Source: Oscillospiraceae bacterium
Lineage (GTDB): Bacteria > Bacillota > Clostridia > Oscillospirales > Oscillospiraceae
Assembly (NCBI GenBank): GCA_017415425.1
Contig: JAFQGT010000002.1
Span: 1-64,000 of the forward strand
Direction of reading: 5' to 3'
Length of the DNA stretch: 64,000 bases
In this document: in pieces, positions 1 through 64,000 of the stretch
Layout: each line of letters starts with the position of its first letter
How positions within the stretch are numbered: the stretch's first letter is position 1
Notes under the pieces: model-generated
Seen by the model: only the letters and a program-made list of their open reading frames with translations
Told to the model about the DNA's origin: nothing
The model's database searches: none
Translations under genes and position numbers: made by a program

Positions 1-137
1 ACCTGCGGAAGAATATTTTTCAATAGGTTTTCTTCTTCAAAATACCATTCCTTCCAATGGTCTTGATGTTTCGTTAAAATGATAGGAAACAACTGCCACA
101 GTTCTTCCAAACTCATTTCTGATAATTTCTTTCCCAT
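1..137 (-). CDS. GrpB family (UPF0157) protein, N-terminus only
   Basis: The first 45 codons of a leftward gene that runs off the window. It begins MGKKLSEMSLEELW and continues with a pattern rich in Trp and Glu (KHQDHWKEWYFEEE). This resembles the N-terminal extension of GrpB/UPF0157 proteins of Firmicutes, a nucleotidyltransferase-fold family of unknown biochemical role. The diagnostic downstream core lies outside the window, so the call rests on the N-terminal pattern alone. It follows the P-loop kinase gene on the same strand after about 30 bp and could be cotranscribed with it. Confidence 0.55.
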   Translation of the reverse strand, partial: MGKKLSEMSLEELWQLFPIILTKHQDHWKEWYFEEENLLKNILPQ

Positions 138-166
138 AATACACTCCGTCAAGTTGGAATTTACCG

Positions 167-682
167 TTATAACTCAATATTGATTTCGTACTTATCGTTA
201 ATGAGTATGTAGTTCACATTATACTTTTTTGCAGATTCTAACATCTGTGTATTTTCTGACAATACATTCTCCATGGTGCACCATTCATCATCCAAACGAT
301 TTTCAATGACGCTTGCATATTTCTTTATGTCGGCAAAGTGGTTTCTGATATATTCCTCACTCATTACCAGACAGTAGTATTTGACGCTTTCAAGATATTC
401 GGAGTCAAAGTCTTTCTGCCAATCGAATGGAATATAGCAACCTTCGACAATTAAGTTCTGCTTGTTTTCGATAGCAGTTTTAACCATTTCACGGACGATG
501 GGCCATAAGTATGCGGTCAAATCCTTATCATCACTCATAGGAGTAAGTTCTGTATTACCGCTACGAATCAGGCCCATTTTCAGATGGTCTATCGAAAGAT
601 ATGGGTATTTATATTTTTCAAGCAGTCTTTGAGCAAGAGCCGTTTTCCCTGTATGCGATGCTCCAGTAATTAAAATAATCAT
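167..682 (-). CDS. P-loop kinase-like ATPase
   Basis: Small soluble protein (about 171 aa) opening with a beta strand and Walker A motif, MIILITGASHTGKTALAQ, followed by an acidic DHLKMG segment and a later hydrophobic strand (NLIVEGCYIP). This is the plan of adenylate-kinase-like or 2-phosphoglycerate-kinase-like small-molecule kinases; the substrate cannot be deduced. The ATG directly before the Walker A strand is chosen because the upstream in-frame TTG and ATG starts would add unconserved residues. No start has a strong ribosome site (a GGGA lies about 9-12 nt upstream). It is AT-rich compared with the next gene. Confidence 0.7.
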   Translation of the reverse strand: MIILITGASHTGKTALAQRLLEKYKYPYLSIDHLKMGLIRSGNTELTPMSDDKDLTAYLWPIVREMVKTAIENKQNLIVEGCYIPFDWQKDFDSEYLESVKYYCLVMSEEYIRNHFADIKKYASVIENRLDDEWCTMENVLSENTQMLESAKKYNVNYILINDKYEINIEL

Positions 683-715
683 CTCAATCATTCCCACAAA
701 TTCCAATTTTACATT

Positions 716-1282
716 TCAATCGTAATACTTATCCACGCCGCCGTAACCGGGAATCCGCTTGCCCTCCCGGGTTTTCCGCAGGAAGCTATCCAACCGCTTT
801 TGAAACTCCTCGGGGCGTTTTCTTGCCGCATCAATGTAGGCAACGCGGATGCGCTTGTAGGGCTCGGCTAATTTTTGATAATTCTCCCACGCCACCGAGT
901 CTGCACGAATTGCATCCATAATATCCTCCGGAAAAACATAAGGCGCAGAGATCAGATCGGCAACGCTTTCCCGTACACTGGGGTGGAGCATCCCCTGCTT
1001 GTCCAGCCAAATCAACCGCTCAATGTTGGGGCGGGAATAGGGACTTCCGGCTCTTCTCGGCGTAAACCGCAATGCGCGGCCCTGATCTACCGCGTGATAA
1101 ATGCTGTCAATCCAGCCAAAGCACAGTGCTTCCTCCACGGCATCATTATAAGAAATACCCGGCTGGCCGCTATTCTTGAGGGGGAACACAAACCAAACTT
1201 CCGTTTCCGTCTCAAAATACTCTTCAAGCCATCGACGCCACTGCGCCCGATCGCTTGTATAAAAGATATTTTCTGTACTCAT
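716..1282 (-). CDS. YdeI/OmpD-associated (OmdA) family protein
   Basis: 188-aa soluble protein typical of the YdeI/OmdA family: aromatic N-terminus with RAQWRRWLEEYFE, EVWFVFPLKNSG, the conserved EEALCFGWIDS segment, and a C-terminal basic OmdA helix region (KRIRVAYIDAARKRPEEFQKR). Members have been linked to bacteriocin tolerance or envelope stress, but no enzymatic activity is established. The start is supported by AGGGGAAG about 4 nt upstream of the ATG. It is followed after about 33 bp by the P-loop kinase gene on the same strand. Confidence 0.8.
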   Translation of the reverse strand: MSTENIFYTSDRAQWRRWLEEYFETETEVWFVFPLKNSGQPGISYNDAVEEALCFGWIDSIYHAVDQGRALRFTPRRAGSPYSRPNIERLIWLDKQGMLHPSVRESVADLISAPYVFPEDIMDAIRADSVAWENYQKLAEPYKRIRVAYIDAARKRPEEFQKRLDSFLRKTREGKRIPGYGGVDKYYD

Positions 1283-1433
1283 TTTCTTCCCCTTTTCGGT
1301 ACGGGCAGTTCTTCTGCAATGACTGTAAACAGACTTTGAAAAAAGTCTCTATCCAAATCATTCACAATGATCGCTCAGGTCGCAGTTTGCTTAAGCTTAT
1401 TATATTATATTTTTTGTGGAATGACAAGGCATT

Positions 1434-1467
1434 ACAAATGGGCAGCTCATACGAACTGCCCATTTGT
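1434..1467 (-). terminator. Stem-loop after MerR-TipAS gene
   Basis: Perfect 12-bp inverted repeat (ACAAATGGGCAG / CTGCCCATTTGT) with a 10-nt loop, directly after the MerR-family stop codon. The T-run on the leftward transcript is weak, so efficiency is uncertain. Confidence 0.6.
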
Positions 1468-2192
1468 TATTTGCAATATTCGTCAATGACCTGCTTGGCA
1501 AAGGCGCCTGTGCCCTCGCCGCCGACTTTGTCAATGTTTTCCGTCATACTGCCACCGCCGGCGTAGCTTTCTGCCAAGCTCTTAAGGATCTGAGGCGTAC
1601 AGGTGTAAAAATGCTCCGTAAAGAATGCCTGCAGCTCCTTCGCCCAATTTTGGGCTTCTTCGCTGTCCGGTGCGCAGGGGCGCATCTTGCCCAGCTTTGC
1701 AAACAGCTCCATCACCTGTGCGCCCAGGTCTTTTTCCTGTTCCTTGGTGCGGTTTTTTTGCTTCTGCTCAAATTCCTGATAGGCACCCGTCTTGCCGTAG
1801 AGCACCTTGGCCTGCTGGCTGTATTCGTCAATTTTCTTGGGGTCAAAGCCTTCAAAATCCATATATTTCACTCCTAACATTAACATTCCTCTTGCAAAAC
1901 TGATCCGGTTTTGCAGCTTTTCTACGCGCTCCTGCATCAGCTTGATCTGGTGCTCCAAAACCCGGTTACGGTCATAGTCCGGTGCGTCCAAAATGCTGCT
2001 GATTTCATTCAGAGACAGACCCAGCTCCCGATACACCAAGATCATGTAAAGCTTGTCCAAAGCCCCGTCGTCATACAGCCGATAGCCGGCCTCGGTTACC
2101 TCGGTGGGTTTCAGCAGGCCGATCTGATCGTAATGGTGCAGCGTCCGCACGCTGACACCGGTGCGCTTGCTCACTTGCGCAACCGCCATCAT
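1467..2192 (-). CDS. MerR-family regulator with TipAS-like ligand domain
   Basis: Transcription factor of about 241 aa. Residues 1-70 form a MerR winged helix (VAQVSKRTGVSVRTLHHYDQIGLL, then EAGYRLYDD), followed by a dimerisation helix, and a C-terminal alpha-helical TipAS domain (about 130-241; QNWAKELQAFFTEHFY, GAFAKQVIDEYC). In TipA-type regulators this domain traps thiopeptide or other amphipathic drugs and the complex activates efflux genes. The start is the first of two adjacent ATGs, six bases after GGGGAGGG; an upstream ATG would give residues not seen in the family. No obvious target promoter with a stretched 19-bp spacer was noticed nearby. Confidence 0.85.
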   Translation of the reverse strand: MMAVAQVSKRTGVSVRTLHHYDQIGLLKPTEVTEAGYRLYDDGALDKLYMILVYRELGLSLNEISSILDAPDYDRNRVLEHQIKLMQERVEKLQNRISFARGMLMLGVKYMDFEGFDPKKIDEYSQQAKVLYGKTGAYQEFEQKQKNRTKEQEKDLGAQVMELFAKLGKMRPCAPDSEEAQNWAKELQAFFTEHFYTCTPQILKSLAESYAGGGSMTENIDKVGGEGTGAFAKQVIDEYCK

Positions 2193-2230
2193 ACGCATCC
2201 CTCCCCTTGGCACTATCATATACTATAACG

Positions 2231-2674
2231 TTACGTTAGAGTCAAGAGATTTTTTAGATTGATCACAACTTTCTTTTGACGCCTGGCTTTTTCGGCGCAC
2301 CTGTATGCGCCGCCCCAGGTGTGGGTGATGTAGGTGACGACGTAGTCGGACTGCCGGAGCATCCAGTTGTTGCGCCAGGAGATGGCGTAGTGTGGGTGGA
2401 CAGACTCGATCCCCTCCGGGAGCATTGTGTCGGAGTAGTCGCCGTATTCCGTCTTCTTGCCGGGCATATAGGCCAGCACAACGGCGTAGTTGATCTGTGG
2501 ATATTCTTGCTTTAATCGCCTCAGTTCACCATGCACATAGGCGTCAAATTGTCCCTGATGGCCTACGTAGAACATATCCACCCCGTGGTTGGTTATCAGT
2601 TCTACAAGCACCTCGCTTAACTTCGGTTTTATCGTTCCCGGGCAATCCCGGTGACCAAAAAATGTGCAAATCAC
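2231..2674 (-). CDS. SLOG-fold (DUF1273/YpsA-like) protein
   Basis: 147-aa single-domain protein opening with CTFFGHRDCPGTIKP and containing GVDMFYVGHQGQFDAYVHGE, INYAVVLAYMPG and a late strand YVVTYITHTWGGAYRCAEKA. This is the Rossmann-like SLOG pattern of DUF1273/YpsA proteins, a fold that binds nucleotide-derived ligands or signals in several conflict systems. No catalytic residues can be assigned. It is transcribed divergently from the XRE-GHKL-receiver-protease-methylase operon, and its promoter carries two of the three ACCC-N6-GGGT operators. A second SLOG gene lies at 50499-51011, also beside a small XRE gene. Confidence 0.75.
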   Translation of the reverse strand: MICTFFGHRDCPGTIKPKLSEVLVELITNHGVDMFYVGHQGQFDAYVHGELRRLKQEYPQINYAVVLAYMPGKKTEYGDYSDTMLPEGIESVHPHYAISWRNNWMLRQSDYVVTYITHTWGGAYRCAEKARRQKKVVINLKNLLTLT

Positions 2675-2700
2675 AATATCTCTCCCAGCAAAACAAGTCT

Positions 2701-2714
2701 ACCCGTTTATGGGT
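2701..2714. promoter_or_regulatory. Operator-like site O1 (ACCC-N6-GGGT)
   Basis: 14-bp palindrome ACCCGTTTATGGGT, placed at the predicted transcription start of the leftward SLOG gene. It is one of three sites sharing identical ACCC/GGGT arms, the likely target of the adjacent XRE protein. Confidence 0.65.
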
Positions 2715-2720
2715 AGACTT

Positions 2721-2750
2721 ATTTTAATGTATTGTTTGTTGCGTTGTCAA
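2721..2750 (-). promoter_or_regulatory. Sigma-A promoter for the SLOG gene
   Basis: On the minus strand, a perfect TTGACA -35 (2745-2750), an 18-bp spacer and TAAAAT -10 (2721-2726). Operator O2 touches the -35 and O1 covers the expected start site, which is a repression geometry. Confidence 0.7.
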
Positions 2751-2763
2751 CCCGTATACGGGT
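2750..2763. promoter_or_regulatory. Operator-like site O2 (ACCC-N6-GGGT)
   Basis: 14-bp palindrome ACCCGTATACGGGT, the most symmetric of the three sites, abutting the -35 of the leftward promoter. Centre-to-centre distances are 49 bp to O1 and 47 bp to O3. Confidence 0.65.
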
Positions 2764-2796
2764 AAGGTTAGCTATTTTTGTTGATATGATAGTTTT

Positions 2797-2810
2797 ACCC
2801 AAGAATGGGT
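2797..2810. promoter_or_regulatory. Operator-like site O3 (ACCC-N6-GGGT)
   Basis: ACCCAAGAATGGGT, 28 bp before the XRE start codon and overlapping a TAAAAT-like -10 region (2810-2815) of the rightward operon. This suggests control of the operon by its own first gene product. Confidence 0.65.
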
Positions 2811-2837
2811 AAAATTATATAGTGTGGTGGATTTGCA

Positions 2838-3092
2838 ATGAACTATTCCGAAATTTATGTCAAAAGAATACGTAAATTATGCAAAGATCGCAATATAGCA
2901 ATCAACAAGTTGGCTACTATGAGCGATGTAAAGCAATCCACTTTGGATAATATAGTGCGAGGACTTACTAAAAACCCAACCGTTATCACACTGCACAAGA
3001 TTGCGCTCGCTTTTAATATGACTTTAGCTGAGTTTCTGGATTTCAAGGAACTCAATGATTATTCGTTTGACGACGATGATACCGAGGATTAA
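2838..3092 (+). CDS. Small XRE-family HTH regulator, first gene of the candidate defence operon
   Basis: 84-aa Cro/CI-type helix-turn-helix protein. Helices 2-3 are INKLATMSDVKQSTLDNIVRG, followed by TVITLHKIALAFNMTLAEFLDF and an acidic tail (DDDDTED). It has no ligand domain, so it most likely acts as a DNA-binding repressor of its own operon and of the divergent SLOG gene through the three ACCC-N6-GGGT palindromes upstream. The ATG follows GTGGTGG at about 8 nt. The next gene starts 35 bp downstream on the same strand behind a CGGAGG site, so cotranscription is likely. Confidence 0.85.
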   Translation: MNYSEIYVKRIRKLCKDRNIAINKLATMSDVKQSTLDNIVRGLTKNPTVITLHKIALAFNMTLAEFLDFKELNDYSFDDDDTED

Positions 3093-3127
3093 CCAAGAAA
3101 CTTGCTGATAACGGAGGTGCATCATAA

Positions 3128-5140
3128 ATGGCACAATCATTACATTTTAGCGCATCTACAAGTGTAAAGAATCTCTTTGGACGTGGCCTTGTTACAGATC
3201 AGGTCGCTGCAGTGTTTGAACTTGTCAAAAACTCTTATGATGCTGATGCACGAAAAGTTGAAATTGTTTTCTCTGACCTGAATACCGACAAAGCTACACT
3301 GACTATTCGCGATACTGGCACCGGTATGGACCTTGATGACATTGAGCAGCGTTGGATGGTCATTGGCACAGATAGCAAAAAGAACACACTGTATTCCCCC
3401 ATTTTTCATCGCCCGCTTAATGGTGACAAGGGCATTGGTCGTTTCTCCGTAGATAGATTGGGAGCTTTTCTGCATATGGAAGCTCAAAAAATGGGCTCTT
3501 CAGATCGTTACATAGCTGACTTCGATTGGTCTCTTTTTGATGGCGAATCAAAAAATATAAGCGACATAGCAATTCCATATGCACAAGTAAAAGCCGACAA
3601 AAAGGCACACGGTGTGTCTCTAACTATCAGCAAACTTAGAGATGTATGGGATGAGCAAAAACTTAGGGAGTTGTATAGGAACCTAAGACAGTTTAAAAGT
3701 CCTTTTGCACAAGATGATAATTTCAAAATTTTCATTACCGCCCCTGAATATGGATATAACAAGAGAGAAGTAGTTGTTGAAAAACTCGAAGGTGTCAGTT
3801 CACTTTGGATGATTGCAGAAATATCTGCAAACGATCCCGAAAAGATTCGCATCACTGTAAATAAAGACGGTCTTGAATACGAATCTATCCAAACCAATCC
3901 CTTTTCTTTTGGTAGTGTAAAAGCACAAGTCTTTATGTTTAACCAAGGCGACAAAGTCCGTTTTGCTAATCGGTATGGACTACGCGTTAGAGAATATGGT
4001 AATATTCGCCTTTATCGTGATAGTTTCCGAATTTACCCATACGGAGAAGCAAAAAACGACTGGCTAGATCTTGACAGACGTCAAACTCAAGGATTGATGC
4101 GCTTTTTAGGATCTCGAGATTTAATTGGATATGTCCAAATCGGTAAAGAATCGAATCCCAACCTGATCCCTTTGACAAACAGACAAGGTCTAGAAGAGAA
4201 CACAGCATTCGAAGAGTTAAGAAACTTCGTAATGCAGGTATGTATTAAGACTCTGGAATCCTACTATTTTACCAAAGTAAAAAAAGGCACCAATGAAACC
4301 ATACAAAAATCTAAAGTCCAAATAGGTGGTGCTGTTGCGGGATTGACGGAACTGGCAAAAGTCCTTAAAGATGCCAATCCGGATGCAGCCAAACAAATCA
4401 AAGACTACACTTCTGTAATTCAAAAAGAGCAAAAAAATCAACTACAATTTGTTCAGGATCAGCAAGAAATCGTCAAGGTATACTCCAGAATTGCTCAAAA
4501 AGAAACATTCCTGCACAAAATGATTCACCAATCGATGATTCATGTTAAGGATGCAGAGGTGGCGATGAACGCCTTTATAAGGAATGCAGAGGATATGGAA
4601 CCAGCCGAGGCGGCAAAATTGCGTGCCATCCACGGATATATTAAGGATGCGCTTTCACTATTGCGGACAGTTCGAGACGACGTTGTTAAGAAGAGAACAA
4701 AATCTCCACAAGATCTTGAACGTTTAACCCAGAGGTATTTGCAAGACAATAATGCATACTTTTCCGAAAATAGTGTAACAGTTTCTGCTGTTTGCGTTGG
4801 AAATATGCAATGCGTTGTAGACCCAGGTGACATTAAAGCAATCCTGAACAATTTGGCAACAAATGCTGTTAAGTCTTTAGTTAAAGTTAGTGATCGTCCT
4901 CGTGAATTAAGGTTTGAATTATACCGGACAGATCGCTTTGTAATTATTAAATGCATCGATAATGGTATAGGCATTCCAGAAGTGGATAGAGAACGCATTT
5001 TTGATCCATTCCAAAGTACCACTGATGGATTCGGCCTCGGCCTCACCATTATCGACGAAATCGCTAAGGAATATAACGGCGCATTGGAACTGATTGATAC
5101 TGCGGTAGGTGCCTGTTTCTCGGTGAAAATGAGGTGTTAA
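3128..5140 (+). CDS. Dual-GHKL ATPase / histidine-kinase-like protein
   Basis: 670-aa soluble protein with two complete GHKL folds. N-terminal (HATPase_c_3, MutL/MORC/Hsp90-like): N-box FELVKNSYDADA (30-41), G1 RDTGTGM (61-67), G2 GDKGIGRFS (99-107). A transducer-like middle follows with LYRDSFRIYPYGE (295-307) and DWLDLDRRQTQG. A long helical section (about 380-540) includes MIHQSMIHV (His467), a possible phosphoacceptor. The C-terminal histidine-kinase ATPase has NNLATNA (574-580), DNGIGIP (611-617), FDPF (625-628) and GFGLGL (634-639). No membrane segment is seen, so it should sense something cytosolic. The next gene, a receiver protein, starts one base after the stop, supporting a kinase/receiver pair. 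Whether His467 is phosphorylated is inference. Confidence 0.85.
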   Translation: MAQSLHFSASTSVKNLFGRGLVTDQVAAVFELVKNSYDADARKVEIVFSDLNTDKATLTIRDTGTGMDLDDIEQRWMVIGTDSKKNTLYSPIFHRPLNGDKGIGRFSVDRLGAFLHMEAQKMGSSDRYIADFDWSLFDGESKNISDIAIPYAQVKADKKAHGVSLTISKLRDVWDEQKLRELYRNLRQFKSPFAQDDNFKIFITAPEYGYNKREVVVEKLEGVSSLWMIAEISANDPEKIRITVNKDGLEYESIQTNPFSFGSVKAQVFMFNQGDKVRFANRYGLRVREYGNIRLYRDSFRIYPYGEAKNDWLDLDRRQTQGLMRFLGSRDLIGYVQIGKESNPNLIPLTNRQGLEENTAFEELRNFVMQVCIKTLESYYFTKVKKGTNETIQKSKVQIGGAVAGLTELAKVLKDANPDAAKQIKDYTSVIQKEQKNQLQFVQDQQEIVKVYSRIAQKETFLHKMIHQSMIHVKDAEVAMNAFIRNAEDMEPAEAAKLRAIHGYIKDALSLLRTVRDDVVKKRTKSPQDLERLTQRYLQDNNAYFSENSVTVSAVCVGNMQCVVDPGDIKAILNNLATNAVKSLVKVSDRPRELRFELYRTDRFVIIKCIDNGIGIPEVDRERIFDPFQSTTDGFGLGLTIIDEIAKEYNGALELIDTAVGACFSVKMRC

Positions 5141-5141
5141 T

Positions 5142-5783
5142 ATGCTTGAACGAAATATCGTGATTATTGATGACAATCCGCGCATTGAAGAACTCTACAT
5201 ACCAACATATTTGGAGAAAATCAACCAACTCAAAAACAGTAACCCCAAGTGGAATTCGTATGAATTTCATATTAAGCACTGTGCGGGTATGCGCCACGCC
5301 TTGGACTATCTGGACAATCCTAACAACATCATAGATGTATTGGTTGTGGACTATGATTTTAGTACAGAGAGTCATAAGCCTTTTTCAAACGGCACGGTAT
5401 TTGTCGATCATGTTAGAAAAAATATAAATCGGAATTGCGAAATCATTTTCTATACTATGCAGGCTCTGGGTGATATTCAGTTAGAAGATTGGGTTTCACT
5501 TGTTAATTCTGATGTCTTTCAATTTGTAGATAAGAGTGTCGATGATTCGGTTTTAGCAGACGCGATTTTTCATGCAGCGACAAGACGCAATCCCGTTGTT
5601 GAGTCCTTAGAACGCTTTATGATTAAATACGGTGCACTATTAGAAACCTATACATACACCTTTGGTGGGCACACAATTACATTTGAAGAAATAATTAATC
5701 ATATCCGCATGGATGACGAATTGGGCCGTATGTTTGTCGAAAAGTTACTTCAAAAGGCCATATTAATAAATACAGAAATCTGA
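5142..5783 (+). CDS. Stand-alone receiver-domain protein
   Basis: 213 aa. The first about 135 residues fit a response-regulator receiver: acidic pair Asp10-Asp11 (IVIIDDNP), phosphoacceptor Asp70 in VLVVDYDFS, Thr105 in IIFYTMQ and Lys131 in FVDKS. There is an insertion of about 15-20 residues after helix 1. The remaining about 75 residues are helical (LERFMIKYGALLE, ITFEEIINHIRMD) and contain no recognisable HTH or enzymatic domain, so the output is probably protein-protein contact. It starts 1 bp after the GHKL gene and ends 10 bp before the protease gene, so it is well placed to relay a signal between them. Confidence 0.8.
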   Translation: MLERNIVIIDDNPRIEELYIPTYLEKINQLKNSNPKWNSYEFHIKHCAGMRHALDYLDNPNNIIDVLVVDYDFSTESHKPFSNGTVFVDHVRKNINRNCEIIFYTMQALGDIQLEDWVSLVNSDVFQFVDKSVDDSVLADAIFHAATRRNPVVESLERFMIKYGALLETYTYTFGGHTITFEEIINHIRMDDELGRMFVEKLLQKAILINTEI

Positions 5784-5793
5784 GAAAATTACA

Positions 5794-6642
5794 ATGGATG
5801 CAATTTTACTTTGTATGAAGAAAAAGGGAATCCGGTTTTTTGGAAGTGTTCGTTTTCCAAATACCAATATTTCTCGTTTTTATGAAAAAACAGCTTTCTT
5901 AGCAAAGCTTCGTAGCCGGCGTTCAAATTATGACAATGTTCTTATTATGGCACATGGGTGGCACGATAGCATCCTAACTACTACGAGGAATCCAGATCAT
6001 CCATATAGAAAATACATTGACTGCAATGATGTTGGTGCTTTTGAAAACAACTTTATTTTTGCTGTTTCGTGCTTAACAGCTAACACCTTTGGCAGAAGGT
6101 GCATTGAACGAGGAAGTATTGCTTATTTAGGATATCAGGTGGAAATCGGTTATTTGTTTTCCGCCGATCCGAGCCCTGAAAGTTGTGTGCCTGGATCAGT
6201 AATTACCAGTATTAACACGTTGATCAAACACGTATTCGTCGAATCGTTATCTAAATCATACGAGGATTTTCTGCAAAACCCAGTAAGTGTAAAGCTACTT
6301 AGGATGCGCTTTGCTTTTGAAGTAGAAAAAAGGCTGTCCATGATTTTAGAGATGACGTCAAAGGAAATACACGAAAGATACAACATCAAGATTGCCGATC
6401 GGCATTATGCTGCGTATGTTACAAATCTGATTTTAAGGACAATCGAAAACCTTAACGAGATATTGCCCAGATTGATTTGTGTTGGAGACGAAAACTATAT
6501 TTCTTCCACATTCATTCGGTATAGGAAAGAGGCCGGATTGTCTAGCGAAGAGATTCTTCAAGAATTGGAGTGCAATCAATCGTTCAATAATTTGCAACAC
6601 GAAAAATACAAATCTTACCTAAGGGAATTAACTGTTAGTTAG
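5794..6642 (+). CDS. Caspase/CHAT-like putative cysteine protease
   Basis: 282 aa, not assignable to a named family by eye. Strand-His-Gly motif NVLIMAHGWHDS (His54) and, after about 35 residues, strand-Ser-Cys motif FIFAVSCLTANTFG (Cys93), then a Gly-rich strand GSIAYLGYQVEIGY. This order and spacing is that of clan CD peptidases (caspase, CHAT, separase-like), with a His/Cys dyad at the ends of adjacent strands. The C-terminal half is helical and may bind a partner. It lies between the receiver and the cytosine methylase in a tight operon, so an effector role controlled by the receiver is plausible. The start follows the receiver stop by 10 bp with a weak ribosome site. Confidence 0.6.
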   Translation: MDAILLCMKKKGIRFFGSVRFPNTNISRFYEKTAFLAKLRSRRSNYDNVLIMAHGWHDSILTTTRNPDHPYRKYIDCNDVGAFENNFIFAVSCLTANTFGRRCIERGSIAYLGYQVEIGYLFSADPSPESCVPGSVITSINTLIKHVFVESLSKSYEDFLQNPVSVKLLRMRFAFEVEKRLSMILEMTSKEIHERYNIKIADRHYAAYVTNLILRTIENLNEILPRLICVGDENYISSTFIRYRKEAGLSSEEILQELECNQSFNNLQHEKYKSYLRELTVS

Positions 6643-6660
6643 AGAGGAGGTTCGCCCAGA

Positions 6661-7893
6661 ATGAGCCAAGCAAAAAAGGGATATACATATATTGACCTAT
6701 TTTCCGGGTGTGGCGGACTTGCTCTCGGGATGCACAATGCTAATTGGAAGGCACACTTTGCAATCGAAAAAAACGAAGATGCGTTTAAAACATTGAAGTT
6801 CAATCTTATTGAAAAAGAAAACCATTTCCTTTGGCCGAACTGGCTCCCGCAAACTACGCACGACATAAATGAAGTACTGAGTGCACACGAAGAAAGGCTA
6901 AAGGCCTTGGCTGGCAGTGTAACGCTTGTGGCTGGAGGCCCTCCCTGTCAAGGATTCTCTATGGCAGGAAGGCGGCAAGAGGATGACACGCGAAATAGTT
7001 TAGTAGACTCTTATCTTCGATTTGTTGATTTAGTAGCACCCGATTCACTCCTCTTCGAAAATGTAAAAGGCTTTACTCAGCCCTTCAATAATTGTGCCAA
7101 AGATAGTCAAGGCAAGAACTACTCTGAGTATATCCTAAAAGAGTTACGTTCTAGAGGGTATTCTGTATCTTCTCAAATGCTTGATTTTTCGAAGTTTGGC
7201 GTTCCTCAGCGACGTGTGCGTTTCATCTTGTTTGCCAGTAAAACCATTGATCCTAAAGTGTTTTTTACTACTTTAGAAACAAATGTTAAATCCTTTGTCA
7301 AAGCACGCAATATCCCACGAAGAGTGAGTTTGAAATCGGCCATTTCTGACCTTGAAAAGATTAACGGTCAACAAGCTTGCCCTGATTCAAAAGGATTTAT
7401 GTCGGGCCAATACGGCAACGTTAAATCTAACTACCAAAGATATTGTAGAAAGGGTGCAAGAAAAGGAACCATTCCTAATAGCCATAGATTCGCAAAGCAC
7501 CGGGGCCCTACTATTAAGCGCTTTAATGAATTGCTTGTGCTAAATCTTCAAGACCGAAATATATCAAAGCTGTTAGGCGAAAAATATAGTATTAAGAAGA
7601 ATTGCTTTAGTGTTCTTTCTGCTAATACGCCGTCGCCCACATTAACATCCAACCCTGATGATCATATTCATTATTGTGAACCGCGGACTCTCACTGTACG
7701 TGAATACGCACGCATTCAGAGTTTCCCGGACTGGTTTGAATTTAAGGGGCCATATACAACGGGCGGAGAAAGACGCAAAATCGATGTCCCGAGATATACG
7801 CAAATTGCAAATGCAATTCCCCCGTTATTCGCCGAGCAAGTCGGCTTAACTCTCAATCAGCTGCTCGATGCACAGATGCCAGCTGCTGAATAA
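6661..7893 (+). CDS. DNA (cytosine-5) methyltransferase
   Basis: 410-aa C5 methylase with the canonical motifs: I DLFSGCGGLALG (12-23), IV GGPPCQGFS (92-100, catalytic Cys96), VI ENV (133-135), VIII QRRVRF, a target-recognition segment (about 230-330), IX RTLTVREYARIQSFPD and X IANAIPPLFAE. It transfers a methyl group from S-adenosylmethionine to cytosine C5 at an unknown target. A very strong AGAGAGGAGG site lies about 10 nt upstream. It is the last gene of the XRE-GHKL-receiver-protease operon. No restriction nuclease is recognisable in the window, so it may mark self DNA for this system or be an orphan. A terminator follows at 7902-7940. Confidence 0.95.
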   Translation: MSQAKKGYTYIDLFSGCGGLALGMHNANWKAHFAIEKNEDAFKTLKFNLIEKENHFLWPNWLPQTTHDINEVLSAHEERLKALAGSVTLVAGGPPCQGFSMAGRRQEDDTRNSLVDSYLRFVDLVAPDSLLFENVKGFTQPFNNCAKDSQGKNYSEYILKELRSRGYSVSSQMLDFSKFGVPQRRVRFILFASKTIDPKVFFTTLETNVKSFVKARNIPRRVSLKSAISDLEKINGQQACPDSKGFMSGQYGNVKSNYQRYCRKGARKGTIPNSHRFAKHRGPTIKRFNELLVLNLQDRNISKLLGEKYSIKKNCFSVLSANTPSPTLTSNPDDHIHYCEPRTLTVREYARIQSFPDWFEFKGPYTTGGERRKIDVPRYTQIANAIPPLFAEQVGLTLNQLLDAQMPAAE

Positions 7894-8461
7894 ACTCTTT
7901 TGGAGGCAAATCATATTCAGTATGATTGCCTCCTTTTTTTGTGTCTGATAAAAAATAGATCGGACAGTGCTGTGTGGTGTGCTCTAATAATAGTTGTCCT
8001 ATTTGTAAGGATAGAATGGTTTTATCTGCAACTATACAAGATGCATTCAGAAGTGCATCTGTTGCTCTAATGTATGTCTTGTAGTGAACATTTTCGCCCC
8101 ACAGCACCAAGTCAGGTGTCTCAGCTTTGCATAGATTCTTATCGTTTAAACACATACTATTAATCGTACCAAAAAGACGAATTACATCTGTTCGGCCATC
8201 AATTATTCTTTGATTTATTGCTTCACATGTGATAAGTGAGGAAATTACGCCCTGCTTTTGTAGCTGGATAATCCGCTCATAGTATAGTGTATCTTCACGA
8301 CCAGACTTTTCGATATCCTCAATTAGTGACCAAAACTTTTGCGGAGTTTTTTTCAATAAGCTCCGTGTCAACTTTTCGATATTCGCATTGCTTGTCCTAA
8401 ATGCATGTGAGCTATCCACAAAAACAAATGGGTATTGTAATTTTCCAAGGAGCTCGTCCAT
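7853..8461 (-). CDS. Degenerate sirtuin (SIR2)-like protein
   Basis: About 202 aa. The order of elements follows a compact sirtuin: N-terminal strand FVFVDSSHAF where GAGxS is expected, then LQKQGVISSLITCEAINQR where ITQNxDxLH is expected, then VIRLFGTINSMC where xELHGS is expected, then PDLVLWGENV (PxVVxFGE) and ASCIVADKTILSLQIGQLL (the GTSL region). The Gly-rich NAD loop, the Gln-Asn pair and the catalytic His (Phe here) are all replaced, so deacylase or NADase activity is doubtful. The ATG after AGAGGGG is preferred over one six codons upstream. Its 3' end overlaps the methylase by 41 bp and contains the methylase terminator. Family assignment is by pattern only. Confidence 0.5.
   Translation of the reverse strand: MDELLGKLQYPFVFVDSSHAFRTSNANIEKLTRSLLKKTPQKFWSLIEDIEKSGREDTLYYERIIQLQKQGVISSLITCEAINQRIIDGRTDVIRLFGTINSMCLNDKNLCKAETPDLVLWGENVHYKTYIRATDALLNASCIVADKTILSLQIGQLLLEHTTQHCPIYFLSDTKKGGNHTEYDLPPKEFIQQLASVHRAAD
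7902..7940 (+). terminator. Intrinsic terminator of the XRE-to-methylase operon
   Basis: Stem GGAGGCAA...TTGCCTCC extended by TCATA/TATGA, then seven T. It sits 9 bp after the methylase stop, inside the 3' coding part of the convergent sirtuin-like gene. Confidence 0.9.
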
Positions 8462-8554
8462 CCATTGTCCCCTCTTCATTAGGAAGTGTTTGTGTTGTTC
8501 TTAATATGCCTTTACTAGTATATGCGAGGATACTCTTACATATCACAAGCAATA

Positions 8555-8590
8555 CAAAGGGCCGCCCGGGGAATACCGGGCGGCCCTTTG
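8555..8590. terminator. Strong GC hairpin between sirtuin-like gene and Fic partner gene
   Basis: 15-bp perfect stem (CAAAGGGCCGCCCGG and its complement) with a 6-nt loop. It has no long T-run on either strand, but its position 8 bp after the stop of the small gene at 8598 suggests termination of the leftward fic operon. Confidence 0.7.
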
Positions 8591-8597
8591 CGTTGGG

Positions 8598-8861
8598 TTA
8601 GGTATTTAGTTCTTGGGAGAGGCGGTAGGCAAGTTTGAGGGCAGCGATGAAGCCGGATTGTTGGTGCAGGCGGCAGAGGTTACAGCCAAGGTCGATGATG
8701 GCGTCCTTCTCCTTTAGGGTTTTATCGGACAGGGCGTTATAGAGGTCGTCGAAGGCCTGTTTGATCTTGTCCGTATCGTCGGTGCACACGTGCTCGTAAT
8801 AGGTGTTGTACAGGAGCTCCAGGACGGTGTCTGCATCGGGGCAGAGTTTCTTCATATCCAT
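8598..8861 (-). CDS. Small helical protein downstream of fic (DUF6809-like)
   Basis: 87-aa soluble, probably all-helical protein (TVLELLYNTYYEHV, DKIKQAFDDLYNALSDKTLKEKD, LCRLHQQSGFIAALKLAYRLSQEL). It resembles small uncharacterised proteins (DUF6809 type) common in gut clostridia; that label is from memory of the pattern and uncertain. Its ribosome site AAGGAGG lies within the last codons of the Fic gene and the start codon is 3 bp past the Fic stop, so translation is coupled. It may be a partner or inhibitor of the Fic protein, but nothing in the sequence proves this. Confidence 0.55.
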   Translation of the reverse strand: MDMKKLCPDADTVLELLYNTYYEHVCTDDTDKIKQAFDDLYNALSDKTLKEKDAIIDLGCNLCRLHQQSGFIAALKLAYRLSQELNT

Positions 8862-8864
8862 AGC

Positions 8865-9800
8865 TCAGTCCTCCTTATAACCTGCAGGCAGGTAGAGACG
8901 GCTGTGGGCGTAGAGTTTTTGGAGTTCGATTTGGGCTTCGAAGCGGTCTTGAGCTTCCATGACTACGTCCACCAGTTCATAGTGGTCATCGTGCCATTCT
9001 TTGATGCCCCGGAGGTAACGGGATCGGCGCTTATCGTCGATGATGAATGGCATAATATCGTGGCGCAAACATTCCTTAAAGAGGATCAGTCTGCCCACCC
9101 GGCCATTGCCGTCCTCAAAGGGGAATATCTCCTCGAAACGAACATGGAAGTCCAGGATCTCATTCCGTTCAATCTCCGTCTGCTTTTCGTAGCCGGCGAT
9201 CAGCTCTGCCAGACTGGAATGGATTTTGTCAGGGTGCAGGAGCTGTCGATCCCGGGAACGGGATGTGATGGTCCGATACTCACCGGGGCGCACCTGCTCC
9301 CGATATTCGTCTACCGTACCGGTCATCAAGAGGTGATGGAGCTTGCGGATAAACTTTTGGGTCAGGGGCTCCATCACGTGGTCAAGGATATAATCCACGC
9401 AATGGATATGGTTCAGCACCTCGATCACATCGGACACTTTTAGGGGTTCAAAGGACTCCCGAATCTTGCCCTTTTTGAAGATGGTTTCCACCTGCTGACG
9501 GGTTAAACGGACGCTTGCCATCCGGGAAGAGGAGTAAGTCAGGTCAATTACGGTAAAATCGTACAAACCGTGAAAATTCCGCTTTTTCTTCTGATTTTGC
9601 AGCTTTTTGGCCAGTTCCGGCAACTCTTGTTCCGATGTATACTCCAAATCTGTCCGTGACACACGGATTGCGTCTTCCGGAATCCTCCAAACGCCGTCTT
9701 TCCACACTGCTCCGGGGATTCTGTCCTGTCTGCACAATCTTCTGACTAACATTGCAGAAACTCCCCATTTTTCGGCTATTTCTTTTACTGATACATACAT
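8865..9800 (-). CDS. Fic-domain protein with N-terminal HTH and altered catalytic motif
   Basis: About 311 aa. N-terminus YVSVKEIAEKWGVSAMLVRRL is a helix-turn-helix, giving way to a Fic fold with the motif FEEIFPFEDGNGRVGRL near the C-terminal third. Fic AMP-transferases use HxFx(D/E)GNGR; here the His position is Phe (TTC codon), while the anion-binding GNGR is intact. AMPylation is therefore unlikely in the usual way. The ATG with AAAGGACG 8-12 nt upstream is chosen; an open frame extends 35 codons further but runs through the promoter region. The protein may act as a DNA-binding scaffold or nucleotide-binding regulator (inference). Confidence 0.85.
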   Translation of the reverse strand: MYVSVKEIAEKWGVSAMLVRRLCRQDRIPGAVWKDGVWRIPEDAIRVSRTDLEYTSEQELPELAKKLQNQKKKRNFHGLYDFTVIDLTYSSSRMASVRLTRQQVETIFKKGKIRESFEPLKVSDVIEVLNHIHCVDYILDHVMEPLTQKFIRKLHHLLMTGTVDEYREQVRPGEYRTITSRSRDRQLLHPDKIHSSLAELIAGYEKQTEIERNEILDFHVRFEEIFPFEDGNGRVGRLILFKECLRHDIMPFIIDDKRRSRYLRGIKEWHDDHYELVDVVMEAQDRFEAQIELQKLYAHSRLYLPAGYKED

Positions 9801-10259
9801 AATTGTTTCGTCCTTTCTTTGTCGGTATCGGTACAAAAAGGGCGATACACCCCCGATACGCGATACACTTTCATCTTGAATAAATCTTGAATTACGACGA
9901 AACACTGTATACCAACTGTCACGTAATGTATTTTTATTCGTTATTTTGGTGCTATTTAGTCCACTTTATCCATATGTATTCATTCCGTCCACCTCCCGAG
10001 GCCATGGCATTCAAGAGGCCAGCGGTTTGGTTTTGCTTATTTTTAATCTCACATAAAATGGTCGGCTTTGGCTTTTTCCAAGCGTCTCTTGTTTTCAATA
10101 TCTCTTTTCAGTCCGGATTTTCCCCGCCTGAAAACACCGTCACCCGCAATGCCCAAATCACAGCAAAAATGGCACTGTATAGGAATCGCCATTGTGAATA
10201 TAGTCACGAAAAAGCACAGCTCCTATCCTGAAGCTGTGCTTTCATTATTTCGCTTAATC
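9801..10259. other. Non-coding gap upstream of fic
   Basis: About 460 bp without a credible gene. Near the fic start are three direct CGATAC copies (9843, 9854, 9861) and one inverted copy, GGTATCG (9824), a possible operator. The right end holds the terminator of the leftward DedA-like gene. Nothing else is recognisable. Confidence 0.5.
10211..10242 (-). terminator. Terminator of the TVP38/DedA-like gene
   Basis: 11-bp stem AAAGCACAGCT / AGCTGTGCTTT, 18 bp after the stop codon; the leftward transcript ends in TTTTT. Confidence 0.85.
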
Positions 10260-10940
10260 CTAATTTTTGTGTTTCATCCACAAGTTGTAACCCAACATAC
10301 CCAGGAGGCTAACGATGGCGGTTACAGCGTAGATAACTATGGCCACTCCATAATTCTTTTCACCCAAAAGGTGTCCGCTGAAGGTCGATGTGACCACAGA
10401 GGGGATTCTTGCAACCAGAGAGATGGCAAGAAATGTGCCAAATTTGATCTGGGTCAGACCCACAAAATAGGTCAGAATATCTTTGGGCGTCCCGGGAATA
10501 AAGAACACCAAGAATATCAGGAGATCCCTCTTTCTCTCCGTATTCAGGAAGCGCAGTTGATTGATTCTCTCTCTGCTGATGAACGCCTCCACCAGCTTTA
10601 CACCAAATTTTCGAGTCAGCGCAAACACCAGCGCAGATGCGATAGCGATACCGGCGTAACAAAGCAGCGTTCCCAACACAGGACCAAAAGCAAAGCCGGC
10701 CACACTTTCTAAAAGTTCACCGGGTATGAGCGCAACAAATACCTGCAAGATCTGCAGTCCCAGAAAGGCCAGCCAACCTACAACACCGAAAGAACGGATA
10801 TAATCCCGAAGTCCTTCCTGAGAAAAAGAGGCAAGCCAACGCCAGAAGAACCACGTAATCAGCAAAACCAGAACCGCCACAACAGCAGCAGATATACCGG
10901 ACAGTAGTTTTCTTTTTCGCTGGTAGTCCATATTTTTCAT
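10260..10940 (-). CDS. TVP38/TMEM64 (DedA superfamily) membrane protein
   Basis: About 226 aa integral membrane protein with five to six hydrophobic segments. The conserved core includes LIPGELLESVAGFAFGPVLG and the re-entrant FFIPGTPKDILTYFVGLT, which is characteristic of the VTT/SNARE-associated domain. Family members are proposed to act in membrane lipid transport or membrane homeostasis; the substrate here is unknown. The start is chosen at the ATG 8 nt after AAGGAG; the open frame continues 18 codons upstream without a ribosome site. It lies about 80 bp downstream of argF on the same strand and could receive read-through from the arginine operon. Confidence 0.85.
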   Translation of the reverse strand: MKNMDYQRKRKLLSGISAAVVAVLVLLITWFFWRWLASFSQEGLRDYIRSFGVVGWLAFLGLQILQVFVALIPGELLESVAGFAFGPVLGTLLCYAGIAIASALVFALTRKFGVKLVEAFISRERINQLRFLNTERKRDLLIFLVFFIPGTPKDILTYFVGLTQIKFGTFLAISLVARIPSVVTSTFSGHLLGEKNYGVAIVIYAVTAIVSLLGMLGYNLWMKHKN

Positions 10941-11021
10941 ATTCTCACTCCTTTTCAGGAGTATTATACAACCATTTTCTACAAGATACAACAATCTGTT
11001 ATATCTTTCATATCTACTGCG

Positions 11022-12029
11022 TTATGGTCTTCGGGCATTATCTCGTTGTTGCAGTGTCGCTGCCATAACAGCCTTGATGGTGTGCATCCGGTTTTCCGCC
11101 TCTTGAAAAACGATGGACTGGCTGCTCTCGAACACCTCATCGGTCACTTCCATAGCGGTAATGTTGAACTTCTCGCCCATTTCCTTGCCGATGGTGGTCT
11201 TCATATCGTGGAACGCAGGCAGACAGTGCATAAACACAGTTTCCTTCTTACCGGTTGCCGCCATCAGCGCGGTATTGACCTGATAGGGAGAAAGTTCTTC
11301 GATCCGCTCCCGCCAAACCTCCGCAGGCTCGCCCATAGATACCCACACATCCGTGTAGATCACATCGGCGTTCTCGACCGCCACACCGGGATCGGTCTCA
11401 AATCGCAGCACAGCGCCGGTCTCCTTTGCGATCTCCTGACACTGAGCGATCAGTGCTTTGTTGGGGAAATATTTTTCCGGACAGCAGGCAGTAAAGTTCA
11501 GTCCCAGCTTGGCGCAGCCTACCATCAAGGAATTTCCCATATTGTACCGGGCATCGCCCATATACACAAAGTTGATGCCCTGCAGGCGGCCAAACTGCTC
11601 CCGAATGGTCAGCATATCTGCCAGGATCTGAGTGGGATGGAACTCGTTGGTCAGTCCGTTCCAAACGGGCACGGAGGCGTACTTAGCCAGCTCCTCCACG
11701 ATCTCCTGCCCAAAGCCCCGGTACTCAATGCCGTCGTAAATGGAGGCCAAGACCCGGGCAGTATCGGCGATGGACTCTTTTTTGCCGATCTGCGAGCCGG
11801 TGGGATCCAGATAGGTCACGCCCATACCCAGATCGTAGGCCGCCACCTCAAAGGAGCAGCGGGTGCGGGTACTGGTCTTTTCAAAGATCAGAGCAATATT
11901 CTTACCCTGGCACAGTTTGTGGGGGATGCCCGCTTTTTTCTGAGCCTTCAGCTCTGCCGCCAGATCGATCAGTTTTGTGATCTCCTCCGGAGTGAAATCC
12001 AGCAGTTTCAAAAAATCTCTACCCTTCAT
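11022..12029 (-). CDS. argF: Ornithine carbamoyltransferase
   Basis: 335-aa cytosolic enzyme that makes citrulline from ornithine and carbamoyl phosphate. Carbamoyl-phosphate site STRTRCS (about 51-57), HPTQILAD (about 130), ornithine site VSMGEP and HCLPAFHD (about 265, catalytic Cys) are all intact, and the length is normal for the family. The start is the ATG after GAGGTG; another ATG four codons upstream would overlap the ABC ATPase stop. It is the last gene of the argG-argH-amidohydrolase-transporter-argF operon. An anabolic role is inferred from linkage to argG and argH and the absence of arginine deiminase or carbamate kinase here. Confidence 0.95.
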
Positions 12030-12037
12030 ATCGCACC

Positions 12038-12778
12038 TCACAGCACTTTTGACAGGAAGGTCTGCAGACGCTCGCTCTTGGGAGTATCAAAAATCTCTGC
12101 AGGCGCACCTTCCTCTGCAATATAACCGTCGTCCAGGAAGATCACCCGGTTGGAGACCTCTCTGGCAAAGCCCATTTCGTGGGTGACCACCACCATAGTC
12201 ATTCCCTGCTGCGCCAGGTTCTTCATAACCTCCAGCACTTCGCCTACCATTTCCGGGTCCAACGCCGAAGTAGGTTCGTCAAAGAGCATCACATCCGGCT
12301 CCATACACAATGCCCGAACGATGGCCACACGCTGCTTCTGTCCGCCGGAAAGCTGATTGGGATAGTCATTAGCACGGTCGGCAAGGCCAACCCGCGCCAA
12401 CAGGCTCATCGCTTTGGCTTCGGCCTCCTCTTTGGGCAGCTTCTTCAGCATCATCGGTGCAAGAGTCAGGTTGTTCAAAATTGTCAAGTGCGGGAACAGG
12501 TTGAACTGCTGGAACACCATACCCATTTTCTGCCGGTGGTGGTTTAGGTCCACCTTATCCTGGGTCAGATCCACACCTTCAAAGAAAATGTTTCCGCCGG
12601 TGGGGATCTCCAACAGGTTTAGACACCGCAGGAATGTGGACTTACCGGAGCCGGATGCGCCGATCACGCACACCACATCCCCCTTGTGAATGTCCACATC
12701 AATGCCCTTGAGGACGGGCAGCTTATCAAAGTCCTTTTTCAGACCCTTGACTTCAATGATCACATTATTTTCTGTCAC
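12038..12778 (-). CDS. Polar amino acid ABC transporter, ATP-binding subunit
   Basis: 246 aa. Walker [10 protein letters not shown] (about 38-46), Q-loop [10 protein letters not shown], signature LSGGQKQRV, Walker [13 protein letters not shown] and H-loop [10 protein letters not shown], i.e. a complete GlnQ/HisP-type ATPase. It drives amino acid import together with the permease and binding protein encoded just upstream. Its start overlaps the permease end by 14 bp and its stop lies 8 bp before the argF start, so it belongs to the arginine operon. Arginine, ornithine or citrulline are the likely substrates by context. Confidence 0.95.
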
Positions 12779-13451
12779 TCTTGCCCAGCCTCCTTTCCAA
12801 GATTGCCAACAGACGGGTCAACACAACGACCATCACTAGATACACCAGTGCCAGCAGGATGATGGGGTTGATGGCATCACCGGTCTTATTGCGGATATTG
12901 GTGGCCGCCTTGGTCACATCCACCACAGCCACATAGCCTGCCACAGAAGTCTCCTTCAGCAGGGCGATGCATTCGTTGCCGATGGCCGGCAGGATGTACT
13001 TCACCGCCTGGGGCAGAATGATCTTGACCATTGCCTGACCCTTGGAAAGACCTAGGCTGCGGGCAGCCTCCATCTGACCCTTATCCACCGCATTGATGCC
13101 GCTGCGGATCAACTCTGCCATATAGGCACCGGAATTGACACCGAAAGCAAGAACGGCAACCGGTACGCCGTCCCTGGCAGAGGCAAAAATCACGAAGAAA
13201 AACGCAATCAAAAGCACTGTCATCGGGATTCCCCGAATCACCGTAGTATACAGATCGCAAAGCCAGTTAATGAATCGGAGCTTTTTGTTGCCCTCGCAAA
13301 AATATTTGGCAATGGCAACCAGTGTACCGATGATCACGCCAATAGCCAGCGCACCCAGCGTGATGATCACTGTGATCTTAAGACCGTCCACCAGCCACAT
13401 ATACCGATCATCTGTAAGAAAAGTCTCTTTTAATTTGTCAATCCAACTCAT
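12765..13451 (-). CDS. Polar amino acid ABC transporter, permease subunit
   Basis: 228 aa with about five membrane segments and the HisMQ-type motif [22 protein letters not shown] (EAA loop that contacts the ATPase). The N-terminal [22 protein letters not shown] matches the family start. Only one permease is present, so a homodimeric channel is expected. It is separated from the binding-protein gene by 99 bp containing a strong internal hairpin, which may set a lower level of permease than binding protein. Confidence 0.93.
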
Positions 13452-13507
13452 TCGTCTATTTCCTTACTTTCAGAATTTCCCCGCACACCGGGAATCAAAC
13501 CCAAGCA

Positions 13508-13531
13508 GGCTCCGCGCATTTGCGCGGAGCC
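13508..13531 (-). promoter_or_regulatory. Intra-operon hairpin between binding-protein and permease genes
   Basis: 11-bp perfect stem (GGCTCCGCGCA and complement) with a 2-nt centre and no T-run on the leftward transcript. This is typical of mRNA-stabilising or processing stems that raise binding-protein yield relative to downstream genes. Confidence 0.65.
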
Positions 13532-13550
13532 GCAAGGAATAAACCTGCAA

Positions 13551-14312
13551 TCAGGGCTTTATATAGGTCTCGCCGTAGTTGTCAAAAATTTTCTGCACAG
13601 TGCCGTCTTCAATGAGCTTGTTTACGATCTTGCTGATTTCAGCAACCAAATCTTCAGAACCAAAGGCAAAGGCGAAAGCGTAGGGCTCTTCCGTCATATT
13701 CTCTTCCAGAATGACCAGACCTTCGGCGTCAGCGGTCATCTGAATGGCGGTCAGGTTATCCACGACCCAGGCGTCCACCTTGCCGGTGGTCAGCGCGGAC
13801 ATTGCATCAGCGTTGGCGTTATAAGCCTGATACTTGATCTTCTCGTCCTGGCAGCCGGTCTCTGCAGTGGTGCCGGTCTGAACAGAAACGGTCTTGTCTG
13901 CCAGGTCAGCCTTACCGGTGATGCTGCTGCCTTCCTTGACAACGATCACCTGTGCAGCATTGTAATAGGGGTCAGTGAAGAGCATATTCTTTTTACGGTC
14001 TTCGTTTGCGGTGATACCGGACATACCGCAGTCATACTTTGCGGTCTGAATGCCAACCAGCACAGAGTCAAAGTCCATCTGCACGATCTCCAGTTCAACG
14101 CCCAGCTCCTGAGCAACCAGTTCCAGAATGTCTACTTCGATACCGACGACCTTGCCGCCCTCCAGGCTCTCAAAGGGAGGGAAGTCGGGGCTGGTAGCTA
14201 CAGTCAGCTTGCCGGCCTTCTGTACATCGGCCAGCGTGGGGCCCTTGGCGCCACAGGCAGCCAGTGACAAGCAAATAACAAGAACTAATACCAGTGCAAA
14301 AATTTTTTTCAT
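13551..14312 (-). CDS. Amino acid ABC transporter substrate-binding lipoprotein
   Basis: 253-aa SBP_bac_3 protein with a lipoprotein signal (LVICLSLAACGAKGPT, lipidated Cys20) and the family landmarks LTVATSPDFPPFE, VGIEVDILELVAQELG, MSGITANEDRKKNMLFTDPY and the hinge segment VDAWVVDN. It captures a polar amino acid outside the membrane for the ABC permease. The start follows a ribosome site AAAAGGAG. Sixteen bp separate it from the M20 amidohydrolase gene upstream. Ligand preference cannot be read reliably; the arginine-operon context suggests a basic amino acid or citrulline. Confidence 0.93.
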   Translation of the reverse strand: MKKIFALVLVLVICLSLAACGAKGPTLADVQKAGKLTVATSPDFPPFESLEGGKVVGIEVDILELVAQELGVELEIVQMDFDSVLVGIQTAKYDCGMSGITANEDRKKNMLFTDPYYNAAQVIVVKEGSSITGKADLADKTVSVQTGTTAETGCQDEKIKYQAYNANADAMSALTTGKVDAWVVDNLTAIQMTADAEGLVILEENMTEEPYAFAFAFGSEDLVAEISKIVNKLIEDGTVQKIFDNYGETYIKP

Positions 14313-14327
14313 AATTGTTTTCTCCTT

Positions 14328-15410
14328 TTAGCTTAAAATAATTGTTTGAAACAGTTTTAGAGCCGTGTCGGTTACGGCGTGCTTCCATTGATATTGGGGC
14401 GTGTGAAGCGAGTTAGCATTTTCTCCGCTGCCGATGCCGATGTAGCAGGTTCTTACCTTGCTGCAGTAACGGCCAAAGTCATCGGAGGATCGGAAAGGTT
14501 CAGACAACTTCACCGATTCCAAATTCGCCTTCTGCACCGCCATTTCGCATTTGCGGTAAATTTTCGGATCGTTTACCGTGGCATAAAATACATCGTGGGT
14601 TTTGTAAGTCACCTGAATTCCGGCCTTTTCTGCGACTTCTTCTGTGCAGGCAATGATGCTCTGCTCCAGCTTTTGCAGGTCGGAATTATACCAGCTGCGC
14701 AGAGTTAAGCCGATCTCTCCGCTGCCTGCCGCCACACCAAAGGCTTGGCTTCCCGCGGTCATATAAATGGGTGTTGCCAGAACCATACCATCATAGGATG
14801 CAGCGTCAGTCAGAGCTCCCCATTGAGCAAACAACTCTGCCATTGGGAAAATTGGGTTATTTCCCGCCTCGGGGTCTGCTGCGTGGGCCTGCTTTCCGTG
14901 GAACTGCAGTGTCAAACCCCGGGAGGCGCAGGCAACCGTGTGAGGCAACAGCAGCACCGCTCCCTCGGAGAAGCCCGGGTAATTATGGAAGCCGTACAGA
15001 GCATCGATGCTCTCATTTTCAAAAAGTTCCATACACTCCTGGGCACCCTCGCCGGTTTCCTCTGCGTGTTGGAAAACAAAGTACACATTCTTTCCCAGAG
15101 TCTTTTGGGAAGTCCACGCCGCAAGGGCCGCTACGATCGCTGCGTGTCCATCGTGACCGCAGCCGTGATAGGTCTGCCCGTTTTCGTCCACCATCGCGTC
15201 CATTTCAGCCCGAAAAGCGATGGAAGGAACGCAGCTGCCTTCTCTATGTACCGCGTAGAACCACTTGCCTTTATCCACCACCTGCAGATCCTGACGACCG
15301 CTTAAAAACTCCATCAGCACTGCTTTGGTCTTCATTTCACAGCCGGAAGCCTCCGGCAGGTTATGCAAGACCTTTTGCAAAAAGACCGCCTGATCGTATG
15401 CATCTATCAT
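14328..15410 (-). CDS. M20-family amidohydrolase (peptidase M20D-like)
   Basis: About 360-aa metal-dependent hydrolase. Metal-binding landmarks: GCGHDGHAAIVAAL (about 94-107) and QHAEETGEGAQEC (about 130), followed by a lid/dimerisation domain (about 180-285) and a C-terminal SSDDFGRYC. The M20D subfamily removes acyl groups from N-acyl amino acids. Between argH and a basic amino acid transporter it could release amino acids from acyl or peptide conjugates, but the substrate is inference. Its ATG overlaps the argH stop (ATGA), so translation is coupled; an upstream open extension lies entirely inside argH and is not used. Confidence 0.85.
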   Translation of the reverse strand: MIDAYDQAVFLQKVLHNLPEASGCEMKTKAVLMEFLSGRQDLQVVDKGKWFYAVHREGSCVPSIAFRAEMDAMVDENGQTYHGCGHDGHAAIVAALAAWTSQKTLGKNVYFVFQHAEETGEGAQECMELFENESIDALYGFHNYPGFSEGAVLLLPHTVACASRGLTLQFHGKQAHAADPEAGNNPIFPMAELFAQWGALTDAASYDGMVLATPIYMTAGSQAFGVAAGSGEIGLTLRSWYNSDLQKLEQSIIACTEEVAEKAGIQVTYKTHDVFYATVNDPKIYRKCEMAVQKANLESVKLSEPFRSSDDFGRYCSKVRTCYIGIGSGENANSLHTPQYQWKHAVTDTALKLFQTIILS

Positions 15411-16789
15411 AACGAACCCCCCAACCAATTTTGCAAAAACGCAATTTGCGTTTCCACCGACTGAGGCGAGGTGCTTCCCGCGGAAATGCGTTTGGACACA
15501 CAAGTCTCTAAGGCGATTTCCGAATACACATCCTCCTCAAAGGCCGGGTGCTGTTCCTTCAAATAATCCAGCGGCAGCTTCTCCAAAACCGTTCCGGTCT
15601 GAATGCAATACGCAACCAGCTGGCCTGTGATCTTGTAAGCCGTACGGAACGGGATTCCCTTTTTCGTTAAGTAATCCGCCAGATCCGTTGCGTTGATGAA
15701 GCCCTTTTGGGCCGCGCTGTACATATTCTCCTTTTTAACTTTGATGGTTTGCACCATCGGAGTGAACACATCCAAGCACATTTTTACCGTGTCCACCGCG
15801 TCAAAAATGGATTCCTTATCCTCCTGCATATCCTTGTTATATGCCAGAGGCAGTCCCTTCAGCACGGTAAGCGTTCCCATCAGATCGCCGTAAACCCTGC
15901 CAGTCTTACCCCGCACAAGTTCAGCGATATCCGCATTTTTCTTTTGGGGCATAATACTGGAGCCGGTGGTAAAGCTGTCGTCCAGCTCCACGAACTGAAA
16001 CTCCCAGCTGCACCAGAGAATGATCTCTTCACTGAATCGGGACAGGTGCATCATAATGGTAGACAGAGCCGCCAGCAGTTCCACGCAGAAATCCCGGTCG
16101 GAAACCGCGTCGATACTGTTTAGACAAATACCGTCAAATCCCAGCGCCGCTGCCGTCTGATTCCGGTCTGTGGGGTAAGTGGTACCCGCCAGTGCACACG
16201 CTCCCAAAGGCGATTGGTTCATCCGCTTGAGCGCGTCCTGCAGTCGACCCACATCCCGGGTCAGCATCATCGCATAAGCCAGGATATGGTGGGAGAACAA
16301 AATCGGCTGCGCCCGCTGCAGATGGGTATAGCCGGGCATAATGGCGTCAGTATTGTTCTGCGCCAGTTCTGACAAGACCCAGATCAGCTTTCTCAAGCCT
16401 TCCAGGATCACCGCGACTTCGTCCCGCAGGTACATCCGGATGTCCACGGCCACCTGATCATTTCGGCTGCGGGCGGTGTGAAGCCTTTTGCCCACATCTC
16501 CAATTCGCTTGGTTAGCTCCGCTTCCACAAACATATGGATATCTTCCGCAGCAAAATCTATGGACAAGGTTCCGTTTTCAATATCCTGCAAAATCACTTC
16601 CAATTCTGCAATGATGGTGTCCGCATCTTCTTTTCCAATGATCCCCCGGGCAGCCAGCATCGTTGCGTGGGCTATGGAACCGGTAATGTCCTGGCGGAAC
16701 ATACGGCTGTCGAAATGGATCGAGGAATTGAAATCATCGGCGTGGCTATCCAGCGCCTTACTGAACCGGCCTTCCCATAGCTTGCTCAT
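15407..16789 (-). CDS. argH: Argininosuccinate lyase
   Basis: 460-aa enzyme that splits argininosuccinate to arginine and fumarate, the last step of arginine synthesis. It begins KLWEGRFSKALD and contains the HTARSRNDQ segment, GYTHLQRAQPI and the fumarase/aspartase-superfamily signature GSSIMPQKKN (about 275-285), whose flexible Ser loop is catalytic. Full length. It starts 15 bp after argG and is translationally coupled to the amidohydrolase. Confidence 0.97.
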   Translation of the reverse strand: MSKLWEGRFSKALDSHADDFNSSIHFDSRMFRQDITGSIAHATMLAARGIIGKEDADTIIAELEVILQDIENGTLSIDFAAEDIHMFVEAELTKRIGDVGKRLHTARSRNDQVAVDIRMYLRDEVAVILEGLRKLIWVLSELAQNNTDAIMPGYTHLQRAQPILFSHHILAYAMMLTRDVGRLQDALKRMNQSPLGACALAGTTYPTDRNQTAAALGFDGICLNSIDAVSDRDFCVELLAALSTIMMHLSRFSEEIILWCSWEFQFVELDDSFTTGSSIMPQKKNADIAELVRGKTGRVYGDLMGTLTVLKGLPLAYNKDMQEDKESIFDAVDTVKMCLDVFTPMVQTIKVKKENMYSAAQKGFINATDLADYLTKKGIPFRTAYKITGQLVAYCIQTGTVLEKLPLDYLKEQHPAFEEDVYSEIALETCVSKRISAGSTSPQSVETQIAFLQNWLGGSL

Positions 16790-16804
16790 AAAAATCCTTC
16801 TTTC

Positions 16805-18025
16805 TTACAGTTTGCCCTGCTCCATCAAAGCCTGAACCTGCGTGGGCAGACCCCACAGATTGATAAAGCCGGTGGCCTGTGCTTGATCGTAATCACTTTC
16901 GCCGAAGGTGCAAATTTCTTCAGAGTACAGGGTATAGGGACTCTTGACGCCGGCATTGATCATATTGCCCTTGTAGAGCTTCAGCCGCACAGTGCCGGTA
17001 ACGGTCTTCTGGGTCTCGGTAACGAATGCAGACAGGGCCTCCCGCAGCGGAGAGAACCACTGACCGTTATACAGCAGTTCTGCAAAGCACACGCTCAGCT
17101 CCTGCTTCTTATGGGCAGTCATCTTATCCAGGCACAGGGTTTCCAGCACTCTGTGTGCCTTGTAAAGGATCGTGCCGCCAGGGGTCTCGTAGACACCTCT
17201 GCACTTCATACCCACCAGACGGTTTTCCACGATGTCCAGAAGGCCGATGCCGTTCTTGCCGCCGATTTGGTTCAGCTTCCAAATAATGTCGGTGGCTGTC
17301 ATCTTCACGCCGTCCAGCGCCACAGGAACACCCTTTTCAAAGTCCAATGTCACGTATGTAGGCACATCGGGAGCTTCAATGGGAGAAACGCCCATCTCCA
17401 GGAAGCCGGGCTTTTCATACTGGGGCTCGTTCCAGGGATCTTCCAGATCCAGACCCTCGTGGCTTAAGTGCCACATATTCTTATCCTTGGAGTAGTTGGT
17501 CTCCCGGTTGATCTTCAGGGGCACATTGTGCGCCTCAGCATAGTCGATCTCTTCTTCTCTGGACTTGATATCCCACTCACGCCAGGGGGCGATGATCTTC
17601 ATCGTGGGGGCGAACCGCTTGATGGCCAGCTCGAAACGAACCTGGTCATTACCCTTGCCGGTGCAGCCGTGGGCAATGGCATCTGCGCCCTCAGCCAGAG
17701 CGATCTCCACCAGCGCCTTTGCGATAATGGGGCGGGCGAAAGCCGTACCCATCAAATACTCTTCATAAATGGCGCCTGCCTGCATAGAAGGAATAATCAC
17801 ATCGTTAACCATTTCGTCGCACAGGTCAGCGGCATAGAACTTGTCGGCTCCGGTCTTGTAGGCCTTCTCTTCCAGACCTTCCAGCTCATCCATCTGACCC
17901 ACATTGCCCGCAACTGCGATGATGTAGGGATTGTCATAATTTTCCTTCAGCCAAGGAATGATGATGGATGTATCCAATCCGCCGGAATATGCCAATACGA
18001 TTTTCTCAATTTTCTGCTTGCTCAT
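16805..18025 (-). CDS. argG: Argininosuccinate synthase
   Basis: 406-aa ATP-pyrophosphatase that condenses citrulline with aspartate. The N-terminal PP-loop is [11 protein letters not shown] (about 10-20), with [15 protein letters not shown] (about 117), SYGRE-like region [13 protein letters not shown] and [10 protein letters not shown]. First gene of the arginine operon; it follows GGAGGAG at a good distance and a promoter overlapped by two ARG-box-like palindromes. Since no argB, argC, argD or argJ is present here, ornithine is presumably made elsewhere or imported by the cotranscribed transporter. Confidence 0.97.
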
Positions 18026-18085
18026 GATCTGCTCCTCCTAATTGATTCCGCTCACTACGGACAGCTGTTTTTCTAGGTTGCTTAG

Positions 18086-18114
18086 ATTGTATCACACTAT
18101 GTATATTTACGCAA
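18086..18114 (-). promoter_or_regulatory. Promoter of the arginine operon
   Basis: On the minus strand TTGCGT (-35, 18109-18114), exactly 17 bp, TACAAT (-10, 18086-18091). The spacer and -35 are covered by the proximal ARG-box-like site. Confidence 0.75.
18100..18113. promoter_or_regulatory. ARG-box-like operator, proximal
   Basis: Minus strand TGCGTAAATATACA; one mismatch to the ArgR/AhrC consensus TGNATWWWWATNCA. It overlaps the -35 element, so arginine-bound ArgR would block initiation. Confidence 0.65.
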
Positions 18115-18121
18115 TACCTTT

Positions 18122-18135
18122 TGCAAATTTATTCA
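18122..18135. promoter_or_regulatory. ARG-box-like operator, distal
   Basis: Minus strand TGAATAAATTTGCA; one mismatch to TGNATWWWWATNCA. It is 22 bp centre to centre from the proximal box, i.e. two helical turns, as expected for a hexamer contacting paired boxes. Confidence 0.65.
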
Positions 18136-18381
18136 TTCCCAGTTTGACAAATTCTACCGTTATTTTCTCAGCAGTTTTTATACAAAAGCAACAAAAGCAT
18201 TGATTTACAAGGGGTTTTATCGTTTCTTAGACACCTTTTTCGTTGGTTTTCTCTGTGTCCCTTTGATTGTTTGCAAAAACTATATTCTATTTATACTGTA
18301 TATTTGTATATTCCGCAAAGGTCTGTGGGAGGCATCGCGGTGTTATCGGCTACTTCCTGTCTGTTGGGTTTTATCCATAGA
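18136..18381. other. Non-coding gap between argG promoter and surface-protein terminator
   Basis: About 250 bp, AT-rich, with no open frame showing family features and no clear motif. It separates the leftward surface-protein gene end from the arginine promoter. Confidence 0.4.
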
Positions 18382-18408
18382 AAAGAGGAGGCCGAAGGCC
18401 TCCTCTTT
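18382..18408 (-). terminator. Terminator of the 2052-aa surface protein gene
   Basis: 12-bp stem AAAGAGGAGGCC / GGCCTCCTCTTT with a 3-nt loop; the leftward transcript continues TTTTCTAT. It is symmetric enough to work in both directions. Confidence 0.85.
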
Positions 18409-18422
18409 CTTTTCATATTGTG

Positions 18423-21400
18423 TTATTTTTTCTTATCCGGTGTCTGCGTGGCAAGTTTCTTCTTGTTGACAATCAGAAGCAGCATTGCGCATCCTGCAGC
18501 CAGCGCCAACACTGTGCAAAGCATCAGCGGGCTGTTATCACCGGTAGGCGGATTGCTGGGAATGAGAGGCTGTTCCACACTGACATCCTCATCCAGCCAG
18601 GTCATCGTATTCTCCAGATCCATGAGTACCATCACAATCCGCGCATCGGAGAGCTTGGTGGGATTAGAGTTCATCACCGAATTGGCTGCTGCCAGTGCGT
18701 CTTCCAATGCAGCATAATTCTCCTGGGTATAATTACCGGGATCAATGGCATTGGCTCTTGCAATCGCACTTTCCAGTGCTGCAGTGTCCCGAGACCGATA
18801 CAAGGTGAACCGATCGTTGTCAGCGCCTGCAAAGCCAAAGTAGCCGGCAGCGGTCAGCGCATTGGCGCCCTCAGCCAAGTGATTTAAAACCTCTGTTCCG
18901 TCAATGTACAAGACGATTCTAACGTTACCTTGTTCATTGAGAGCAGCCAGCTGAACTCTGTGGACCTGGCTGTCCAATACCACCGCGGATGTAGCAAGGC
19001 TTGTTTCTGTTGCGCCGCTGAGTTTTTTCAGTGCTGTGCCAGCGGCGGTAAACTCAATTGCGTATGCTCCGCTGCCGTCTTCCGTGGCTCTGAAGAGAAT
19101 CCGGGAGCCTGCACTATTGCGCTCCAGTTTCAGGTAGAACGTCATCATCTCATCGCCGTACTTGACGCCGGTATAGATTCCGGTGCCGTTGGGCTCAGCG
19201 GTGATGCTGACACCATCCTGAATGTTCCAGTTAGCGTTGCTGCCATTCCAATTGGTCTGGTTTTCTTCTTCAAAGATGGCATTCAGATAAGCTACGGAAA
19301 CCGGCTTCGCAACCACAGTATACTGTTTCGTTGCCGTGTTTCCGCCTGCGCTGGCGGTCACGGTCAGAGTTGTTTGACCGTTCTTATGGAAGCTTACCAA
19401 ACCGTTCTCATCTACAGTGGCAATGCTCTCATCCGCAATCTCGTAGGTAACCTGAGAAAGGGTGACCGAGTTGCCTTTCACAGTTGTGCCATAAGGTTTC
19501 AAGGCGGTCTTCACGCCGGGGAGCACATAACCCTCGATGCTATCAGTAATGCCCTCAAGACCTACCGCGCTAAAGACATCGGTGACGGTAACAGTAACTG
19601 TTTCAAGAGCAAACTCCATCTGGCTGGATACAACATACAGCTTCACTGTGGTGGTACCTGCCTTCAGACCGGTAATCAAACCGGTATCGGACACAGCCAC
19701 AACACTCTTGTCTCCGATAACGAAACGCATCGCGTTGCTCACATCCACCTCACGGCCTCTGCCGTCTGTACCGGTTACCTCCACCTGGAAGGATGTGGCG
19801 GCATCCAGAGTAATGGTTTGACCGTTTTGCAGATTGGAGGTCACGGACTTCGCCATACCCTGCTGCTGATCTTCATATGCCGCTTCCACACCGGCGTGAT
19901 TCATAATCTGCTGTGCGGCAGCAGGCCAGCTAGACCATATGTTTACTTTGGTGTTATTCTCTATGGTCAGGGAGAAGCCGTCAAGACCGTAGTAGTCGCT
20001 GGAATCAACGTCCTTGTAATAGTTATTGCTTAGGGTAATGTGGTTGGCAGTGTCTGCTATATACGCCCAGTCGATAGGTCGGCCGCAATTGGGACTTGTC
20101 CTGGTCCCGGTGACATCCACTACGTTGTTCTGTGCATTCCAGAAGCCGGAGCCGCTATCAAAGTAGATGGGCGCAACACAGTTGCCTTGATTCACAAAGT
20201 AGTTGCCGGTGATGCTGTTGTTACCGGCAGTAAGGCTGGTGCAGTAGATACCGCCGCCGTCACAAGTGCCCATATGCAGGCAATCGTGGACATAGTTATC
20301 CGAGAAATTCAGATTCTTCAGCATATTTTCGGTGGGGGAGTTCCAGCCTGCGCCGGTGTATACTCCGGAATACGCTGTGCTGTAGATCTCGTTATGGACA
20401 ATGTCGATATTGGGAATAAAGCCCACATAAATACCGCAGGCACTTTGGTACTCTACACCCACGTGGTGGATATAGTTGTTATAAACATCGATATTCTTGG
20501 TCAGATACTTTACTTCACTGGGATAGCGGTTGATGGTAGGCGATGCGCCACCATAAGTGTATTCGCCGATCACAATCGCGCCACCGGACAGGTCATAGAA
20601 TCGGTTACCCACCAGACGGCTGTTCTTTGCCGCGTAGTTGAACTTCAATGCGGTCGTACCCAATCTGGTGAAAGTACAATCCATAAAATGAATACCATTG
20701 GCCTTTTTCATTGCGATGACTGCATCTGCACTTTGATAACCGTCTTCCTCATTATCATCGAAGAGATGGTTGCCCTCGCTGGCCTTGTGACCAAGCTTGG
20801 AGCTGGGCCGCATATAGGTGGTATCCGCAAAGATGATACCCTGGAAGGTGATGTTCTGTACGGGATTGTCATAGTCTGTGCCCTGCACAGACACCAAGCC
20901 GTTATCGCCGTCACCAGCCTCATCCCAGGCATCCAACAGCGGCAGCGTGATGGTCACTTCCGACAGATCTTCATAGGCTCTGGGCATATAGTACAGCTTG
21001 TTGTTCACTTCGTCCAGATACCATTCACCGGACTGATTCAGCAGCACCAGAGAGTTTTCAATGTACTTGATCCTTTCGATGGTGCAGGTGGAGTACTCAT
21101 TGCCAGTAATGGCTTCCTGCCAGGCAGGCTGATCCATAATCAGATGCACTTTTCCGTTTCCGGCATCTCTGATCTCGCTTACGCCTACTCGCCGGTGACC
21201 CCAGTACTGGGCGTTGATGATTTCCATACCGTCAGGGTTGGTGCAATTCAGCAATTCTGTATTGGTACAGATGATGCCGATATTTTCACCGTTTTCAATG
21301 AGGTATGCGACATTTGACAAATTTCCGTCACTGACTGCGCGGGTTGCCCGCACACCATCCACATACATCTGTCTGGTGACGACGCCCTCGGGAATATCGG

Positions 21401-24400
21401 TCACATAGATGCCATTTTTCCACAGGGTGAATGCAGAACCGGAGATGTGCATACCGCCACCGATGGTGACCTCTGCATCTTCAGCAGCCTTAAAGACCAC
21501 AGAGTACAGATGATTACCGCCGTGGGTCTCATTCAACGCCAGCGTTTCGGTGCGGTAATAGTAGCCCTCTGCCAAAATGACTTCCACATTGCCGGACATC
21601 GTTGTCTTGTCGATGCCAGCCAAAATGGTCACTGCGCCATCCAGTGTCGTGGCATTGGACGGACTGCTGCCGTCACCGGTACCGTTGGTAGACACATAGA
21701 TTTTCCGCATCACAGACGGGTTGGTTACCGTAACCGGAATCTTCTGTTCCAGCCAGGGATAAACTTTGGAGCGCACGATCACATTGGTCTGACCTTCGCC
21801 AATCGCCAAAACCTCATTCCACTCATCCGTCGTTACGATATTGGGATTCTCCGAAATGAGCTCTAGGGAATTATCGCCCTCGTAGTCCAAGGTCAAGGCG
21901 GGTGCAAGAACCGTATGGCCGTGCACCGGCAGAGCCAGGTTGGCAGGCACATTTGCGAAGCTACCGGTCATCTTGTCCCCTACCGTGATGTTCAGAGTAA
22001 CCGGTGGAATAGCCGCCGTTTCCGCTGTTACTGTAATGGTGGTACTGCCCTTCTTCACACCGGTCACCACACCGTTTTCATCCACAGTTGCCACTGCAGA
22101 GTTTGCAGAAACATAACTCAGCGTGGCAGGCGCTGCACCCACAGGGCGGAACACCGGGGCTAATGTGAGGCTGCTGCCTTCGCGTACCATAAAGTCAGTT
22201 CCGCCAAAGGAAACCTCAGAGGCATTCAGATACGGCAGAATTTGCAGGTCATCAAAATAGATATTTCTGTTGCCCATACCGGAGTAGAAGCCCACAGATA
22301 CACGGTTAAGCCTCATTCCGGTCTTATCGGGATAAGGGTCAATGGACCACCCATCGCTCAAATCTATTTGGTTTCCGTCAACGAACAACAAACGAGTATC
22401 GTTGCGCAGATCCACCGTCATAACCACTTCGTGCCAGATGTCCCAAGCCAGATCCTCTACTGCTACAGACATTCTGCCGTCGGAAAATCCATATTCCAAA
22501 GTGTGGGGTCCAGACATAAACAGAAGCAGGGGTGAACCCTTAACTTCCTCGTTGTTATCAATTCCGGAATAAAGCAGAGAGGGCAGATATGTACCGTGCG
22601 ATCTGCTGTCGATCTTAAACCGATAACGCAATACCGCTTTCTCCGTCTCTGCAAAGGTATACCGCATAGAGTAAGAATGGGTCGCCTCCAATGCGGTTCC
22701 CTGATACATTCTTACGATCCGGTTGGATGCATCCAGTGCATCCTGCTCAACCTTCAGATAGTGTTCCTCCGGAGTTGTGCCGCTGGTATTGGGATTGACT
22801 GTCCAGCCGGAAGGCTCCTGTCCCACCGTCTCCTGATTGAAATCAAGCACCACCGGCAGGCCGGTAGACTTGGTGGATACCTCAATGTTGTCAAGATAGG
22901 TTCTGGTCTGCTGATTACCCGCAGCACCGGTAGATATCCTATCCAGCTTTTGGGAGGAGGAGATAGTGCTGCTGTCATAACCGGCTTCCAGATCATTTGT
23001 GGTCAAGGTCAACAAGGAGTCGTCCAGATACACCTTTACGGACTTGTTAGGAAGATCGTACTCCACACGCAGGGTATAGGACTTATCCCACGCCAGTGTG
23101 GCAATCTTCTCCTTGCCTCTTTCGATGCCCCGTCCATAGTTATAAAGCAGTATAGGTGTTCCTGCTTCGCACTGAACATACAGGCCGATGGGAGCATTGC
23201 CAAAGTCTGTGGCATTGTCTGTTGTGCCCTCATACAGCAGCACCGGCAGGATTGTTGCCTGATGACCGGCAGACACCGCTGTCAAATAAACGTCATATTC
23301 CAAAACCGCGTTGTCCACAGCTGTACCAAGCGCATACTGCTTCAGATAGTTAGCCGTGTTATCGAGATGGGCAACAAACAGCGCATTTGTTCCATTTTGG
23401 GGGTGTTGTGCAATCCTATGGAATGTTTTTTCATTCTGCACCGCGCTGTACGGGGTAGCAGGATTATCTACCCAGCCGGAAGGTGTATCACCAGCTTTTT
23501 CATTATCAAAGTTTAGCTTTACAATGGGTCCTCCGGAGACCACCACTGTCAGCCGAACAGGGGACATATTGTTGGCGCTGGGGGTTGCGGTAATCGTAGC
23601 AACACCTGCTCCCACCGCGGTAAGGACATTGCCCTCAGCACGGACAACATTGATATCGTTGGATTCGTAGGTGATCTCACACGCACCGCCGATGATGGTG
23701 GGGTTCAGCTCCAAAGTCTCGCCATAGTTGATCGTGTAGGTGGTCTTGTCAAAGCGGATTCCCGGATCGGGTACTTTTCCGGTTGCCTTGATGTTATCCA
23801 GATAAAGCATCGTATACTGGCCTTCATAGTAACCAGCTGTAAGGCGGTCCATAGTTGCACCCTGATTCCATATAGGAACATTGCCCTGGTTTTGCAGTGT
23901 GGGTAATTCAATTGCAGTCAGTTGACCGCCCTGGGTGCCGTAAGAAAGCGCAATGCCCTCATAAGCAGTAGCCTTCGTCAGATCCACTTCCACTTGAATG
24001 GTATACCATTTACCGAAATCGAGTGTCACTCCCAGACTCTCATAGTTGCCCTTACCCAGAGAGAAATGCAATGTGGTAGCACTGCCCTCCAAAAATGTTG
24101 CCAGCTGGATGGGCGCGGCATTTTGGTCATACCTGGCATCAGCAGCACCGGTGTACAGAGGAGTCGGCAGAATTGCGCCATAGCTTGTAGAACCCTTGGT
24201 CAGGAGCACATCGTAGGTCAAAACAATTTTTTCTGCTTCCTCAGACAGCTCTTTCTGGAAAAGGCCGTGCTGCTCAGCCCCACCGGTAGCATTATAGCGA
24301 ATATAGAAAGCTTTGGATGTCAGGGCGGGGGTGTACCCGGCTTCGATCGAGCTCACAACACTGCGCATATAACTAGGAGCAGCGATATTGGGCGCGGGCG

Positions 24401-24581
24401 TTGCGGTATTATCCGTCCAGCCAGCCTCAGAGCCAACACTCTCGTTGTCGAAGTTCTGATCTAACAGTACTTTATCTGTCAGCTCTGCACGCACACCAAA
24501 CGTGTTGCCGTTTGCAAACAGAAGGACAAACGTCATACAAACAATTAACAACGTGCACACCAATCTCTTTTCTTTTCTCAT
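18423..24581 (-). CDS. Giant cell-surface protein: LamG-like, Ig-like and beta-helix domains
   Basis: 2052 aa, secreted (signal peptide about 1-32). In order: three LamG-like beta-sandwich modules (about 35-270, 352-570, 578-790; each opens LxFDxExxG...GW), interleaved Big_2 Ig-like domains (VATVDENGVVTGVKKGSTTITV type), a right-handed beta-helix of about 500 residues starting IYVSTNGTGDGS (about 958) with RQMYVDGVRATRA, two more Big_2 domains, a further LamG-like module (about 1720-1880), a FIVAR-like helical repeat and a C-terminal NPPTG, membrane segment and KKK tail. The beta-helix resembles GH141-type carbohydrate-active folds, so glycan binding or cleavage is likely but unproven. Paralogous to 24875-28456 and 33410-36946. 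Confidence 0.85.
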   Translation of the reverse strand: MRKEKRLVCTLLIVCMTFVLLFANGNTFGVRAELTDKVLLDQNFDNESVGSEAGWTDNTATPAPNIAAPSYMRSVVSSIEAGYTPALTSKAFYIRYNATGGAEQHGLFQKELSEEAEKIVLTYDVLLTKGSTSYGAILPTPLYTGAADARYDQNAAPIQLATFLEGSATTLHFSLGKGNYESLGVTLDFGKWYTIQVEVDLTKATAYEGIALSYGTQGGQLTAIELPTLQNQGNVPIWNQGATMDRLTAGYYEGQYTMLYLDNIKATGKVPDPGIRFDKTTYTINYGETLELNPTIIGGACEITYESNDINVVRAEGNVLTAVGAGVATITATPSANNMSPVRLTVVVSGGPIVKLNFDNEKAGDTPSGWVDNPATPYSAVQNEKTFHRIAQHPQNGTNALFVAHLDNTANYLKQYALGTAVDNAVLEYDVYLTAVSAGHQATILPVLLYEGTTDNATDFGNAPIGLYVQCEAGTPILLYNYGRGIERGKEKIATLAWDKSYTLRVEYDLPNKSVKVYLDDSLLTLTTNDLEAGYDSSTISSSQKLDRISTGAAGNQQTRTYLDNIEVSTKSTGLPVVLDFNQETVGQEPSGWTVNPNTSGTTPEEHYLKVEQDALDASNRIVRMYQGTALEATHSYSMRYTFAETEKAVLRYRFKIDSRSHGTYLPSLLYSGIDNNEEVKGSPLLLFMSGPHTLEYGFSDGRMSVAVEDLAWDIWHEVVMTVDLRNDTRLLFVDGNQIDLSDGWSIDPYPDKTGMRLNRVSVGFYSGMGNRNIYFDDLQILPYLNASEVSFGGTDFMVREGSSLTLAPVFRPVGAAPATLSYVSANSAVATVDENGVVTGVKKGSTTITVTAETAAIPPVTLNITVGDKMTGSFANVPANLALPVHGHTVLAPALTLDYEGDNSLELISENPNIVTTDEWNEVLAIGEGQTNVIVRSKVYPWLEQKIPVTVTNPSVMRKIYVSTNGTGDGSSPSNATTLDGAVTILAGIDKTTMSGNVEVILAEGYYYRTETLALNETHGGNHLYSVVFKAAEDAEVTIGGGMHISGSAFTLWKNGIYVTDIPEGVVTRQMYVDGVRATRAVSDGNLSNVAYLIENGENIGIICTNTELLNCTNPDGMEIINAQYWGHRRVGVSEIRDAGNGKVHLIMDQPAWQEAITGNEYSTCTIERIKYIENSLVLLNQSGEWYLDEVNNKLYYMPRAYEDLSEVTITLPLLDAWDEAGDGDNGLVSVQGTDYDNPVQNITFQGIIFADTTYMRPSSKLGHKASEGNHLFDDNEEDGYQSADAVIAMKKANGIHFMDCTFTRLGTTALKFNYAAKNSRLVGNRFYDLSGGAIVIGEYTYGGASPTINRYPSEVKYLTKNIDVYNNYIHHVGVEYQSACGIYVGFIPNIDIVHNEIYSTAYSGVYTGAGWNSPTENMLKNLNFSDNYVHDCLHMGTCDGGGIYCTSLTAGNNSITGNYFVNQGNCVAPIYFDSGSGFWNAQNNVVDVTGTRTSPNCGRPIDWAYIADTANHITLSNNYYKDVDSSDYYGLDGFSLTIENNTKVNIWSSWPAAAQQIMNHAGVEAAYEDQQQGMAKSVTSNLQNGQTITLDAATSFQVEVTGTDGRGREVDVSNAMRFVIGDKSVVAVSDTGLITGLKAGTTTVKLYVVSSQMEFALETVTVTVTDVFSAVGLEGITDSIEGYVLPGVKTALKPYGTTVKGNSVTLSQVTYEIADESIATVDENGLVSFHKNGQTTLTVTASAGGNTATKQYTVVAKPVSVAYLNAIFEEENQTNWNGSNANWNIQDGVSITAEPNGTGIYTGVKYGDEMMTFYLKLERNSAGSRILFRATEDGSGAYAIEFTAAGTALKKLSGATETSLATSAVVLDSQVHRVQLAALNEQGNVRIVLYIDGTEVLNHLAEGANALTAAGYFGFAGADNDRFTLYRSRDTAALESAIARANAIDPGNYTQENYAALEDALAAANSVMNSNPTKLSDARIVMVLMDLENTMTWLDEDVSVEQPLIPSNPPTGDNSPLMLCTVLALAAGCAMLLLIVNKKKLATQTPDKKK

Positions 24582-24821
24582 AGTATCATCCCTTCTCCTT
24601 TATGCTTCAAACACCGCCAAGGCGCTGCAACGATTTTATCCATATAATTACCAAGGTACAGCATCGGCAATTATGCTTTTTACATTATAACAAAAAGATT
24701 TGGATTTGCAATACATTGGGCTGTTTTCTTTCTCCATAGAAAGACTTTTTGTAAGTATCGCCAAAAAGCTCCTGGTAATTTTGTGCAGTTTTTTGTTTCC
24801 GTGGAGGGCAATACCGCAAAG

Positions 24822-24849
24822 GAAGGGAGGCTCCTAAGAGCCTCCCTTC
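24822..24849 (-). terminator. Terminator of the 1193-aa beta-helix protein gene
   Basis: 12-bp stem GAAGGGAGGCTC / GAGCCTCCCTTC with a 4-nt loop, 25 bp after the stop codon. It shares the GAGGCTC core with the terminators at 28662 and 33367. Confidence 0.8.
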
Positions 24850-24874
24850 TTGTTTGGATTATTTGCTTATTCGT

Positions 24875-27800
24875 TTACTTTTTATCCTTCTTCTTGGGCA
24901 ACAGGATCACAACCACTGCCACAGCGGTAACAGCAACCACCGCGATGATGGCCCATACCAAAGGATCCACAGCCTGACCGGGTCTGGTAGGCTCCTCGGT
25001 GGGAGGTGTTTCTACGGTTTCACCGGTGACAACCACCTTGCTCTCCATCGTTCTGAGCACATTGTTGGACAGCACATAGACCCGCAGAGTGGTCTCGCCT
25101 GCCTTCAGCGCAGTGACCAAGCCGTTTTCGTCAACATAGGCGATGGTCTTGTCGTCGATGGAATAGGAAACTTCGTCAGTCAAAGTGATGGGCTGATCCT
25201 TGCCGTCGGTAGCGGTCACTTCCACCTGGAAGGTCTTCTTTTCCGGTTTGTCGGTATCCAGCTTCACCTTTTTGAAGGTGGACCGCGGAGTGATCAGGCC
25301 GGAAGACAGGTTGGTGTAGAGCCGCTCAAGCTGGTTGTTCTTAAGACCTGCATAGGCCTCCTGCAGACCGGCCTCTTCCATAATCTTCAGTGCTTCCTCG
25401 GGCCACTCGCCACCCCAGACACGGGTGTTGTTCTCTTGGACGGTGTGGGTGCTGTTGATGCCGAAGTAAGTCTCGTCTGCCTCCCAGTAGTAGTTGTTCC
25501 GGTAGGTCAGGTGGTGGGCTGTGCTGGCAGCATAGGACCAGTCAATGCCACGGCCGGTAACAGCGTCCACAGAGATCTTGGAGACATCCACCACGTTATT
25601 CAGAATATCCCAGCCGCTTGCGCCACTGTCGAAGTAGATCATCGCCACGTCAGAACCCTGGTTGCGGAGGTAGTTGTTGAAGATCTTGTTGTTGCCGCTG
25701 GTACGGCTGCTGGTGTAGAAGGAGCCGCCGTCATTGACATCGGAGATCATAGAATCGTAAATATAGTTATAGGACATATTGATATTGCGGGTGTACTTTT
25801 CCGTAGTACTGTTCCAACCGTAGCCCACGTGGACACCGCTATAGGGCATATTATGCATCTCATTGTAGCTGATGTCGATATCTGCCGCAAAACCAATAGC
25901 CACCGCAGTTGCGGAGTGGTAATCAATACCAATATCGTGGATGTAGTTATTCAGCACGTCATTATTCTTAATGACCCGTCTGACATCGGTGGGGTTATAG
26001 TTCTGCACATCCTTGGAGAAGTCCACTTCGCCGTTCATAATAACAATGCCGTCAATATCAAACAGGTGGCTGCCGATGATCATAGAGTTTCTGGCGCCTT
26101 CAGTCAACCAAACACCGGTACCGCCGATTCTGGTAAAGACACAGTCATAGAAGGAGATGCCGTTGGCTCTTCTGATATTGATTGCAGCGTCGGGAACCAT
26201 ATCGTCCAGACCGGAGCCGCCGTCACAGATATAGTTACCTTCGTTAGATGCGTAGCCGTATACGCTGCTGGGACGTGTCCAGGTAGTATCGGCAAAGGTA
26301 ATGCCCTCAAAGTGGATGTTCTGCGCGAAATGATCCAGATCACTACCGTAAACATTGATCAAGCCGAGGGTCTCATCAAAAGCAGCGTGGTTTTCTTGTC
26401 TGTCCTGATTCCATACATCCAGCACAGGAACCGTCACAGTCACCTTGGACATATCCTCAAACACTCTGGGCATATAGTACAGCTTATTGGTAGTCTCATC
26501 CAAGTACCATTCGCCGGGCTCATCCAGGAAATACAGAGCGTTTTCGATCTGAGAAATCTGACTGACCTTAAAGTCCATACTGGGATTGTCCTGCCAGGCC
26601 CAATCCCACATAGGCTGATCCATAATCAGCTCCACCTTGCCGTCTGCACCTTCCCGGATCTCGGTGATGCCTGCTCTGCGGTGTGACCAGCAGTTGTACC
26701 AGACGATCTCCATATCGTCGGGGTTGGTGCAGTTCAGCAGTTCGGGGTTATCACAGATCAGACCGATATCTTTGGAAGATTCGTCCTTCAGCAAGGTGAC
26801 CTTCTTCAAGCCGCCTTCCTGCTTGGCTCGAATGGCGCGGACATTGTCCACATACAGCTGGCGGGTATCGGTGCCTGCAGGCACATCCACCACGTAGACA
26901 CCGGGAATATCGGATTCAGCAAAGTCAGAGCCTGCAATGTGCAGCGCGCCGCCGATGGTGGGCTTTGCACCCTCGGCTGCCTTGAACACCACGGAGTACA
27001 GGTTATTGCCGCCGTGCTTATCCGTCAGCTTCAGCGCCTCGGTGCGGTAATAGTAGCCGTCAGCCAGAATCACTTCCACATTGCCGGTCATATTGGTGTT
27101 GTCAATACCCTCCAAAATGGACAGTACATTGTCAAGGCTGGTGGGCTTGCTTTCCTTGGAGCCGTCACCGGTGCCGTTGGGGGCAACATAGATGGTCTGC
27201 TGCACCCCAGCCTTCTTGACAGTAACAGAAACTTTCTTTGTTACTGTGGGATAGTACACAGAGGTGAAGGAGATTTCCGCCTCACCCTCTGCCAGAGCGT
27301 AAACTTCGCCCCACTCGTCCATCGTTACTACCTGGGGGTTAGAAGAAACCCATACTACCGTATTGTCACCTTCGTAATCCAAGGTCAGGCTGGGGTCCAA
27401 AAAGGTATGTCCACCCAGAGGTAACTCCAGCGTATCCGGCAGATTCGCAAATGTGCCGGTCATCGCTTTGTCAACGGTAACATTCAGAACAACGGGGGCA
27501 ACACCCTCGGTTTCCGTCTTGACGGAAATGGTGGTCGTGCCTTCCTTGATACCGGTGATCACACCGTTTTCGTCAACAGTTGCGACGGAGGGGTCTGCGG
27601 ATGTATAAGTCAACGCGCAGGGTACTGCGCCCAGGGGTCTAAAGTCGGGCTCTGTCTGCACACTGCTGTTCACACGGATCAGATAATCGGTCTGGTCAAA
27701 GGTCACTTCATTGGCCTTAGCGCTGGCAAGGATATCAATGTCGTCCACGAAGAACTGGCCGGAGACAGCAAAATACATACCCATAGAGATCCGGTCCATA

Positions 27801-28456
27801 GTCATCTCAGACTTATCGGTATAGTAGTCAATAGACTCGGTATAGCTCAGATCCAACTGCTCACCATCCAGATACGCCTTACGGGTATCGGATTTCAGGT
27901 CCACCAGCATAACCAGTTCATACCACTGATCGGCAACCAGACCTTCCTTCACTGAGGTACTCAAGGTATCGGAATAGCCGAACTGCAGTCTGGTTCCGCT
28001 TATCATAAACTGCAGCGGAGAGCAGTTCAGCTCATTCCAGTCCTCCTTGCCGGAATACAACGGGCAAGGCAGATAGGCACCGTCGGCTTGTTCTGTCAGC
28101 TTAAAGCGATACTTCATCAAAATGCTGTCAGTGGGCTGGAATTCATAGCGGACGAAGTAGCTATTGGTATTGGGCATAGGGTGGCCTAACACCTGCAACA
28201 CTTTGTTACCGTCAGCTTCTGCCACGACAGTAACGTCCTCTTTTGCCTCCGGACGATCTTTCAGTGTATCGGCCTTCACGGTCCAGCCGGAGGGGAATTC
28301 ATCGATTGTTTCACCCTCAAAGTCAAGCTTGAGAGGCAGAGCCGGTGCATCTGCATTGGCTGCGTATGCACGGATTACACCGCCGTTGGTCAGCGCGATG
28401 CCAAACATCATACTGGCAACCAGCAGCATACATAGAATTCTTTTCACATTCTTCAT
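24875..28456 (-). CDS. Surface beta-helix protein with LamG-like and Ig-like modules
   Basis: About 1193 aa. Signal peptide MKNVKRILCMLLVASMMFG, one LamG-like module (about 40-245), Big_2 (about 245-330), a second Ig-like module with LPLGGHTFLDPSLTLDYEG, a right-handed beta-helix opening IYVAPNGTGDGS with RQLYVDNVRAIRA and many short turn repeats, a C-terminal Big_2, a Pro/Thr linker (TPPTEEPTRPG), one membrane helix and a KKKDKK tail. There is no sortase pentapeptide, so it should stay as a membrane-anchored protein. The start is the ATG before the signal peptide; 16 further codons upstream lack a ribosome site. It matches the central part of the 2052-aa protein over most of its length, pointing to gene duplication. 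Confidence 0.85.
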   Translation of the reverse strand: MKNVKRILCMLLVASMMFGIALTNGGVIRAYAANADAPALPLKLDFEGETIDEFPSGWTVKADTLKDRPEAKEDVTVVAEADGNKVLQVLGHPMPNTNSYFVRYEFQPTDSILMKYRFKLTEQADGAYLPCPLYSGKEDWNELNCSPLQFMISGTRLQFGYSDTLSTSVKEGLVADQWYELVMLVDLKSDTRKAYLDGEQLDLSYTESIDYYTDKSEMTMDRISMGMYFAVSGQFFVDDIDILASAKANEVTFDQTDYLIRVNSSVQTEPDFRPLGAVPCALTYTSADPSVATVDENGVITGIKEGTTTISVKTETEGVAPVVLNVTVDKAMTGTFANLPDTLELPLGGHTFLDPSLTLDYEGDNTVVWVSSNPQVVTMDEWGEVYALAEGEAEISFTSVYYPTVTKKVSVTVKKAGVQQTIYVAPNGTGDGSKESKPTSLDNVLSILEGIDNTNMTGNVEVILADGYYYRTEALKLTDKHGGNNLYSVVFKAAEGAKPTIGGALHIAGSDFAESDIPGVYVVDVPAGTDTRQLYVDNVRAIRAKQEGGLKKVTLLKDESSKDIGLICDNPELLNCTNPDDMEIVWYNCWSHRRAGITEIREGADGKVELIMDQPMWDWAWQDNPSMDFKVSQISQIENALYFLDEPGEWYLDETTNKLYYMPRVFEDMSKVTVTVPVLDVWNQDRQENHAAFDETLGLINVYGSDLDHFAQNIHFEGITFADTTWTRPSSVYGYASNEGNYICDGGSGLDDMVPDAAINIRRANGISFYDCVFTRIGGTGVWLTEGARNSMIIGSHLFDIDGIVIMNGEVDFSKDVQNYNPTDVRRVIKNNDVLNNYIHDIGIDYHSATAVAIGFAADIDISYNEMHNMPYSGVHVGYGWNSTTEKYTRNINMSYNYIYDSMISDVNDGGSFYTSSRTSGNNKIFNNYLRNQGSDVAMIYFDSGASGWDILNNVVDVSKISVDAVTGRGIDWSYAASTAHHLTYRNNYYWEADETYFGINSTHTVQENNTRVWGGEWPEEALKIMEEAGLQEAYAGLKNNQLERLYTNLSSGLITPRSTFKKVKLDTDKPEKKTFQVEVTATDGKDQPITLTDEVSYSIDDKTIAYVDENGLVTALKAGETTLRVYVLSNNVLRTMESKVVVTGETVETPPTEEPTRPGQAVDPLVWAIIAVVAVTAVAVVVILLPKKKDKK

Positions 28457-28661
28457 ATTCGTATTCTTTCCTTTCTTAAAAACTGATAGGCTGGATATTC
28501 CCAAAAAACACCCATCTTATCTGGCGCAACCATTTTAACAAACCCTGATATTTTTTTCAATACTTTCGGACAAAATCGCATCCACCCACTTCTCATTTTG
28601 TATATATAACCAAAAATAGCATTTATTTTTTGGATAACTTGCCCGTCCGTTTTGTTATAAA

Positions 28662-28687
28662 AAGAGAGGCTCTTGAGAGCCTCTCTT
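28662..28687 (-). terminator. Terminator of the 333-aa LamG-like protein gene
   Basis: 11-bp stem AAGAGAGGCTC / GAGCCTCTCTT, 4-nt loop, then TTTTTAT on the leftward transcript. Confidence 0.85.
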
Positions 28688-28709
28688 AAATATACGTTAT
28701 GGAAATGAA

Positions 28710-29711
28710 TTAGGCAGTCTTTTTCTTCTTCAGCACAACTACCGCAACAACGGCAGCAGCGCAAACTACAACAACTGCCACAACGACCCAGATCAGGGGG
28801 TTCGTGTCAGCATCACTACCGGTAGTGGGAACTTCCTCAGTGGGATCCTTAGCATCGGTGGGATCCTTAGCATCGGTAGCCTCGGTAGCTTCGGTAGCCT
28901 CAGTTGCCTCGGTAGCTTCGGTAGCCTCGGTAGCCTCGGTAGCCTCAGTAGGGTCGGAGGAAGCGGCGGAAGTGGTAGTAACCTTCAGATCATCAATTTG
29001 AGCCTGGGTCGGGATAACTTTGTAAGCACCCACAGAAATTCTGTCCAGCTTGTTTTCAGCGACAATGCTGGAGCTGTTATAGCCAGGCTCCAGATCTGTA
29101 GGGAGCAGATCCAACTCTTCTCCGTTCAGGAAAACCTTCACAGACTTGCTGGGCAGATCGTACTCAATACGCAGGGTGTAGGCTGTCTCGAAAGCCAGCT
29201 TCTCAGTAATCGCCTGCTTGCTTCTTTCGATGCCGCGGCCATAGTTATAGTATATAATCATATCCTCAACATACAGGCCGAAAGGAGCGGAGTCAAAGTT
29301 CAGCTCGTTGGCTTCTGTACCCTGGTACAGCAGAGTGGGCAGATAAAGCGTCTCGTTCATGCTTTGGCTGACCTGGGTCAGGGAGAACTTATACTCAATC
29401 ACTGCATTGTCAACAGCTTCACCCAGAGCATACTCCTGCTGCCAGATATGGTCAACAGAGCTCCGGACCTCCATCGCTTTGCTGCCCAAAACGGCGCAGT
29501 CAACGACGCTCCGCCAATAACTTTCGTGGTTGGGGTTCGGGGTTACGGGGTTGTCGTACCAGCCGTCCAGCTTGCCGTCCTCAAAGTTCATCTCCACGAT
29601 GGTGCGCTCGTTTTCAGCATTTGCGCTGATGGCGCCGCCGCTTGCCAGTACAAAGCCGAACAGCATACAAACAGCCAGCAGCATACATACAAGTGTTTTG
29701 AAATTTTTCAT
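28710..29711 (-). CDS. Small LamG-like surface protein with Thr-Glu-Ala repeat stalk
   Basis: 333 aa: signal peptide (MKNFKTLVCMLLAVCMLFG), one LamG-like module (about 36-245; EMNFEDGKLDGWYDNP to ISVGAYKVIP), then a low-complexity stalk of about eight EAT triplets and two TDAKDP units, VPTTG, a membrane helix and KKKK. The LamG-like module is closest to the second module of the 2052-aa protein (NYGRGIERSK, SLTxxDLEAGYNSS type motifs). The VPTTG-membrane-Lys end resembles an LPXTG sorting signal, so wall attachment is possible. It may be a carbohydrate-binding companion of the neighbouring beta-helix proteins. Confidence 0.8.
   Translation of the reverse strand: MKNFKTLVCMLLAVCMLFGFVLASGGAISANAENERTIVEMNFEDGKLDGWYDNPVTPNPNHESYWRSVVDCAVLGSKAMEVRSSVDHIWQQEYALGEAVDNAVIEYKFSLTQVSQSMNETLYLPTLLYQGTEANELNFDSAPFGLYVEDMIIYYNYGRGIERSKQAITEKLAFETAYTLRIEYDLPSKSVKVFLNGEELDLLPTDLEPGYNSSSIVAENKLDRISVGAYKVIPTQAQIDDLKVTTTSAASSDPTEATEATEATEATEATEATEATEATDAKDPTDAKDPTEEVPTTGSDADTNPLIWVVVAVVVVCAAAVVAVVVLKKKKTA
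28842..28949. repeat. In-frame tandem repeats: 2 x 18 bp and 8 x 9 bp
   Basis: Two identical copies of GGGATCCTTAGCATCGGT (28842-28877) are followed by eight near-identical 9-mers of type AGCCTCGGT (28878-28949). They encode the TDAKDP and TEA stalk units on the minus strand. The multiple-of-three unit means length can change without frameshift. Confidence 0.9.
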
Positions 29712-30057
29712 TGTTTCTGTATCCTTTCATACTAATTTTTAAGACTGCATCTGTCCTGTAGATGCCTGTCTGGTCTCAGTTTAGCAAAATGCGCCATCTT
29801 TTGCAAGCATTTTATAAAAAATTTTTATTTAATTTTTAAGAAATGTTGTTGAGAGAGATGGCTTTTTTTGATGCTTTTTCAAAACATCCAGATCCACAAG
29901 CGCGCTCATTTTCAATATTTCTCCCACTGTCGCCTCCCCAAAAACCTGTAGACTTTTCTCGCCGGCTGTGATAAAGTTAGTCTTATCAAGGATTTTTGCC
30001 TTTTGGCAAACATTTTGCCGCTGCAACTACCGACTTCAACAAAAGGAAGGGATTATT
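29712..30057. other. Divergent intergenic region between LamG-like gene and MoxR operon
   Basis: About 345 bp, AT-rich on the left half. It should hold promoters for both directions, but no consensus pair stood out. A strong AAGGAAGGG lies before the MoxR start. No gene or repeat is recognised. Confidence 0.4.
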
Positions 30058-31005
30058 ATGGAATATTCGCAGATTTCCGGTTTGGCGCAAACCATCAACG
30101 ATAACATCAGCAAGGTCATTGTGGGCAAGTCCCGGCAGATTGAGCTGATTCTAACCGCTCTGCTGGCAGGCGGTCACATCCTACTGGAGGATGTACCCGG
30201 TACTGGCAAGACCACTATGGCAAAAGCACTGGCCAAATCCATCAGCTGCGCTTTTGCCCGGGTGCAGTTTACCCCGGATCTGCTCCCCGCGGATATTACC
30301 GGCAGTAGGATCTACAATCAAAAGACCGGCGAATTCACCTTTATCAAAGGTCCGGCTTTTACCAACATTCTCCTGGCTGACGAGATCAACCGCGCCACTC
30401 CCCGAACCCAGTCTGCACTACTGGAGTGTATGGAGGAGCGGCAGATCTCCGAAGGCGGCATCACCTACAGTCTGGACACGCCTTTTCTTGTGATTGCCAC
30501 CCAAAACCCCGTGGAGACGCAGGGAACCTTCCCCCTGCCGGAAGCTCAGCTGGACCGGTTCCTGATCCGGCTGTCTTTGGGATACCCGGACGAAGCAGAA
30601 GCCGTAACACTGATGGAGCGGTTTATCCACCAAACACCTCTGGCGCAGATCCAGACGGTAGCAGAATCCACCCAGATCGCAGAGGCCGCCCAGCTTTGCA
30701 CCCAGTGCCAGATCAGCCCGGATGTGATGCGGTATATGGCAAAGTTCTGTGAAGCAGCACGAAATCCCGAAAAGGTTCGCCTGGGTCCCTCTCCCCGCGC
30801 ATTGCTGGCCTGGATGCGCTGCTGTCAGGCACTGGCTGCCATCCGAGGCAGGGATTATGTGATCCCAGACGATGCCAAGGCGCTGGCTCTGCCAGTACTG
30901 GCTCACCGGATCATTATGCGGGGCTCCAGCTATCAGGTAAACAGTTCCCGTTTCCTGCAGGACCTGCTGCAGGAGATCCCCTCCCCCACTGAGAATACCT
31001 TATGA
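30058..31005 (+). CDS. MoxR-family AAA+ ATPase
   Basis: About 315 aa. Walker A LEDVPGTGKTTMAKAL (about 46-61), Walker B ILLADEINRATPRTQSALLE, sensor 1 VIATQNPVETQGTFPLPEAQLDRF and sensor 2/C-terminal lid GPSPRALLAWMR, all characteristic of MoxR ATPases. These act as chaperone-like ATPases for the maturation of partner proteins and are encoded with DUF58 proteins. The start is the ATG after AAGGAAGGG; an in-frame extension of 30 codons lacks a ribosome site. The stop overlaps the DUF58 start by 4 bp. Confidence 0.93.
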   Translation: MEYSQISGLAQTINDNISKVIVGKSRQIELILTALLAGGHILLEDVPGTGKTTMAKALAKSISCAFARVQFTPDLLPADITGSRIYNQKTGEFTFIKGPAFTNILLADEINRATPRTQSALLECMEERQISEGGITYSLDTPFLVIATQNPVETQGTFPLPEAQLDRFLIRLSLGYPDEAEAVTLMERFIHQTPLAQIQTVAESTQIAEAAQLCTQCQISPDVMRYMAKFCEAARNPEKVRLGPSPRALLAWMRCCQALAAIRGRDYVIPDDAKALALPVLAHRIIMRGSSYQVNSSRFLQDLLQEIPSPTENTL

Positions 31006-32075
31006 TTGTTTTTACTTTTTTTATTATATTTGCACTGCTGTATGCCATCTGGTGCCAAACCATTCGCAAAGGTATGAAAGGTCTTCACTGCACCCGTGCC
31101 TTTTCCAGGCCTGCGGTTTTCCCCGAAGAAGAAGCGGAACTGATAGAAATCGTGCGTAACGACAGCCCCTTTATCATTCCCTGGCTACTAGTGGAAAGTA
31201 AGGTGTCCCGCTTTTTGCGGCTGGGAAAGCAGGATAACCTATATGTCAGCGGCGACACCCACTATTGCAGCCAATTTACTATGCTGCCATATCAGCAGAT
31301 CAAGCGGCGGCATCGGGTACGGTTTCTCCACCGGGGCAGTTACAATTTAGGCAGTGCCTCTCTGACCGCAGGAGATATTCTGGGCTTTTCCAAATATCGG
31401 CGGTTTCAGGAGCTGGATGTTCCGGTTTTGGTCTATCCGCCGCTGATTGATGACAGAAATCTCCCAATACCTATGTCCAACCACCTGCAGGAGATTACCC
31501 GTCAGCCACAGCTGCTGCAGGATCCGTTTCTGATTCGCGGCATCCGCGCTTACCAGCCGGGAGATCCCGTGCGGGATATCCACTGGGCAGCCACCGCCCG
31601 TACCGGCGAGGTGCAGGTCCGGCTTCACGATTACTCCGCCCGGGCTAAGCTGCTGGTGGTACTGAACGGACAGATTCAGGAAAAACAATGGGACGATCGG
31701 TTGTCTGACGAAAATGCTGAACGGATCGAATATGGGATTTCTCTTGCCGCCACCGCCTGTATAAAAGCTCTACGGGAAGGTATGTCGGTAGGCCTTGCCA
31801 CCAATATGCCGATGGATGCACAGAAAGAAAGCGTGTATTTGACTCCCTCTGACGGCAACGGTTGGGAGGAGACCCTGCTGGCCACCTTTGCCAGACTGAC
31901 CATCCTGCGTACCGACCATTTTCTGCAGTTTTTAGAACGTCTGAAGGGCTACTCTAATATAGATATTCTCATTCTCTCCGCTTATGACAGCGAGGGCATC
32001 CAGGCCGTTATGCAAAAGCTGGAGCAAAACGGCAACCGGGTTATGCTGCAGCTGTTGGAAGGAGGCAGCCTATGA
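31002..32075 (+). CDS. DUF58 protein
   Basis: 357 aa: N-terminal membrane segment (IVFTFFIIFALLYAIWC), a beta-rich middle and the DUF58 signature FLIRGIRAYQPGDPVRDIHWAATARTGEV-type sequence, where RxYxPGDxxRxIxW is diagnostic, then a VWA-like C-terminal half (LLVVLNG, IDILILSAYDSEG). DUF58 proteins work with MoxR ATPases, possibly on envelope protein assembly. ATGA-type overlaps link it to the genes on both sides, so expression is coupled. Confidence 0.9.
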   Translation: MIVFTFFIIFALLYAIWCQTIRKGMKGLHCTRAFSRPAVFPEEEAELIEIVRNDSPFIIPWLLVESKVSRFLRLGKQDNLYVSGDTHYCSQFTMLPYQQIKRRHRVRFLHRGSYNLGSASLTAGDILGFSKYRRFQELDVPVLVYPPLIDDRNLPIPMSNHLQEITRQPQLLQDPFLIRGIRAYQPGDPVRDIHWAATARTGEVQVRLHDYSARAKLLVVLNGQIQEKQWDDRLSDENAERIEYGISLAATACIKALREGMSVGLATNMPMDAQKESVYLTPSDGNGWEETLLATFARLTILRTDHFLQFLERLKGYSNIDILILSAYDSEGIQAVMQKLEQNGNRVMLQLLEGGSL

Positions 32076-33313
32076 ACAGTCTTTTGATGCGCCTCTGGCG
32101 AAGAAGCTGCTCGCCGCTGATGGTGACCTTTGCCTTCCTGCCGGCTCCTCTTTTTCTGGTTACCTACTGCGCTCCAGACTTTTTGCCGCTGGTCTGGCTA
32201 TGGCCGGCAGGCTATTTTCTGCTGGATCTGTGCAGCACCTTTGTCCGGGGTAAGTGGCGAATTCTTTATGCCTTCCTCGAAATTGCGGCAATGGCTGCAC
32301 CTGCGGCACTGATCGGCGACAAAGCAATGATGATCTGGGTATATCTGATCCCGCCTCTATATATCATACTGCTGCTGATGGATCTCCCCCTGCCCTATGA
32401 GGGCAGAAGCGATCAGACCCGTTTGCTGCGGTATGCGGTAGTTGGTGTTCTGATCCATTTGGCAGCACAAATATTACTTTCCAACACTAGTGCTGAAAAA
32501 TTCACCGGGATGGATTCGATTCGACCCTGGCTGTTAGGCGGATTCTTCCTGTTTATCATTCTGGGGCTGATGATGCTGAACCAAGCAGCCCTGCAACAGT
32601 CATCCGGCAGCAGACTGCACATCACCGGCGTGATGAAGCTGAAGAACGGCTTGCTGACCGGGGCTTTTCTGATTCTCTCTCTGGTTCTTGCACTGATCCC
32701 CGCTATCGTTACCGGTGTCAGCGCATTTTTCCGGTGGATTTCCCTGGCTGTGCAGGAACTGATGACTTTCTTGGGCGGTCTGATTGTCACAAAGCCGAAA
32801 GAGGATGCCCAAACAGGCGGCTCAGATATCAATTTCGGTGATACCGGAGGCTCCGGTGGCGGTGTGGAAACCAACGACACTCTGGTGACCATTATCGTTC
32901 TGACCTTGCTGGCTGTGGCTGTGGGATTTTTGGTATTTTTTCTGGTGCGCTCCAGTATTCGATTTGCCAAATTCCTGCGAAAGCAGCTAAAAAAATACTT
33001 AAACGCCGTATCGGAAGATTATGTGGATGAGATCACAGATACCCGGGATGACGCCGAACACCAAAGGGCAAGGCAAAAATTCAAAGAACGAAAGCTATCC
33101 AAATCCGATCTGCGGAAGCTCCCCCCGGAGCAACAGATCCGCCACCGTTACAAGCTTCTGATGCGCCAGCATCCCCAATGGCACAGAGGCAGCACCGCCC
33201 GGGAAAATCTGAATCCCGCCGCCGCTTCTGTCTATGAGCAGGCCCGCTACAGCAAACATCCGGTTGCGGAAGCAGATGCCCAGCGCTTTGCAGAAGAAAC
33301 AAAAACACTATAA
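32072..33313 (+). CDS. Membrane protein with C-terminal DUF4129-like domain
   Basis: 413 aa with about six to seven hydrophobic segments in the first 285 residues, a Gly-rich extracellular loop (GGSDINFGDTGGSGGG) before the last one, and a cytoplasmic C-terminus ending LNPAAASVYEQARYSKHPVAEADAQ, the DUF4129-type motif. No transglutaminase core is present although MoxR-DUF58 operons usually include one. Third gene of the operon, overlapping the second by 4 bp. It presumably anchors the MoxR/DUF58 machinery and may serve the surface proteins encoded on both sides (inference). Confidence 0.8.
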   Translation: MNSLLMRLWRRSCSPLMVTFAFLPAPLFLVTYCAPDFLPLVWLWPAGYFLLDLCSTFVRGKWRILYAFLEIAAMAAPAALIGDKAMMIWVYLIPPLYIILLLMDLPLPYEGRSDQTRLLRYAVVGVLIHLAAQILLSNTSAEKFTGMDSIRPWLLGGFFLFIILGLMMLNQAALQQSSGSRLHITGVMKLKNGLLTGAFLILSLVLALIPAIVTGVSAFFRWISLAVQELMTFLGGLIVTKPKEDAQTGGSDINFGDTGGSGGGVETNDTLVTIIVLTLLAVAVGFLVFFLVRSSIRFAKFLRKQLKKYLNAVSEDYVDEITDTRDDAEHQRARQKFKERKLSKSDLRKLPPEQQIRHRYKLLMRQHPQWHRGSTARENLNPAAASVYEQARYSKHPVAEADAQRFAEETKTL

Positions 33314-33316
33314 TCA

Positions 33317-33348
33317 TTGCAGGCTGCCGCTTTCTCGGCAGCCTGCAA
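33317..33348 (+). terminator. Terminator of the MoxR operon
   Basis: 13-bp perfect stem TTGCAGGCTGCCG / CGGCAGCCTGCAA with a 6-nt loop, 3 bp after the stop, followed by a short TTTG. Confidence 0.8.
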
Positions 33349-33366
33349 TTTGTAACAAAAGCAAAT

Positions 33367-33392
33367 AAGGGGAGGCTGAAAAGCCTCCCCTT
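33367..33392 (-). terminator. Terminator of the 1178-aa beta-helix protein gene
   Basis: 11-bp stem AAGGGGAGGCT / AGCCTCCCCTT with loop GAAA, 17 bp after the stop on the minus strand. Confidence 0.8.
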
Positions 33393-33409
33393 ATCTCATT
33401 TGGGTTATC

Positions 33410-36400
33410 TTATTTTGCTGCCTTTTTCTTCTTTGCGATCACCAATACGATCACTGCGACGATACAAACCGCAGCGGCCGCGATCACGATCCAAAGGGTC
33501 ATATCCATAGCAGGCATCGGAATTGCAGGCTCGGGAGGCTCCGTGGTGGGTTCCACATATTCCTGATCGGAAACGGTGATCTCTGTTTTAATAGTCTTGT
33601 GGATGTTGTTGGAAATCACGTGGATCCGCAACCCGGTGGTGCCGGCCTTCAGGCCGGTGATCAAACCGGTGTCGGAAACGGTGGCCACAGATTCATCGTC
33701 TACGAAGTAGCTTAGCACGCCCTCCAGATCGACCGGTGCGCCCTTGCCGTCTGTGGAGGTAACCTCCAGCTGGAAGGTCTGCTTCTGATCCAGCTCCACC
33801 TTCTGCACCGCAGTACGGCCGGTGATGGGCATCTTGGTCAGATTGGAGAAGAGTCTTGCTGCCTGGTTGTTCCGCAGGTTTTCATACTCTGCTTCCAAGC
33901 CGGCATTGTCAATGATCTTCTGCGCTTCCTCCGACCACTGATCGGCAGCCTCTTGAATATTGTTCTCCACTACTACGTTATCTGTTCCGCTGGAGTCAGG
34001 GCTGTTTCTATGATAATTGTTTCTGACCAGCAGGTTTCTGGAGCTGACTGCGGTATGGAGCCAGTATACATTCACAGGATCTGCCACATTGTTTTCCGCC
34101 ACCCAACCGGAAGCGCCGCTGTCAAAGTAGATGGCTGCCACCCGGTCACCCTGGTTCACAAAGTAGTTGCCGGACAGAACCATATTGCCGGCGGTATTGC
34201 CCGTAGTATAGAACGTACCGCAGTCGGCAACGTCATTAAAAATGGCATCGTGGACCAAGTTATCACAGATATTCATATTCTTCAGCACTGTGGGGAAGCG
34301 GTTGCCCCAGCCCAGACCGATATGGATACCGGTGTAGGGGATCCGGAAGATCTCATTGTGCAGAACGTCTATATCTGCGTAGAAGGTAATGCTGATAGCA
34401 GAGGAAGACTGATAGTCGATACCGATATCGTGGATGTAGTTGTTGATGATATCGCAGTTCTTGCCAATCCGCTTGATCTCGGTGGGATTGTGGTTGTTTA
34501 CATCTCTGCACCAGTCCGGCTCACCTACCTGGATGGCGATGCCGGAAATATCGAAGAAATGGTTACCCACGGTCATAGAGTTTCTGGTTGCATCGGTGAG
34601 CTTCAGCGCGGTGGTGCCGATTCTTGTAAAGGTGCACCCGGTAAAATCAATACCGTTGGCTCTTCTGACGCTGACTGCCGCATCGGCGTTCTCATCCGTT
34701 GCGCCGCAACCGCCATCACGGATGTAGTTGCTCTGCAGGCAGCTGTGTCCTTCACCGGAACTGGGCCGCAGCCAGGTAGCATCCGCAAAGGTGATGCCCT
34801 GGAAACGGATGTTCTGCACAGGATTGTCAAAGTCAGAACCGTGGACGGTCACAAGGCCTTCCTTCTCATCCCCGTCTTCATCCCAAACATCCAGCGCCGC
34901 AAGGGTCACGGTCGCCTGGGACATATCCTCAAATTCACGAGGCATATAGTAGAGCTTGTTGGCAGTATCATCCAAATACCACTCGCCGGGTTCGTCCAGA
35001 AGGATCAGGGCGTTTTCATACCACTTGATCATATCCATCCGAATATCCATATTGATCTCGCCAATGGTGGCATAGCCCCAGCCCGGCTGCTCCATAATCA
35101 GCTGTACTTTGCCCTTTTCGTCGGCTCTGATCTCCTCCACACTGACTCTCTGGTGTGCCCACAAGGTGATGTAGACGATCTCCAGATCCTCGGGGTTGGT
35201 AATATCCAGCAGTTCCGTATTTTGGCAGGTAATGCCGATCTTTGTGCTTTCCTCCATCAGGAAAACAGGGTCTATCAGATTGCCGGTGCTTCTGGCACGG
35301 GTGGCCCGGATATTGTCCACATAGACCTGCCTGGTGGCAGTTCCCGCAGGAACATCCGCCACATAGACACCTTCGATCTCGGATTCCGCAAACTCAGTAC
35401 CTGCAATGTGCATTGCGCCGCCGATGGTGGGATTTGCCCCCTCGGCTGCCTTGAACACTACAGAGTACAGATTGTTGCCGCCGTGGTTCTCATTCAATGC
35501 CAGCGCTTCCGTGCGATAGTAGTAACCATCCGCCAGGATCACTTCCACATTGCCGGTCATATTGGTCTTGTCAATACCTTCCAGAATTGCCAGTGCGCCC
35601 TCCAGTGTGGTGGGGGCATCTTCACCGGAGCCGTCACCGGTGCCGTCGGGAGACACATAAATAGTCTTTGTCACATCCGCTTTCTTTACGGTAACCGCTA
35701 TCTTCTTCTGCACCGTGGCATAGTCCACAGAAGAAATGGTGATTTCGGCCTGACCTTCTGCCACTGCATAGATCTCGCCCCACTCATCCATCGTTACCAC
35801 AGACTCATCGGAGGAGATCCACTGGGTAGCAGTAGCTCCGTCAAAGTCCAGTTCCAGCTTATGCTCTAACAGCAAATGGCCACCCACAGGCAGTTCCAGG
35901 GTTTCCGGAACGCCTGTAAATGTACCGGTCATTTCTTCATCCACGGTCACATTCAGCACTACAGGCGTCACGGACTCCATCGCGGGAGCGGCGGTGACGG
36001 TGGCTGTTCCGATGTTCACGCCGGTCATCACGCCGTTTTCATCCACCGTCAGCACAGAAGGATCGGAAGAAGCATAGGTCATCTCACAGGGTTTGGCTAC
36101 AGCCGGCGCAAATTGGGGCCGCAGCGCAAGGCTCTGATTCACACGCACGGTATAGTCGGTTTGCGCAAAGCTCACCTCAGAGGCATACGCGCTTCTATAG
36201 ATGGTCATATCGTCCACAGCGATCTTGGGCTGATTGGAGAAGTAAGCGCCCACGCTGACACGGTCTAACGTCATACCGGTCTTATCGGGATAGGGATCCT
36301 TGTCGGTAATCACATCCAGATTCAGTTCCTTGCCGTCCAGGTACAGCGCACAGGTATCCTCTTTCAGATTCACCACCATCGTCAGCTCATACCACTGTTC

Positions 36401-36946
36401 TGGATACAGGTCACGTGCTACCAGGTCCTTAAAATTCGCCTGAATGCTGAAGTATTTATAACTAATCGTATCGGTCCGCTTAATGGACAGCATAAGCGGT
36501 GTACCCCTGGCTTCCATCGCATTGTCGATACCGGAGTACAGGAATGTAGGCAGAACCGCTCCGGTGCAATCCACTTCGCACTTAAACCGGTAGCTCAGAA
36601 TGGCACTTTCTGTCTCCTCAAAGGCGTAACGGGCGTAATAGCCGGTACCGGAGGCCATAGACATCTCCTGATCCAGCATCAGCACCCGGTTGGAAGGATC
36701 CTCTTGATCCTCCACCACCTTCAGGTATGCTGCATCCGGGTCAGCCTTCTGGGTGACGGGATGCACTTCCCAACCCTCAGGCAGCTCACCGATGGGGTCT
36801 TCATTAAAGTCCAGATGAATGGGCTGCGACGGGTCGGTCTCAGCAGGCTCTGCCTGGGCGCAGAGCACACCGCCGCCTGTGCAAAGGATGCCAAACACCA
36901 TACACAGAGCAAGCAATGCGCTTAACAATCTTTTTGTGTTTTTCAT
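33410..36946 (-). CDS. Surface beta-helix protein with LamG-like and Ig-like modules
   Basis: 1178 aa, colinear paralogue of the 1193-aa protein at 24875. Signal peptide MKNTKRLLSALLALCMVFG, LamG-like module (about 42-255; HLDFNEDPIGELPEGW), Big_2 (DENGVMTGVNIGTATVT), an Ig-like module with LELPVGGHLLLEHKL, a beta-helix opening IYVSPDGTGDGS with RQVYVDNIRATRA, a C-terminal Big_2 (FVDDESVATVSDTGLITGL), a Pro/Glu linker, one membrane helix and KKKKAAK. No sortase motif. The beta-helix resembles GH141-like carbohydrate-active proteins, and the N-terminal sandwich domain fits glycan binding. It is separated from its relatives by the MoxR operon. Confidence 0.85.
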   Translation of the reverse strand: MKNTKRLLSALLALCMVFGILCTGGGVLCAQAEPAETDPSQPIHLDFNEDPIGELPEGWEVHPVTQKADPDAAYLKVVEDQEDPSNRVLMLDQEMSMASGTGYYARYAFEETESAILSYRFKCEVDCTGAVLPTFLYSGIDNAMEARGTPLMLSIKRTDTISYKYFSIQANFKDLVARDLYPEQWYELTMVVNLKEDTCALYLDGKELNLDVITDKDPYPDKTGMTLDRVSVGAYFSNQPKIAVDDMTIYRSAYASEVSFAQTDYTVRVNQSLALRPQFAPAVAKPCEMTYASSDPSVLTVDENGVMTGVNIGTATVTAAPAMESVTPVVLNVTVDEEMTGTFTGVPETLELPVGGHLLLEHKLELDFDGATATQWISSDESVVTMDEWGEIYAVAEGQAEITISSVDYATVQKKIAVTVKKADVTKTIYVSPDGTGDGSGEDAPTTLEGALAILEGIDKTNMTGNVEVILADGYYYRTEALALNENHGGNNLYSVVFKAAEGANPTIGGAMHIAGTEFAESEIEGVYVADVPAGTATRQVYVDNIRATRARSTGNLIDPVFLMEESTKIGITCQNTELLDITNPEDLEIVYITLWAHQRVSVEEIRADEKGKVQLIMEQPGWGYATIGEINMDIRMDMIKWYENALILLDEPGEWYLDDTANKLYYMPREFEDMSQATVTLAALDVWDEDGDEKEGLVTVHGSDFDNPVQNIRFQGITFADATWLRPSSGEGHSCLQSNYIRDGGCGATDENADAAVSVRRANGIDFTGCTFTRIGTTALKLTDATRNSMTVGNHFFDISGIAIQVGEPDWCRDVNNHNPTEIKRIGKNCDIINNYIHDIGIDYQSSSAISITFYADIDVLHNEIFRIPYTGIHIGLGWGNRFPTVLKNMNICDNLVHDAIFNDVADCGTFYTTGNTAGNMVLSGNYFVNQGDRVAAIYFDSGASGWVAENNVADPVNVYWLHTAVSSRNLLVRNNYHRNSPDSSGTDNVVVENNIQEAADQWSEEAQKIIDNAGLEAEYENLRNNQAARLFSNLTKMPITGRTAVQKVELDQKQTFQLEVTSTDGKGAPVDLEGVLSYFVDDESVATVSDTGLITGLKAGTTGLRIHVISNNIHKTIKTEITVSDQEYVEPTTEPPEPAIPMPAMDMTLWIVIAAAAVCIVAVIVLVIAKKKKAAK

Positions 36947-37139
36947 AGTCGCTTATTCCTTTCTTTCCGATCGGTTTCATAATCGCCAGTTTCCGCAACG
37001 GATTCTGTATTTTTGTATTTTAACAGAAAAGGGATTTTATTGCAATAACATCTCCCTGTTTTGATTTTTGAAAACAAAATTTCGTCGATGTTTCCAAATG
37101 GGTTCATTTGTTATTGGTTAAATTTCCCAACCCTAATTG

Positions 37140-38105
37140 TTAGTAACCCTGCTGTAAATTAATTTGATTATGCAGCGGAAGCCCTGCGGCATCTGCCAGA
37201 AGATTCTCCATAAATATCCGGATGATCTTCTCTCTTGTAATGGAGTTCTCCCCCCAGCTGATCCCGGAGACGTGGGGTGTCAAAATCACCTGCTCCATAA
37301 AACGCAGAGGATGCTCCGCAGGTAGCGGCTCCGGGTCTGTCACATCCAACACCGCGCCCCGTAGTCTTCCCTGCGTCAGCGCATCCGTCAGCGCCTGGGT
37401 ATCCACAACAAAACCCCGACCCACATTGACCAGCACTGCCCCGGATTTCATCATCCGGATCCGTTCTGCCGACAACATCTTCTTTGTAAAAGGCGTACCG
37501 GGCAGTGCCACGATCACAAGATCCGCCTGGGGTAACTGCTCATCCAAATAATCGGCTGTATAGCACAAATCAAAACAATCCGGTTTCTTCCGCCCGGTGC
37601 GACAGATTCCTACAGTGTACGCGCCGAAGGCCTTCAGCTTTTTGGCGGTTTCACTGCCGATGTTGCCTGTTCCCAGGATCAGCGCCCGCTTTCCCTCCAG
37701 CGTATCGTCCCCTGTCAGCAGTTGCCACTGACCTTTCTGCATCTGTTCTCGGTAGCGCCACAGGTTCTTGTACAGGCACAAAACTCCCGAAAGAATATGC
37801 TCCGAGATCACGCCGCCAAAGGCGCCGGAAGCGCCGGTTAATGTCTTGTCCTGCGGAAACGCGCCGGGAGAAGTATACTTGTTTGCCCCCGCCCAGGTCA
37901 TCTGCACCCACCGCAGGCGCTTCATTGTCCGCACTGTGTCCGGAACCGGTTCTCCAAACACCACATCAATCTCCGGCAGATCTGAACTGGCCAACATCGC
38001 CTGCTCAGAATCAAACCAAAATATTCTATCATCCGGTTGCAGCGCTGTACTGATCATCTGCCGCTCCCGGAATGTACATTCTTTTAGGATCGCAATATTT
38101 CTCAT
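37140..38105 (-). CDS. D-2-hydroxyacid dehydrogenase family protein
   Basis: About 321-aa NAD(P)-dependent reductase. Dinucleotide loop LILGTGNIGSETAKKL (about 130-145), catalytic Arg in VNVGRGFVVDTQAL, Glu in DPEPLPAEHP and His in LTPHVSGISWGE are all present and in the usual order. These enzymes interconvert 2-oxo and D-2-hydroxy acids; the substrate is not evident. The second of two adjacent ATGs is used, 7 nt after GGGAGGTGG; upstream in-frame ATG sites lack ribosome sites. Monocistronic as far as can be seen. Confidence 0.9.
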   Translation of the reverse strand: MRNIAILKECTFRERQMISTALQPDDRIFWFDSEQAMLASSDLPEIDVVFGEPVPDTVRTMKRLRWVQMTWAGANKYTSPGAFPQDKTLTGASGAFGGVISEHILSGVLCLYKNLWRYREQMQKGQWQLLTGDDTLEGKRALILGTGNIGSETAKKLKAFGAYTVGICRTGRKKPDCFDLCYTADYLDEQLPQADLVIVALPGTPFTKKMLSAERIRMMKSGAVLVNVGRGFVVDTQALTDALTQGRLRGAVLDVTDPEPLPAEHPLRFMEQVILTPHVSGISWGENSITREKIIRIFMENLLADAAGLPLHNQINLQQGY

Positions 38106-38166
38106 CATTGCCACCTCCCTGTTTGCTTTCATCATATACCCAGACCCGCGGGAAAGTCAATACGAA

Positions 38167-38196
38167 AGATGGCAGACACCTCGGTGTCTGCCATCT
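38167..38196 (-). terminator. Terminator of the GltS-like gene
   Basis: 14-bp perfect stem AGATGGCAGACACC / GGTGTCTGCCATCT with a 2-nt loop. T-runs flank it on both strands (GTTTTTATT rightward, CTTTCG leftward). Confidence 0.85.
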
Positions 38197-38200
38197 GTTT

Positions 38201-39631
38201 TTATTCTTCTTCCCAAATGATCTCGGGAATGTCTTGATAATGCTTACGGAAGATCTTCCGTCGGAACAAAAATACTGTGTAGATTACAAACAGCAGGAAG
38301 AAAATGCCGCAGGCAATGCAGGCGTTCCGGAAGGAGCTGCCTGCAAAGTTCAGCAAGAACAATAGCGGTGCGATCATCACCATCGCCGGGAAATTGGACA
38401 GCACATACAGGCTGGAAGTAGGGGCCTTCAGACCCGGATCGATCTCCTTCATTAATATCACGCCATTGGAGGCCGTGCCGGTGAGTGTGCCGAAGCTCAT
38501 CAGGAAAAATTCGTGCTCAAAGCCCTTGAAGCAGTTCTTGGCAACCTTACGGATATACGCATAAGTCACCACGCCACCCAAAACGCTCAGCACCACAATC
38601 GGCAGAATATAATTTTTGATATCGTTGATCTCGATGGCAGCCACACCGGCCACGATCATCAAATCAAAGGCAAAACCGGAGATCCGATCCATTTGGTAAT
38701 TGTTGATGTAGCCTCGGTGCATCAGATTTTTCTTTCTGAGCAGTTTCACGCCTGCCTTAATCACCATCGCGGTCAAGGACGCCCACAGAAAGTTGAATCC
38801 CCAAGCGATGCTGTTGAGGAAGCCGGACAGACTGCCCAGCAGGTACATAAATCCAAAGGCCAGTGCATAAGCCAGCGCCACAAATCCCATCTGAAGGGAG
38901 AACTTATCCACGGACTCGTTGTCGGGGATCTCATTTTCTTCCTCCTGCCGGCTGTTTTCCTCGCTCTTCTCGTGTTGGCGGATACGCAAAGTGCCGCGGC
39001 GCTTGCAGATATTGATGTAGAACACGCCACAGACCGATGCCACCAAGAAGCCGATGGAAGACAAAGACAAACCGTAGCTTCCGTTTCCGGCAAACAGGGT
39101 CGCCGGGGTATTGGTAAAGTTCACATCCCAAGTAAGGGCGTTTCCGGGTCCCTGTCCGTAAGCCAGCGGCAGAATCAAACCGCAGATATAAGAAATTACC
39201 CGGCTTCCGTTCCGGGTCAGCAAAAACAGCACGATCGTGATTCCCAGACCCAAAAAGGCCTGCAGCATATAGGTGCCGCCCTGCAACGCACCGAACTCCA
39301 CCACTTGGGTTTTATTGGTTTTCACTGTACTCTTCTGTGTCCGCATTGTCATAGCAGCAAAGCCGATGGCAAGACAGTGATAAGTGATGACCTGCATCAT
39401 ACGGTTATCCACCAAAACAAAATCAAACTGCTTGGCCACCAGATTCGCAACCAGCAGCAGTGTACCGCCCAGCAGTGCCGAGGGGATCAGACACTTGCGA
39501 AATACAGGAATGGTCCTGCGGAGAACATTTCCCGCCAACATACACAGCAGCAACAGGCCCAACTGTACCATAAAGGCCCAGACCTGTCCGTAATTTGCCA
39601 TAGTAAAATCCCAATTCATTGTTGGTTCCAT
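38201..39631 (-). CDS. Sodium/glutamate symporter (GltS)-like carrier
   Basis: 476 aa with about ten to twelve hydrophobic segments in two halves separated by a charged cytoplasmic loop (about 210-235; RIRQHEKSEENSRQEEENE). GltS-family landmarks include KCLIPSALLGGTLLL, the discriminating ILPLAYGQGPGNAL, GNGSYGLSLSSIGFLVASV and, in the second half, SFGTLTGTASNGVILMKE. It probably takes up an acidic amino acid with sodium. A promoter is at 39680-39708. Confidence 0.8.
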   Translation of the reverse strand: MEPTMNWDFTMANYGQVWAFMVQLGLLLLCMLAGNVLRRTIPVFRKCLIPSALLGGTLLLVANLVAKQFDFVLVDNRMMQVITYHCLAIGFAAMTMRTQKSTVKTNKTQVVEFGALQGGTYMLQAFLGLGITIVLFLLTRNGSRVISYICGLILPLAYGQGPGNALTWDVNFTNTPATLFAGNGSYGLSLSSIGFLVASVCGVFYINICKRRGTLRIRQHEKSEENSRQEEENEIPDNESVDKFSLQMGFVALAYALAFGFMYLLGSLSGFLNSIAWGFNFLWASLTAMVIKAGVKLLRKKNLMHRGYINNYQMDRISGFAFDLMIVAGVAAIEINDIKNYILPIVVLSVLGGVVTYAYIRKVAKNCFKGFEHEFFLMSFGTLTGTASNGVILMKEIDPGLKAPTSSLYVLSNFPAMVMIAPLLFLLNFAGSSFRNACIACGIFFLLFVIYTVFLFRRKIFRKHYQDIPEIIWEEE

Positions 39632-39679
39632 AGAAAATCCTCCTGCTTGTTTCCTTTATCAGTAGGTTTTACATATTAT

Positions 39680-39708
39680 ATATTAAAGAAAAATCGGCTT
39701 TATGTCAA
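39680..39708 (-). promoter_or_regulatory. Promoter of the GltS-like gene
   Basis: Minus strand TTGACA (39703-39708), 17 bp, TAATAT (39680-39685). Confidence 0.7.
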
Positions 39709-39721
39709 TTATTGGTGAAAT

Positions 39722-39750
39722 CCCCGCCCTGGCAGCGCTGCCCGGGCGGG
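39722..39750 (-). terminator. GC-rich hairpin after the PHP phosphatase gene
   Basis: CCCGCCC / GGGCGGG stem enclosing the palindrome GGCAGCGCTGCC, about 50 bp past the stop. The T-run is short, so termination is likely but not certain. Confidence 0.55.
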
Positions 39751-39797
39751 ATTATCCCTTGACGCAGTATTATGGATTGATTCCTACCAGTTCGTTT

Positions 39798-40625
39798 TTA
39801 CAAAGGGACAGCCACAAACCCTTCCTTTGTAAGGATGTACTTTTCTGTGTAGCCGCATTCCCTCAGCAGCTGTGCCGCTGTTTCAAATCCACAATCTATA
39901 TATCGAACGTCGTGACAATCGGAGGTGATCACCGCGCCGAAGCCCAGCCGCTTCAGTTCTTTCACCACAAAGGGGTCGGGGTAAGGGGTGGTGCGGTATC
40001 CCCGGGCGATCGCTCCGGTATTGACCTCAAAGTAAGGGATCTTCCCCGCCAGCGCTTCTGCTGCCTCAATGGCGGCATTGCGGTAGGCCTTATCTTGTGT
40101 ATCGAACAGCATTACTGTATCCCGGTGCTTGGTCACCATATCAAAATGACCCAGGATCTGAAAATTCCCATACTCCGGCAAGGTGGCCAGCTGCCGGAAA
40201 TAGGTGGTGGCAAAGGCCATACCGTCACCGTCAAAATAAGTATCCACAATGCGCTGGTATTTAGCGGCGGAGCCATCAAACTCCACATCCACCCCATCGA
40301 TCTTTAGTCCGTGGATAGATCCGATCATATAGTCAAAGCCCTCCGGCTTCAAGGGAGAGGCAAAGTCATACTCCAGACCACAGAAAATTTCGATCCGGTC
40401 GGCATACTTTTGCTGCAAAAGCCGGATCTCCTGCTGATACTCCTTTGTCTGTTCAGGACTCATACAGTAATCCGGGCAGACCGGGTAGCTATAGGGGGTA
40501 TAGCAATGGCTGGAAAAGCCGATTGCGCCGAAGTTCTTTTCAATGGCTGCCTGCACGATTTGCTCCGGGGTGTTCTTTCCGTCGCAATAAGTTGTATGCT
40601 GATGCAGATTCTGCAGAGGGTTCAT
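39798..40625 (-). CDS. PHP-family histidinol-phosphatase-like protein
   Basis: About 275-aa metallophosphoesterase. It begins MNPLQNLHQHTTYCDGKNTPEQ, with the HxH metal motif, continues IGFSSHCYTP, GLEYDFAS, GSIHGLKID, LGHFDMVTKH and ends with VITSDCHDVRYIDCG; these histidines and acids form the trinuclear PHP site. Closest to HisK-type histidinol phosphatases (histidine biosynthesis), but no his genes are nearby. The ATG with AAAGGAG is used; an open extension of 52 codons upstream lies across the promoter and is discarded. Confidence 0.85.
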   Translation of the reverse strand: MNPLQNLHQHTTYCDGKNTPEQIVQAAIEKNFGAIGFSSHCYTPYSYPVCPDYCMSPEQTKEYQQEIRLLQQKYADRIEIFCGLEYDFASPLKPEGFDYMIGSIHGLKIDGVDVEFDGSAAKYQRIVDTYFDGDGMAFATTYFRQLATLPEYGNFQILGHFDMVTKHRDTVMLFDTQDKAYRNAAIEAAEALAGKIPYFEVNTGAIARGYRTTPYPDPFVVKELKRLGFGAVITSDCHDVRYIDCGFETAAQLLRECGYTEKYILTKEGFVAVPL

Positions 40626-40656
40626 AGTCGTGCTCCTTTGGAGATTCCTTGGGCTT

Positions 40657-40685
40657 ATTATAGCTTGCTGTTCCGCTAAATGCAA
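40657..40685 (-). promoter_or_regulatory. Promoter of the PHP phosphatase gene
   Basis: Minus strand TTGCAT (40680-40685), 17 bp, perfect TATAAT (40657-40662). Confidence 0.75.
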
Positions 40686-40705
40686 CCGTTCATCCCGGAT
40701 TTTCC

Positions 40706-40733
40706 TTGCATTTACCCCAAAATATGGTATGAT
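40706..40733 (+). promoter_or_regulatory. Promoter of the MATE gene
   Basis: TTGCAT (40706-40711), 16 bp, TATGAT (40728-40733); divergent from the phosphatase promoter. Confidence 0.7.
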
Positions 40734-40772
40734 AGCAGGAAATAAAACGCACTGTATCACAGGGAGTAGGCT

Positions 40773-42113
40773 ATGAATCAAACCTTAAATATGACCCAGG
40801 GATCTCCCCTGCGACTACTGTTCCGGTTTGCCCTGCCGCTGATGTTCGGCAACATCTTCCAGCAGCTCTATACGGTGGTAGACACCGCCATTGTAGGCCA
40901 GGGTGTGGGTATGGATGCCCTGGCGGCGCTGGGAGGGGTGGATTGGCTTAATTGGATGATGCTGGGTATCATCCAGGGCTTTACCCAGGGTTTCTGTGTC
41001 CGGATCGCCCAAAAATTCGGCGAGGGTGACCAAAAGGGTCTGCAAACCTTTATGGGACAATCTGCACTGCTTGCCGCGGCGCTGGCGGTTGTGTGTCTGC
41101 TGGTAGGGCAGCTGAGCCTGCCCCTTTTCTTGAAGCTACTGCGGGCGCCTGGGGAGCTTGCGCCCATCGCAACCCTTTACACCCGGATCATTATGGTGGG
41201 TCTGCCGTCGGTGATGTTTTATAACTACTGTTCCTCTGCCCTGCGGGCAGTGGGAGACAGCAAGACCCCCTTGGTAGCGATGGCCGCCGCCTCCATCACC
41301 AATATCGTGTTGGATCTTTTGGCGGTGTTTGTACTGAACTGGGGTGTGGCTGGCGCAGCTGCCGCCACTGTCTTTTCCCAGCTACTGGCAGGCTGCATCT
41401 GCCTGTTGAAGATTCTGCGGACACCTCTGCTGCGGTTCTCCAAGGAAGATCTGCGGCCTAAGCAAAAGGCTATCCGGAATCTTATGGGCATCGGAACCCC
41501 TTCCGCCGCCAAGAATCTGGTGATTGCTCTGGGCGGTATGGCGGTAACTTCCGTGGTCAACGGCTTCGGCACTGCCTTTATCGCCGGCTTCACAGCCACC
41601 AACAAACTTTACGGCTTGCTGGAGATCGCTGCCCTATCCTACGGCTATGCCATCACCACCTATGTGGGTCAAAATTACGGCGCCGGGCGCTTTGACCGGA
41701 TCAAAGCCGGTATGAAATCCGCCACGCTTCTGGCATTGGCCACCGCGGTAGTGATCGCAGCTTTGATGTTCTTGCTGGGCAGACCCATCACTCTGCTGTT
41801 TATCTCTTCGGAAGATCCGGCGCTTGTGACCCAGGCAGCCAACACCGCCTACCGTTATCTGTGCGTGATGGCCGGGTGTCTTCCGGTGCTGTATATGCTC
41901 TACCTGTACCTGTCCGCACTGCAGGGGCTGGGGGATACGGTGCGACCTATGAACGCCGGTATTTTGGAGCTGGTGCTGCGGATCTGCATTGCACTGCTAG
42001 TGGGATACACCGGCTATGCCAACGGCATTTTCGGTGCGGAAGCCGCCGCATGGATCGGCTCTGCTGCTTATCTTCTGTACCACTACAAAAAGCGGATTCG
42101 CCGGGAATATTAA
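40773..42113 (+). CDS. MATE-family efflux transporter
   Basis: 446 aa, about twelve membrane helices in two similar halves. Typical MATE features: PLMFGNIFQQLYTVVDTAIVGQ near the N-terminus, ALRAVGDSKTPLVAM at the end of the first half, and ALSYGYAITTYVGQNYGAGRFDRIKAGM-type sequence opening the second half, with ALQGLGDTVRPM near the end. It should expel cationic drugs or metabolites using a sodium or proton gradient. Start after GGGAGTAGGCT. Own promoter and terminator, so monocistronic. Confidence 0.93.
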   Translation: MNQTLNMTQGSPLRLLFRFALPLMFGNIFQQLYTVVDTAIVGQGVGMDALAALGGVDWLNWMMLGIIQGFTQGFCVRIAQKFGEGDQKGLQTFMGQSALLAAALAVVCLLVGQLSLPLFLKLLRAPGELAPIATLYTRIIMVGLPSVMFYNYCSSALRAVGDSKTPLVAMAAASITNIVLDLLAVFVLNWGVAGAAAATVFSQLLAGCICLLKILRTPLLRFSKEDLRPKQKAIRNLMGIGTPSAAKNLVIALGGMAVTSVVNGFGTAFIAGFTATNKLYGLLEIAALSYGYAITTYVGQNYGAGRFDRIKAGMKSATLLALATAVVIAALMFLLGRPITLLFISSEDPALVTQAANTAYRYLCVMAGCLPVLYMLYLYLSALQGLGDTVRPMNAGILELVLRICIALLVGYTGYANGIFGAEAAAWIGSAAYLLYHYKKRIRREY

Positions 42114-42124
42114 GTAAAAACAAA

Positions 42125-42155
42125 GGCGTTGCCGAACATTCGGCAGCGCCCTTTT
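42125..42155 (+). terminator. Terminator of the MATE gene
   Basis: 12-bp stem (one G-T pair) GGCGTTGCCGAA / TTCGGCAGCGCC followed by CTTTTT. It also faces the end of the leftward amidohydrolase gene. Confidence 0.85.
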
Positions 42156-42158
42156 TGA

Positions 42159-43010
42159 TCAAAACTTTCTCTGTATGACCGCTGTGCCTTCTTGCAGGTG
42201 GGTCTCCTCCACCCCTGCCCGGGCCAACCATTCTTCTTCCGTTTGGCTGCAGTGGGGTACTGCCCAGGCACCGGCATCGGTGCCGGGTGCCAGCAGGCCG
42301 CCCATCGCTCGGAAGTCTGCAATATTTGCAAGGGTGCTGTCCAGAATCTTTTCCACCGTTTCATTGGGGAAACGGCCCTTCCCCAACAGATTTCCAATGG
42401 TGGATACAGTAGGCACCCACACCGTTCCCGCTTCTTTCATTGCCCATAGGGACTCCGGGTGCAGATACCCGCCGTGCTCCACAGAATCCACCCCCGCCTC
42501 CGCGGCAAACAGCACTGTGTCTGCCCCGTTGGCGTGGGCCATCACGGCCATTCCTTCCTGGTGGGCGATATGGATCATTTCACGGATCTCCTCCAGAGGC
42601 AGTCCCTCCTGGGTCAGCATCCTGTAGGAATGAAAATCCATCAGTCCCGAGATCATAATCTTGATAAAATCGCCACCGGCGCGCTGGGTCTTTACCACCA
42701 AATCCGCGTACTGTCGCAGATTTTCAAATCCTGTTCCGATGAACATTCCATAATGCCCCATTTTACAAAGAGGCGACAGTGGCGTCCGGTAGGTGATGCC
42801 GTACTCCCCTGCCAGTTCTCTTGCCCGACTGCCTGCGCCCCAGCGGTCACCGCCGTCCCGCAGATAGGTATAGCCCTGATCCCGGTAGGCAGACAGCACC
42901 CGCCGGATAAATCCATCGTCAGGGACACCTCTGTGACGGTCTATGGCCTGTTTCCAATCAACGCCGTCTAATATCATATGAATATGGCAATCTACAGGCA
43001 ATCCGGTCAC
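42159..43010 (-). CDS. Metal-dependent amidohydrolase
   Basis: About 283 aa. Metal-binding DCHIHM near the N-terminus, DFIKIMISG (position of the bridging Lys), AVMAHANGADT, GVDSVEHGGYL and APGTDAG, in the order of imidazolonepropionase/prolidase-type amidohydrolases. It is shorter than most members and lacks the usual N-terminal beta-sandwich, so it is a minimal TIM-barrel form. Substrate unknown. The start is GTG directly after AAAGGAA; a TTG three codons inside is better spaced and may be the true start. Isolated gene between convergent MATE and divergent ABC operon. Confidence 0.75.
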   Translation of the reverse strand: MTGLPVDCHIHMILDGVDWKQAIDRHRGVPDDGFIRRVLSAYRDQGYTYLRDGGDRWGAGSRARELAGEYGITYRTPLSPLCKMGHYGMFIGTGFENLRQYADLVVKTQRAGGDFIKIMISGLMDFHSYRMLTQEGLPLEEIREMIHIAHQEGMAVMAHANGADTVLFAAEAGVDSVEHGGYLHPESLWAMKEAGTVWVPTVSTIGNLLGKGRFPNETVEKILDSTLANIADFRAMGGLLAPGTDAGAWAVPHCSQTEEEWLARAGVEETHLQEGTAVIQRKF

Positions 43011-43066
43011 TTCCTTTCTTCATTCTTTTAAATTATACATAATTTGTAAACTTTTTTCAATTGCTC

Positions 43067-43094
43067 TTGCAATCTTTATGGTGTTTTGTAAAAT
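43067..43094 (+). promoter_or_regulatory. Promoter of the ABC exporter operon
   Basis: TTGCAA (43067-43072), 16 bp, TAAAAT (43089-43094), about 40 bp before the GTG start. Confidence 0.6.
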
Positions 43095-43132
43095 AATATA
43101 TTAGTAGTATTATCCCAAAGGAGGAACACGCA

Positions 43133-44860
43133 GTGATCAAAACCCTTGCCCGCAGTGTGCGGGAGTACAAATGGGCTGCGCTAGGGAGTCCGATCTGTAT
43201 GGTTGGCGAAGTCACTATGGAGATCTTTATCCCGCTGGTTCTTGCTGAGCTGTTACGGCAAGGTATTGAACCCGGCTATATGCCCGCAGTATGGAAATAT
43301 GGCGGACTACTGGCCCTGTGCGCTTTGTGCAGTCTGATCTTCGGTGTGGCTTCGGCTTTTTTTGCCGCCTACGCCAGCACCGGCTTTGCCCGAAATCTCC
43401 GCCACGATATGTTCGCCCGGGTACAGACCTACGATTTTTCCAACATCGATAAGTTCTCCACCTCCTCCATCGTCACCCGTCTGACCTCGGATGTTGCCAC
43501 CTTGCAGATGACATTCCAGATGTCCATTCGGATGATTTTCCGGACTCCGGTGATGCTGGTAATGGCGCTGATTATGGCATTTCGGATCAGCCCCCGCCTC
43601 AGTGTGATCTATTGCATTACTCTGCCGCTGCTGGCGCTGGGTCTGATGCTGCTGATCAAGCTGGTGCATCCCATTTTTGAACGGGTGTTCAAGACCTACG
43701 ATAAGCTGAACAATGTGGTGCAGGAGAATGTCCGCGGCATCCGGGTTGTCAAGTCCTTCGTGAGGGAAAAGGCGGAGATCGATAAATTCCAGGAAACTTC
43801 CGATACCATCTACAAGGATTTTACCAAAGCAGAGCGGATTATGGCCTTTAATAGCCCCCTGATGCAGTTTGCTGTTTACGCCTGCATCATCGTGATCTCC
43901 TATCTGGGTGCGAAGCAGGTGGTGGTCGGTGAGATCGACACCGCCGCACTGACCGCGATGTTCACCTACACCAGCCAGATCCTGATGGGTCTGATGATGA
44001 TGTCTATGGTGTTCGTAATGTTCACTATGAGCCGGGCACCTATGAAGCGCGCTTATGAGCTTCTGACGGAAAATCCGGCTCTGAAGAATCCGGAAAATCC
44101 TGTTTTGGAAGTAAAAGACGGATCTATAGATTTTGAAAACGTGTCCTTCCGCTACAACGAAGCTGCCGGCAGAAATGCTCTGGACAGCATCGATGTGCAC
44201 ATCGACGCCGGTATGACCGTGGGTGTTCTGGGTGTGACCGGTTCTTCCAAGTCCACTCTGGTTCAGCTGATCCCCCGTCTGTACGATGTGACCGAAGGCT
44301 GCGTAAAGGTAGGCGGTGTGGACGTGCGGGAATATGACATCCACACTCTGCGGGATCAGGTATCGATGGTGCTGCAGAAGAATGTCCTGTTCTCCGGCAC
44401 TATCAAGGATAACCTCCGCTGGGGCAATCCAAACGCCACTGACCAAGAGATGGAACACGCCTGCCGATTGGCCTGCGCCCACGATTTCATTGCAGCCTTC
44501 CCCGACGGATATGATACCCATATCGAACAGGGCGGTACCAACGTATCCGGTGGTCAGAAGCAGCGACTTTGCATTGCAAGAGCTCTGCTGAAAAAACCCA
44601 AGATTCTGATCCTGGACGACTCCACTTCCGCAGTGGATACCCGTACCGACGCGCTGATCCGAAAAGCCTTCGCCCAGGAGATACCGGGTACCACCAAACT
44701 GATCATCGCCCAACGGGTAGCCTCGGTGCAGGATGCGGATCTGATCCTGGTAATGGAGGGCGGTAAGATCGCCGCCGCGGGCACTCACGAAGAACTTCTG
44801 CGGACCTCTCAGATCTATCGTGAGGTCTACGACTCTCAGGTGAAAGGAGGCGAGGAATAA
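43133..44860 (+). CDS. ABC exporter half-transporter A (degenerate nucleotide site)
   Basis: 575 aa: six-helix exporter membrane domain (about 1-310) and nucleotide-binding domain (about 330-575). The Walker A reads GVTGSSKST (Ser in place of the usual Gly before Lys) and Walker B ILDDSTSAVD carries Asp where the catalytic Glu is expected; signature VSGGQKQRL is intact. This is the non-canonical partner pattern of heterodimeric exporters. GTG start, 8 nt after AAAGGAGG. Its TAA overlaps the next gene's ATG, ensuring paired synthesis. Substrate unknown (lipids, peptides or drugs). Confidence 0.92.
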   Translation: MIKTLARSVREYKWAALGSPICMVGEVTMEIFIPLVLAELLRQGIEPGYMPAVWKYGGLLALCALCSLIFGVASAFFAAYASTGFARNLRHDMFARVQTYDFSNIDKFSTSSIVTRLTSDVATLQMTFQMSIRMIFRTPVMLVMALIMAFRISPRLSVIYCITLPLLALGLMLLIKLVHPIFERVFKTYDKLNNVVQENVRGIRVVKSFVREKAEIDKFQETSDTIYKDFTKAERIMAFNSPLMQFAVYACIIVISYLGAKQVVVGEIDTAALTAMFTYTSQILMGLMMMSMVFVMFTMSRAPMKRAYELLTENPALKNPENPVLEVKDGSIDFENVSFRYNEAAGRNALDSIDVHIDAGMTVGVLGVTGSSKSTLVQLIPRLYDVTEGCVKVGGVDVREYDIHTLRDQVSMVLQKNVLFSGTIKDNLRWGNPNATDQEMEHACRLACAHDFIAAFPDGYDTHIEQGGTNVSGGQKQRLCIARALLKKPKILILDDSTSAVDTRTDALIRKAFAQEIPGTTKLIIAQRVASVQDADLILVMEGGKIAAAGTHEELLRTSQIYREVYDSQVKGGEE

Positions 44861-46758
44861 TGCCTCCTGTCCGTATGAAAGGTGACGGCCGCAAAGCCAA
44901 AAATCCCAAAAAGACTCTTCTACGTCTGTTCTCCTATACGAAACCCTACCGGATCAATCTGCTGCTTGTGGTGATCTGTATTCTCCTGTCCTCCTTCGCC
45001 ACTGCGCTTAGCAGCTACTCTCTGGATCCTCTGATCAACAACTATATCAAGCCCCTCACCGGACAAAACAATCCGGACTATATGCCACTGATCCGGTTCC
45101 TGTTTGGAATGGGTGTGGTATATATGCTGGGTATCATTTCCTCTTTCCTGTATAGCTTCCTAATGGTAAAGGTTGGCCAGGGTACTCAGAAACAAATTCG
45201 GGACGATATGTTCCGCCATATGCAAAAGCTACCCATCCGCTATTTTGACACCCACCCCGCCGGTGATGTGATGAGCCGCTATACCGCAGACATCGACACC
45301 CTCCGGCAAATGATCACCCAGGCGCTGCCCAACTGCATCTCCTCCATCGCCACCCTGGTGACGGTATTTGTGCTGATGCTGAAAAGCTCTCTGATCCTCA
45401 CCGCTGTAATGATGGTCACCGCCTTCGGAATCCTGTATGTGACTAAAACCGTCGCTATGCACTCTGCAAAATTCTTTATCGGACAGCAGAAGTCTTTGGG
45501 CGCGGTCAACAGCTATGTAGAGGAAATGATCTCCGGTCAGCGGGTGGTGAAGGTGTTCTGCCGGGAAGAGACCTGCAAAGGCGAATTCAACACCATCAAT
45601 GAAGAACTAAGAAAAGACGCCTTCAAAGCCGGTGCTTTTACCAATATGATGGGCCCGGTCAACAACAACTTAGGCTATATCCAGTATACGATCCTTGCCA
45701 TTATCGGCGGCGCGGTAGCCATCGGCTCCGGCGGCAATTTGCTGGATCTGGGCGGTCTTGCCGCTTTCCTGCTGCTGAGCCGGAAGTTCAATATGCCCAT
45801 CGGGCAGGTCAGCAACCAGATCAACGCCATCGTGATGGCGCTGGCAGGCGCGGAACGGATCTTCCAGCTACTGGATGAAGAAGTGGAGGCAGACGAGGGT
45901 TATGTGACTCTTGTAAACTGCAACACCTCCCCGGACGGTACTGTCACCGAGTGCGCTGGGTACACCGGCCAGTGGGCCTGGAAGCATCCCCATCAGGCTG
46001 ACGGTACTGTCACCTACACCCCGCTGAAGGGCGATATTACGATGCACAATGTGGACTTTGGCTACGTGTCGGAGAAGACTGTGCTGCACAACATCTCCCT
46101 GTATGCAAATCCCGGCCAGAAGCTGGCATTTGTGGGCGCTACCGGCGCCGGCAAGACCACCATCACCAATCTGATCAACCGTTTCTACGACATTGCCGAC
46201 GGCAAGATCCGCTATGACGGCATCAATATCAATAAAATCCGCAAGTCCGACCTCCGCCGTTCTTTGGGCATCGTCCTGCAGGACACCAACCTGTTTACCG
46301 GCACGGTGATGGAGAATATCCGCTACGGCAATCTGGATGCATCCGATGAAGACTGCATCCGAGCCGCCAAAACCGCAAATGCCCACGATTTCATCACCCG
46401 ACTGCCGGAGGGGTACAACACCCAGCTCACAGGCAACGGCGCTCAACTCTCACAAGGTCAGCGTCAGCTGATCGCCATTGCCAGAGCCGCCGTGGCAAAT
46501 CCCCCTGTGATGATTCTGGACGAGGCCACCTCCTCCATTGACACCCGCACCGAAGCACTGGTGCAAAATGGTATGGACGCTCTGATGCAAGGCAGAACCA
46601 CCTTTGTGATCGCCCACCGGCTGTCCACCGTCCGCAACGCCGACTGCATTATGGTGCTGGAAAACGGACACATCATTGAGCGGGGCACACACCAGGATCT
46701 GATCGCAGAAAAGGGCACCTACTATCAGCTCTACACCGGCGCATTCGAACTGGAATAA
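44860..46758 (+). CDS. ABC exporter half-transporter B (canonical nucleotide site)
   Basis: 632 aa: basic N-terminus (RMKGDGRKAKNPKKT), six membrane helices (about 35-330), then an NBD preceded by a 40-residue insertion (VNCNTSPDGTVTECAGYTG region) not seen in short exporters. Walker A GATGAGKTT, signature LSQGQRQLI, Walker B MILDEATSSID with catalytic Glu, H-loop IAHRLSTV. Together with the preceding protein it forms a heterodimeric exporter with one active and one degenerate ATP site. Overlap TAATG with the upstream gene. Confidence 0.92.
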   Translation: MPPVRMKGDGRKAKNPKKTLLRLFSYTKPYRINLLLVVICILLSSFATALSSYSLDPLINNYIKPLTGQNNPDYMPLIRFLFGMGVVYMLGIISSFLYSFLMVKVGQGTQKQIRDDMFRHMQKLPIRYFDTHPAGDVMSRYTADIDTLRQMITQALPNCISSIATLVTVFVLMLKSSLILTAVMMVTAFGILYVTKTVAMHSAKFFIGQQKSLGAVNSYVEEMISGQRVVKVFCREETCKGEFNTINEELRKDAFKAGAFTNMMGPVNNNLGYIQYTILAIIGGAVAIGSGGNLLDLGGLAAFLLLSRKFNMPIGQVSNQINAIVMALAGAERIFQLLDEEVEADEGYVTLVNCNTSPDGTVTECAGYTGQWAWKHPHQADGTVTYTPLKGDITMHNVDFGYVSEKTVLHNISLYANPGQKLAFVGATGAGKTTITNLINRFYDIADGKIRYDGININKIRKSDLRRSLGIVLQDTNLFTGTVMENIRYGNLDASDEDCIRAAKTANAHDFITRLPEGYNTQLTGNGAQLSQGQRQLIAIARAAVANPPVMILDEATSSIDTRTEALVQNGMDALMQGRTTFVIAHRLSTVRNADCIMVLENGHIIERGTHQDLIAEKGTYYQLYTGAFELE

Positions 46759-46785
46759 CCCACGTACCCCGGCAATTGATCGCAA

Positions 46786-46819
46786 AAAACCGCCCAGGAG
46801 AAAGCTCCTGGGCGGTTTT
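46786..46819. terminator. Bidirectional terminator between ABC exporter and rny
   Basis: 15-bp perfect stem AAAACCGCCCAGGAG / CTCCTGGGCGGTTTT, loop AAAG, with A-run on one side and T-run on the other; it serves both convergent genes. Confidence 0.92.
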
Positions 46820-46823
46820 TCAT

Positions 46824-48374
46824 TTACTTTGCGTACTCTACAGCCTTGGTCTCCCGGATCACATTGATCTTGATCTGACCGGGGTATTCCAGTTCTGCTT
46901 CGATCTTCTTGGCAATATCCCGGGCCAACAGGATCATATTGTCCTCCAGCACTTCCTCGGGCTTGACCATAATGCGAACCTCACGGCCGGCCTGGATGGC
47001 ATATGCCTTCTCAACGCCGGGATAGCTGCCGGTAAGTTCTTCCAGCTTCTGCAGACGGCGGATGTAGTTCTCCACATTCTCACGGCGGGCGCCGGGTCTT
47101 GCGGCGGATACGGCATCGGCTGCCTGTACCAGCACTGCGATCACGCTCTTAGGCTCCACATCGCCGTGGTGAGCCTCCACCGCGTTGACAACAATGGGGT
47201 TCTCCTTGTACTTACGGGCCAGATCCGCGCCCAGCTGCACGTGGCTGCCTTCCACTTCGTGGTCGATGGACTTACCCAAGTCGTGCAGCAGACCTGCCCG
47301 CTTGGCCATTGCCACATCCACACCCAGTTCGGAGGCCATCAGACCTGCGATGTGGGCAACCTCGATGGAGTGGTTCAAAACATTCTGACCGTAAGAAGTA
47401 CGGTACTTCTGACGACCCAGAATCTTGATCAGTTCGGGGTTCAGACCGTGAACGCCGGTCTCGTAGCAGGCGCGTTCACCTTCCTCGCGGATGGTACGGT
47501 CCACTTCCTTACGGGCCTTCTCCACCATATCCTCGATACGGGTGGGGTGAATCCGACCGTCACCGATCAGCTTCTCCAGTGCCATCCGGGCAACCTCCCG
47601 GCGGACAGGATCAAAACTGCTGACCGTAATTGCTTCGGGGGTATCGTCGATGATCAGGTCTACACCGGTGATGGTCTCCAGTGTCCGGATGTTCCGACCC
47701 TCACGACCGATGATCCGACCCTTCATCTCATCATTGGGCAGGGGCACAACGGATACCGTTGCCTCTGCTGCGTGATCGGCAGCACAGCGCTGGATGGCAA
47801 TGGACAGAATCTCTCTTGCCTTCTCATCTGCCTGGTCCTTCAGTTCCTGTTCGATCTCCTTGATCTTCATAGCCGTATCGTGGCGGACTTCCTCCTCCAC
47901 GCTCTCCAGCAGGAACTGCTTGGCCTGCTCCTGGGTCAAACCAGAGATCTTTTCCAGTGTGGCAATGTGCTGCTTCTTTACTTCTTCTGCCTGGGCCTGG
48001 GCCTCGGCAACCTCGCTCATCCGGCGGGCCAATTCTTCTTCTTTGCGTTCGAAGGCGTCGGTCTTCTTGTCCAAAGACTCTTCCTTCTGCTGCAGACGCC
48101 GCTCTTGCTTACTCAGCTCGGCCCGACGCTCTTTTACTTCCTTGTCGTGCTCCGTACGGGATTTATGGATCTCGTCCTTGGCTTCCAGAAGCATTTCCTT
48201 CTTACGGCTCTCGCCGGAACGAATGGCTTCATTGATCAATCTGGTCGCTTCCTGCTCAGCAGAGCCGATTTCCCGCTCTGCAACCCGCTTGCGGATCGCG
48301 ATACCAATACCGACACCAATGCCGATACCCACCACCAATGCCAGGACAGTCAATGCAATTTCTAAAGGTCCCAT
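46824..48374 (-). CDS. rny: Ribonuclease Y
   Basis: 516-aa membrane-anchored endoribonuclease that initiates mRNA decay. N-terminal helix [20 protein letters not shown] (about 5-24), a long coiled coil (about 30-200; [19 protein letters not shown]-type), KH domain with [15 protein letters not shown] (about 218-232), and HD domain with [10 protein letters not shown] (catalytic His-Asp). Full length. AAAGGAGG lies 15 nt from the ATG, rather far. Own promoter upstream at 48595-48623. Confidence 0.96.
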
Positions 48375-48710
48375 AGTTCTGTAAGCACACCTCCTTTATA
48401 TAATCGGCATTGCCGAGAGGTGGCGCAATGGGCCCCATGTTGTTCAGTTGTCAAATTGAATACACCGAATGAATCGGTAAATACGATTTTAGCAAATAAA
48501 CGCCACGAAGCGCAATACGCTAACCTAGGGCAAATGCCAGGTTATTATGAAACGCCGGATGCTATAGCCCTCCAACGTACACCATACCGAATCTATTTTA
48601 CCTGTGTCTTGCGGGAATGTCAAGAACAATTGCAAAATTCATAATTCTATCAGCTATTTTTTATGCCTGTTGCACAAAAGGTTTCTTTTTTCTTTTCTCC
48701 GATTTCCGCG
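48375..48710. other. Intergenic region upstream of rny
   Basis: About 335 bp. It holds the rny leader and promoter on the minus strand. No gene is recognised in the rest. Confidence 0.5.
48595..48623 (-). promoter_or_regulatory. Promoter of rny
   Basis: Minus strand TTGACA (48618-48623), 17 bp, TAAAAT (48595-48600). This gives a leader of about 220 nt. Confidence 0.75.
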
Positions 48711-48740
48711 TTGACAATCACACCTAACCCGTGATAAAAT
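48711..48740 (+). promoter_or_regulatory. Promoter of tRNA-Leu
   Basis: TTGACA (48711-48716), 18 bp, TAAAAT (48735-48740), 9 bp before the mature 5' end. Confidence 0.8.
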
Positions 48741-48749
48741 AACCGGGAC

Positions 48750-48832
48750 GCGGGCATGGTGGAATTGGTAGACTCGGTGGATTTAGGTTCCACTGCGAAA
48801 GCGTGCAGGTTCGAGTCCTGTTGCCCGCACCA
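48750..48832 (+). tRNA. tRNA-Leu (anticodon UAG)
   Basis: 83-nt class II tRNA with encoded CCA. Acceptor GCGGGCA pairs with TGCCCGC; anticodon stem GTGGA/TCCAC encloses loop TTTAGGT, giving anticodon TAG (reads CUN Leu); T-arm GCAGGTTCGAGTCCTGT is regular. It is followed by its own terminator and then accessory genes, a common insertion setting. Confidence 0.97.
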
Positions 48833-48840
48833 AAGCATTC

Positions 48841-48887
48841 AAACCCGAACCTTTTACCAATCGGTGAAACGTTCGGGTTTGTTGTTT
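48841..48887 (+). terminator. Terminator of tRNA-Leu
   Basis: Stem AAACCCGAAC / GTTCGGGTTT with an inner TTTTACC / GGTGAAA stem, then GTTGTTTTC. Confidence 0.85.
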
Positions 48888-48993
48888 TCTTAAAAGATGT
48901 TAAATAGCCTTTGTTTGTGGCAGTACAGAGTTAGTCGCTCTGTGCTGCCACTTCTTCGTTTCGATGAATTTCATACATAAAGGAGATTTTGAA

Positions 48994-49893
48994 ATGAAGA
49001 CTAAAAAAGCACCTAACACAAAATCAAGGATTATTTTCTTTTTCGTCCTTGCAGCATACAATCTGCTGTTGGGCGTGTATCTAAAAGACTTTTTTGTGCT
49101 TTCGCCTATTCTGTTGACGTTCTATTTCCTCTCAGCACTGCCGACCTTGTTTTTCGTCCTGAAAATACGGTCAGCACCTATGTGTGCAATCGTGTACATT
49201 GTTCTGTTTTTCGTCATAGTAATGAGCATCTTCGGTTTTGCATATTGCAGTAGGCTCCTGCCGATTATGACTATGGTTACTACCGCTTCCGAACTGATGT
49301 ATCTGGCTATTTTTGATGACAGCTCCGGCAAGGACACTTTACCGACGAAAATTTATGTCTTGGCAGTTTCGGCATTTGTTATCGTGGCTCTTATCCTCTC
49401 ATATAATTTCGTCTGCAAACCGGAGTCCCCGTATCTCCTGAACGGAGGCGCAACACTTTGGGATACGCAGACAGAAGAACTTGCTGACGAAATTTGTGCA
49501 AACAGTAATACCGATGCAGAAAAGGTGCAGGCGATCTATAACTGGATGATAGCGAACTTTGAATATGACTACGACTATCAAATCTTGCTCCAATACTTTA
49601 ATGTTCGCCGAACACTAAGTACCCGAAAGGGCGTTTGCTATGACTTTGCCAATCTGTTTGCTGCACTCTGCCGTAGTCAGAATATTCCTTGCTATGTTGT
49701 AGACGGGACACCGTATAATCGTTCCACGGAAGATCATTCCTAGAACCGTGTTTACTATGACGGTTGCTGGTGGGATCTGGACGTAACAAATGACATTACA
49801 AGCACAGCCAAAGGAAAAAGTCTTTACGGTTTCCGCAAGCTAGTCGGTGCTTCTGCACTCGACAAGGACTATTTCATAACGAAAATCTATTGA
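48994..49893 (+). pseudogene. Transglutaminase-like membrane protein with in-frame amber codon
   Basis: Membrane protein with about five N-terminal hydrophobic segments (to about residue 145), then a transglutaminase-like core: ADEICANSNTDAEKVQAIYNW, catalytic Cys in RKGVCYDFANLFAALC, and VVDGTPYNRSTEDHS. A TAG at 49741-49743 then interrupts, and the same frame continues NRVYYDGCWWDLDVTND to a TGA at 49893. In the family the motif is HxWNxVYxDGxWxxxD, so TAG replaces TGG (Trp) at the catalytic His motif. Either a recent nonsense mutation or a recoded/suppressed codon. The start ATG follows AAAGGAG; an upstream ATG lacks a ribosome site. Confidence 0.85.
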
Positions 49894-49904
49894 GTATATA
49901 TCAA

Positions 49905-49936
49905 ATGCCGGTGACCAAAATTTTGGTCACCGGCAT
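49905..49936. terminator. Perfect 32-bp palindrome between convergent genes
   Basis: ATGCCGGTGACCAAAA followed immediately by its exact reverse complement, between the broken transglutaminase gene and the leftward XRE gene. It probably terminates both; no long T-run lies outside the stem. Confidence 0.75.
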
Positions 49937-49951
49937 TGCTTAATATATAGC

Positions 49952-50263
49952 TTACTTCTTGGTTAATCCTTTTACGAGATTGGCGATGCTTTCAAGTTGC
50001 TGGTCGTCCAACTTTTTAAGATCGCTGATGATGTCGTTTAGTTTAGTAGGATTTTTGGTGTCGAGATCAAAGAACTCACAAACCGAAATACCTAAATAAT
50101 CGCAGATGTAGAAAATACCCGGCAAGGAAGGCAATGACTTTCCCGATTCGATGTTATTAATATAGCCGGGGTTCTGGCCAATAGCCAAACTCATTTCCCG
50201 TGCAGATACATTCTTCTTTTCACGCAGTTGTGCCAACCGCAAAGCAAAATCTTTTTCGTCCAT
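49952..50263 (-). CDS. XRE-family HTH regulator
   Basis: 103-aa protein with Cro/CI-type HTH (about 8-62): LAQLREKKNVSAREMSLAIG, NPGYINNIESGKSLPS, ICDYLGISVCEFFDL, then a short helical tail (LNDIISDLKKLDDQQLESIANLV) of the type found in SinR-like clostridial regulators. It is divergent from the second SLOG gene (50499), and an inverted repeat AACCCACA...TGTGGGTTT (50290-50319) lies just upstream of its start, a likely autoregulatory site. No RBS stronger than GGGCGG is seen. Confidence 0.85.
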   Translation of the reverse strand: MDEKDFALRLAQLREKKNVSAREMSLAIGQNPGYINNIESGKSLPSLPGIFYICDYLGISVCEFFDLDTKNPTKLNDIISDLKKLDDQQLESIANLVKGLTKK

Positions 50264-50289
50264 AATCTCACCGCCCTTTATAACATTTT

Positions 50290-50319
50290 AACCCACACGG
50301 ACAGCAAAACTGTGGGTTT
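50290..50319. promoter_or_regulatory. Inverted repeat, candidate operator of the XRE gene
   Basis: AACCCACA (50290-50297) and TGTGGGTTT (50311-50319) with a 13-nt spacer, about 27 bp before the XRE start. The CCCA/TGGG arms recall the ACCC/GGGT operators at 2.7 kb but the spacing differs. Confidence 0.45.
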
Positions 50320-50449
50320 GAGGGCTGTAAAGATATTGCAATGTTGGTTTATATATGATATAATAGAAAAAATGCAGGAAATGAACCTACAAATAATTCT
50401 AAATGACCGCTATACACACGCATAATGAGATAGCTGAGTCATTGGAATA

Positions 50450-50486
50450 GCCCTCCGGACGCAAACGGTTCGGTGGGCGTTTTAAT
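50450..50486 (+). terminator. Leader hairpin with T-run before the second SLOG gene
   Basis: GCCCTCCGGAC pairs with GTTCGGTGGGC (one mismatch and one wobble), followed by GTTTTAAT, ending only about 13 bp before the start codon. It could be an attenuator or the end of an upstream short transcript. Confidence 0.5.
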
Positions 50487-50498
50487 AAGGAGCAAGAT

Positions 50499-51011
50499 AT
50501 GAGGATTTATTCTGTGGCGTTTTTTGGTCACCGATACGTGGATAACATCATAAAGGTAGAGAACCTTCTGGAAGAGCAGATACGAAGACTTATTGACGAA
50601 AATGAGTACGTGGATTTTCTGGTCGGGCGAAATGGAGACTTTGATCAGTGTGTATCTTCGTCTGTGCTTCGTGTACGAAAAAATCATAGGGACGGTAACA
50701 GCGCCCTTGTTTTGGTGCTGCCGTATCCTACGGCTGAGTATCTTAATAACGAAAATTACTTTCACGACTACTATACCGACATAGAGATATCCTACGTTGC
50801 TTCGGTAGCACATCCCAAATCTGCTATCCAAATTCGAAACCGTGAAATGGTTGATAGAGCCGATTTGATTATCTACTATATTGAGCACGAAAAGGGCGGT
50901 GAATGGCAGACTGTAGATTATGCAATGAAGCAAGGCAAGGCTGTAATAAACCTTTCTGATGAGCACGAAAACAATTCCAAGCTTTTTGAGAAAAGTGAAG
51001 AAAACCATTGA
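50499..51011 (+). CDS. SLOG-fold (DUF1273/YpsA-like) protein, second copy
   Basis: 170 aa. It begins YSVAFFGHRYVDNI, then FLVGRNGDFDQCVSSSVLRVRK, ALVLVLPYP, REMVDRADLIIYYIEHEKGGEWQTVDYAMKQGKAVINL. These elements align in order with the SLOG protein at 2231-2674 (FFGHR, VGxxGxFD, late hydrophobic strand, GGA/GGE-x-A, VVINL). It likely binds a nucleotide-related ligand; function unknown. AAGGAG lies 6 nt before the ATG. It is neighboured by a divergent small XRE gene, as at the first locus. Confidence 0.75.
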   Translation: MRIYSVAFFGHRYVDNIIKVENLLEEQIRRLIDENEYVDFLVGRNGDFDQCVSSSVLRVRKNHRDGNSALVLVLPYPTAEYLNNENYFHDYYTDIEISYVASVAHPKSAIQIRNREMVDRADLIIYYIEHEKGGEWQTVDYAMKQGKAVINLSDEHENNSKLFEKSEENH

Positions 51012-51244
51012 AAGATATGCGCTTTTGTGATATACTATATGTTCAATAGTCATTTGCTGAAAAGGGGGGCGCAATTTGAAATGACAGCGTTGTACAAAGT
51101 CCTGATGGATAGACAGAATAACGGCACCCATTTTTGCCCTGCACCCTTATTTAGATCTCAAAAGCCATCTCAGAGATATGGTTTACCATACCTCTTTGGT
51201 GGCGTTACTTTTTTGTTATCAGATAATGAAAAGAGGTGTATTCT

Positions 51245-51574
51245 GTGACGGAGAAAGAGTTAAAAAAACTGAATCGTTATCAGCTTTTGGAACTGCTTAT
51301 TATTCAAACAGAACGTGCTGACAAATTACAAGTAGCCTTAGAGGAAGCAGAGCGTCGTTTAAATGATCAGGAAATTAACATTTCTACCTTGGGTTCAATT
51401 GCAGAGGCCTCTTTGCAATTGCACGGCGTTTTTCAGGCGGCACAAGATGCAGCAGATACGTATATCAATGCTGCAAAGAAACGTGCCGAAGAAATAAAGG
51501 AAGAAGCATATAAGAAAAGTGCCGCAATTATCACCCAAGCTTTGGAAGAGGCAAGCCGCATTAAAGGTGAATGA
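51245..51574 (+). CDS. Coiled-coil protein (DivIVA-like), first gene of pilus operon
   Basis: About 109 aa: an N-terminal KELKKLNRYQLLELLIIQTERADKL segment, a coiled coil (VALEEAERRL), then AASLQ-type helix and a charged C-terminal helix (AAKKRAEEIKEEAYKKSA). No membrane or signal sequence. Such small coiled-coil proteins precede signal peptidase genes in clostridial sortase-pilus clusters and may localise pilus assembly; the role is inference. GTG start chosen, 6 nt after GAGGTG; an earlier in-frame GTG falls within that ribosome site. Confidence 0.65.
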   Translation: MTEKELKKLNRYQLLELLIIQTERADKLQVALEEAERRLNDQEINISTLGSIAEASLQLHGVFQAAQDAADTYINAAKKRAEEIKEEAYKKSAAIITQALEEASRIKGE

Positions 51575-51580
51575 TAGCGT

Positions 51581-52177
51581 ATGAAGAAATACATAGGAAA
51601 ACACAGCAAGCAGGGGCTTCCGCCAATGGATGCTCTGCAAAAAGAATTAAAACGTGAACGGTATAAGCGTCGCTTCCGCAAATTGCTTAAAAGCACAGTA
51701 AATGCGTTGATCGTTGTAGCTGCCGTGGCAGCACTGATAGCCACGTTGGTTTTGCCAGTTTTGCAAATTGCCGGGACCAGTATGGAGCCAAATTTGAATG
51801 ACGGCGATATTGTGCTTCTGGTAAAAACAAAGGATTTGGAGACCGGAGATCTTTGCGCATTTTATTATTCGAACAAGATTCTGATCAAACGGGTGATTGC
51901 TGCGCCGGGCGATTATATCTGGATAGAATCCGATGGCACGGTCTTTTTGAACGGCAATGCTTTGGACGAGCCCTATATTACGCAAAAAGCATTGGGCGAG
52001 TGCGATGTAGAGTTTCCATACCAAGTGCCTGAAAACTGTTATTTTGTGATGGGCGATCAAAGAGAAACATCCATAGATAGCAGAAGCAGCGTGATTGGTT
52101 GTATTCCGGAAGATCAGCTTATAGGCAAGATGTTTTGCAAAATTTGGCCTCTATCGGAGTTTGAGTTTATTGACTAA
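51581..52177 (+). CDS. Signal peptidase I
   Basis: 198 aa: cytoplasmic basic N-terminus, one membrane helix (ALIVVAAVAALIATLVLPVLQ), catalytic Ser in GTSMEPNLNDGDIVLL (about 65) and Lys in ILIKRVIAAPGDYI (about 105), then GDQRETSIDSRS. A complete type I leader peptidase. Dedicated signal peptidases are common in pilus gene clusters, where they are needed for pilin processing or act as SipA-like chaperones; here both catalytic residues are retained. Six bp after the preceding gene. Confidence 0.92.
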   Translation: MKKYIGKHSKQGLPPMDALQKELKRERYKRRFRKLLKSTVNALIVVAAVAALIATLVLPVLQIAGTSMEPNLNDGDIVLLVKTKDLETGDLCAFYYSNKILIKRVIAAPGDYIWIESDGTVFLNGNALDEPYITQKALGECDVEFPYQVPENCYFVMGDQRETSIDSRSSVIGCIPEDQLIGKMFCKIWPLSEFEFID

Positions 52178-52211
52178 CACTCATAAAAGCAGTTGGAAAG
52201 GAGGTGTGATC

Positions 52212-55200
52212 TTGCCAGAGAGTGGAGAAAAGCTTTTAGAACAATTGAATATAAGCAACGCGGATCGTTTTAAGCTCCGGCAGATCATCCCTGCCCTTTC
52301 CTTGATTGTTGTACTGATCGTATTTTGGAGTTTGAAGCTAACAGGTATCGGTATTGCCGGTGAGGCTTTCTGCGGTAAGGAAGAACACATTCACGGCGAA
52401 GACTGTGTGAATTGCTCAATAGAGGAGCATATCCATGATGCCAGCTGTTACAGCAATATAAACGCAGATCTGGAAAGCAGCGATGACTGGGAACTGACAT
52501 TCGCAGATATGGTGCGTGGCCCAACCACGAAGTCCAATGTGGTTCTGGTTGCGCAGTCTCAGCTTGGTTATGCAGAGAGTGAATTAAACTTTCAAGTGGA
52601 CGCCAGCGGTGTCCGTCGCGGTATTACACGATACGGACAATGGTACGGCAACCCCTACGGCGATTGGTCGGCAATGTTTGTTTCCTTCTGCCTGGAATAT
52701 GCCGGTGCAACCGATTTGCCAATGAATGCCGGACCGGAGTCTATGCGTTTGGAATGGCAGGCAGAGGGACTGTACAAAACCACGCAGGAGCTTTCACCGG
52801 AAATCGGCAACATAGTCTTTCTTCGCAAGGGAGAAACAGAAAAATCCGGTGCCAACACGGTGGCCATTATAGTTGGTGTAGATGATACCTCCATCACCGT
52901 TATTGAAGGTGATTTGAACAACACCGTCGCCCAAACGCAATATGCCCTTGATGATCCCACGATTATGGGTTACGGTGTTGTAACTGAAGCAGACAGTATC
53001 GTTGTTTTGGATGAAGCCAATGCAGTAGCTGTGGACTACACGGTTTGGCTGGACGGTACAGACGGCGGTCTTCCATCCCTGACGGGGTCGCCCAACACTG
53101 CTTATACCGTTCAGGGTGGCAGTGTTTTGAAGTTACCCACGGAGTGGACCTCCCCCAGCAAGTATAGCTACAAGCTTCAAGGATGGTATGATATCACGAA
53201 CAATCAATACTATCCGGCAGGTGGGGAAATGGAGGTGACCGGAAATGCGGTGCTCTACGCAGATTGGGTTGCAGCCACCTATGATATTGGCGTGTTTAAT
53301 GCGCAGGTTGCTGATACGGTCAGTACAAATGAATTTATTACAACCCATCTGTTTGACTATAATTCCCTGTTTAATATCTTGTCTTCTGAGGCACAAAAAA
53401 CCGTCAATGCTTCGTCCCATTCTGAAACATGGTCTACGGTAAACAGTGGAAATGTAGGTTATCTGGGTCGGGAGACATTAAACTTCGTGTTTATTGACGG
53501 TGCTCCCAACTATCAAAACGGCAATTTGGCTTACTCCAATAACCGTCAGACCCACAATACATATCCCGGTGCCGGCATCGTCACCAGCGGGATCTACAAT
53601 ACAGCTCGCTATCACGCACTGTTCGATACAGAAGATTCTCTGGGCAAAAAATACTTGGGAACCGGCGATCATCTGTTCCAGATCATGACCGATCCCGACG
53701 ATGAATACTACGGGTATTACTACTACGATTCCCAGCGCAACGCGGCATCCTACAACCAAAGTCTGGGACGGTTCTATGTCTATGAATACCTGGAAGCACC
53801 GTCTGATTCTGTGGGTGACACCAATTCGGGCTTCCTACCCCTGAACTCCCCCTATGCCAACGGAAACGGCAACAACACCGCCACTTATACCTACAACGGA
53901 ATAAACGGAGAATATGCGGGAATCAACCACTTCCAATACGCCTCCGGCTATTCTAACAGCGATCAAGTCCTTGCGAACTTCGCATATGGTATGCGGACGG
54001 AAATTCGGTTCTATCTGCCGGATGATACCGGAGCGAACGGAAACAAGGACTTGTACGGAAACGATATGCACTTCCATTTCTCCGGTGACGATGATGTGTG
54101 GGTGCTTATTGACGGTGAGTTGGTTTTGGATATCGGTGGCATTCACGGTGTGGAAACCGGTGATATCAACTTTGTAACCGGTGAGGTTTCCGTTCAGGAT
54201 CAGGTTGTGGGAACCGTAAATATTCCTGCCGGTGAACACACAATGACCGTACTGTATCTGGAGCGTGGCGCATCTCAGTCCAACTGTGCTATTTATTTCA
54301 ACCTTGCTCCCCGGTACAGTCTGGATATTCAAAAGGAAGATGTCCTGACCCAGCAGCTGCTGGATGGGGCGCAATTCTCTGTTTATACAGATGCTGCCTG
54401 CTCTGTTCCTGCGGAACTCTATACAAGTGAAGCGGCGTACAGACAGGGTGCTGCCACCACCAACACCTTTACCGTCCAAAACGGTGTAGCCCATATGTGG
54501 GGACTCAGCCCCAGTAAGACCTATTACATCAAGGAGACCGGGCCGCCTGAGGCGGAAGGTTACGGCCTTCCCCGGGGCACCATTCAGCTCACCATTGAAA
54601 AAGGCGGCATTGCCACCTATCATATGGATGTTGTGGATAATCCATCCCCCGGATTTACGGTTCACGGTGTAGACATCGACGAGGAAACGAAAAAAGTTTA
54701 TATCGTGGTTACCAATGCACCGGAAACGGTAACAGAAACCACTACGGTGCAGATCATCAAGAAGTGGGAGGATACGGTCGATCACAGCAACGATTACATT
54801 CAGGCATATTTAACTGTAACCGATCCCGATGGAACGGTACGACGGATCCGCGAGATTACCCTTAGTGATGAAAACGACTGGATGTACATCTGGACCAACC
54901 TGCCGAAGTATGACTACGATAATTTAACGGAAATCCGGTACGGTGTCGAAGAATCCTACGAGTCCGGTTATTACTCTACAGTGCGAAGGATCACACAGAT
55001 CGTTATCGATAAGACCCAATGGGCAGAATCCCTTTCCTTCCAAAACGGAGAAACTTATATACTGCGATCCGGAAGAGGGTATCTGTCCACGATTAACGAT
55101 AATGCTGACACCGGCTATATGTGGGTGGATGAGCAGACGGCAAAATCCTCGCCTAATGCCCTTTGGACGGCGACGGTAACAAGTGGCAAGGTGAAATTCA

Positions 55201-55976
55201 CCAATGGCGTTGGTCAAACGATCACCCTCTATTATAACGGTGGCAGTCCTACGGACTTCTACGCCAGAATCCCGGCTCCGCAAAGCCAGGACCGGCAGGA
55301 GTTCTCATACAGTAGCCGTTCCGGCGGCTTGCAGATTTTCTATCAGCAAGGCAACAACAGATACTACATGACAAGCAGTATGAACAGCTCCGGAAAGTTC
55401 GGCTACAGCACGAATCAGAACAGTTCCATGATCCTGACACCGATGGTAAAAATCACCCAGACGGATATTCAAGAGGTTGCGGACTGGGCTTACCAAATTA
55501 CCAACACACCTCTGGCAGCCAATAACGAGACTTCGCTGTCTGTCAGTAAGCTCTGGTCGATCCCGGAAGGCTACGACACAACGCTGTATCAGGAATTTGC
55601 GGTAACTGTACGACTGTTCGCAAATGGTGTTAATACCGGACGCAGCATAACTCTAACCTTAAAAAACAACTGGCAAGGGGTATTTCAAGGTCTGCCCTAC
55701 AAAGATGCAGACGGAAATATGATTGCCTACACAGTGGATGAGGTTTGGGAAAAAGCAAAGTGGACAACCTCTTATGGCGAAATTATTGCTACCGATGGTT
55801 CGCCGCCTACTTATTCCACCCTTATCACAAACACCTATCATCCGGGAGGTCCCGAGCTCCCCTCTACGGGCTCACCGGCCCGACTGATGTATGTACTGTG
55901 TGGCTCAGCAATTATTCTGGGCACACTGGCATATGGAATCGGATCAAGGCGCAAGCGGGAAAGGAGGATGAAATAA
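52212..55976 (+). CDS. Pilus tip adhesin with pseudo-CHAP, fibro-slime and Cna_B domains
   Basis: About 1254 aa. N-terminal membrane segment, two Cys/His repeats (EEHIHGEDC, EEHIHDASC), a CHAP-like domain (about 115-265) whose catalytic Cys position is Ser (DWSAMFVSFC) and whose usual DHVGIV is NTVAIIV, an InlB_B-type repeat (KLQGWYDITNNQYYPAGG), a fibro-slime/PA14-like domain around HFHFSGDDDVWVLIDGEL, Cna_B domains (LDIQKEDVLTQQLLDGAQFSVY; VQIIKKWEDTV; SVSKLWSIPEGYD), and a sorting signal LPSTG-membrane helix-RRKRERR. TTG start chosen, 7 nt after GGAGG; a GTG two codons earlier is an alternative. Probably the host-contacting tip subunit. Confidence 0.85.
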   Translation: MPESGEKLLEQLNISNADRFKLRQIIPALSLIVVLIVFWSLKLTGIGIAGEAFCGKEEHIHGEDCVNCSIEEHIHDASCYSNINADLESSDDWELTFADMVRGPTTKSNVVLVAQSQLGYAESELNFQVDASGVRRGITRYGQWYGNPYGDWSAMFVSFCLEYAGATDLPMNAGPESMRLEWQAEGLYKTTQELSPEIGNIVFLRKGETEKSGANTVAIIVGVDDTSITVIEGDLNNTVAQTQYALDDPTIMGYGVVTEADSIVVLDEANAVAVDYTVWLDGTDGGLPSLTGSPNTAYTVQGGSVLKLPTEWTSPSKYSYKLQGWYDITNNQYYPAGGEMEVTGNAVLYADWVAATYDIGVFNAQVADTVSTNEFITTHLFDYNSLFNILSSEAQKTVNASSHSETWSTVNSGNVGYLGRETLNFVFIDGAPNYQNGNLAYSNNRQTHNTYPGAGIVTSGIYNTARYHALFDTEDSLGKKYLGTGDHLFQIMTDPDDEYYGYYYYDSQRNAASYNQSLGRFYVYEYLEAPSDSVGDTNSGFLPLNSPYANGNGNNTATYTYNGINGEYAGINHFQYASGYSNSDQVLANFAYGMRTEIRFYLPDDTGANGNKDLYGNDMHFHFSGDDDVWVLIDGELVLDIGGIHGVETGDINFVTGEVSVQDQVVGTVNIPAGEHTMTVLYLERGASQSNCAIYFNLAPRYSLDIQKEDVLTQQLLDGAQFSVYTDAACSVPAELYTSEAAYRQGAATTNTFTVQNGVAHMWGLSPSKTYYIKETGPPEAEGYGLPRGTIQLTIEKGGIATYHMDVVDNPSPGFTVHGVDIDEETKKVYIVVTNAPETVTETTTVQIIKKWEDTVDHSNDYIQAYLTVTDPDGTVRRIREITLSDENDWMYIWTNLPKYDYDNLTEIRYGVEESYESGYYSTVRRITQIVIDKTQWAESLSFQNGETYILRSGRGYLSTINDNADTGYMWVDEQTAKSSPNALWTATVTSGKVKFTNGVGQTITLYYNGGSPTDFYARIPAPQSQDRQEFSYSSRSGGLQIFYQQGNNRYYMTSSMNSSGKFGYSTNQNSSMILTPMVKITQTDIQEVADWAYQITNTPLAANNETSLSVSKLWSIPEGYDTTLYQEFAVTVRLFANGVNTGRSITLTLKNNWQGVFQGLPYKDADGNMIAYTVDEVWEKAKWTTSYGEIIATDGSPPTYSTLITNTYHPGGPELPSTGSPARLMYVLCGSAIILGTLAYGIGSRRKRERRMK

Positions 55977-56057
55977 GCCTTCTGATCGCGGCAAATATTG
56001 CGCCGTGAATTGGATTCTCCAATAATAAATAATTTATTTTAGAAAGGAACTAAAACG

Positions 56058-57542
56058 ATGAAAAAGATTATTTCCCTTATTCTTGCTCTGATGCTGTTGG
56101 CATCCCTGTCCGTAACTGTTTTTGCAGCAGAAGAAACCGGCTCTATCACCATCAACGGTGTGAGCGACACTACCACTTACGAGATCTATAAACTGCTGGA
56201 TCTGGAAAGCTACGATGTGGCACAGGGCGCCTACTCCTACAAGGCAAATGCTGCTTGGGCAACTTTCTTTGCTACCGATGAAGCCAAGGCATACATGGCT
56301 ACCGATGCAGACGGCTATGTAACCTGGGCCACTACTGAAGATGACGATACCAAAGCTGCTTTTGCAAAAATGGCACTTGCCTACGCAAAGGCAAATGGCA
56401 TTGCTCCCGTGAAGTCCTCCCGAAATGCCGGTGAATTTGTCATTACCGAAAACGCAGGAAAGTTCTCCGACTTGGAGCTGGGCTACTATCTGGTTGACTC
56501 CACCATGGGTGCCCTGTGTGGTCTGACTACCACCAACCCCGACGCTTCCATCAATGCCAAAAACGGTATTCCCACCATCGACAAGCAGGTTAACGAAGAC
56601 TCCACCACCCAGTGGGGTGCAATCAACACTGCTGACATTGGTCAGACTGTTGAGTACCGTGTAACCATCAATGTTCATGCAGGTGCTGAAAATTATGTTC
56701 TGCACGATGTTATGGATGCAGGTCTGACCTATAAAGAAATTACCAAGATTGAGCACGTTGTTCCCGGAACCGGTTCTCACGATGCAGCTGCCAATATGTA
56801 CGAAGTCAAGACCGGCGCTAATGTGACCGACGGCTGCACCTTCGAGATTTTCTTCTCCAAGGAATTCTGCGATGAGATGGAAACCAACGATAAGATCATC
56901 GTTTACTACACCGCTGTGCTGAATAAAGACGCTGTCATCGCCGGCACCGGCAACGTGAACAACGCTTGGCTGACCTTCGGTGAGGGTGGCAAATCTAACG
57001 AAGATGCTGTTACTACTTATACCTTTGGCATTGATCTGGTTAAGACTGACTCTGCTAACAAACTCCTCGACGGTGCAGAATTTAAGATCTACGATGCGGC
57101 TACCGGCGGTAACGAGATTCCTGTTGTACAGGTATTGGATGAGAACGGCGATCCCGCCCTTACCGCAGACGGCTATCACCTCTACCGTAAGGCAGCTGCC
57201 GGCGAAACCGGTGCTACCGTGATCGTAGTTCGTGGTAAAGTCCGTGTAAACGGCTTGGATAACGGTACTTATTACCTGGAAGAGACTGCCGCTCCCGACG
57301 GCTATAACAAGCTGTCTGCCCGTCAGAAGTTTATCATTTCCGACGGCAATCTGGACGCTGTGTTCAATGGCGATGTTTACTCCACCGGTTCCGGTGTGCA
57401 TGTGGTCAACAAGACCGGCTCTATGCTGCCTGAGACCGGCGGTATGGGAACTGTCCTGTTTATCACCTTTGGTACAATCGTAGTTTTGGGTGCCGGTGTC
57501 CTGCTGGTTACCAAGAAGAGAATGTCCATGATTAAGGACTAA
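56058..57542 (+). CDS. Major pilin subunit, LPETG-anchored
   Basis: 494 aa. Signal peptide (MKKIISLILALMLLASLSV, cleavage near FAAEE), N-terminal FctA/SpaH-type region, middle isopeptide domain (QTVEYRVTINVHAGAENYVLHDVMDAGLTY), C-terminal Cna_B domain (DLVKTDSANKLLDGAEFKIYD) with the E-box YYLEETAAPDGY, then LPETG (about 457), membrane helix and KKRMSMIKD. Intramolecular Lys-Asn bonds stabilise such pilins, and sortase C links them via a pilin-motif Lys (candidate in IDKQVNED). Strong AGAAAGGAAC site. Highest expression of the cluster is expected. Confidence 0.93.
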   Translation: MKKIISLILALMLLASLSVTVFAAEETGSITINGVSDTTTYEIYKLLDLESYDVAQGAYSYKANAAWATFFATDEAKAYMATDADGYVTWATTEDDDTKAAFAKMALAYAKANGIAPVKSSRNAGEFVITENAGKFSDLELGYYLVDSTMGALCGLTTTNPDASINAKNGIPTIDKQVNEDSTTQWGAINTADIGQTVEYRVTINVHAGAENYVLHDVMDAGLTYKEITKIEHVVPGTGSHDAAANMYEVKTGANVTDGCTFEIFFSKEFCDEMETNDKIIVYYTAVLNKDAVIAGTGNVNNAWLTFGEGGKSNEDAVTTYTFGIDLVKTDSANKLLDGAEFKIYDAATGGNEIPVVQVLDENGDPALTADGYHLYRKAAAGETGATVIVVRGKVRVNGLDNGTYYLEETAAPDGYNKLSARQKFIISDGNLDAVFNGDVYSTGSGVHVVNKTGSMLPETGGMGTVLFITFGTIVVLGAGVLLVTKKRMSMIKD

Positions 57543-57617
57543 TCATTGCATAATTTCATCCCGGCAGGGGCAAATGCCCCTGCCGGGGGATACCCCAATA
57601 ACATCAGGGAGGAGCTT

Positions 57618-58451
57618 ATGAAAAGTAAAAAATCAACGATTATATTACTTGTTTCATTTTTCATTGGTCTCTCCGTGCTGTTATACCCTTCCATCAGCAG
57701 CTATTGGAATTCCAAAACCCAAAGCGAGACCATTGTGGACTATGAATCCATGCTATCGCAATATAAACCTGAAGACTACACTGCCATTTTTGCCGAAGCA
57801 GAGGACTATAACAAAAAGCTATCCGAACTTGATGAACCGCTGGTAGAACACAATCGTCTGCCCGATTACAACAGTATTCTTAATATTGGCGGCACCGGTA
57901 TGATGGGATATATTACCATTCCAAAGATAAGCCAGGAGCTGCCTGTTTATCACGGCACCTCTGACGGCGTACTTAGCGTTGCCGTGGGTCATTTACAAGG
58001 AACAAGCCTGACCATAGGCGGAGAAAACACCCACTGCGTTGTTTCGGCACATCGCGGACTGCCCACAGCAGTTTTGTTTACGCATCTGGACAGAATGGAA
58101 GTTGGCGATACCTTTTACTTTACGATCCTGGACCGCACCGTTACTTATGAAGTGGATCAAATACGTATCGTTGAACCCGACGACACCAGTTTGATTCAAA
58201 TAAAGGACGGAAAGGATTACTGCACGCTTCTAACCTGTACGCCTTACGGAATCAATACACAACGTCTTTTGGTACGGGGACATCAGATAGACGCATCGCA
58301 GACACGAAACCTATATGTTGCCAATGAGGCATATCGCATCGAACCGTTGGTTGTTATGCCTATTGTTGCACTTCCAATCATTTTTGTGCTGCTGATTTAT
58401 GTTATGTTTGCGCCTGTAAAGAAAGAAACCTTGGGAGAAGAGAACTTATGA
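57618..58451 (+). CDS. Class C (pilin-polymerising) sortase
   Basis: About 277 aa: N-terminal membrane helix (TIILLVSFFIGLSVLLYP), core with ITIPKISQELPVYHGTSDGVL, catalytic His in VVSAHRGLPTAVLF (about 145), catalytic Cys in CTLLTCTPYGINTQRLLVRG (about 206) with Arg nine residues later, and a C-terminal membrane helix. This layout is class C, the enzyme that polymerises pilins. Start ATG after GGGAGGAG; an open extension of 24 codons upstream is discarded. It follows the major pilin by 75 bp and overlaps the minor pilin by 4 bp. Confidence 0.94.
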   Translation: MKSKKSTIILLVSFFIGLSVLLYPSISSYWNSKTQSETIVDYESMLSQYKPEDYTAIFAEAEDYNKKLSELDEPLVEHNRLPDYNSILNIGGTGMMGYITIPKISQELPVYHGTSDGVLSVAVGHLQGTSLTIGGENTHCVVSAHRGLPTAVLFTHLDRMEVGDTFYFTILDRTVTYEVDQIRIVEPDDTSLIQIKDGKDYCTLLTCTPYGINTQRLLVRGHQIDASQTRNLYVANEAYRIEPLVVMPIVALPIIFVLLIYVMFAPVKKETLGEENL

Positions 58452-59377
58452 GAAAACCGATTACACTATTAATATGCTTGGTTGCTTTGTCTGTGACGAT
58501 GTTTTGTCCGTTATCTGTACAAGCAGCAGCTCCTCTGGATCCCACGGCAGATGTAAGCTTAACGCTGCATTACCAAAAAGACGGACAGGCATTTGAAGGC
58601 TTATCAATCAGCATCTACCGCGTCGCTGAGGCTTTCCCGGAGGGTACTTTTGAACTAATAGAGCCATTTTTCTCCTACTCGGTGAACATTCATGATATTA
58701 CTGTGCAGGAACAATGGAAAAATACTGCCCTTACATTAAACGCATATATTGTTGCCAATCAGCTTATGCCCTATCGAGAGACTGTGACAAACGATGCCGG
58801 AACTGCAGTCTTTGAGCATTTGGAAACAGGCTTATACCTCGTCAGTGAGGTGGTTGCAGATAATAACAGTGGAACCTATGTATTTGACCAATTCATGGTT
58901 TACCTTCCTACCCCTCAGACGGATGGCTCTTTTGACTATGATGTCGAAGCAAAGCCCAAGTGTGTGAATTATGTTCCCAAAACGGAATACAGAGTTACAA
59001 AGCTTTGGCAAGATGCAGGAAGACAAACCGATCGACCAGAGGAAATTACCATAGATATTTACAAAGACGGTGAATTGTGGGAAACACAGATTCTGGGTGC
59101 AAGTAACAATTGGTCTTATGTTTGGTATGTATCTGATGAAGAACAAAGTAATTGGGCGGTGGTAGAACGGCCTGTTCCGGAAGAATATAAAGTAACCGTA
59201 CAGAAAAACGGTGGAACCTTCTCAATTATTAACACACATAAATCCAATCAGGAAATTCCTGACGGCCCGCAGACCGGAGATACCTCTAATGTAACGCTGT
59301 ATATTATGCTGATGTGTATATCCGGCATTATACTGATTGTTCTTGGTATATACAACAGGAGGTGTAGGGAACTATGA
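58448..59377 (+). CDS. Minor (basal) pilin with GPQTG sorting signal
   Basis: 309 aa. Signal peptide (ITLLICLVALSVTMF to VQAAAP), an N-terminal beta-sandwich (VSLTLHYQKDGQAFEGLSISIYRV), E-box-like GLYLVSEV, a Cna_B domain (YRVTKLWQDAGRQTDRPEEITIDIYKDG), and a C-terminus GPQTGDTSN-hydrophobic helix-RRCREL. The pentapeptide differs from the LPSTG and LPETG of its neighbours, so it may be used by another sortase, as expected for a basal anchor. Overlaps both neighbours by 4 bp. Confidence 0.85.
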   Translation: MRKPITLLICLVALSVTMFCPLSVQAAAPLDPTADVSLTLHYQKDGQAFEGLSISIYRVAEAFPEGTFELIEPFFSYSVNIHDITVQEQWKNTALTLNAYIVANQLMPYRETVTNDAGTAVFEHLETGLYLVSEVVADNNSGTYVFDQFMVYLPTPQTDGSFDYDVEAKPKCVNYVPKTEYRVTKLWQDAGRQTDRPEEITIDIYKDGELWETQILGASNNWSYVWYVSDEEQSNWAVVERPVPEEYKVTVQKNGGTFSIINTHKSNQEIPDGPQTGDTSNVTLYIMLMCISGIILIVLGIYNRRCREL

Positions 59378-59961
59378 AAAAAGGAAAATTCCCCATCGTT
59401 CTTATTTTGGGTATCTGCCTGGTGGTTATTAGTTTTTTTCTGATTGTCGGTATTCAGATTTGCACACATATCGGCGCGAATGAAAGTCAAAAAGTGGTAA
59501 CGAGAATGAACGAATTATTATCCGAAAGGATTAAAGGTGTACCAGGGACATATCCCAATCCTAATATGCCGATTTTGGAGATCAATGACACAGACTATGT
59601 AGCGTTGATAGAGATTCCTTTGTTAAATCTTTCATTGCCGGTGGCGGATGCGTGGAACAGTCAGAAGCTTTACCGTTCACCGGCTCGATTTTACGGCAGC
59701 ATCTATGATCACTCGTTAGTGATTGGCGGTGCGGACAATTCGTATCAATTCTCATTCTGCGATAAAATCGAGGGTGGGACCGTTATCACCATAACGGATA
59801 TGACCGGCTCGCAGTTTTCCTATACCGTTGGCCGGGTAGACCGGTCTAAAAGTGCCGAGAGCAACTGGCTTATTAGTAGTGATTATGATTTAACACTCTT
59901 TTGTCGTGACACTTATTCAATGGAATATATTGCGGTGAGATGTAGTTTTGTATATGGCTAA
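59374..59961 (+). CDS. Degenerate sortase-like protein
   Basis: 195 aa. N-terminal membrane helix (FPIVLILGICLVVISFFLIVG), then a sortase core: YVALIEIPLLNLSLPVAD, RFYGSIYDHSLVIGGADNSY, GGTVITITDMTGSQFSYTVGRVDR and the terminal LTLFCRDTYSMEYIAVRC. The Cys of TLxTC is kept (about 176), but the His of the IxGHR position is Gly (VIGG, about 118) and the catalytic Arg nine residues after Cys is Ile. Transpeptidation is therefore doubtful; a scaffold or regulator of pilus assembly is a possibility. Last gene of the operon. Confidence 0.7.
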   Translation: MKKGKFPIVLILGICLVVISFFLIVGIQICTHIGANESQKVVTRMNELLSERIKGVPGTYPNPNMPILEINDTDYVALIEIPLLNLSLPVADAWNSQKLYRSPARFYGSIYDHSLVIGGADNSYQFSFCDKIEGGTVITITDMTGSQFSYTVGRVDRSKSAESNWLISSDYDLTLFCRDTYSMEYIAVRCSFVYG

Positions 59962-60456
59962 TTCCTCTCTTTCCAAAATTTCACAACATAATATAACACA
60001 GCACGTCCGGCAGTAATACCGGACGTGCATTTTCGTCATAAATTGTTTCCAATTTGAGGCAAAAAAGTTGTTGTGCAACCCTTGATTTTTTGACCAAAAT
60101 TGATTATTGCTTAATTGTAGAGTGTACATTCTCTACCCCTACGGTTTTACCCTAAGGCAGGTACGAAAATTGCTTCGCAACCGAAAAAAATTTTCAAAAT
60201 TTTTTCAAAAGTGCACTGAAACGAGCACAAAGTGCTATGAAAACGACATAAAACGTACTCATTCCGCATAATATTCGACTCTAATCGACTCTAAGCCGTT
60301 CTAAACGCATATAAACGGCTCTGGCTGATTTGACAAGAGGAAAAATTTAGGGTAAAATTGTAGTACAACTGAATATTGTTTCCCGAGGTTATCTTATTTT
60401 CCCCCGCATCTTATTTATTTGAGCGCAATTGATCTTTCACCCTTTTGTGTCGCCTA
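59962..60456. other. AT-rich non-coding region after the pilus operon
   Basis: No gene recognised. It contains two adjacent TCGACTCTAA copies (60275-60294) followed by an inverted pair AGCCGTT (60294-60300) / AACGGCT (60314-60320). Rich in A/T runs. Confidence 0.5.
60275..60320. repeat. Short direct and inverted repeats
   Basis: Tandem 10-mers TCGACTCTAA x2, then a 7-bp inverted repeat AGCCGTT/AACGGCT with a 13-nt loop. Possible hairpin or protein site; no assignment. Confidence 0.45.
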
Positions 60457-60549
60457 GTCGATACCATACATACTACTTAACGATTCTTGTCCTAATCTAT
60501 AACCAATTAGGGCTTACTTGTTATGCGTATGTAAGGTATCGACTTTTTT
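60457..60549 (+). ncRNA. Long imperfect hairpin ending in a T-run
   Basis: GTCGATACC (60457-60465) pairs with GGTATCGAC (60535-60543). Inside, ACATAC pairs with GTATGT, TAACGA with TTGTTA and GTCCTAAT with ATTAGGGC, giving an almost continuous hairpin of about 87 nt followed by six T. It reads as the 3' end of a small RNA or a complex terminator; no homologue is recognised. Confidence 0.5.
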
Positions 60550-60601
60550 GTTTTGTTTTTGTTACCTCAAATGAGGTTCAAAATATACTTGTTTTATATT
60601 T

Positions 60602-61049
60602 ATGAAGGAGGAATTCAAATGAAGAACTATGAAAACAGGAAATGTAAAGGGTAATCCGAGATTAAAGCATTGAGCAAATGACTACCCGGTGTTTGATCGT
60701 GAGTTAGCTTACGGTCAGCACAAAACAATGTGACCCGGCAGCCACCGGATCATAGTTATGCCATTGGCACAGGAGGCGGGTAATGCTGTCGCAATCGTGC
60801 GAAACACAGCAGTTCCCGAGCTGTTGTGGGCCGAGCAAGGGCGGCGGACAGAGCCGTACAGAACTATGTGGGCTGACTGTCAACTGACAGCCGATACTCT
60901 AAGGCTGTAGATGAATCATGTGCGTACCAAAGAGTATTTTGGTACAGAGGAAAAGAGCTCCGGAACTCTAAAAGAGGTAAACGGTTCGATTATAGAATGC
61001 TCAGGTGCACCAAATAACAAAGCACCCCTTCGGGGGTGCTTTGTTATTT
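60602..61049 (+). ncRNA. Candidate large structured RNA with perfect terminator
   Basis: About 430-450 nt without a convincing protein. It begins with AAGGAGG and an 11-codon open frame (60619-60654), then dense self-complementarity: CGTGAG/CTTACG (60698-60713), CACAGCAG/CTGTTGTG (60805-60828), GTACCAAA/TTTGGTAC (60924-60945), long-range CATAGTT (60751-60757) with AACTATG (60862-60868), TACCCG with CGGGTA, and a 17-bp terminator stem at 61012-61049. Not recognised as RNase P, tmRNA, SRP, 6S or a standard riboswitch. An ornate large RNA or a mobile-intron remnant are alternatives. Confidence 0.45.
61012..61049 (+). terminator. 17-bp perfect terminator hairpin
   Basis: AAATAACAAAGCACCCC, loop TTCG, then the exact complement ending GCTTTGTTATTT. 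Closes the candidate structured RNA; could also work leftward. Confidence 0.9.
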
Positions 61050-61148
61050 CCAAGAAACACAGGACTCGAACCCACAACAGAGCAAAATTTTTTATTTTGC
61101 AGGTGCATTTTTTGTCATAATATGGTATAGTACCTCTGGGTGATCAAT

Positions 61149-61886
61149 ATGTTTTTTGTAACCAGCAATCACATACCGGAAGGCGTGGGTTTTCAGACCT
61201 TTGGTCTGACCCATATTCTCTGGCTTTTGGCGGGTTTGCTTTTTTGCGTTTCCGCCTGCATTTTCTACCATAAGCTCTCTGCGGACAAGCAAAAACGAAT
61301 GCTAACCATACTGGGCGCATATATCTTCCTGCAGGAGCTAGTAAAAGACCTGGTGCTGATCTTTTTGGGTGAATTCAGCTGGGGGTATCTTCCTTTCCAC
61401 CTTTGTGGCGTCAATATTTTGCTGATTGCCTTTGACATTATAAAGCAATCAAAAGTTGTTAGGAGCTTCCTGTATTATTTTGCCATTCCCGGTGCTGCGT
61501 TGGCATTGCTCTTCCCAAACTGGACCGAAATGCCTGTTTGGAATTTCTTCCATATTCACAGCTTTACAATACATATTTTACTGGTATTGTATCCCTTACT
61601 GCTGGTTACTACCAATCAAGTGTCCACTGACCTAAAATCGGCCCTTCAGGGCGTCCTCCTGCTTGTGGCTATGGCCATCCCTGTGTACTGTTTGAACCTG
61701 CTCTGGGATACCAATTTTATGTTTTTGATGGAGCCTGATTCCGGAAATCCTCTGGAAATGTTCGAAAAGCTCCTAGGCTCTCACCTTTGGGGGTTCCCTA
61801 TCCTTTTGCCTGTTGTGATCCTTGTGATGTATATTCCTGCTCGAATATTCAGGAATCGAAAAAACGCGGTGCTGATCGTTCAGTAA
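61149..61886 (+). CDS. YwaF-like (TIGR02206 type) integral membrane protein
   Basis: About 245 aa with six to seven membrane helices. It begins GVGFQTFGLTHILWLLAG and contains LPFHLCGVNILLIAFDIIKQS and FHIHSFTIHILLVLYPLLLV, His/aromatic-rich helices typical of the YwaF family, whose function is unknown. Two ATGs three codons apart are possible, and neither has a clear ribosome site; a TATAGT-like -10 lies about 10-15 bp upstream, so the message may be nearly leaderless. Ends before a strong terminator. Confidence 0.75.
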   Translation: MFFVTSNHIPEGVGFQTFGLTHILWLLAGLLFCVSACIFYHKLSADKQKRMLTILGAYIFLQELVKDLVLIFLGEFSWGYLPFHLCGVNILLIAFDIIKQSKVVRSFLYYFAIPGAALALLFPNWTEMPVWNFFHIHSFTIHILLVLYPLLLVTTNQVSTDLKSALQGVLLLVAMAIPVYCLNLLWDTNFMFLMEPDSGNPLEMFEKLLGSHLWGFPILLPVVILVMYIPARIFRNRKNAVLIVQ

Positions 61887-61929
61887 ACCACTGTTTATCC
61901 ACGGCAAAAGATACATACAACTGCCATCA

Positions 61930-61965
61930 AACAAGACCGGCTCAAAGCCGGTCTTGTTTTCTTTT
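61930..61965 (+). terminator. Terminator of the YwaF-like gene
   Basis: 13-bp perfect stem AACAAGACCGGCT / AGCCGGTCTTGTT, 3-nt loop, then TTCTTTTAT. Confidence 0.92.
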
Positions 61966-62044
61966 ATCCACTCTACACGCACTTTTCATTGCATCGTTGC
62001 TTCTTTTGCGCTATAATAGTCCCAAAGGAAGGGAGGTATCCCCA

Positions 62045-62728
62045 ATGAAAGATGGTAAAAAACACATCTTAATTGCAGACGACGACCGGGAGATCCGGGA
62101 CATTGTCGGTCTGCTGCTGGTCTCGGAAGGCTACGGAGTTTTGACCGCAGCGAACGGCATACAGGCTGTGGAAATGGCAAGCCCTGAGATCGACCTGTAC
62201 CTTCTCGATGTGGATATGCCCGGGCAGACCGGCATTATGGCCGCCGCCCAGATCCGCAAGCAGTATGATGCGCCCATCGTTTTTCTGACCGCCTATTCCG
62301 GGGAATCGGACAAGGTGATGGGCTTTTCTGTGGGAGCGGATGACTATATCGTAAAGCCGTTCTCCACTGCAGAACTGCTGATGCGCATCCGCGCCATTTT
62401 GCGAAGAAGCGCCGCTGCCCCCCGGCAGCCGGAAAACAAGCTGGCTATCCACGATGTGACCCTGGATCTGGACAGCCAATCCGTGCTGAAAGGAAGCAAT
62501 CGGATTCCCTTGACCTACACCGAATTCAAAATTTTGGAACTGCTGGCAGGTCACCGGGGAAAGATCTACTCTTTAGAGAACATTTATCAGAGCATTTGGA
62601 ACGACAACGCCGTAGGTGACGGCGCTATTATGGTCCATATTAAGAACATCCGCAAAAAGCTGGGGGACAACTCCAAGAACCCCGCCTATATCAAAACCGC
62701 TTGGGGAAAGGGCTATTACATTGACTGA
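62045..62728 (+). CDS. OmpR/VanR-family response regulator
   Basis: 227 aa. Receiver (about 5-120) with ILIADDDREI, phosphoacceptor in LYLLDVDMPGQTG, Thr in VFLTAYS and Lys in DDYIVKPFS; winged-helix DNA-binding domain (about 130-227) with LTYTEFKILELLAGHRGKIYS and VHIKNIRKKLGD, ending KTAWGKGYYID. Closest in pattern to VanR/PhoP regulators of Firmicutes. ATG after GGGAGGT. The kinase gene begins inside its last codons, so the two are coupled. Its likely target is the repeat-bearing promoter at 63758-63800. Confidence 0.95.
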   Translation: MKDGKKHILIADDDREIRDIVGLLLVSEGYGVLTAANGIQAVEMASPEIDLYLLDVDMPGQTGIMAAAQIRKQYDAPIVFLTAYSGESDKVMGFSVGADDYIVKPFSTAELLMRIRAILRRSAAAPRQPENKLAIHDVTLDLDSQSVLKGSNRIPLTYTEFKILELLAGHRGKIYSLENIYQSIWNDNAVGDGAIMVHIKNIRKKLGDNSKNPAYIKTAWGKGYYID

Positions 62729-63752
62729 CAGAAAAAAGCCGAAACGCCGATTCGCCTATGAGATCCTTGGGCTGATCGGCATTAGCGCATTGTTTGCCGG
62801 GATATTGTTTTTGATCCTGTCCTGGACCGCTGCGACCATTGCCGAATCCTATTGCTTCTATAACGATGTGGTTATGACGGAATTTGATTGGCTGGAGGTG
62901 GACCGCTGGATCTTCAGCTTGAGTGGAATCCTCTGCGCCGGCTGTTTCAGTTTGCTTTTCTTGTCCCTTTTGAGCGACCGTATGGCTTATATCCGCACCC
63001 TCACCCAGGGCATCGATACCCTGCGGCTGGGTCAGGCTGGCAATATACTCCCCCTGGAAGGCAGAAATGAGTTGACCCAGCTGGCAGATGCCATCAACTA
63101 TATGTCCGCCACCCAACAGCAGCTGCGGGAGAAGGAACAAACCCTTGCCCGGGAAAAGGAGCAGTTTCTCCGCGCCCTGTCCCACGACATTCGCACTCCG
63201 CTGACCTCCATATTGGCATATTCCGAATTCCTGGCAGAGGGCAATAGCCTCTCCCCTGCAGAACAGAAACAACATCTGCAGACCATCCGGAGGAAAGCGG
63301 AGCAGATCCGGGATCTGACCGCGCTGCTTTTGGATGGGAACAAGCGGAATCCGGAGCATTTTGACGACGCCCATCTGCTGATGGAGCAGCTGGCGGCAGA
63401 ATTGGAGGAAGAACTGGAGGAGGCGTTTACGGTTCATACCGATCTGTCCGGCTGCCCCTCTTTTTCCGGCGCTTTTGATGTGCAGGAGCTGCACAGGATC
63501 TTTGATAACCTCAGTTCCAACGTGCAAAAGTACGCAGATCCCCAGCAGCCGGTGGATTTGAGCATTTGGACAACCCCGGCAGGTCTATGCATCCGGCAGA
63601 CAAACCACATTTCCGCCGAAGCCGGTCAAAAGGATAGCTCCAAACTGGGGATCAACAGCATCCGCCGGATCGCCCAGAACTACGGCGGCAAGGTAGATGT
63701 TCTGCAAAACACAGAGCAATTTTCCATTTGCATCACACTTTCTGATTTTTAA
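62721..63752 (+). CDS. VanS-like sensor histidine kinase
   Basis: About 343 aa. Two membrane helices (about 15-37, 63-85) around a short extracellular loop, HAMP-like linker (RTLTQGIDTLRLGQAGN), DHp with phospho-His in RALSHDIRTPLTSILAYSEFL (about 155), and an ATPase domain with N-box RIFDNLSSNVQKYA and terminal KLGINSIRRIAQNYGG. The classical DxGxG box is replaced by a short LCIRQTNH segment, as in several VanS-like kinases. TTG start overlapping the regulator stop, 8 nt after GAAAGGG; upstream in-frame ATG starts lie deep in the regulator. Confidence 0.92.
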   Translation: MTDRKKPKRRFAYEILGLIGISALFAGILFLILSWTAATIAESYCFYNDVVMTEFDWLEVDRWIFSLSGILCAGCFSLLFLSLLSDRMAYIRTLTQGIDTLRLGQAGNILPLEGRNELTQLADAINYMSATQQQLREKEQTLAREKEQFLRALSHDIRTPLTSILAYSEFLAEGNSLSPAEQKQHLQTIRRKAEQIRDLTALLLDGNKRNPEHFDDAHLLMEQLAAELEEELEEAFTVHTDLSGCPSFSGAFDVQELHRIFDNLSSNVQKYADPQQPVDLSIWTTPAGLCIRQTNHISAEAGQKDSSKLGINSIRRIAQNYGGKVDVLQNTEQFSICITLSDF

Positions 63753-63757
63753 CAGGT

Positions 63758-63800
63758 TTTCTTTAGATTTCTTTAGAATTTCCTGTCCGGTTTCTTTAGA
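63758..63800 (+). promoter_or_regulatory. Three TTTCTTTAGA repeats, likely response-regulator sites
   Basis: TTTCTTTAGA at 63758-63767, 63768-63777 and 63791-63800. The first two are exactly 10 bp apart and the third 23 bp on, i.e. on one face of the helix. TATTCT (63810-63815) is a plausible -10 with no good -35, typical of an OmpR-type activated promoter. Confidence 0.7.
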
Positions 63801-63867
63801 TTTGCGTGTTATTCTATCCTCACAAAAGCAAAACACCAAATCAAATAAATGAAAGTGAGGAAATTTT

Positions 63868-64000
63868 ATGATTACTTTTTTGGATTTGCTGATTATTGTA
63901 AGTATGGTTCTGATCGCCGCCAGCTTCCTGTCTTTGGTGCTGATGTTTCTGATCCGAAACAAAAAGGTCCAGCGGGTATGCTTCTACATTGCCGTTGCCC
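63868..64000 (+). CDS. Membrane protein, N-terminal part only
   Basis: First 44 codons of a gene that leaves the window: MITFLDLLIIVSMVLIAASF then LSLVLMFLIRNKKVQRVCFYIAVA, i.e. one membrane helix, a short basic stretch and the start of a second hydrophobic segment. GTGAGG lies 7-8 nt before the ATG. It is preceded by the TTTCTTTAGA-repeat promoter, so it is the likely regulated target of the adjacent two-component system. Too short to name. Confidence 0.7.
   Translation, partial: MITFLDLLIIVSMVLIAASFLSLVLMFLIRNKKVQRVCFYIAVA

Follow-up and report, generated by a model that had tools for sequence, protein, structure and literature searches.

Whether five tightly spaced genes, encoding an XRE-type regulator, a dual-GHKL histidine kinase (HK), a receiver (RR), a protein with a conserved His/Cys pair and a C5-cytosine methyltransferase (DCM), make up a dedicated defence operon is the question raised by this locus, since an earlier reading of the sequence alone had proposed so. 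The locus lies in a stretch of 64,000 nucleotides, referred to here as the window. Its features are the following:

2231..2674, reverse strand: SLOG-like gene, divergent from XRE (Pfam YpsA 24 bits, below the 27.7 cut-off)
2700-2715, 2749-2764 and 2796-2811, no strand: three ACCC-N6-GGGT palindromes between the SLOG and XRE genes
2838..3092, forward strand: XRE/Cro-type repressor that probably regulates its own operon (Pfam HTH_26, 2.5e-10)
3128..5140, forward strand: dual-GHKL histidine kinase, HK (N-terminal HATPase_c_3, C-terminal HATPase_c)
5142..5783, forward strand: receiver protein, RR (D10, D11, D70, T105 and K131 invariant in 4/4 loci)
5794..6642, forward strand: putative clan-CD (caspase/CHAT-like) cysteine protease, the predicted effector (His54-Gly55, Cys93)
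6661..7893, forward strand: C5-cytosine DNA methyltransferase, DCM (Pfam DNA_methylase 1.4e-50; PADLOC MTase_II 2.6e-82)
7902-7940 (approximately), forward strand: operon terminator, which falls within the SIR2-like gene at its 3' end
7853..8479 (the start may be 8461), reverse strand: SIR2-like gene, convergent, overlapping the 3' end of DCM by 41 bp

ORF calling confirmed the five rightward genes on the forward strand and the gaps of 35, 1, 10 and 18 bp between them that the sequence-only reading had described, as well as the operator array ahead of XRE and the strong terminator at the other end, whose hairpin folds with -18.4 kcal/mol (z -5.95), a value equalled by none of 200 shuffled sequences. 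The same terminator was not listed by a simple terminator scan, and the promoter matches of that scan were at chance level. The operon had also been called AT-rich; the GC content was 36.6-43.8% across the 500-bp bins from 3001 to 8000; the two bins ahead of 2501 reach 51.8-55.0% and the pair following 8500 51.8-52.8%. This part of the description stands, with the qualification that bins 1-500 (35.4%) and 9501-10000 (43.2%) are AT-rich as well and lie outside the operon. A Fic protein encoded next door matches PADLOC PDC-S04 (8.4e-75).

The same arrangement was then looked for elsewhere by searching with the fourth gene, the predicted effector. In the four loci considered (three of them titled MAG, and with L052, which is the L005 contig, counted once), HK, RR, the His/Cys protein and DCM are collinear and a SIR2-like gene is convergent to them, so that the downstream genes do stay together, a point that had been raised for checking. 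The effectors of the other loci share 34-58% identity with the window copy, and recurrence of the set at such distances argues for an association beyond chance. The XRE protein is identical (100%) to that of L053 and 86% identical to that of L005; it was not found in L054, where the contig reaches only 603 bp upstream of HK. The operator motif also precedes XRE elsewhere, with three copies in L053 and two in L005, and TACCC-N6-GGGTA without mismatch occurs twice in the whole window, both times in this operator region; with up to two mismatches there are 22 occurrences in the window for a chance mean of 19.1, and 27 of 100 shuffles reach that number. The palindromes are probable binding sites of XRE. 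Of the two flanking genes pointed out previously, a divergent SLOG gene and a convergent sirtuin-like gene, both are present and the latter belongs to the set, as discussed below, while the former does not: in L113, three operators stand with SLOG and a closely related XRE (E 9e-48), and HK, RR, effector and DCM are missing, and no SLOG match was obtained in L005, whose contig extends 538 bp past XRE. Because of this arrangement and this absence, SLOG is considered a separable neighbour of XRE, outside the core set.

The two GHKL domains of HK are well supported (HATPase_c_3 1.4e-16; HATPase_c 1.6e-23), and their residues E31, N35, D62, G64, G66, G102 and G104 in the first, and N575, N579, D611, G613, G615, G634, G636 and G638 in the second, are invariant in the four loci. 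The N-terminal part is MutL/MORC-like by sequence; residues 12-240 match the NCBIfam BbrUII/HgiDII family restriction enzyme model (E 2.2e-20, 72.8 bits, under the cut-off of 550), and two PADLOC REase_II matches on HK span residues 7-128 only, that is, the GHKL part. In the linker between both domains, His467 is kept in 17/17 aligned kinases and is the likely phospho-acceptor. It is followed by Gln468 in all four operon loci and by Glu (HE) in the kinases of L041, L043, L044, L045, L050, L074 and L081. No membrane-type hydrophobic stretch was found in HK, the maximum 19-residue hydropathy being 1.00. As for RR, its Pfam Response_reg match is weak (17.4 bits for a cut-off of 30.2), its C-terminal 70 residues or so correspond to no known domain, Pfam identified no DNA-binding domain in it, and its profile gave only chance-level rows against the PDB. 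Searches for RR relatives in plasmids and IMG/VR yielded none.

The positions given previously for His54 and Cys93 of the 282-aa His/Cys protein, and for Asp70 of the receiver, were confirmed and are invariant in 4/4 loci, as is Gly55, and H54 and C93 are kept down to 34-37% identity. An HG and Cys pair after hydrophobic strands is a feature of clan CD and is present here. A strict pattern, strand-HG...strand-[SDTN]C, which was designed with the sequences already known, matched 5/5 effector ORFs (the four loci plus a cut copy), 6/13 C14/CHAT loci and 0/493 background ORFs, with shuffled effectors matching at 0.1-0.6%; an initial motif had matched 12 of 387 ORFs, namely the 5 effector ORFs, L090, one C14 locus, which was the single C14/CHAT locus it caught, and 5 unrelated ones. 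Profile comparison, of the kind that had been suggested for each protein, went the other way. Aligned with hhalign against sets of 11 C14 proteins and 1 CHAT protein (L095 being left out, as no HG ORF was picked in it), the effector scored 0.2% against C14, 0.3% against CHAT and 0.1% against both, no better than the 0.1-1.4% obtained with A4-A7, alignments of unrelated proteins; CHAT versus C14, which served as positive control, gave 82% (E 1.1e-5). No match was obtained in Pfam, NCBIfam, PHROG or the PDB, and PADLOC returned a weak REase_III match (E 0.0075). The previous description as caspase-like is backed by the conserved HG...C signature and not by profiles. The protein could instead be another enzyme or a scaffold in which the HG...C pattern is incidental, an explanation favoured by the lack of any family, PDB or profile match when the control worked even with a single CHAT sequence, and opposed by the distribution of the strict pattern and by the invariance of H54 and C93; we give it considerable weight, although somewhat less than half, and continue to regard the protein as a putative caspase/CHAT-type protease. 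Effector relatives were found neither in plasmids nor in phages or IMG/VR. Two groups of weak hits were discarded by eye: L006 (E 7.2e-4, and 6e-5 in another search), which appears to be a HAD-type hydrolase, and L093/L094, apparently a membrane transporter component.

The methylase carries the PPC, ENV and QxRxR motifs; these motifs, with P94, P95, C96, E133 and N134, are invariant in 4/4 loci. When the operon was examined as a type II restriction-modification (R-M) system, the cytosine methyltransferase was present and no nuclease domain was identified by Pfam or NCBIfam. The convergent gene encodes a protein with an NCBIfam CobB match far below the cut-off (17.6 bits, E 0.0017) and no Pfam match, SIR2 included; the PDB search gave a sirtuin only as a poor match (E 0.61). 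With hhalign it aligned to five sirtuins at 91.9% (E 7e-7), three other alignments remaining at or below 0.3%. Sirtuins are marked by a GAGxS NAD motif and a catalytic His, both visible in the five aligned proteins. In all four loci [VL]DSS replaces GAGxS and LFG replaces LHG/IHG, and the SIR2-like protein probably lacks sirtuin catalysis. Since the gene is kept, convergent and beside HK-RR-effector-DCM in every one of the four loci, it belongs to the set.

HK is a member of a wide set of MutL/MORC-like dual-GHKL kinases adjoining receivers and DNA methylases, and DCM adjoins HK or RR in a same-strand chain in 14 of the 33 kinase rows outside the clade of the window. In the kinase tree, which is midpoint-rooted and whose deepest forks are open, the four operons group together as a clade (100/100); L069, L090, L042, L038, L039 and L040 stand next to it, and the resulting ten-row set has a support of 98/100. 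What lies behind the receiver varies among these relatives. An HNH-type gene directly follows a short receiver in L041, L050, L074 and L081 (Pfam HNH 1.2e-6 for the gene of L050, none for that of L041), and RNxxxH is found near the receiver C-terminus in six of seven cases examined (L038, L039, L040, L042, L069 and L082, the exception being L090); such ends may be HEPN-like, as judged by the motif and by a Pfam match below the cut-off for L069 only. In the sister-clade locus L090, the receiver is followed by a gene for a 222-aa HG...C protein, which fails the stricter motif, shows no homology to the effector detectable with hhalign, and has no relatives in phages or plasmids, IMG/VR returning only itself. 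The filling of this slot with HNH or HEPN-like parts suggests a module consisting of a sensor kinase, a receiver, an exchangeable toxic effector and a self-marking methylase. In one pair of genomes that have the operon at the same chromosomal site, kinase, receiver and effector are swapped while XRE and DCM are kept.

Altogether, these data lead us to propose, with a probability that we place just short of even, that the operon provides an abortive defence which is guarded by methylation, triggered by a phosphorelay and carried out by a protease. DCM would methylate self DNA, and the N-terminal GHKL ATPase of the kinase would clamp or inspect DNA and be triggered by invading DNA, by DNA lacking the modification or by some product of infection; the sensing of unmethylated DNA is here inferred by analogy with the kinase family. 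The C-terminal GHKL domain would then phosphorylate His467 and the phosphate would pass to Asp70, both residues being in place. By direct contact, the receiver may unleash the HG...C protein, which would cleave one or more host proteins so that the cell stops or dies, resulting in abortive infection. The order in which the kinase senses, the receiver relays and the protease acts is our best inference. Meanwhile, XRE would repress the operon through the three operators, and the SIR2-like protein could be an accessory sensor or brake binding NAD or ADP-ribose. In support of the original idea of a dedicated defence operon are thus the kinase-receiver-effector operon with its methylase, the linkage in 4/4 loci and the conserved active-site residues; on the other side stand the protease fold, for which profile support was not obtained, and the small number of loci, four, with no effector match in plasmids, phages or IMG/VR.

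Two other explanations deserve consideration. The two-component circuit might be an epigenetic switch controlling a solitary methylase, where the relay and the fourth protein tune DCM or XRE levels and nothing is killed. XRE and its operators suggest autoregulation, DCM comes last in the operon, and the authors of PMC8011034 speculate that such relays control R-M systems; nevertheless, a receiver in which no DNA-binding domain is found, the fact that relatives have nuclease or HEPN-like parts at this position, and the exchange of the kinase-receiver-effector block, as would be expected of a conflict module, make this switch improbable. We attach a similarly low probability to a selfish R-M element resembling toxin-antitoxin systems, in which the kinase responds to loss of DCM, as happens through demethylation once the operon is gone, the effector kills the cells that lost it and phage defence is a by-product. 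Methylase and sensor do share one transcription unit, and linkage is tight and occurrence rare and patchy, but two genomes have the operon at the same chromosomal site and a search for plasmid copies found none. A more specific version of the defence reading would be an R-M system where a phospho-activated caspase-like protease serves as the restriction enzyme. Methylation status would be read by a MutL/MORC-type clamp and transmitted by a His-Asp phosphorelay to protease-driven death, a sirtuin-like pseudo-enzyme would be the constant fifth part, and species would exchange the kinase-receiver-effector cassette while repressor and methylase stay fixed; in this complete form we consider it rather unlikely. 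If the defence reading is true, the operon would join DNA-methylation self-marking, phosphorelay signalling and caspase-like executioners, so far seen apart, in an unusual restriction-like virus defence where a protease does the damage instead of a DNA-cutting enzyme. The variety of what follows the receiver, be it an HNH gene, an HEPN-like end or an HG...C protein, points to a general rule for the widespread methylase-linked two-component systems, a family so far known only by prediction, which could thereby be tested as abortive defence.

With respect to known systems, Detocs also has a histidine kinase, a receiver and an effector in one defence operon; its sensor is a different one, its effector cleaves nucleotides and it is not known to have a methylase, by which description it is set apart from the operon presented here. 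The full gene set was not found described in the open-access literature. The association of kinase, receiver and C5-methylase is not new (PMC8011034, 2021; paraMORC families, PMC2292703, 2008). Two-component-like elements with HEF_HK and Response_reg_2 beside C5-methylases were predicted in 2021 (Bellieny-Rabelo et al., PMC8011034) and have in common with our operon a HATPase_c_3 plus HATPase_c kinase, an adjacent receiver, a C5 cytosine methylase and an R-M setting, some having HNH or Vsr endonucleases nearby. They differ in the Glu/Asp after the phospho-acceptor His, where Gln is found here, in the methylase, upstream in those elements and the last gene here, and in the HG...C effector and SIR2-like gene that distinguish this operon; the text of PMC8011034 mentions none of caspase, protease, peptidase or sirtuin. 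The Pfam models of these elements, PF19191 and PF19192, gave no match for HK or RR at E<=1, nor for the related HKs and RRs scanned (E<=0.1, 1 and 0.01, without a positive control). In the sections considered of PMC7159879 (2020), caspase-like peptidases are interchangeable effectors of NTP-dependent conflict systems; there they belong to vWA-MoxR and other NTPase systems, and none is placed after a kinase relay that comes with a methylase. The paraMORC/MORC GHKL ATPases occur in R-M operons (PMC2292703, 2008); these and the BbrUII/HgiDII enzymes share with our operon the N-terminal MutL/MORC-like GHKL domain and the cytosine methylase, whereas here no endonuclease domain was found and the signal would travel via a phosphorelay. 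In R-M neighbourhoods there are also fusions of paraMORC and HEPN (Ymh), again linking a GHKL ATPase with a toxic effector (PMC3710099, 2013), the effector being fused to the ATPase in that case and located behind a receiver in ours. Finally, and in favour of the defence reading, VcSduA, which combines GHKL and nuclease and is of the type annotated as paraMORC3, protects against phages, and a change in its ATPase residue abolishes this protection (PMC12137116).

The sequence-only reading had described five rightward genes forming an operon with operators, a terminator and AT-rich DNA, and this layout was borne out by the open reading frames, their spacing, the palindromes, a stem-loop and the base composition. 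The source assembly comprises 41 contigs (1.73 Mb), and in the window the five genes are separated by intergenic gaps of 35, 1, 10 and 18 bp:

2838-3092, + strand, first gene: XRE repressor, from family profile searches
3128-5140, + strand, second gene: dual-GHKL histidine kinase, 670 aa, from family profile searches
5142-5783, + strand, third gene: receiver protein, 213 aa, from family profile searches
5794-6642, + strand, fourth gene: predicted effector, 282 aa, without match in any database family
6661-7893, + strand, fifth gene: C5-cytosine methylase, 410 aa, from family profile searches

Three ACCC-N6-GGGT palindromes (operators) lie upstream of the XRE gene, and the operon ends at a stem-loop of -18.4 kcal/mol (z -5.95, equalled by 0 of 200 shuffles) located within the 3' end of the convergent SIR2-like gene (7853-8479, - strand). 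The AT content of the operon is higher than that of its immediate flanks. The five core proteins all lack hydrophobic segments of the membrane type (the highest mean over 19 residues is 1.27).

The effector proved to be rare. Besides the window's own genome, one real relative was found in an order-level sample of 295 genomes and none in a class-level sample (391 genomes) or in another family of the class (280 genomes), with one false match discarded in each of the latter two; the 10 genomes from the family of the known relative yielded only that same relative. A scan of the GTDB collection, whose query was limited to two short N-terminal peptides so that relatives lacking them escape, gave 344 pattern matches leading to three loci, one of them on the contig of the relative already found. 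The receiver had no relative among 397 other genomes sampled from the phylum. Four effector loci were thus compared: the window, L005 (the same contig as L052; from a different family within the window's order), L053 (labelled Oscillospiraceae, from roe deer caecum) and L054 (labelled Lachnospiraceae), the last three all labelled as MAGs. Whether the four downstream genes stay together had been proposed as a check; kinase, receiver, effector and methylase are collinear in all four, a count that is uninformative on kinases elsewhere, the loci having been picked via the effector. XRE was found in three, the L054 contig starting 603 bp before the kinase gene. The SIR2-like gene had been regarded as a convergent neighbour; its position was correct, but it is a constant member rather than a mere neighbour, because it converges on the methylase end in 4/4 loci. 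Protein identities to the window in L005, L053 and L054 were, respectively, 79, 77 and 52% (kinase), 66, 64 and 40% (receiver), 58, 57 and 37% (effector), 77, 96 and 56% (methylase) and 44, 82 and 23% (SIR2-like).

Invariant in the four loci are the GHKL nucleotide-binding residues checked in both kinase domains, kinase His467, D10/D11/D70/T105/K131 of the receiver, H54/G55/C93 of the effector, and the PPC and ENV motifs of the methylase. His467 of the kinase is the likely phospho-acceptor, since it is kept in 17/17 aligned kinases of the wider family and the neighbouring His463 in 4/17. At the level of sequence, the set of phosphorelay residues is complete, and no DNA-binding output was found.

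L053 holds its operon at the same site as the window, with MerR and SLOG genes upstream and Fic-side sequence downstream. Per 200 bp, the two sequences are 84-96% identical across most of the flanks, XRE and the methylase gene, 55-81% identical between 3201 and 6600 and 78-84% identical in the SIR2-like gene, with another drop past 9600; L053 also has a 1.4-kb insertion near 1300. At fourfold-degenerate sites (14-88 per bin), identity was 70-83% in MerR, SLOG, XRE and methylase genes and 55-62% in the SIR2-like gene; the kinase gene had 20-57% along its length, the receiver gene 26-36% and the effector gene 39-44%. Because such silent-site differences are unexpected from protein selection alone, the kinase-receiver-effector block was most likely replaced by recombination in this one genome pair. 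The kinase tree, which places the window beside L005 (99/87) instead of same-site L053, agrees with block replacement.

The SLOG-like gene (2231-2674, - strand) was considered as a core member and rejected: locus L113 (3326-8386) has a divergent SLOG gene, a close XRE and three ACCC-N6-GGGT operators without the operon, next to TnsB/TnsC/TniQ-like transposition-type genes (named by eye), and no SLOG gene was found in L005. SLOG and XRE genes in divergent pairs are met repeatedly within the genus, and in L114 SLOG stands beside a more distant XRE. By these gene neighbourhoods, SLOG is linked to XRE and not to the core set. On the other side of the operon, 8865-9905 (- strand) encodes a Fic/DOC protein with an HTH, a candidate second defence gene because of its match to PADLOC PDC-S04 (E 8.4e-75); just downstream of it, 8598-8861 (- strand) encodes an 87-aa protein that matches DUF6809 and Csx1 weakly. 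Further away, 18423-36946 encodes three very large proteins of 1178-2052 aa that contain Big_2 and GH141-insertion domains.

The effector had been called a caspase-like protease. What stands of this is a conserved signature: a strict strand-HG...strand-[SDTN]C pattern, designed, like the looser one, after viewing the sequences, is present in all five effector ORFs (one from each locus, and a cut copy); it matches 6 of the 13 C14/CHAT loci, 0 of 493 background ORFs and 0.1-0.6% of shuffled effectors. The looser pattern recovers the effectors, 12 of the 13 known C14/CHAT loci and a protein of L090 that the strict one misses, along with 20/493 background ORFs and 1-6% of shuffles. Against it, hhalign of the effector with C14 and CHAT domains excised at proper boundaries gave 0.1-0.3%, no better than unrelated alignments (CHAT versus C14 gave 82%), although an alignment of only four sequences could miss a very remote member of the clan, and profile libraries returned no match. 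On balance, we lean towards a caspase/CHAT-like cysteine protease.

The SIR2-like protein aligned with five ordinary sirtuins at 91.9% (hhalign, E 7e-7; three other alignments, at most 0.3%), and Pfam and PDB sequence searches gave no clear sirtuin match. [VL]DSS replaces GAGxS, LFG replaces LHG/IHG, and there is no conserved set of zinc cysteines. The protein is thus sirtuin-like but has probably lost its catalytic chemistry, and it may bind NAD or ADP-ribose.

The kinase is far more widespread: its N-terminal 518 residues matched 48/391 class genomes at E<=0.001, own genome counted (34 of them weaker than 1e-10), and its profile matched 23 IMG/VR contigs. Layouts were compared in the 37 of 41 loci with a kinase ORF of at least 560 aa (L049, L051, L082 and L083 were dropped; L075, L076 and L084 are near-copies). 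Besides the four effector loci, an ORF directly follows the kinase in 30/33 rows (in L046, the remainder of a broken kinase), and a methylase shares the tight chain in 14/33. In L041, L050, L074 and L081 a short receiver is immediately followed by an HNH-type gene, and Vsr-like genes stand beside other loci. The maximum-likelihood tree was rooted at its midpoint and leaves the deepest forks open; in it, the four effector operons form one clade (100/100), neighboured by L069, L090, L042, L038, L039 and L040 (ten-row set, 98/100). Receivers of this neighbouring group are longer, and 6 of 7 examined (L038, L039, L040, L042, L069 and L082, the latter counted although absent from the tree) carry RNxxxH near the C-terminus, a motif of HEPN ribonucleases. 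Only the L069 receiver had weak Pfam support (DUF4145, HepT-like, 21 bits versus a cut-off of 23.1). These receivers possibly have an RNase effector fused to them. The seventh, in L090, is short and is followed by a separate protein:

10238-10906 of the L090 IMG/VR contig, + strand: HG...C protein, 222 aa, after methylase, kinase and receiver genes

This protein has IGHG...LLCC, a signature of the same kind as that of the window effector; homology between both was undetectable by profile alignment, and a second caspase-like effector in the same slot is possible. In our reading, the kinase family is a single module in which the effector, placed after the receiver, can be exchanged. Proteins of 215-220 aa also lie right behind receivers of ~400 aa in L085 (7963-8625, without Pfam match), L086 (13361-14023) and L089 (8388-9035), and in L082 (9992-13975) the kinase gene is split in two around a 494-aa opposite-strand ORF, transposase-like by eye.

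In the proposed mechanism, the methylase would mark the cell's own DNA, the kinase would recognise unmarked DNA through its MutL/MORC-type ATPase domain, phosphate would pass from His467 to Asp70 of the receiver, and the receiver would release the effector, upon which the cell would stop. The open-access literature that was searched yielded no description of the HG...C effector, of a sirtuin-like protein as constant member, of HEPN-like ends on the neighbouring receivers or of the cassette exchange. The kinase and receiver of the window fall outside formal membership of HEF_HK (PF19191) and Response_reg_2 (PF19192), with models run without a positive control. Published work lends support to the proposed mechanism: other conflict systems have caspase-like peptidases among their effectors (PMC7159879), phage protection by a GHKL-nuclease protein, of the type annotated as paraMORC3, depends on its ATPase residue (PMC12137116), paraMORCs are found with methylases in restriction-modification operons (PMC2292703), and kinase-receiver pairs of the HEF_HK/Response_reg_2 kind adjoin C5-methylases, with HNH or Vsr genes near some (PMC8011034). 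The operon is therefore not categorically new, since the association of kinase, receiver and C5-methylase was already known as a prediction.
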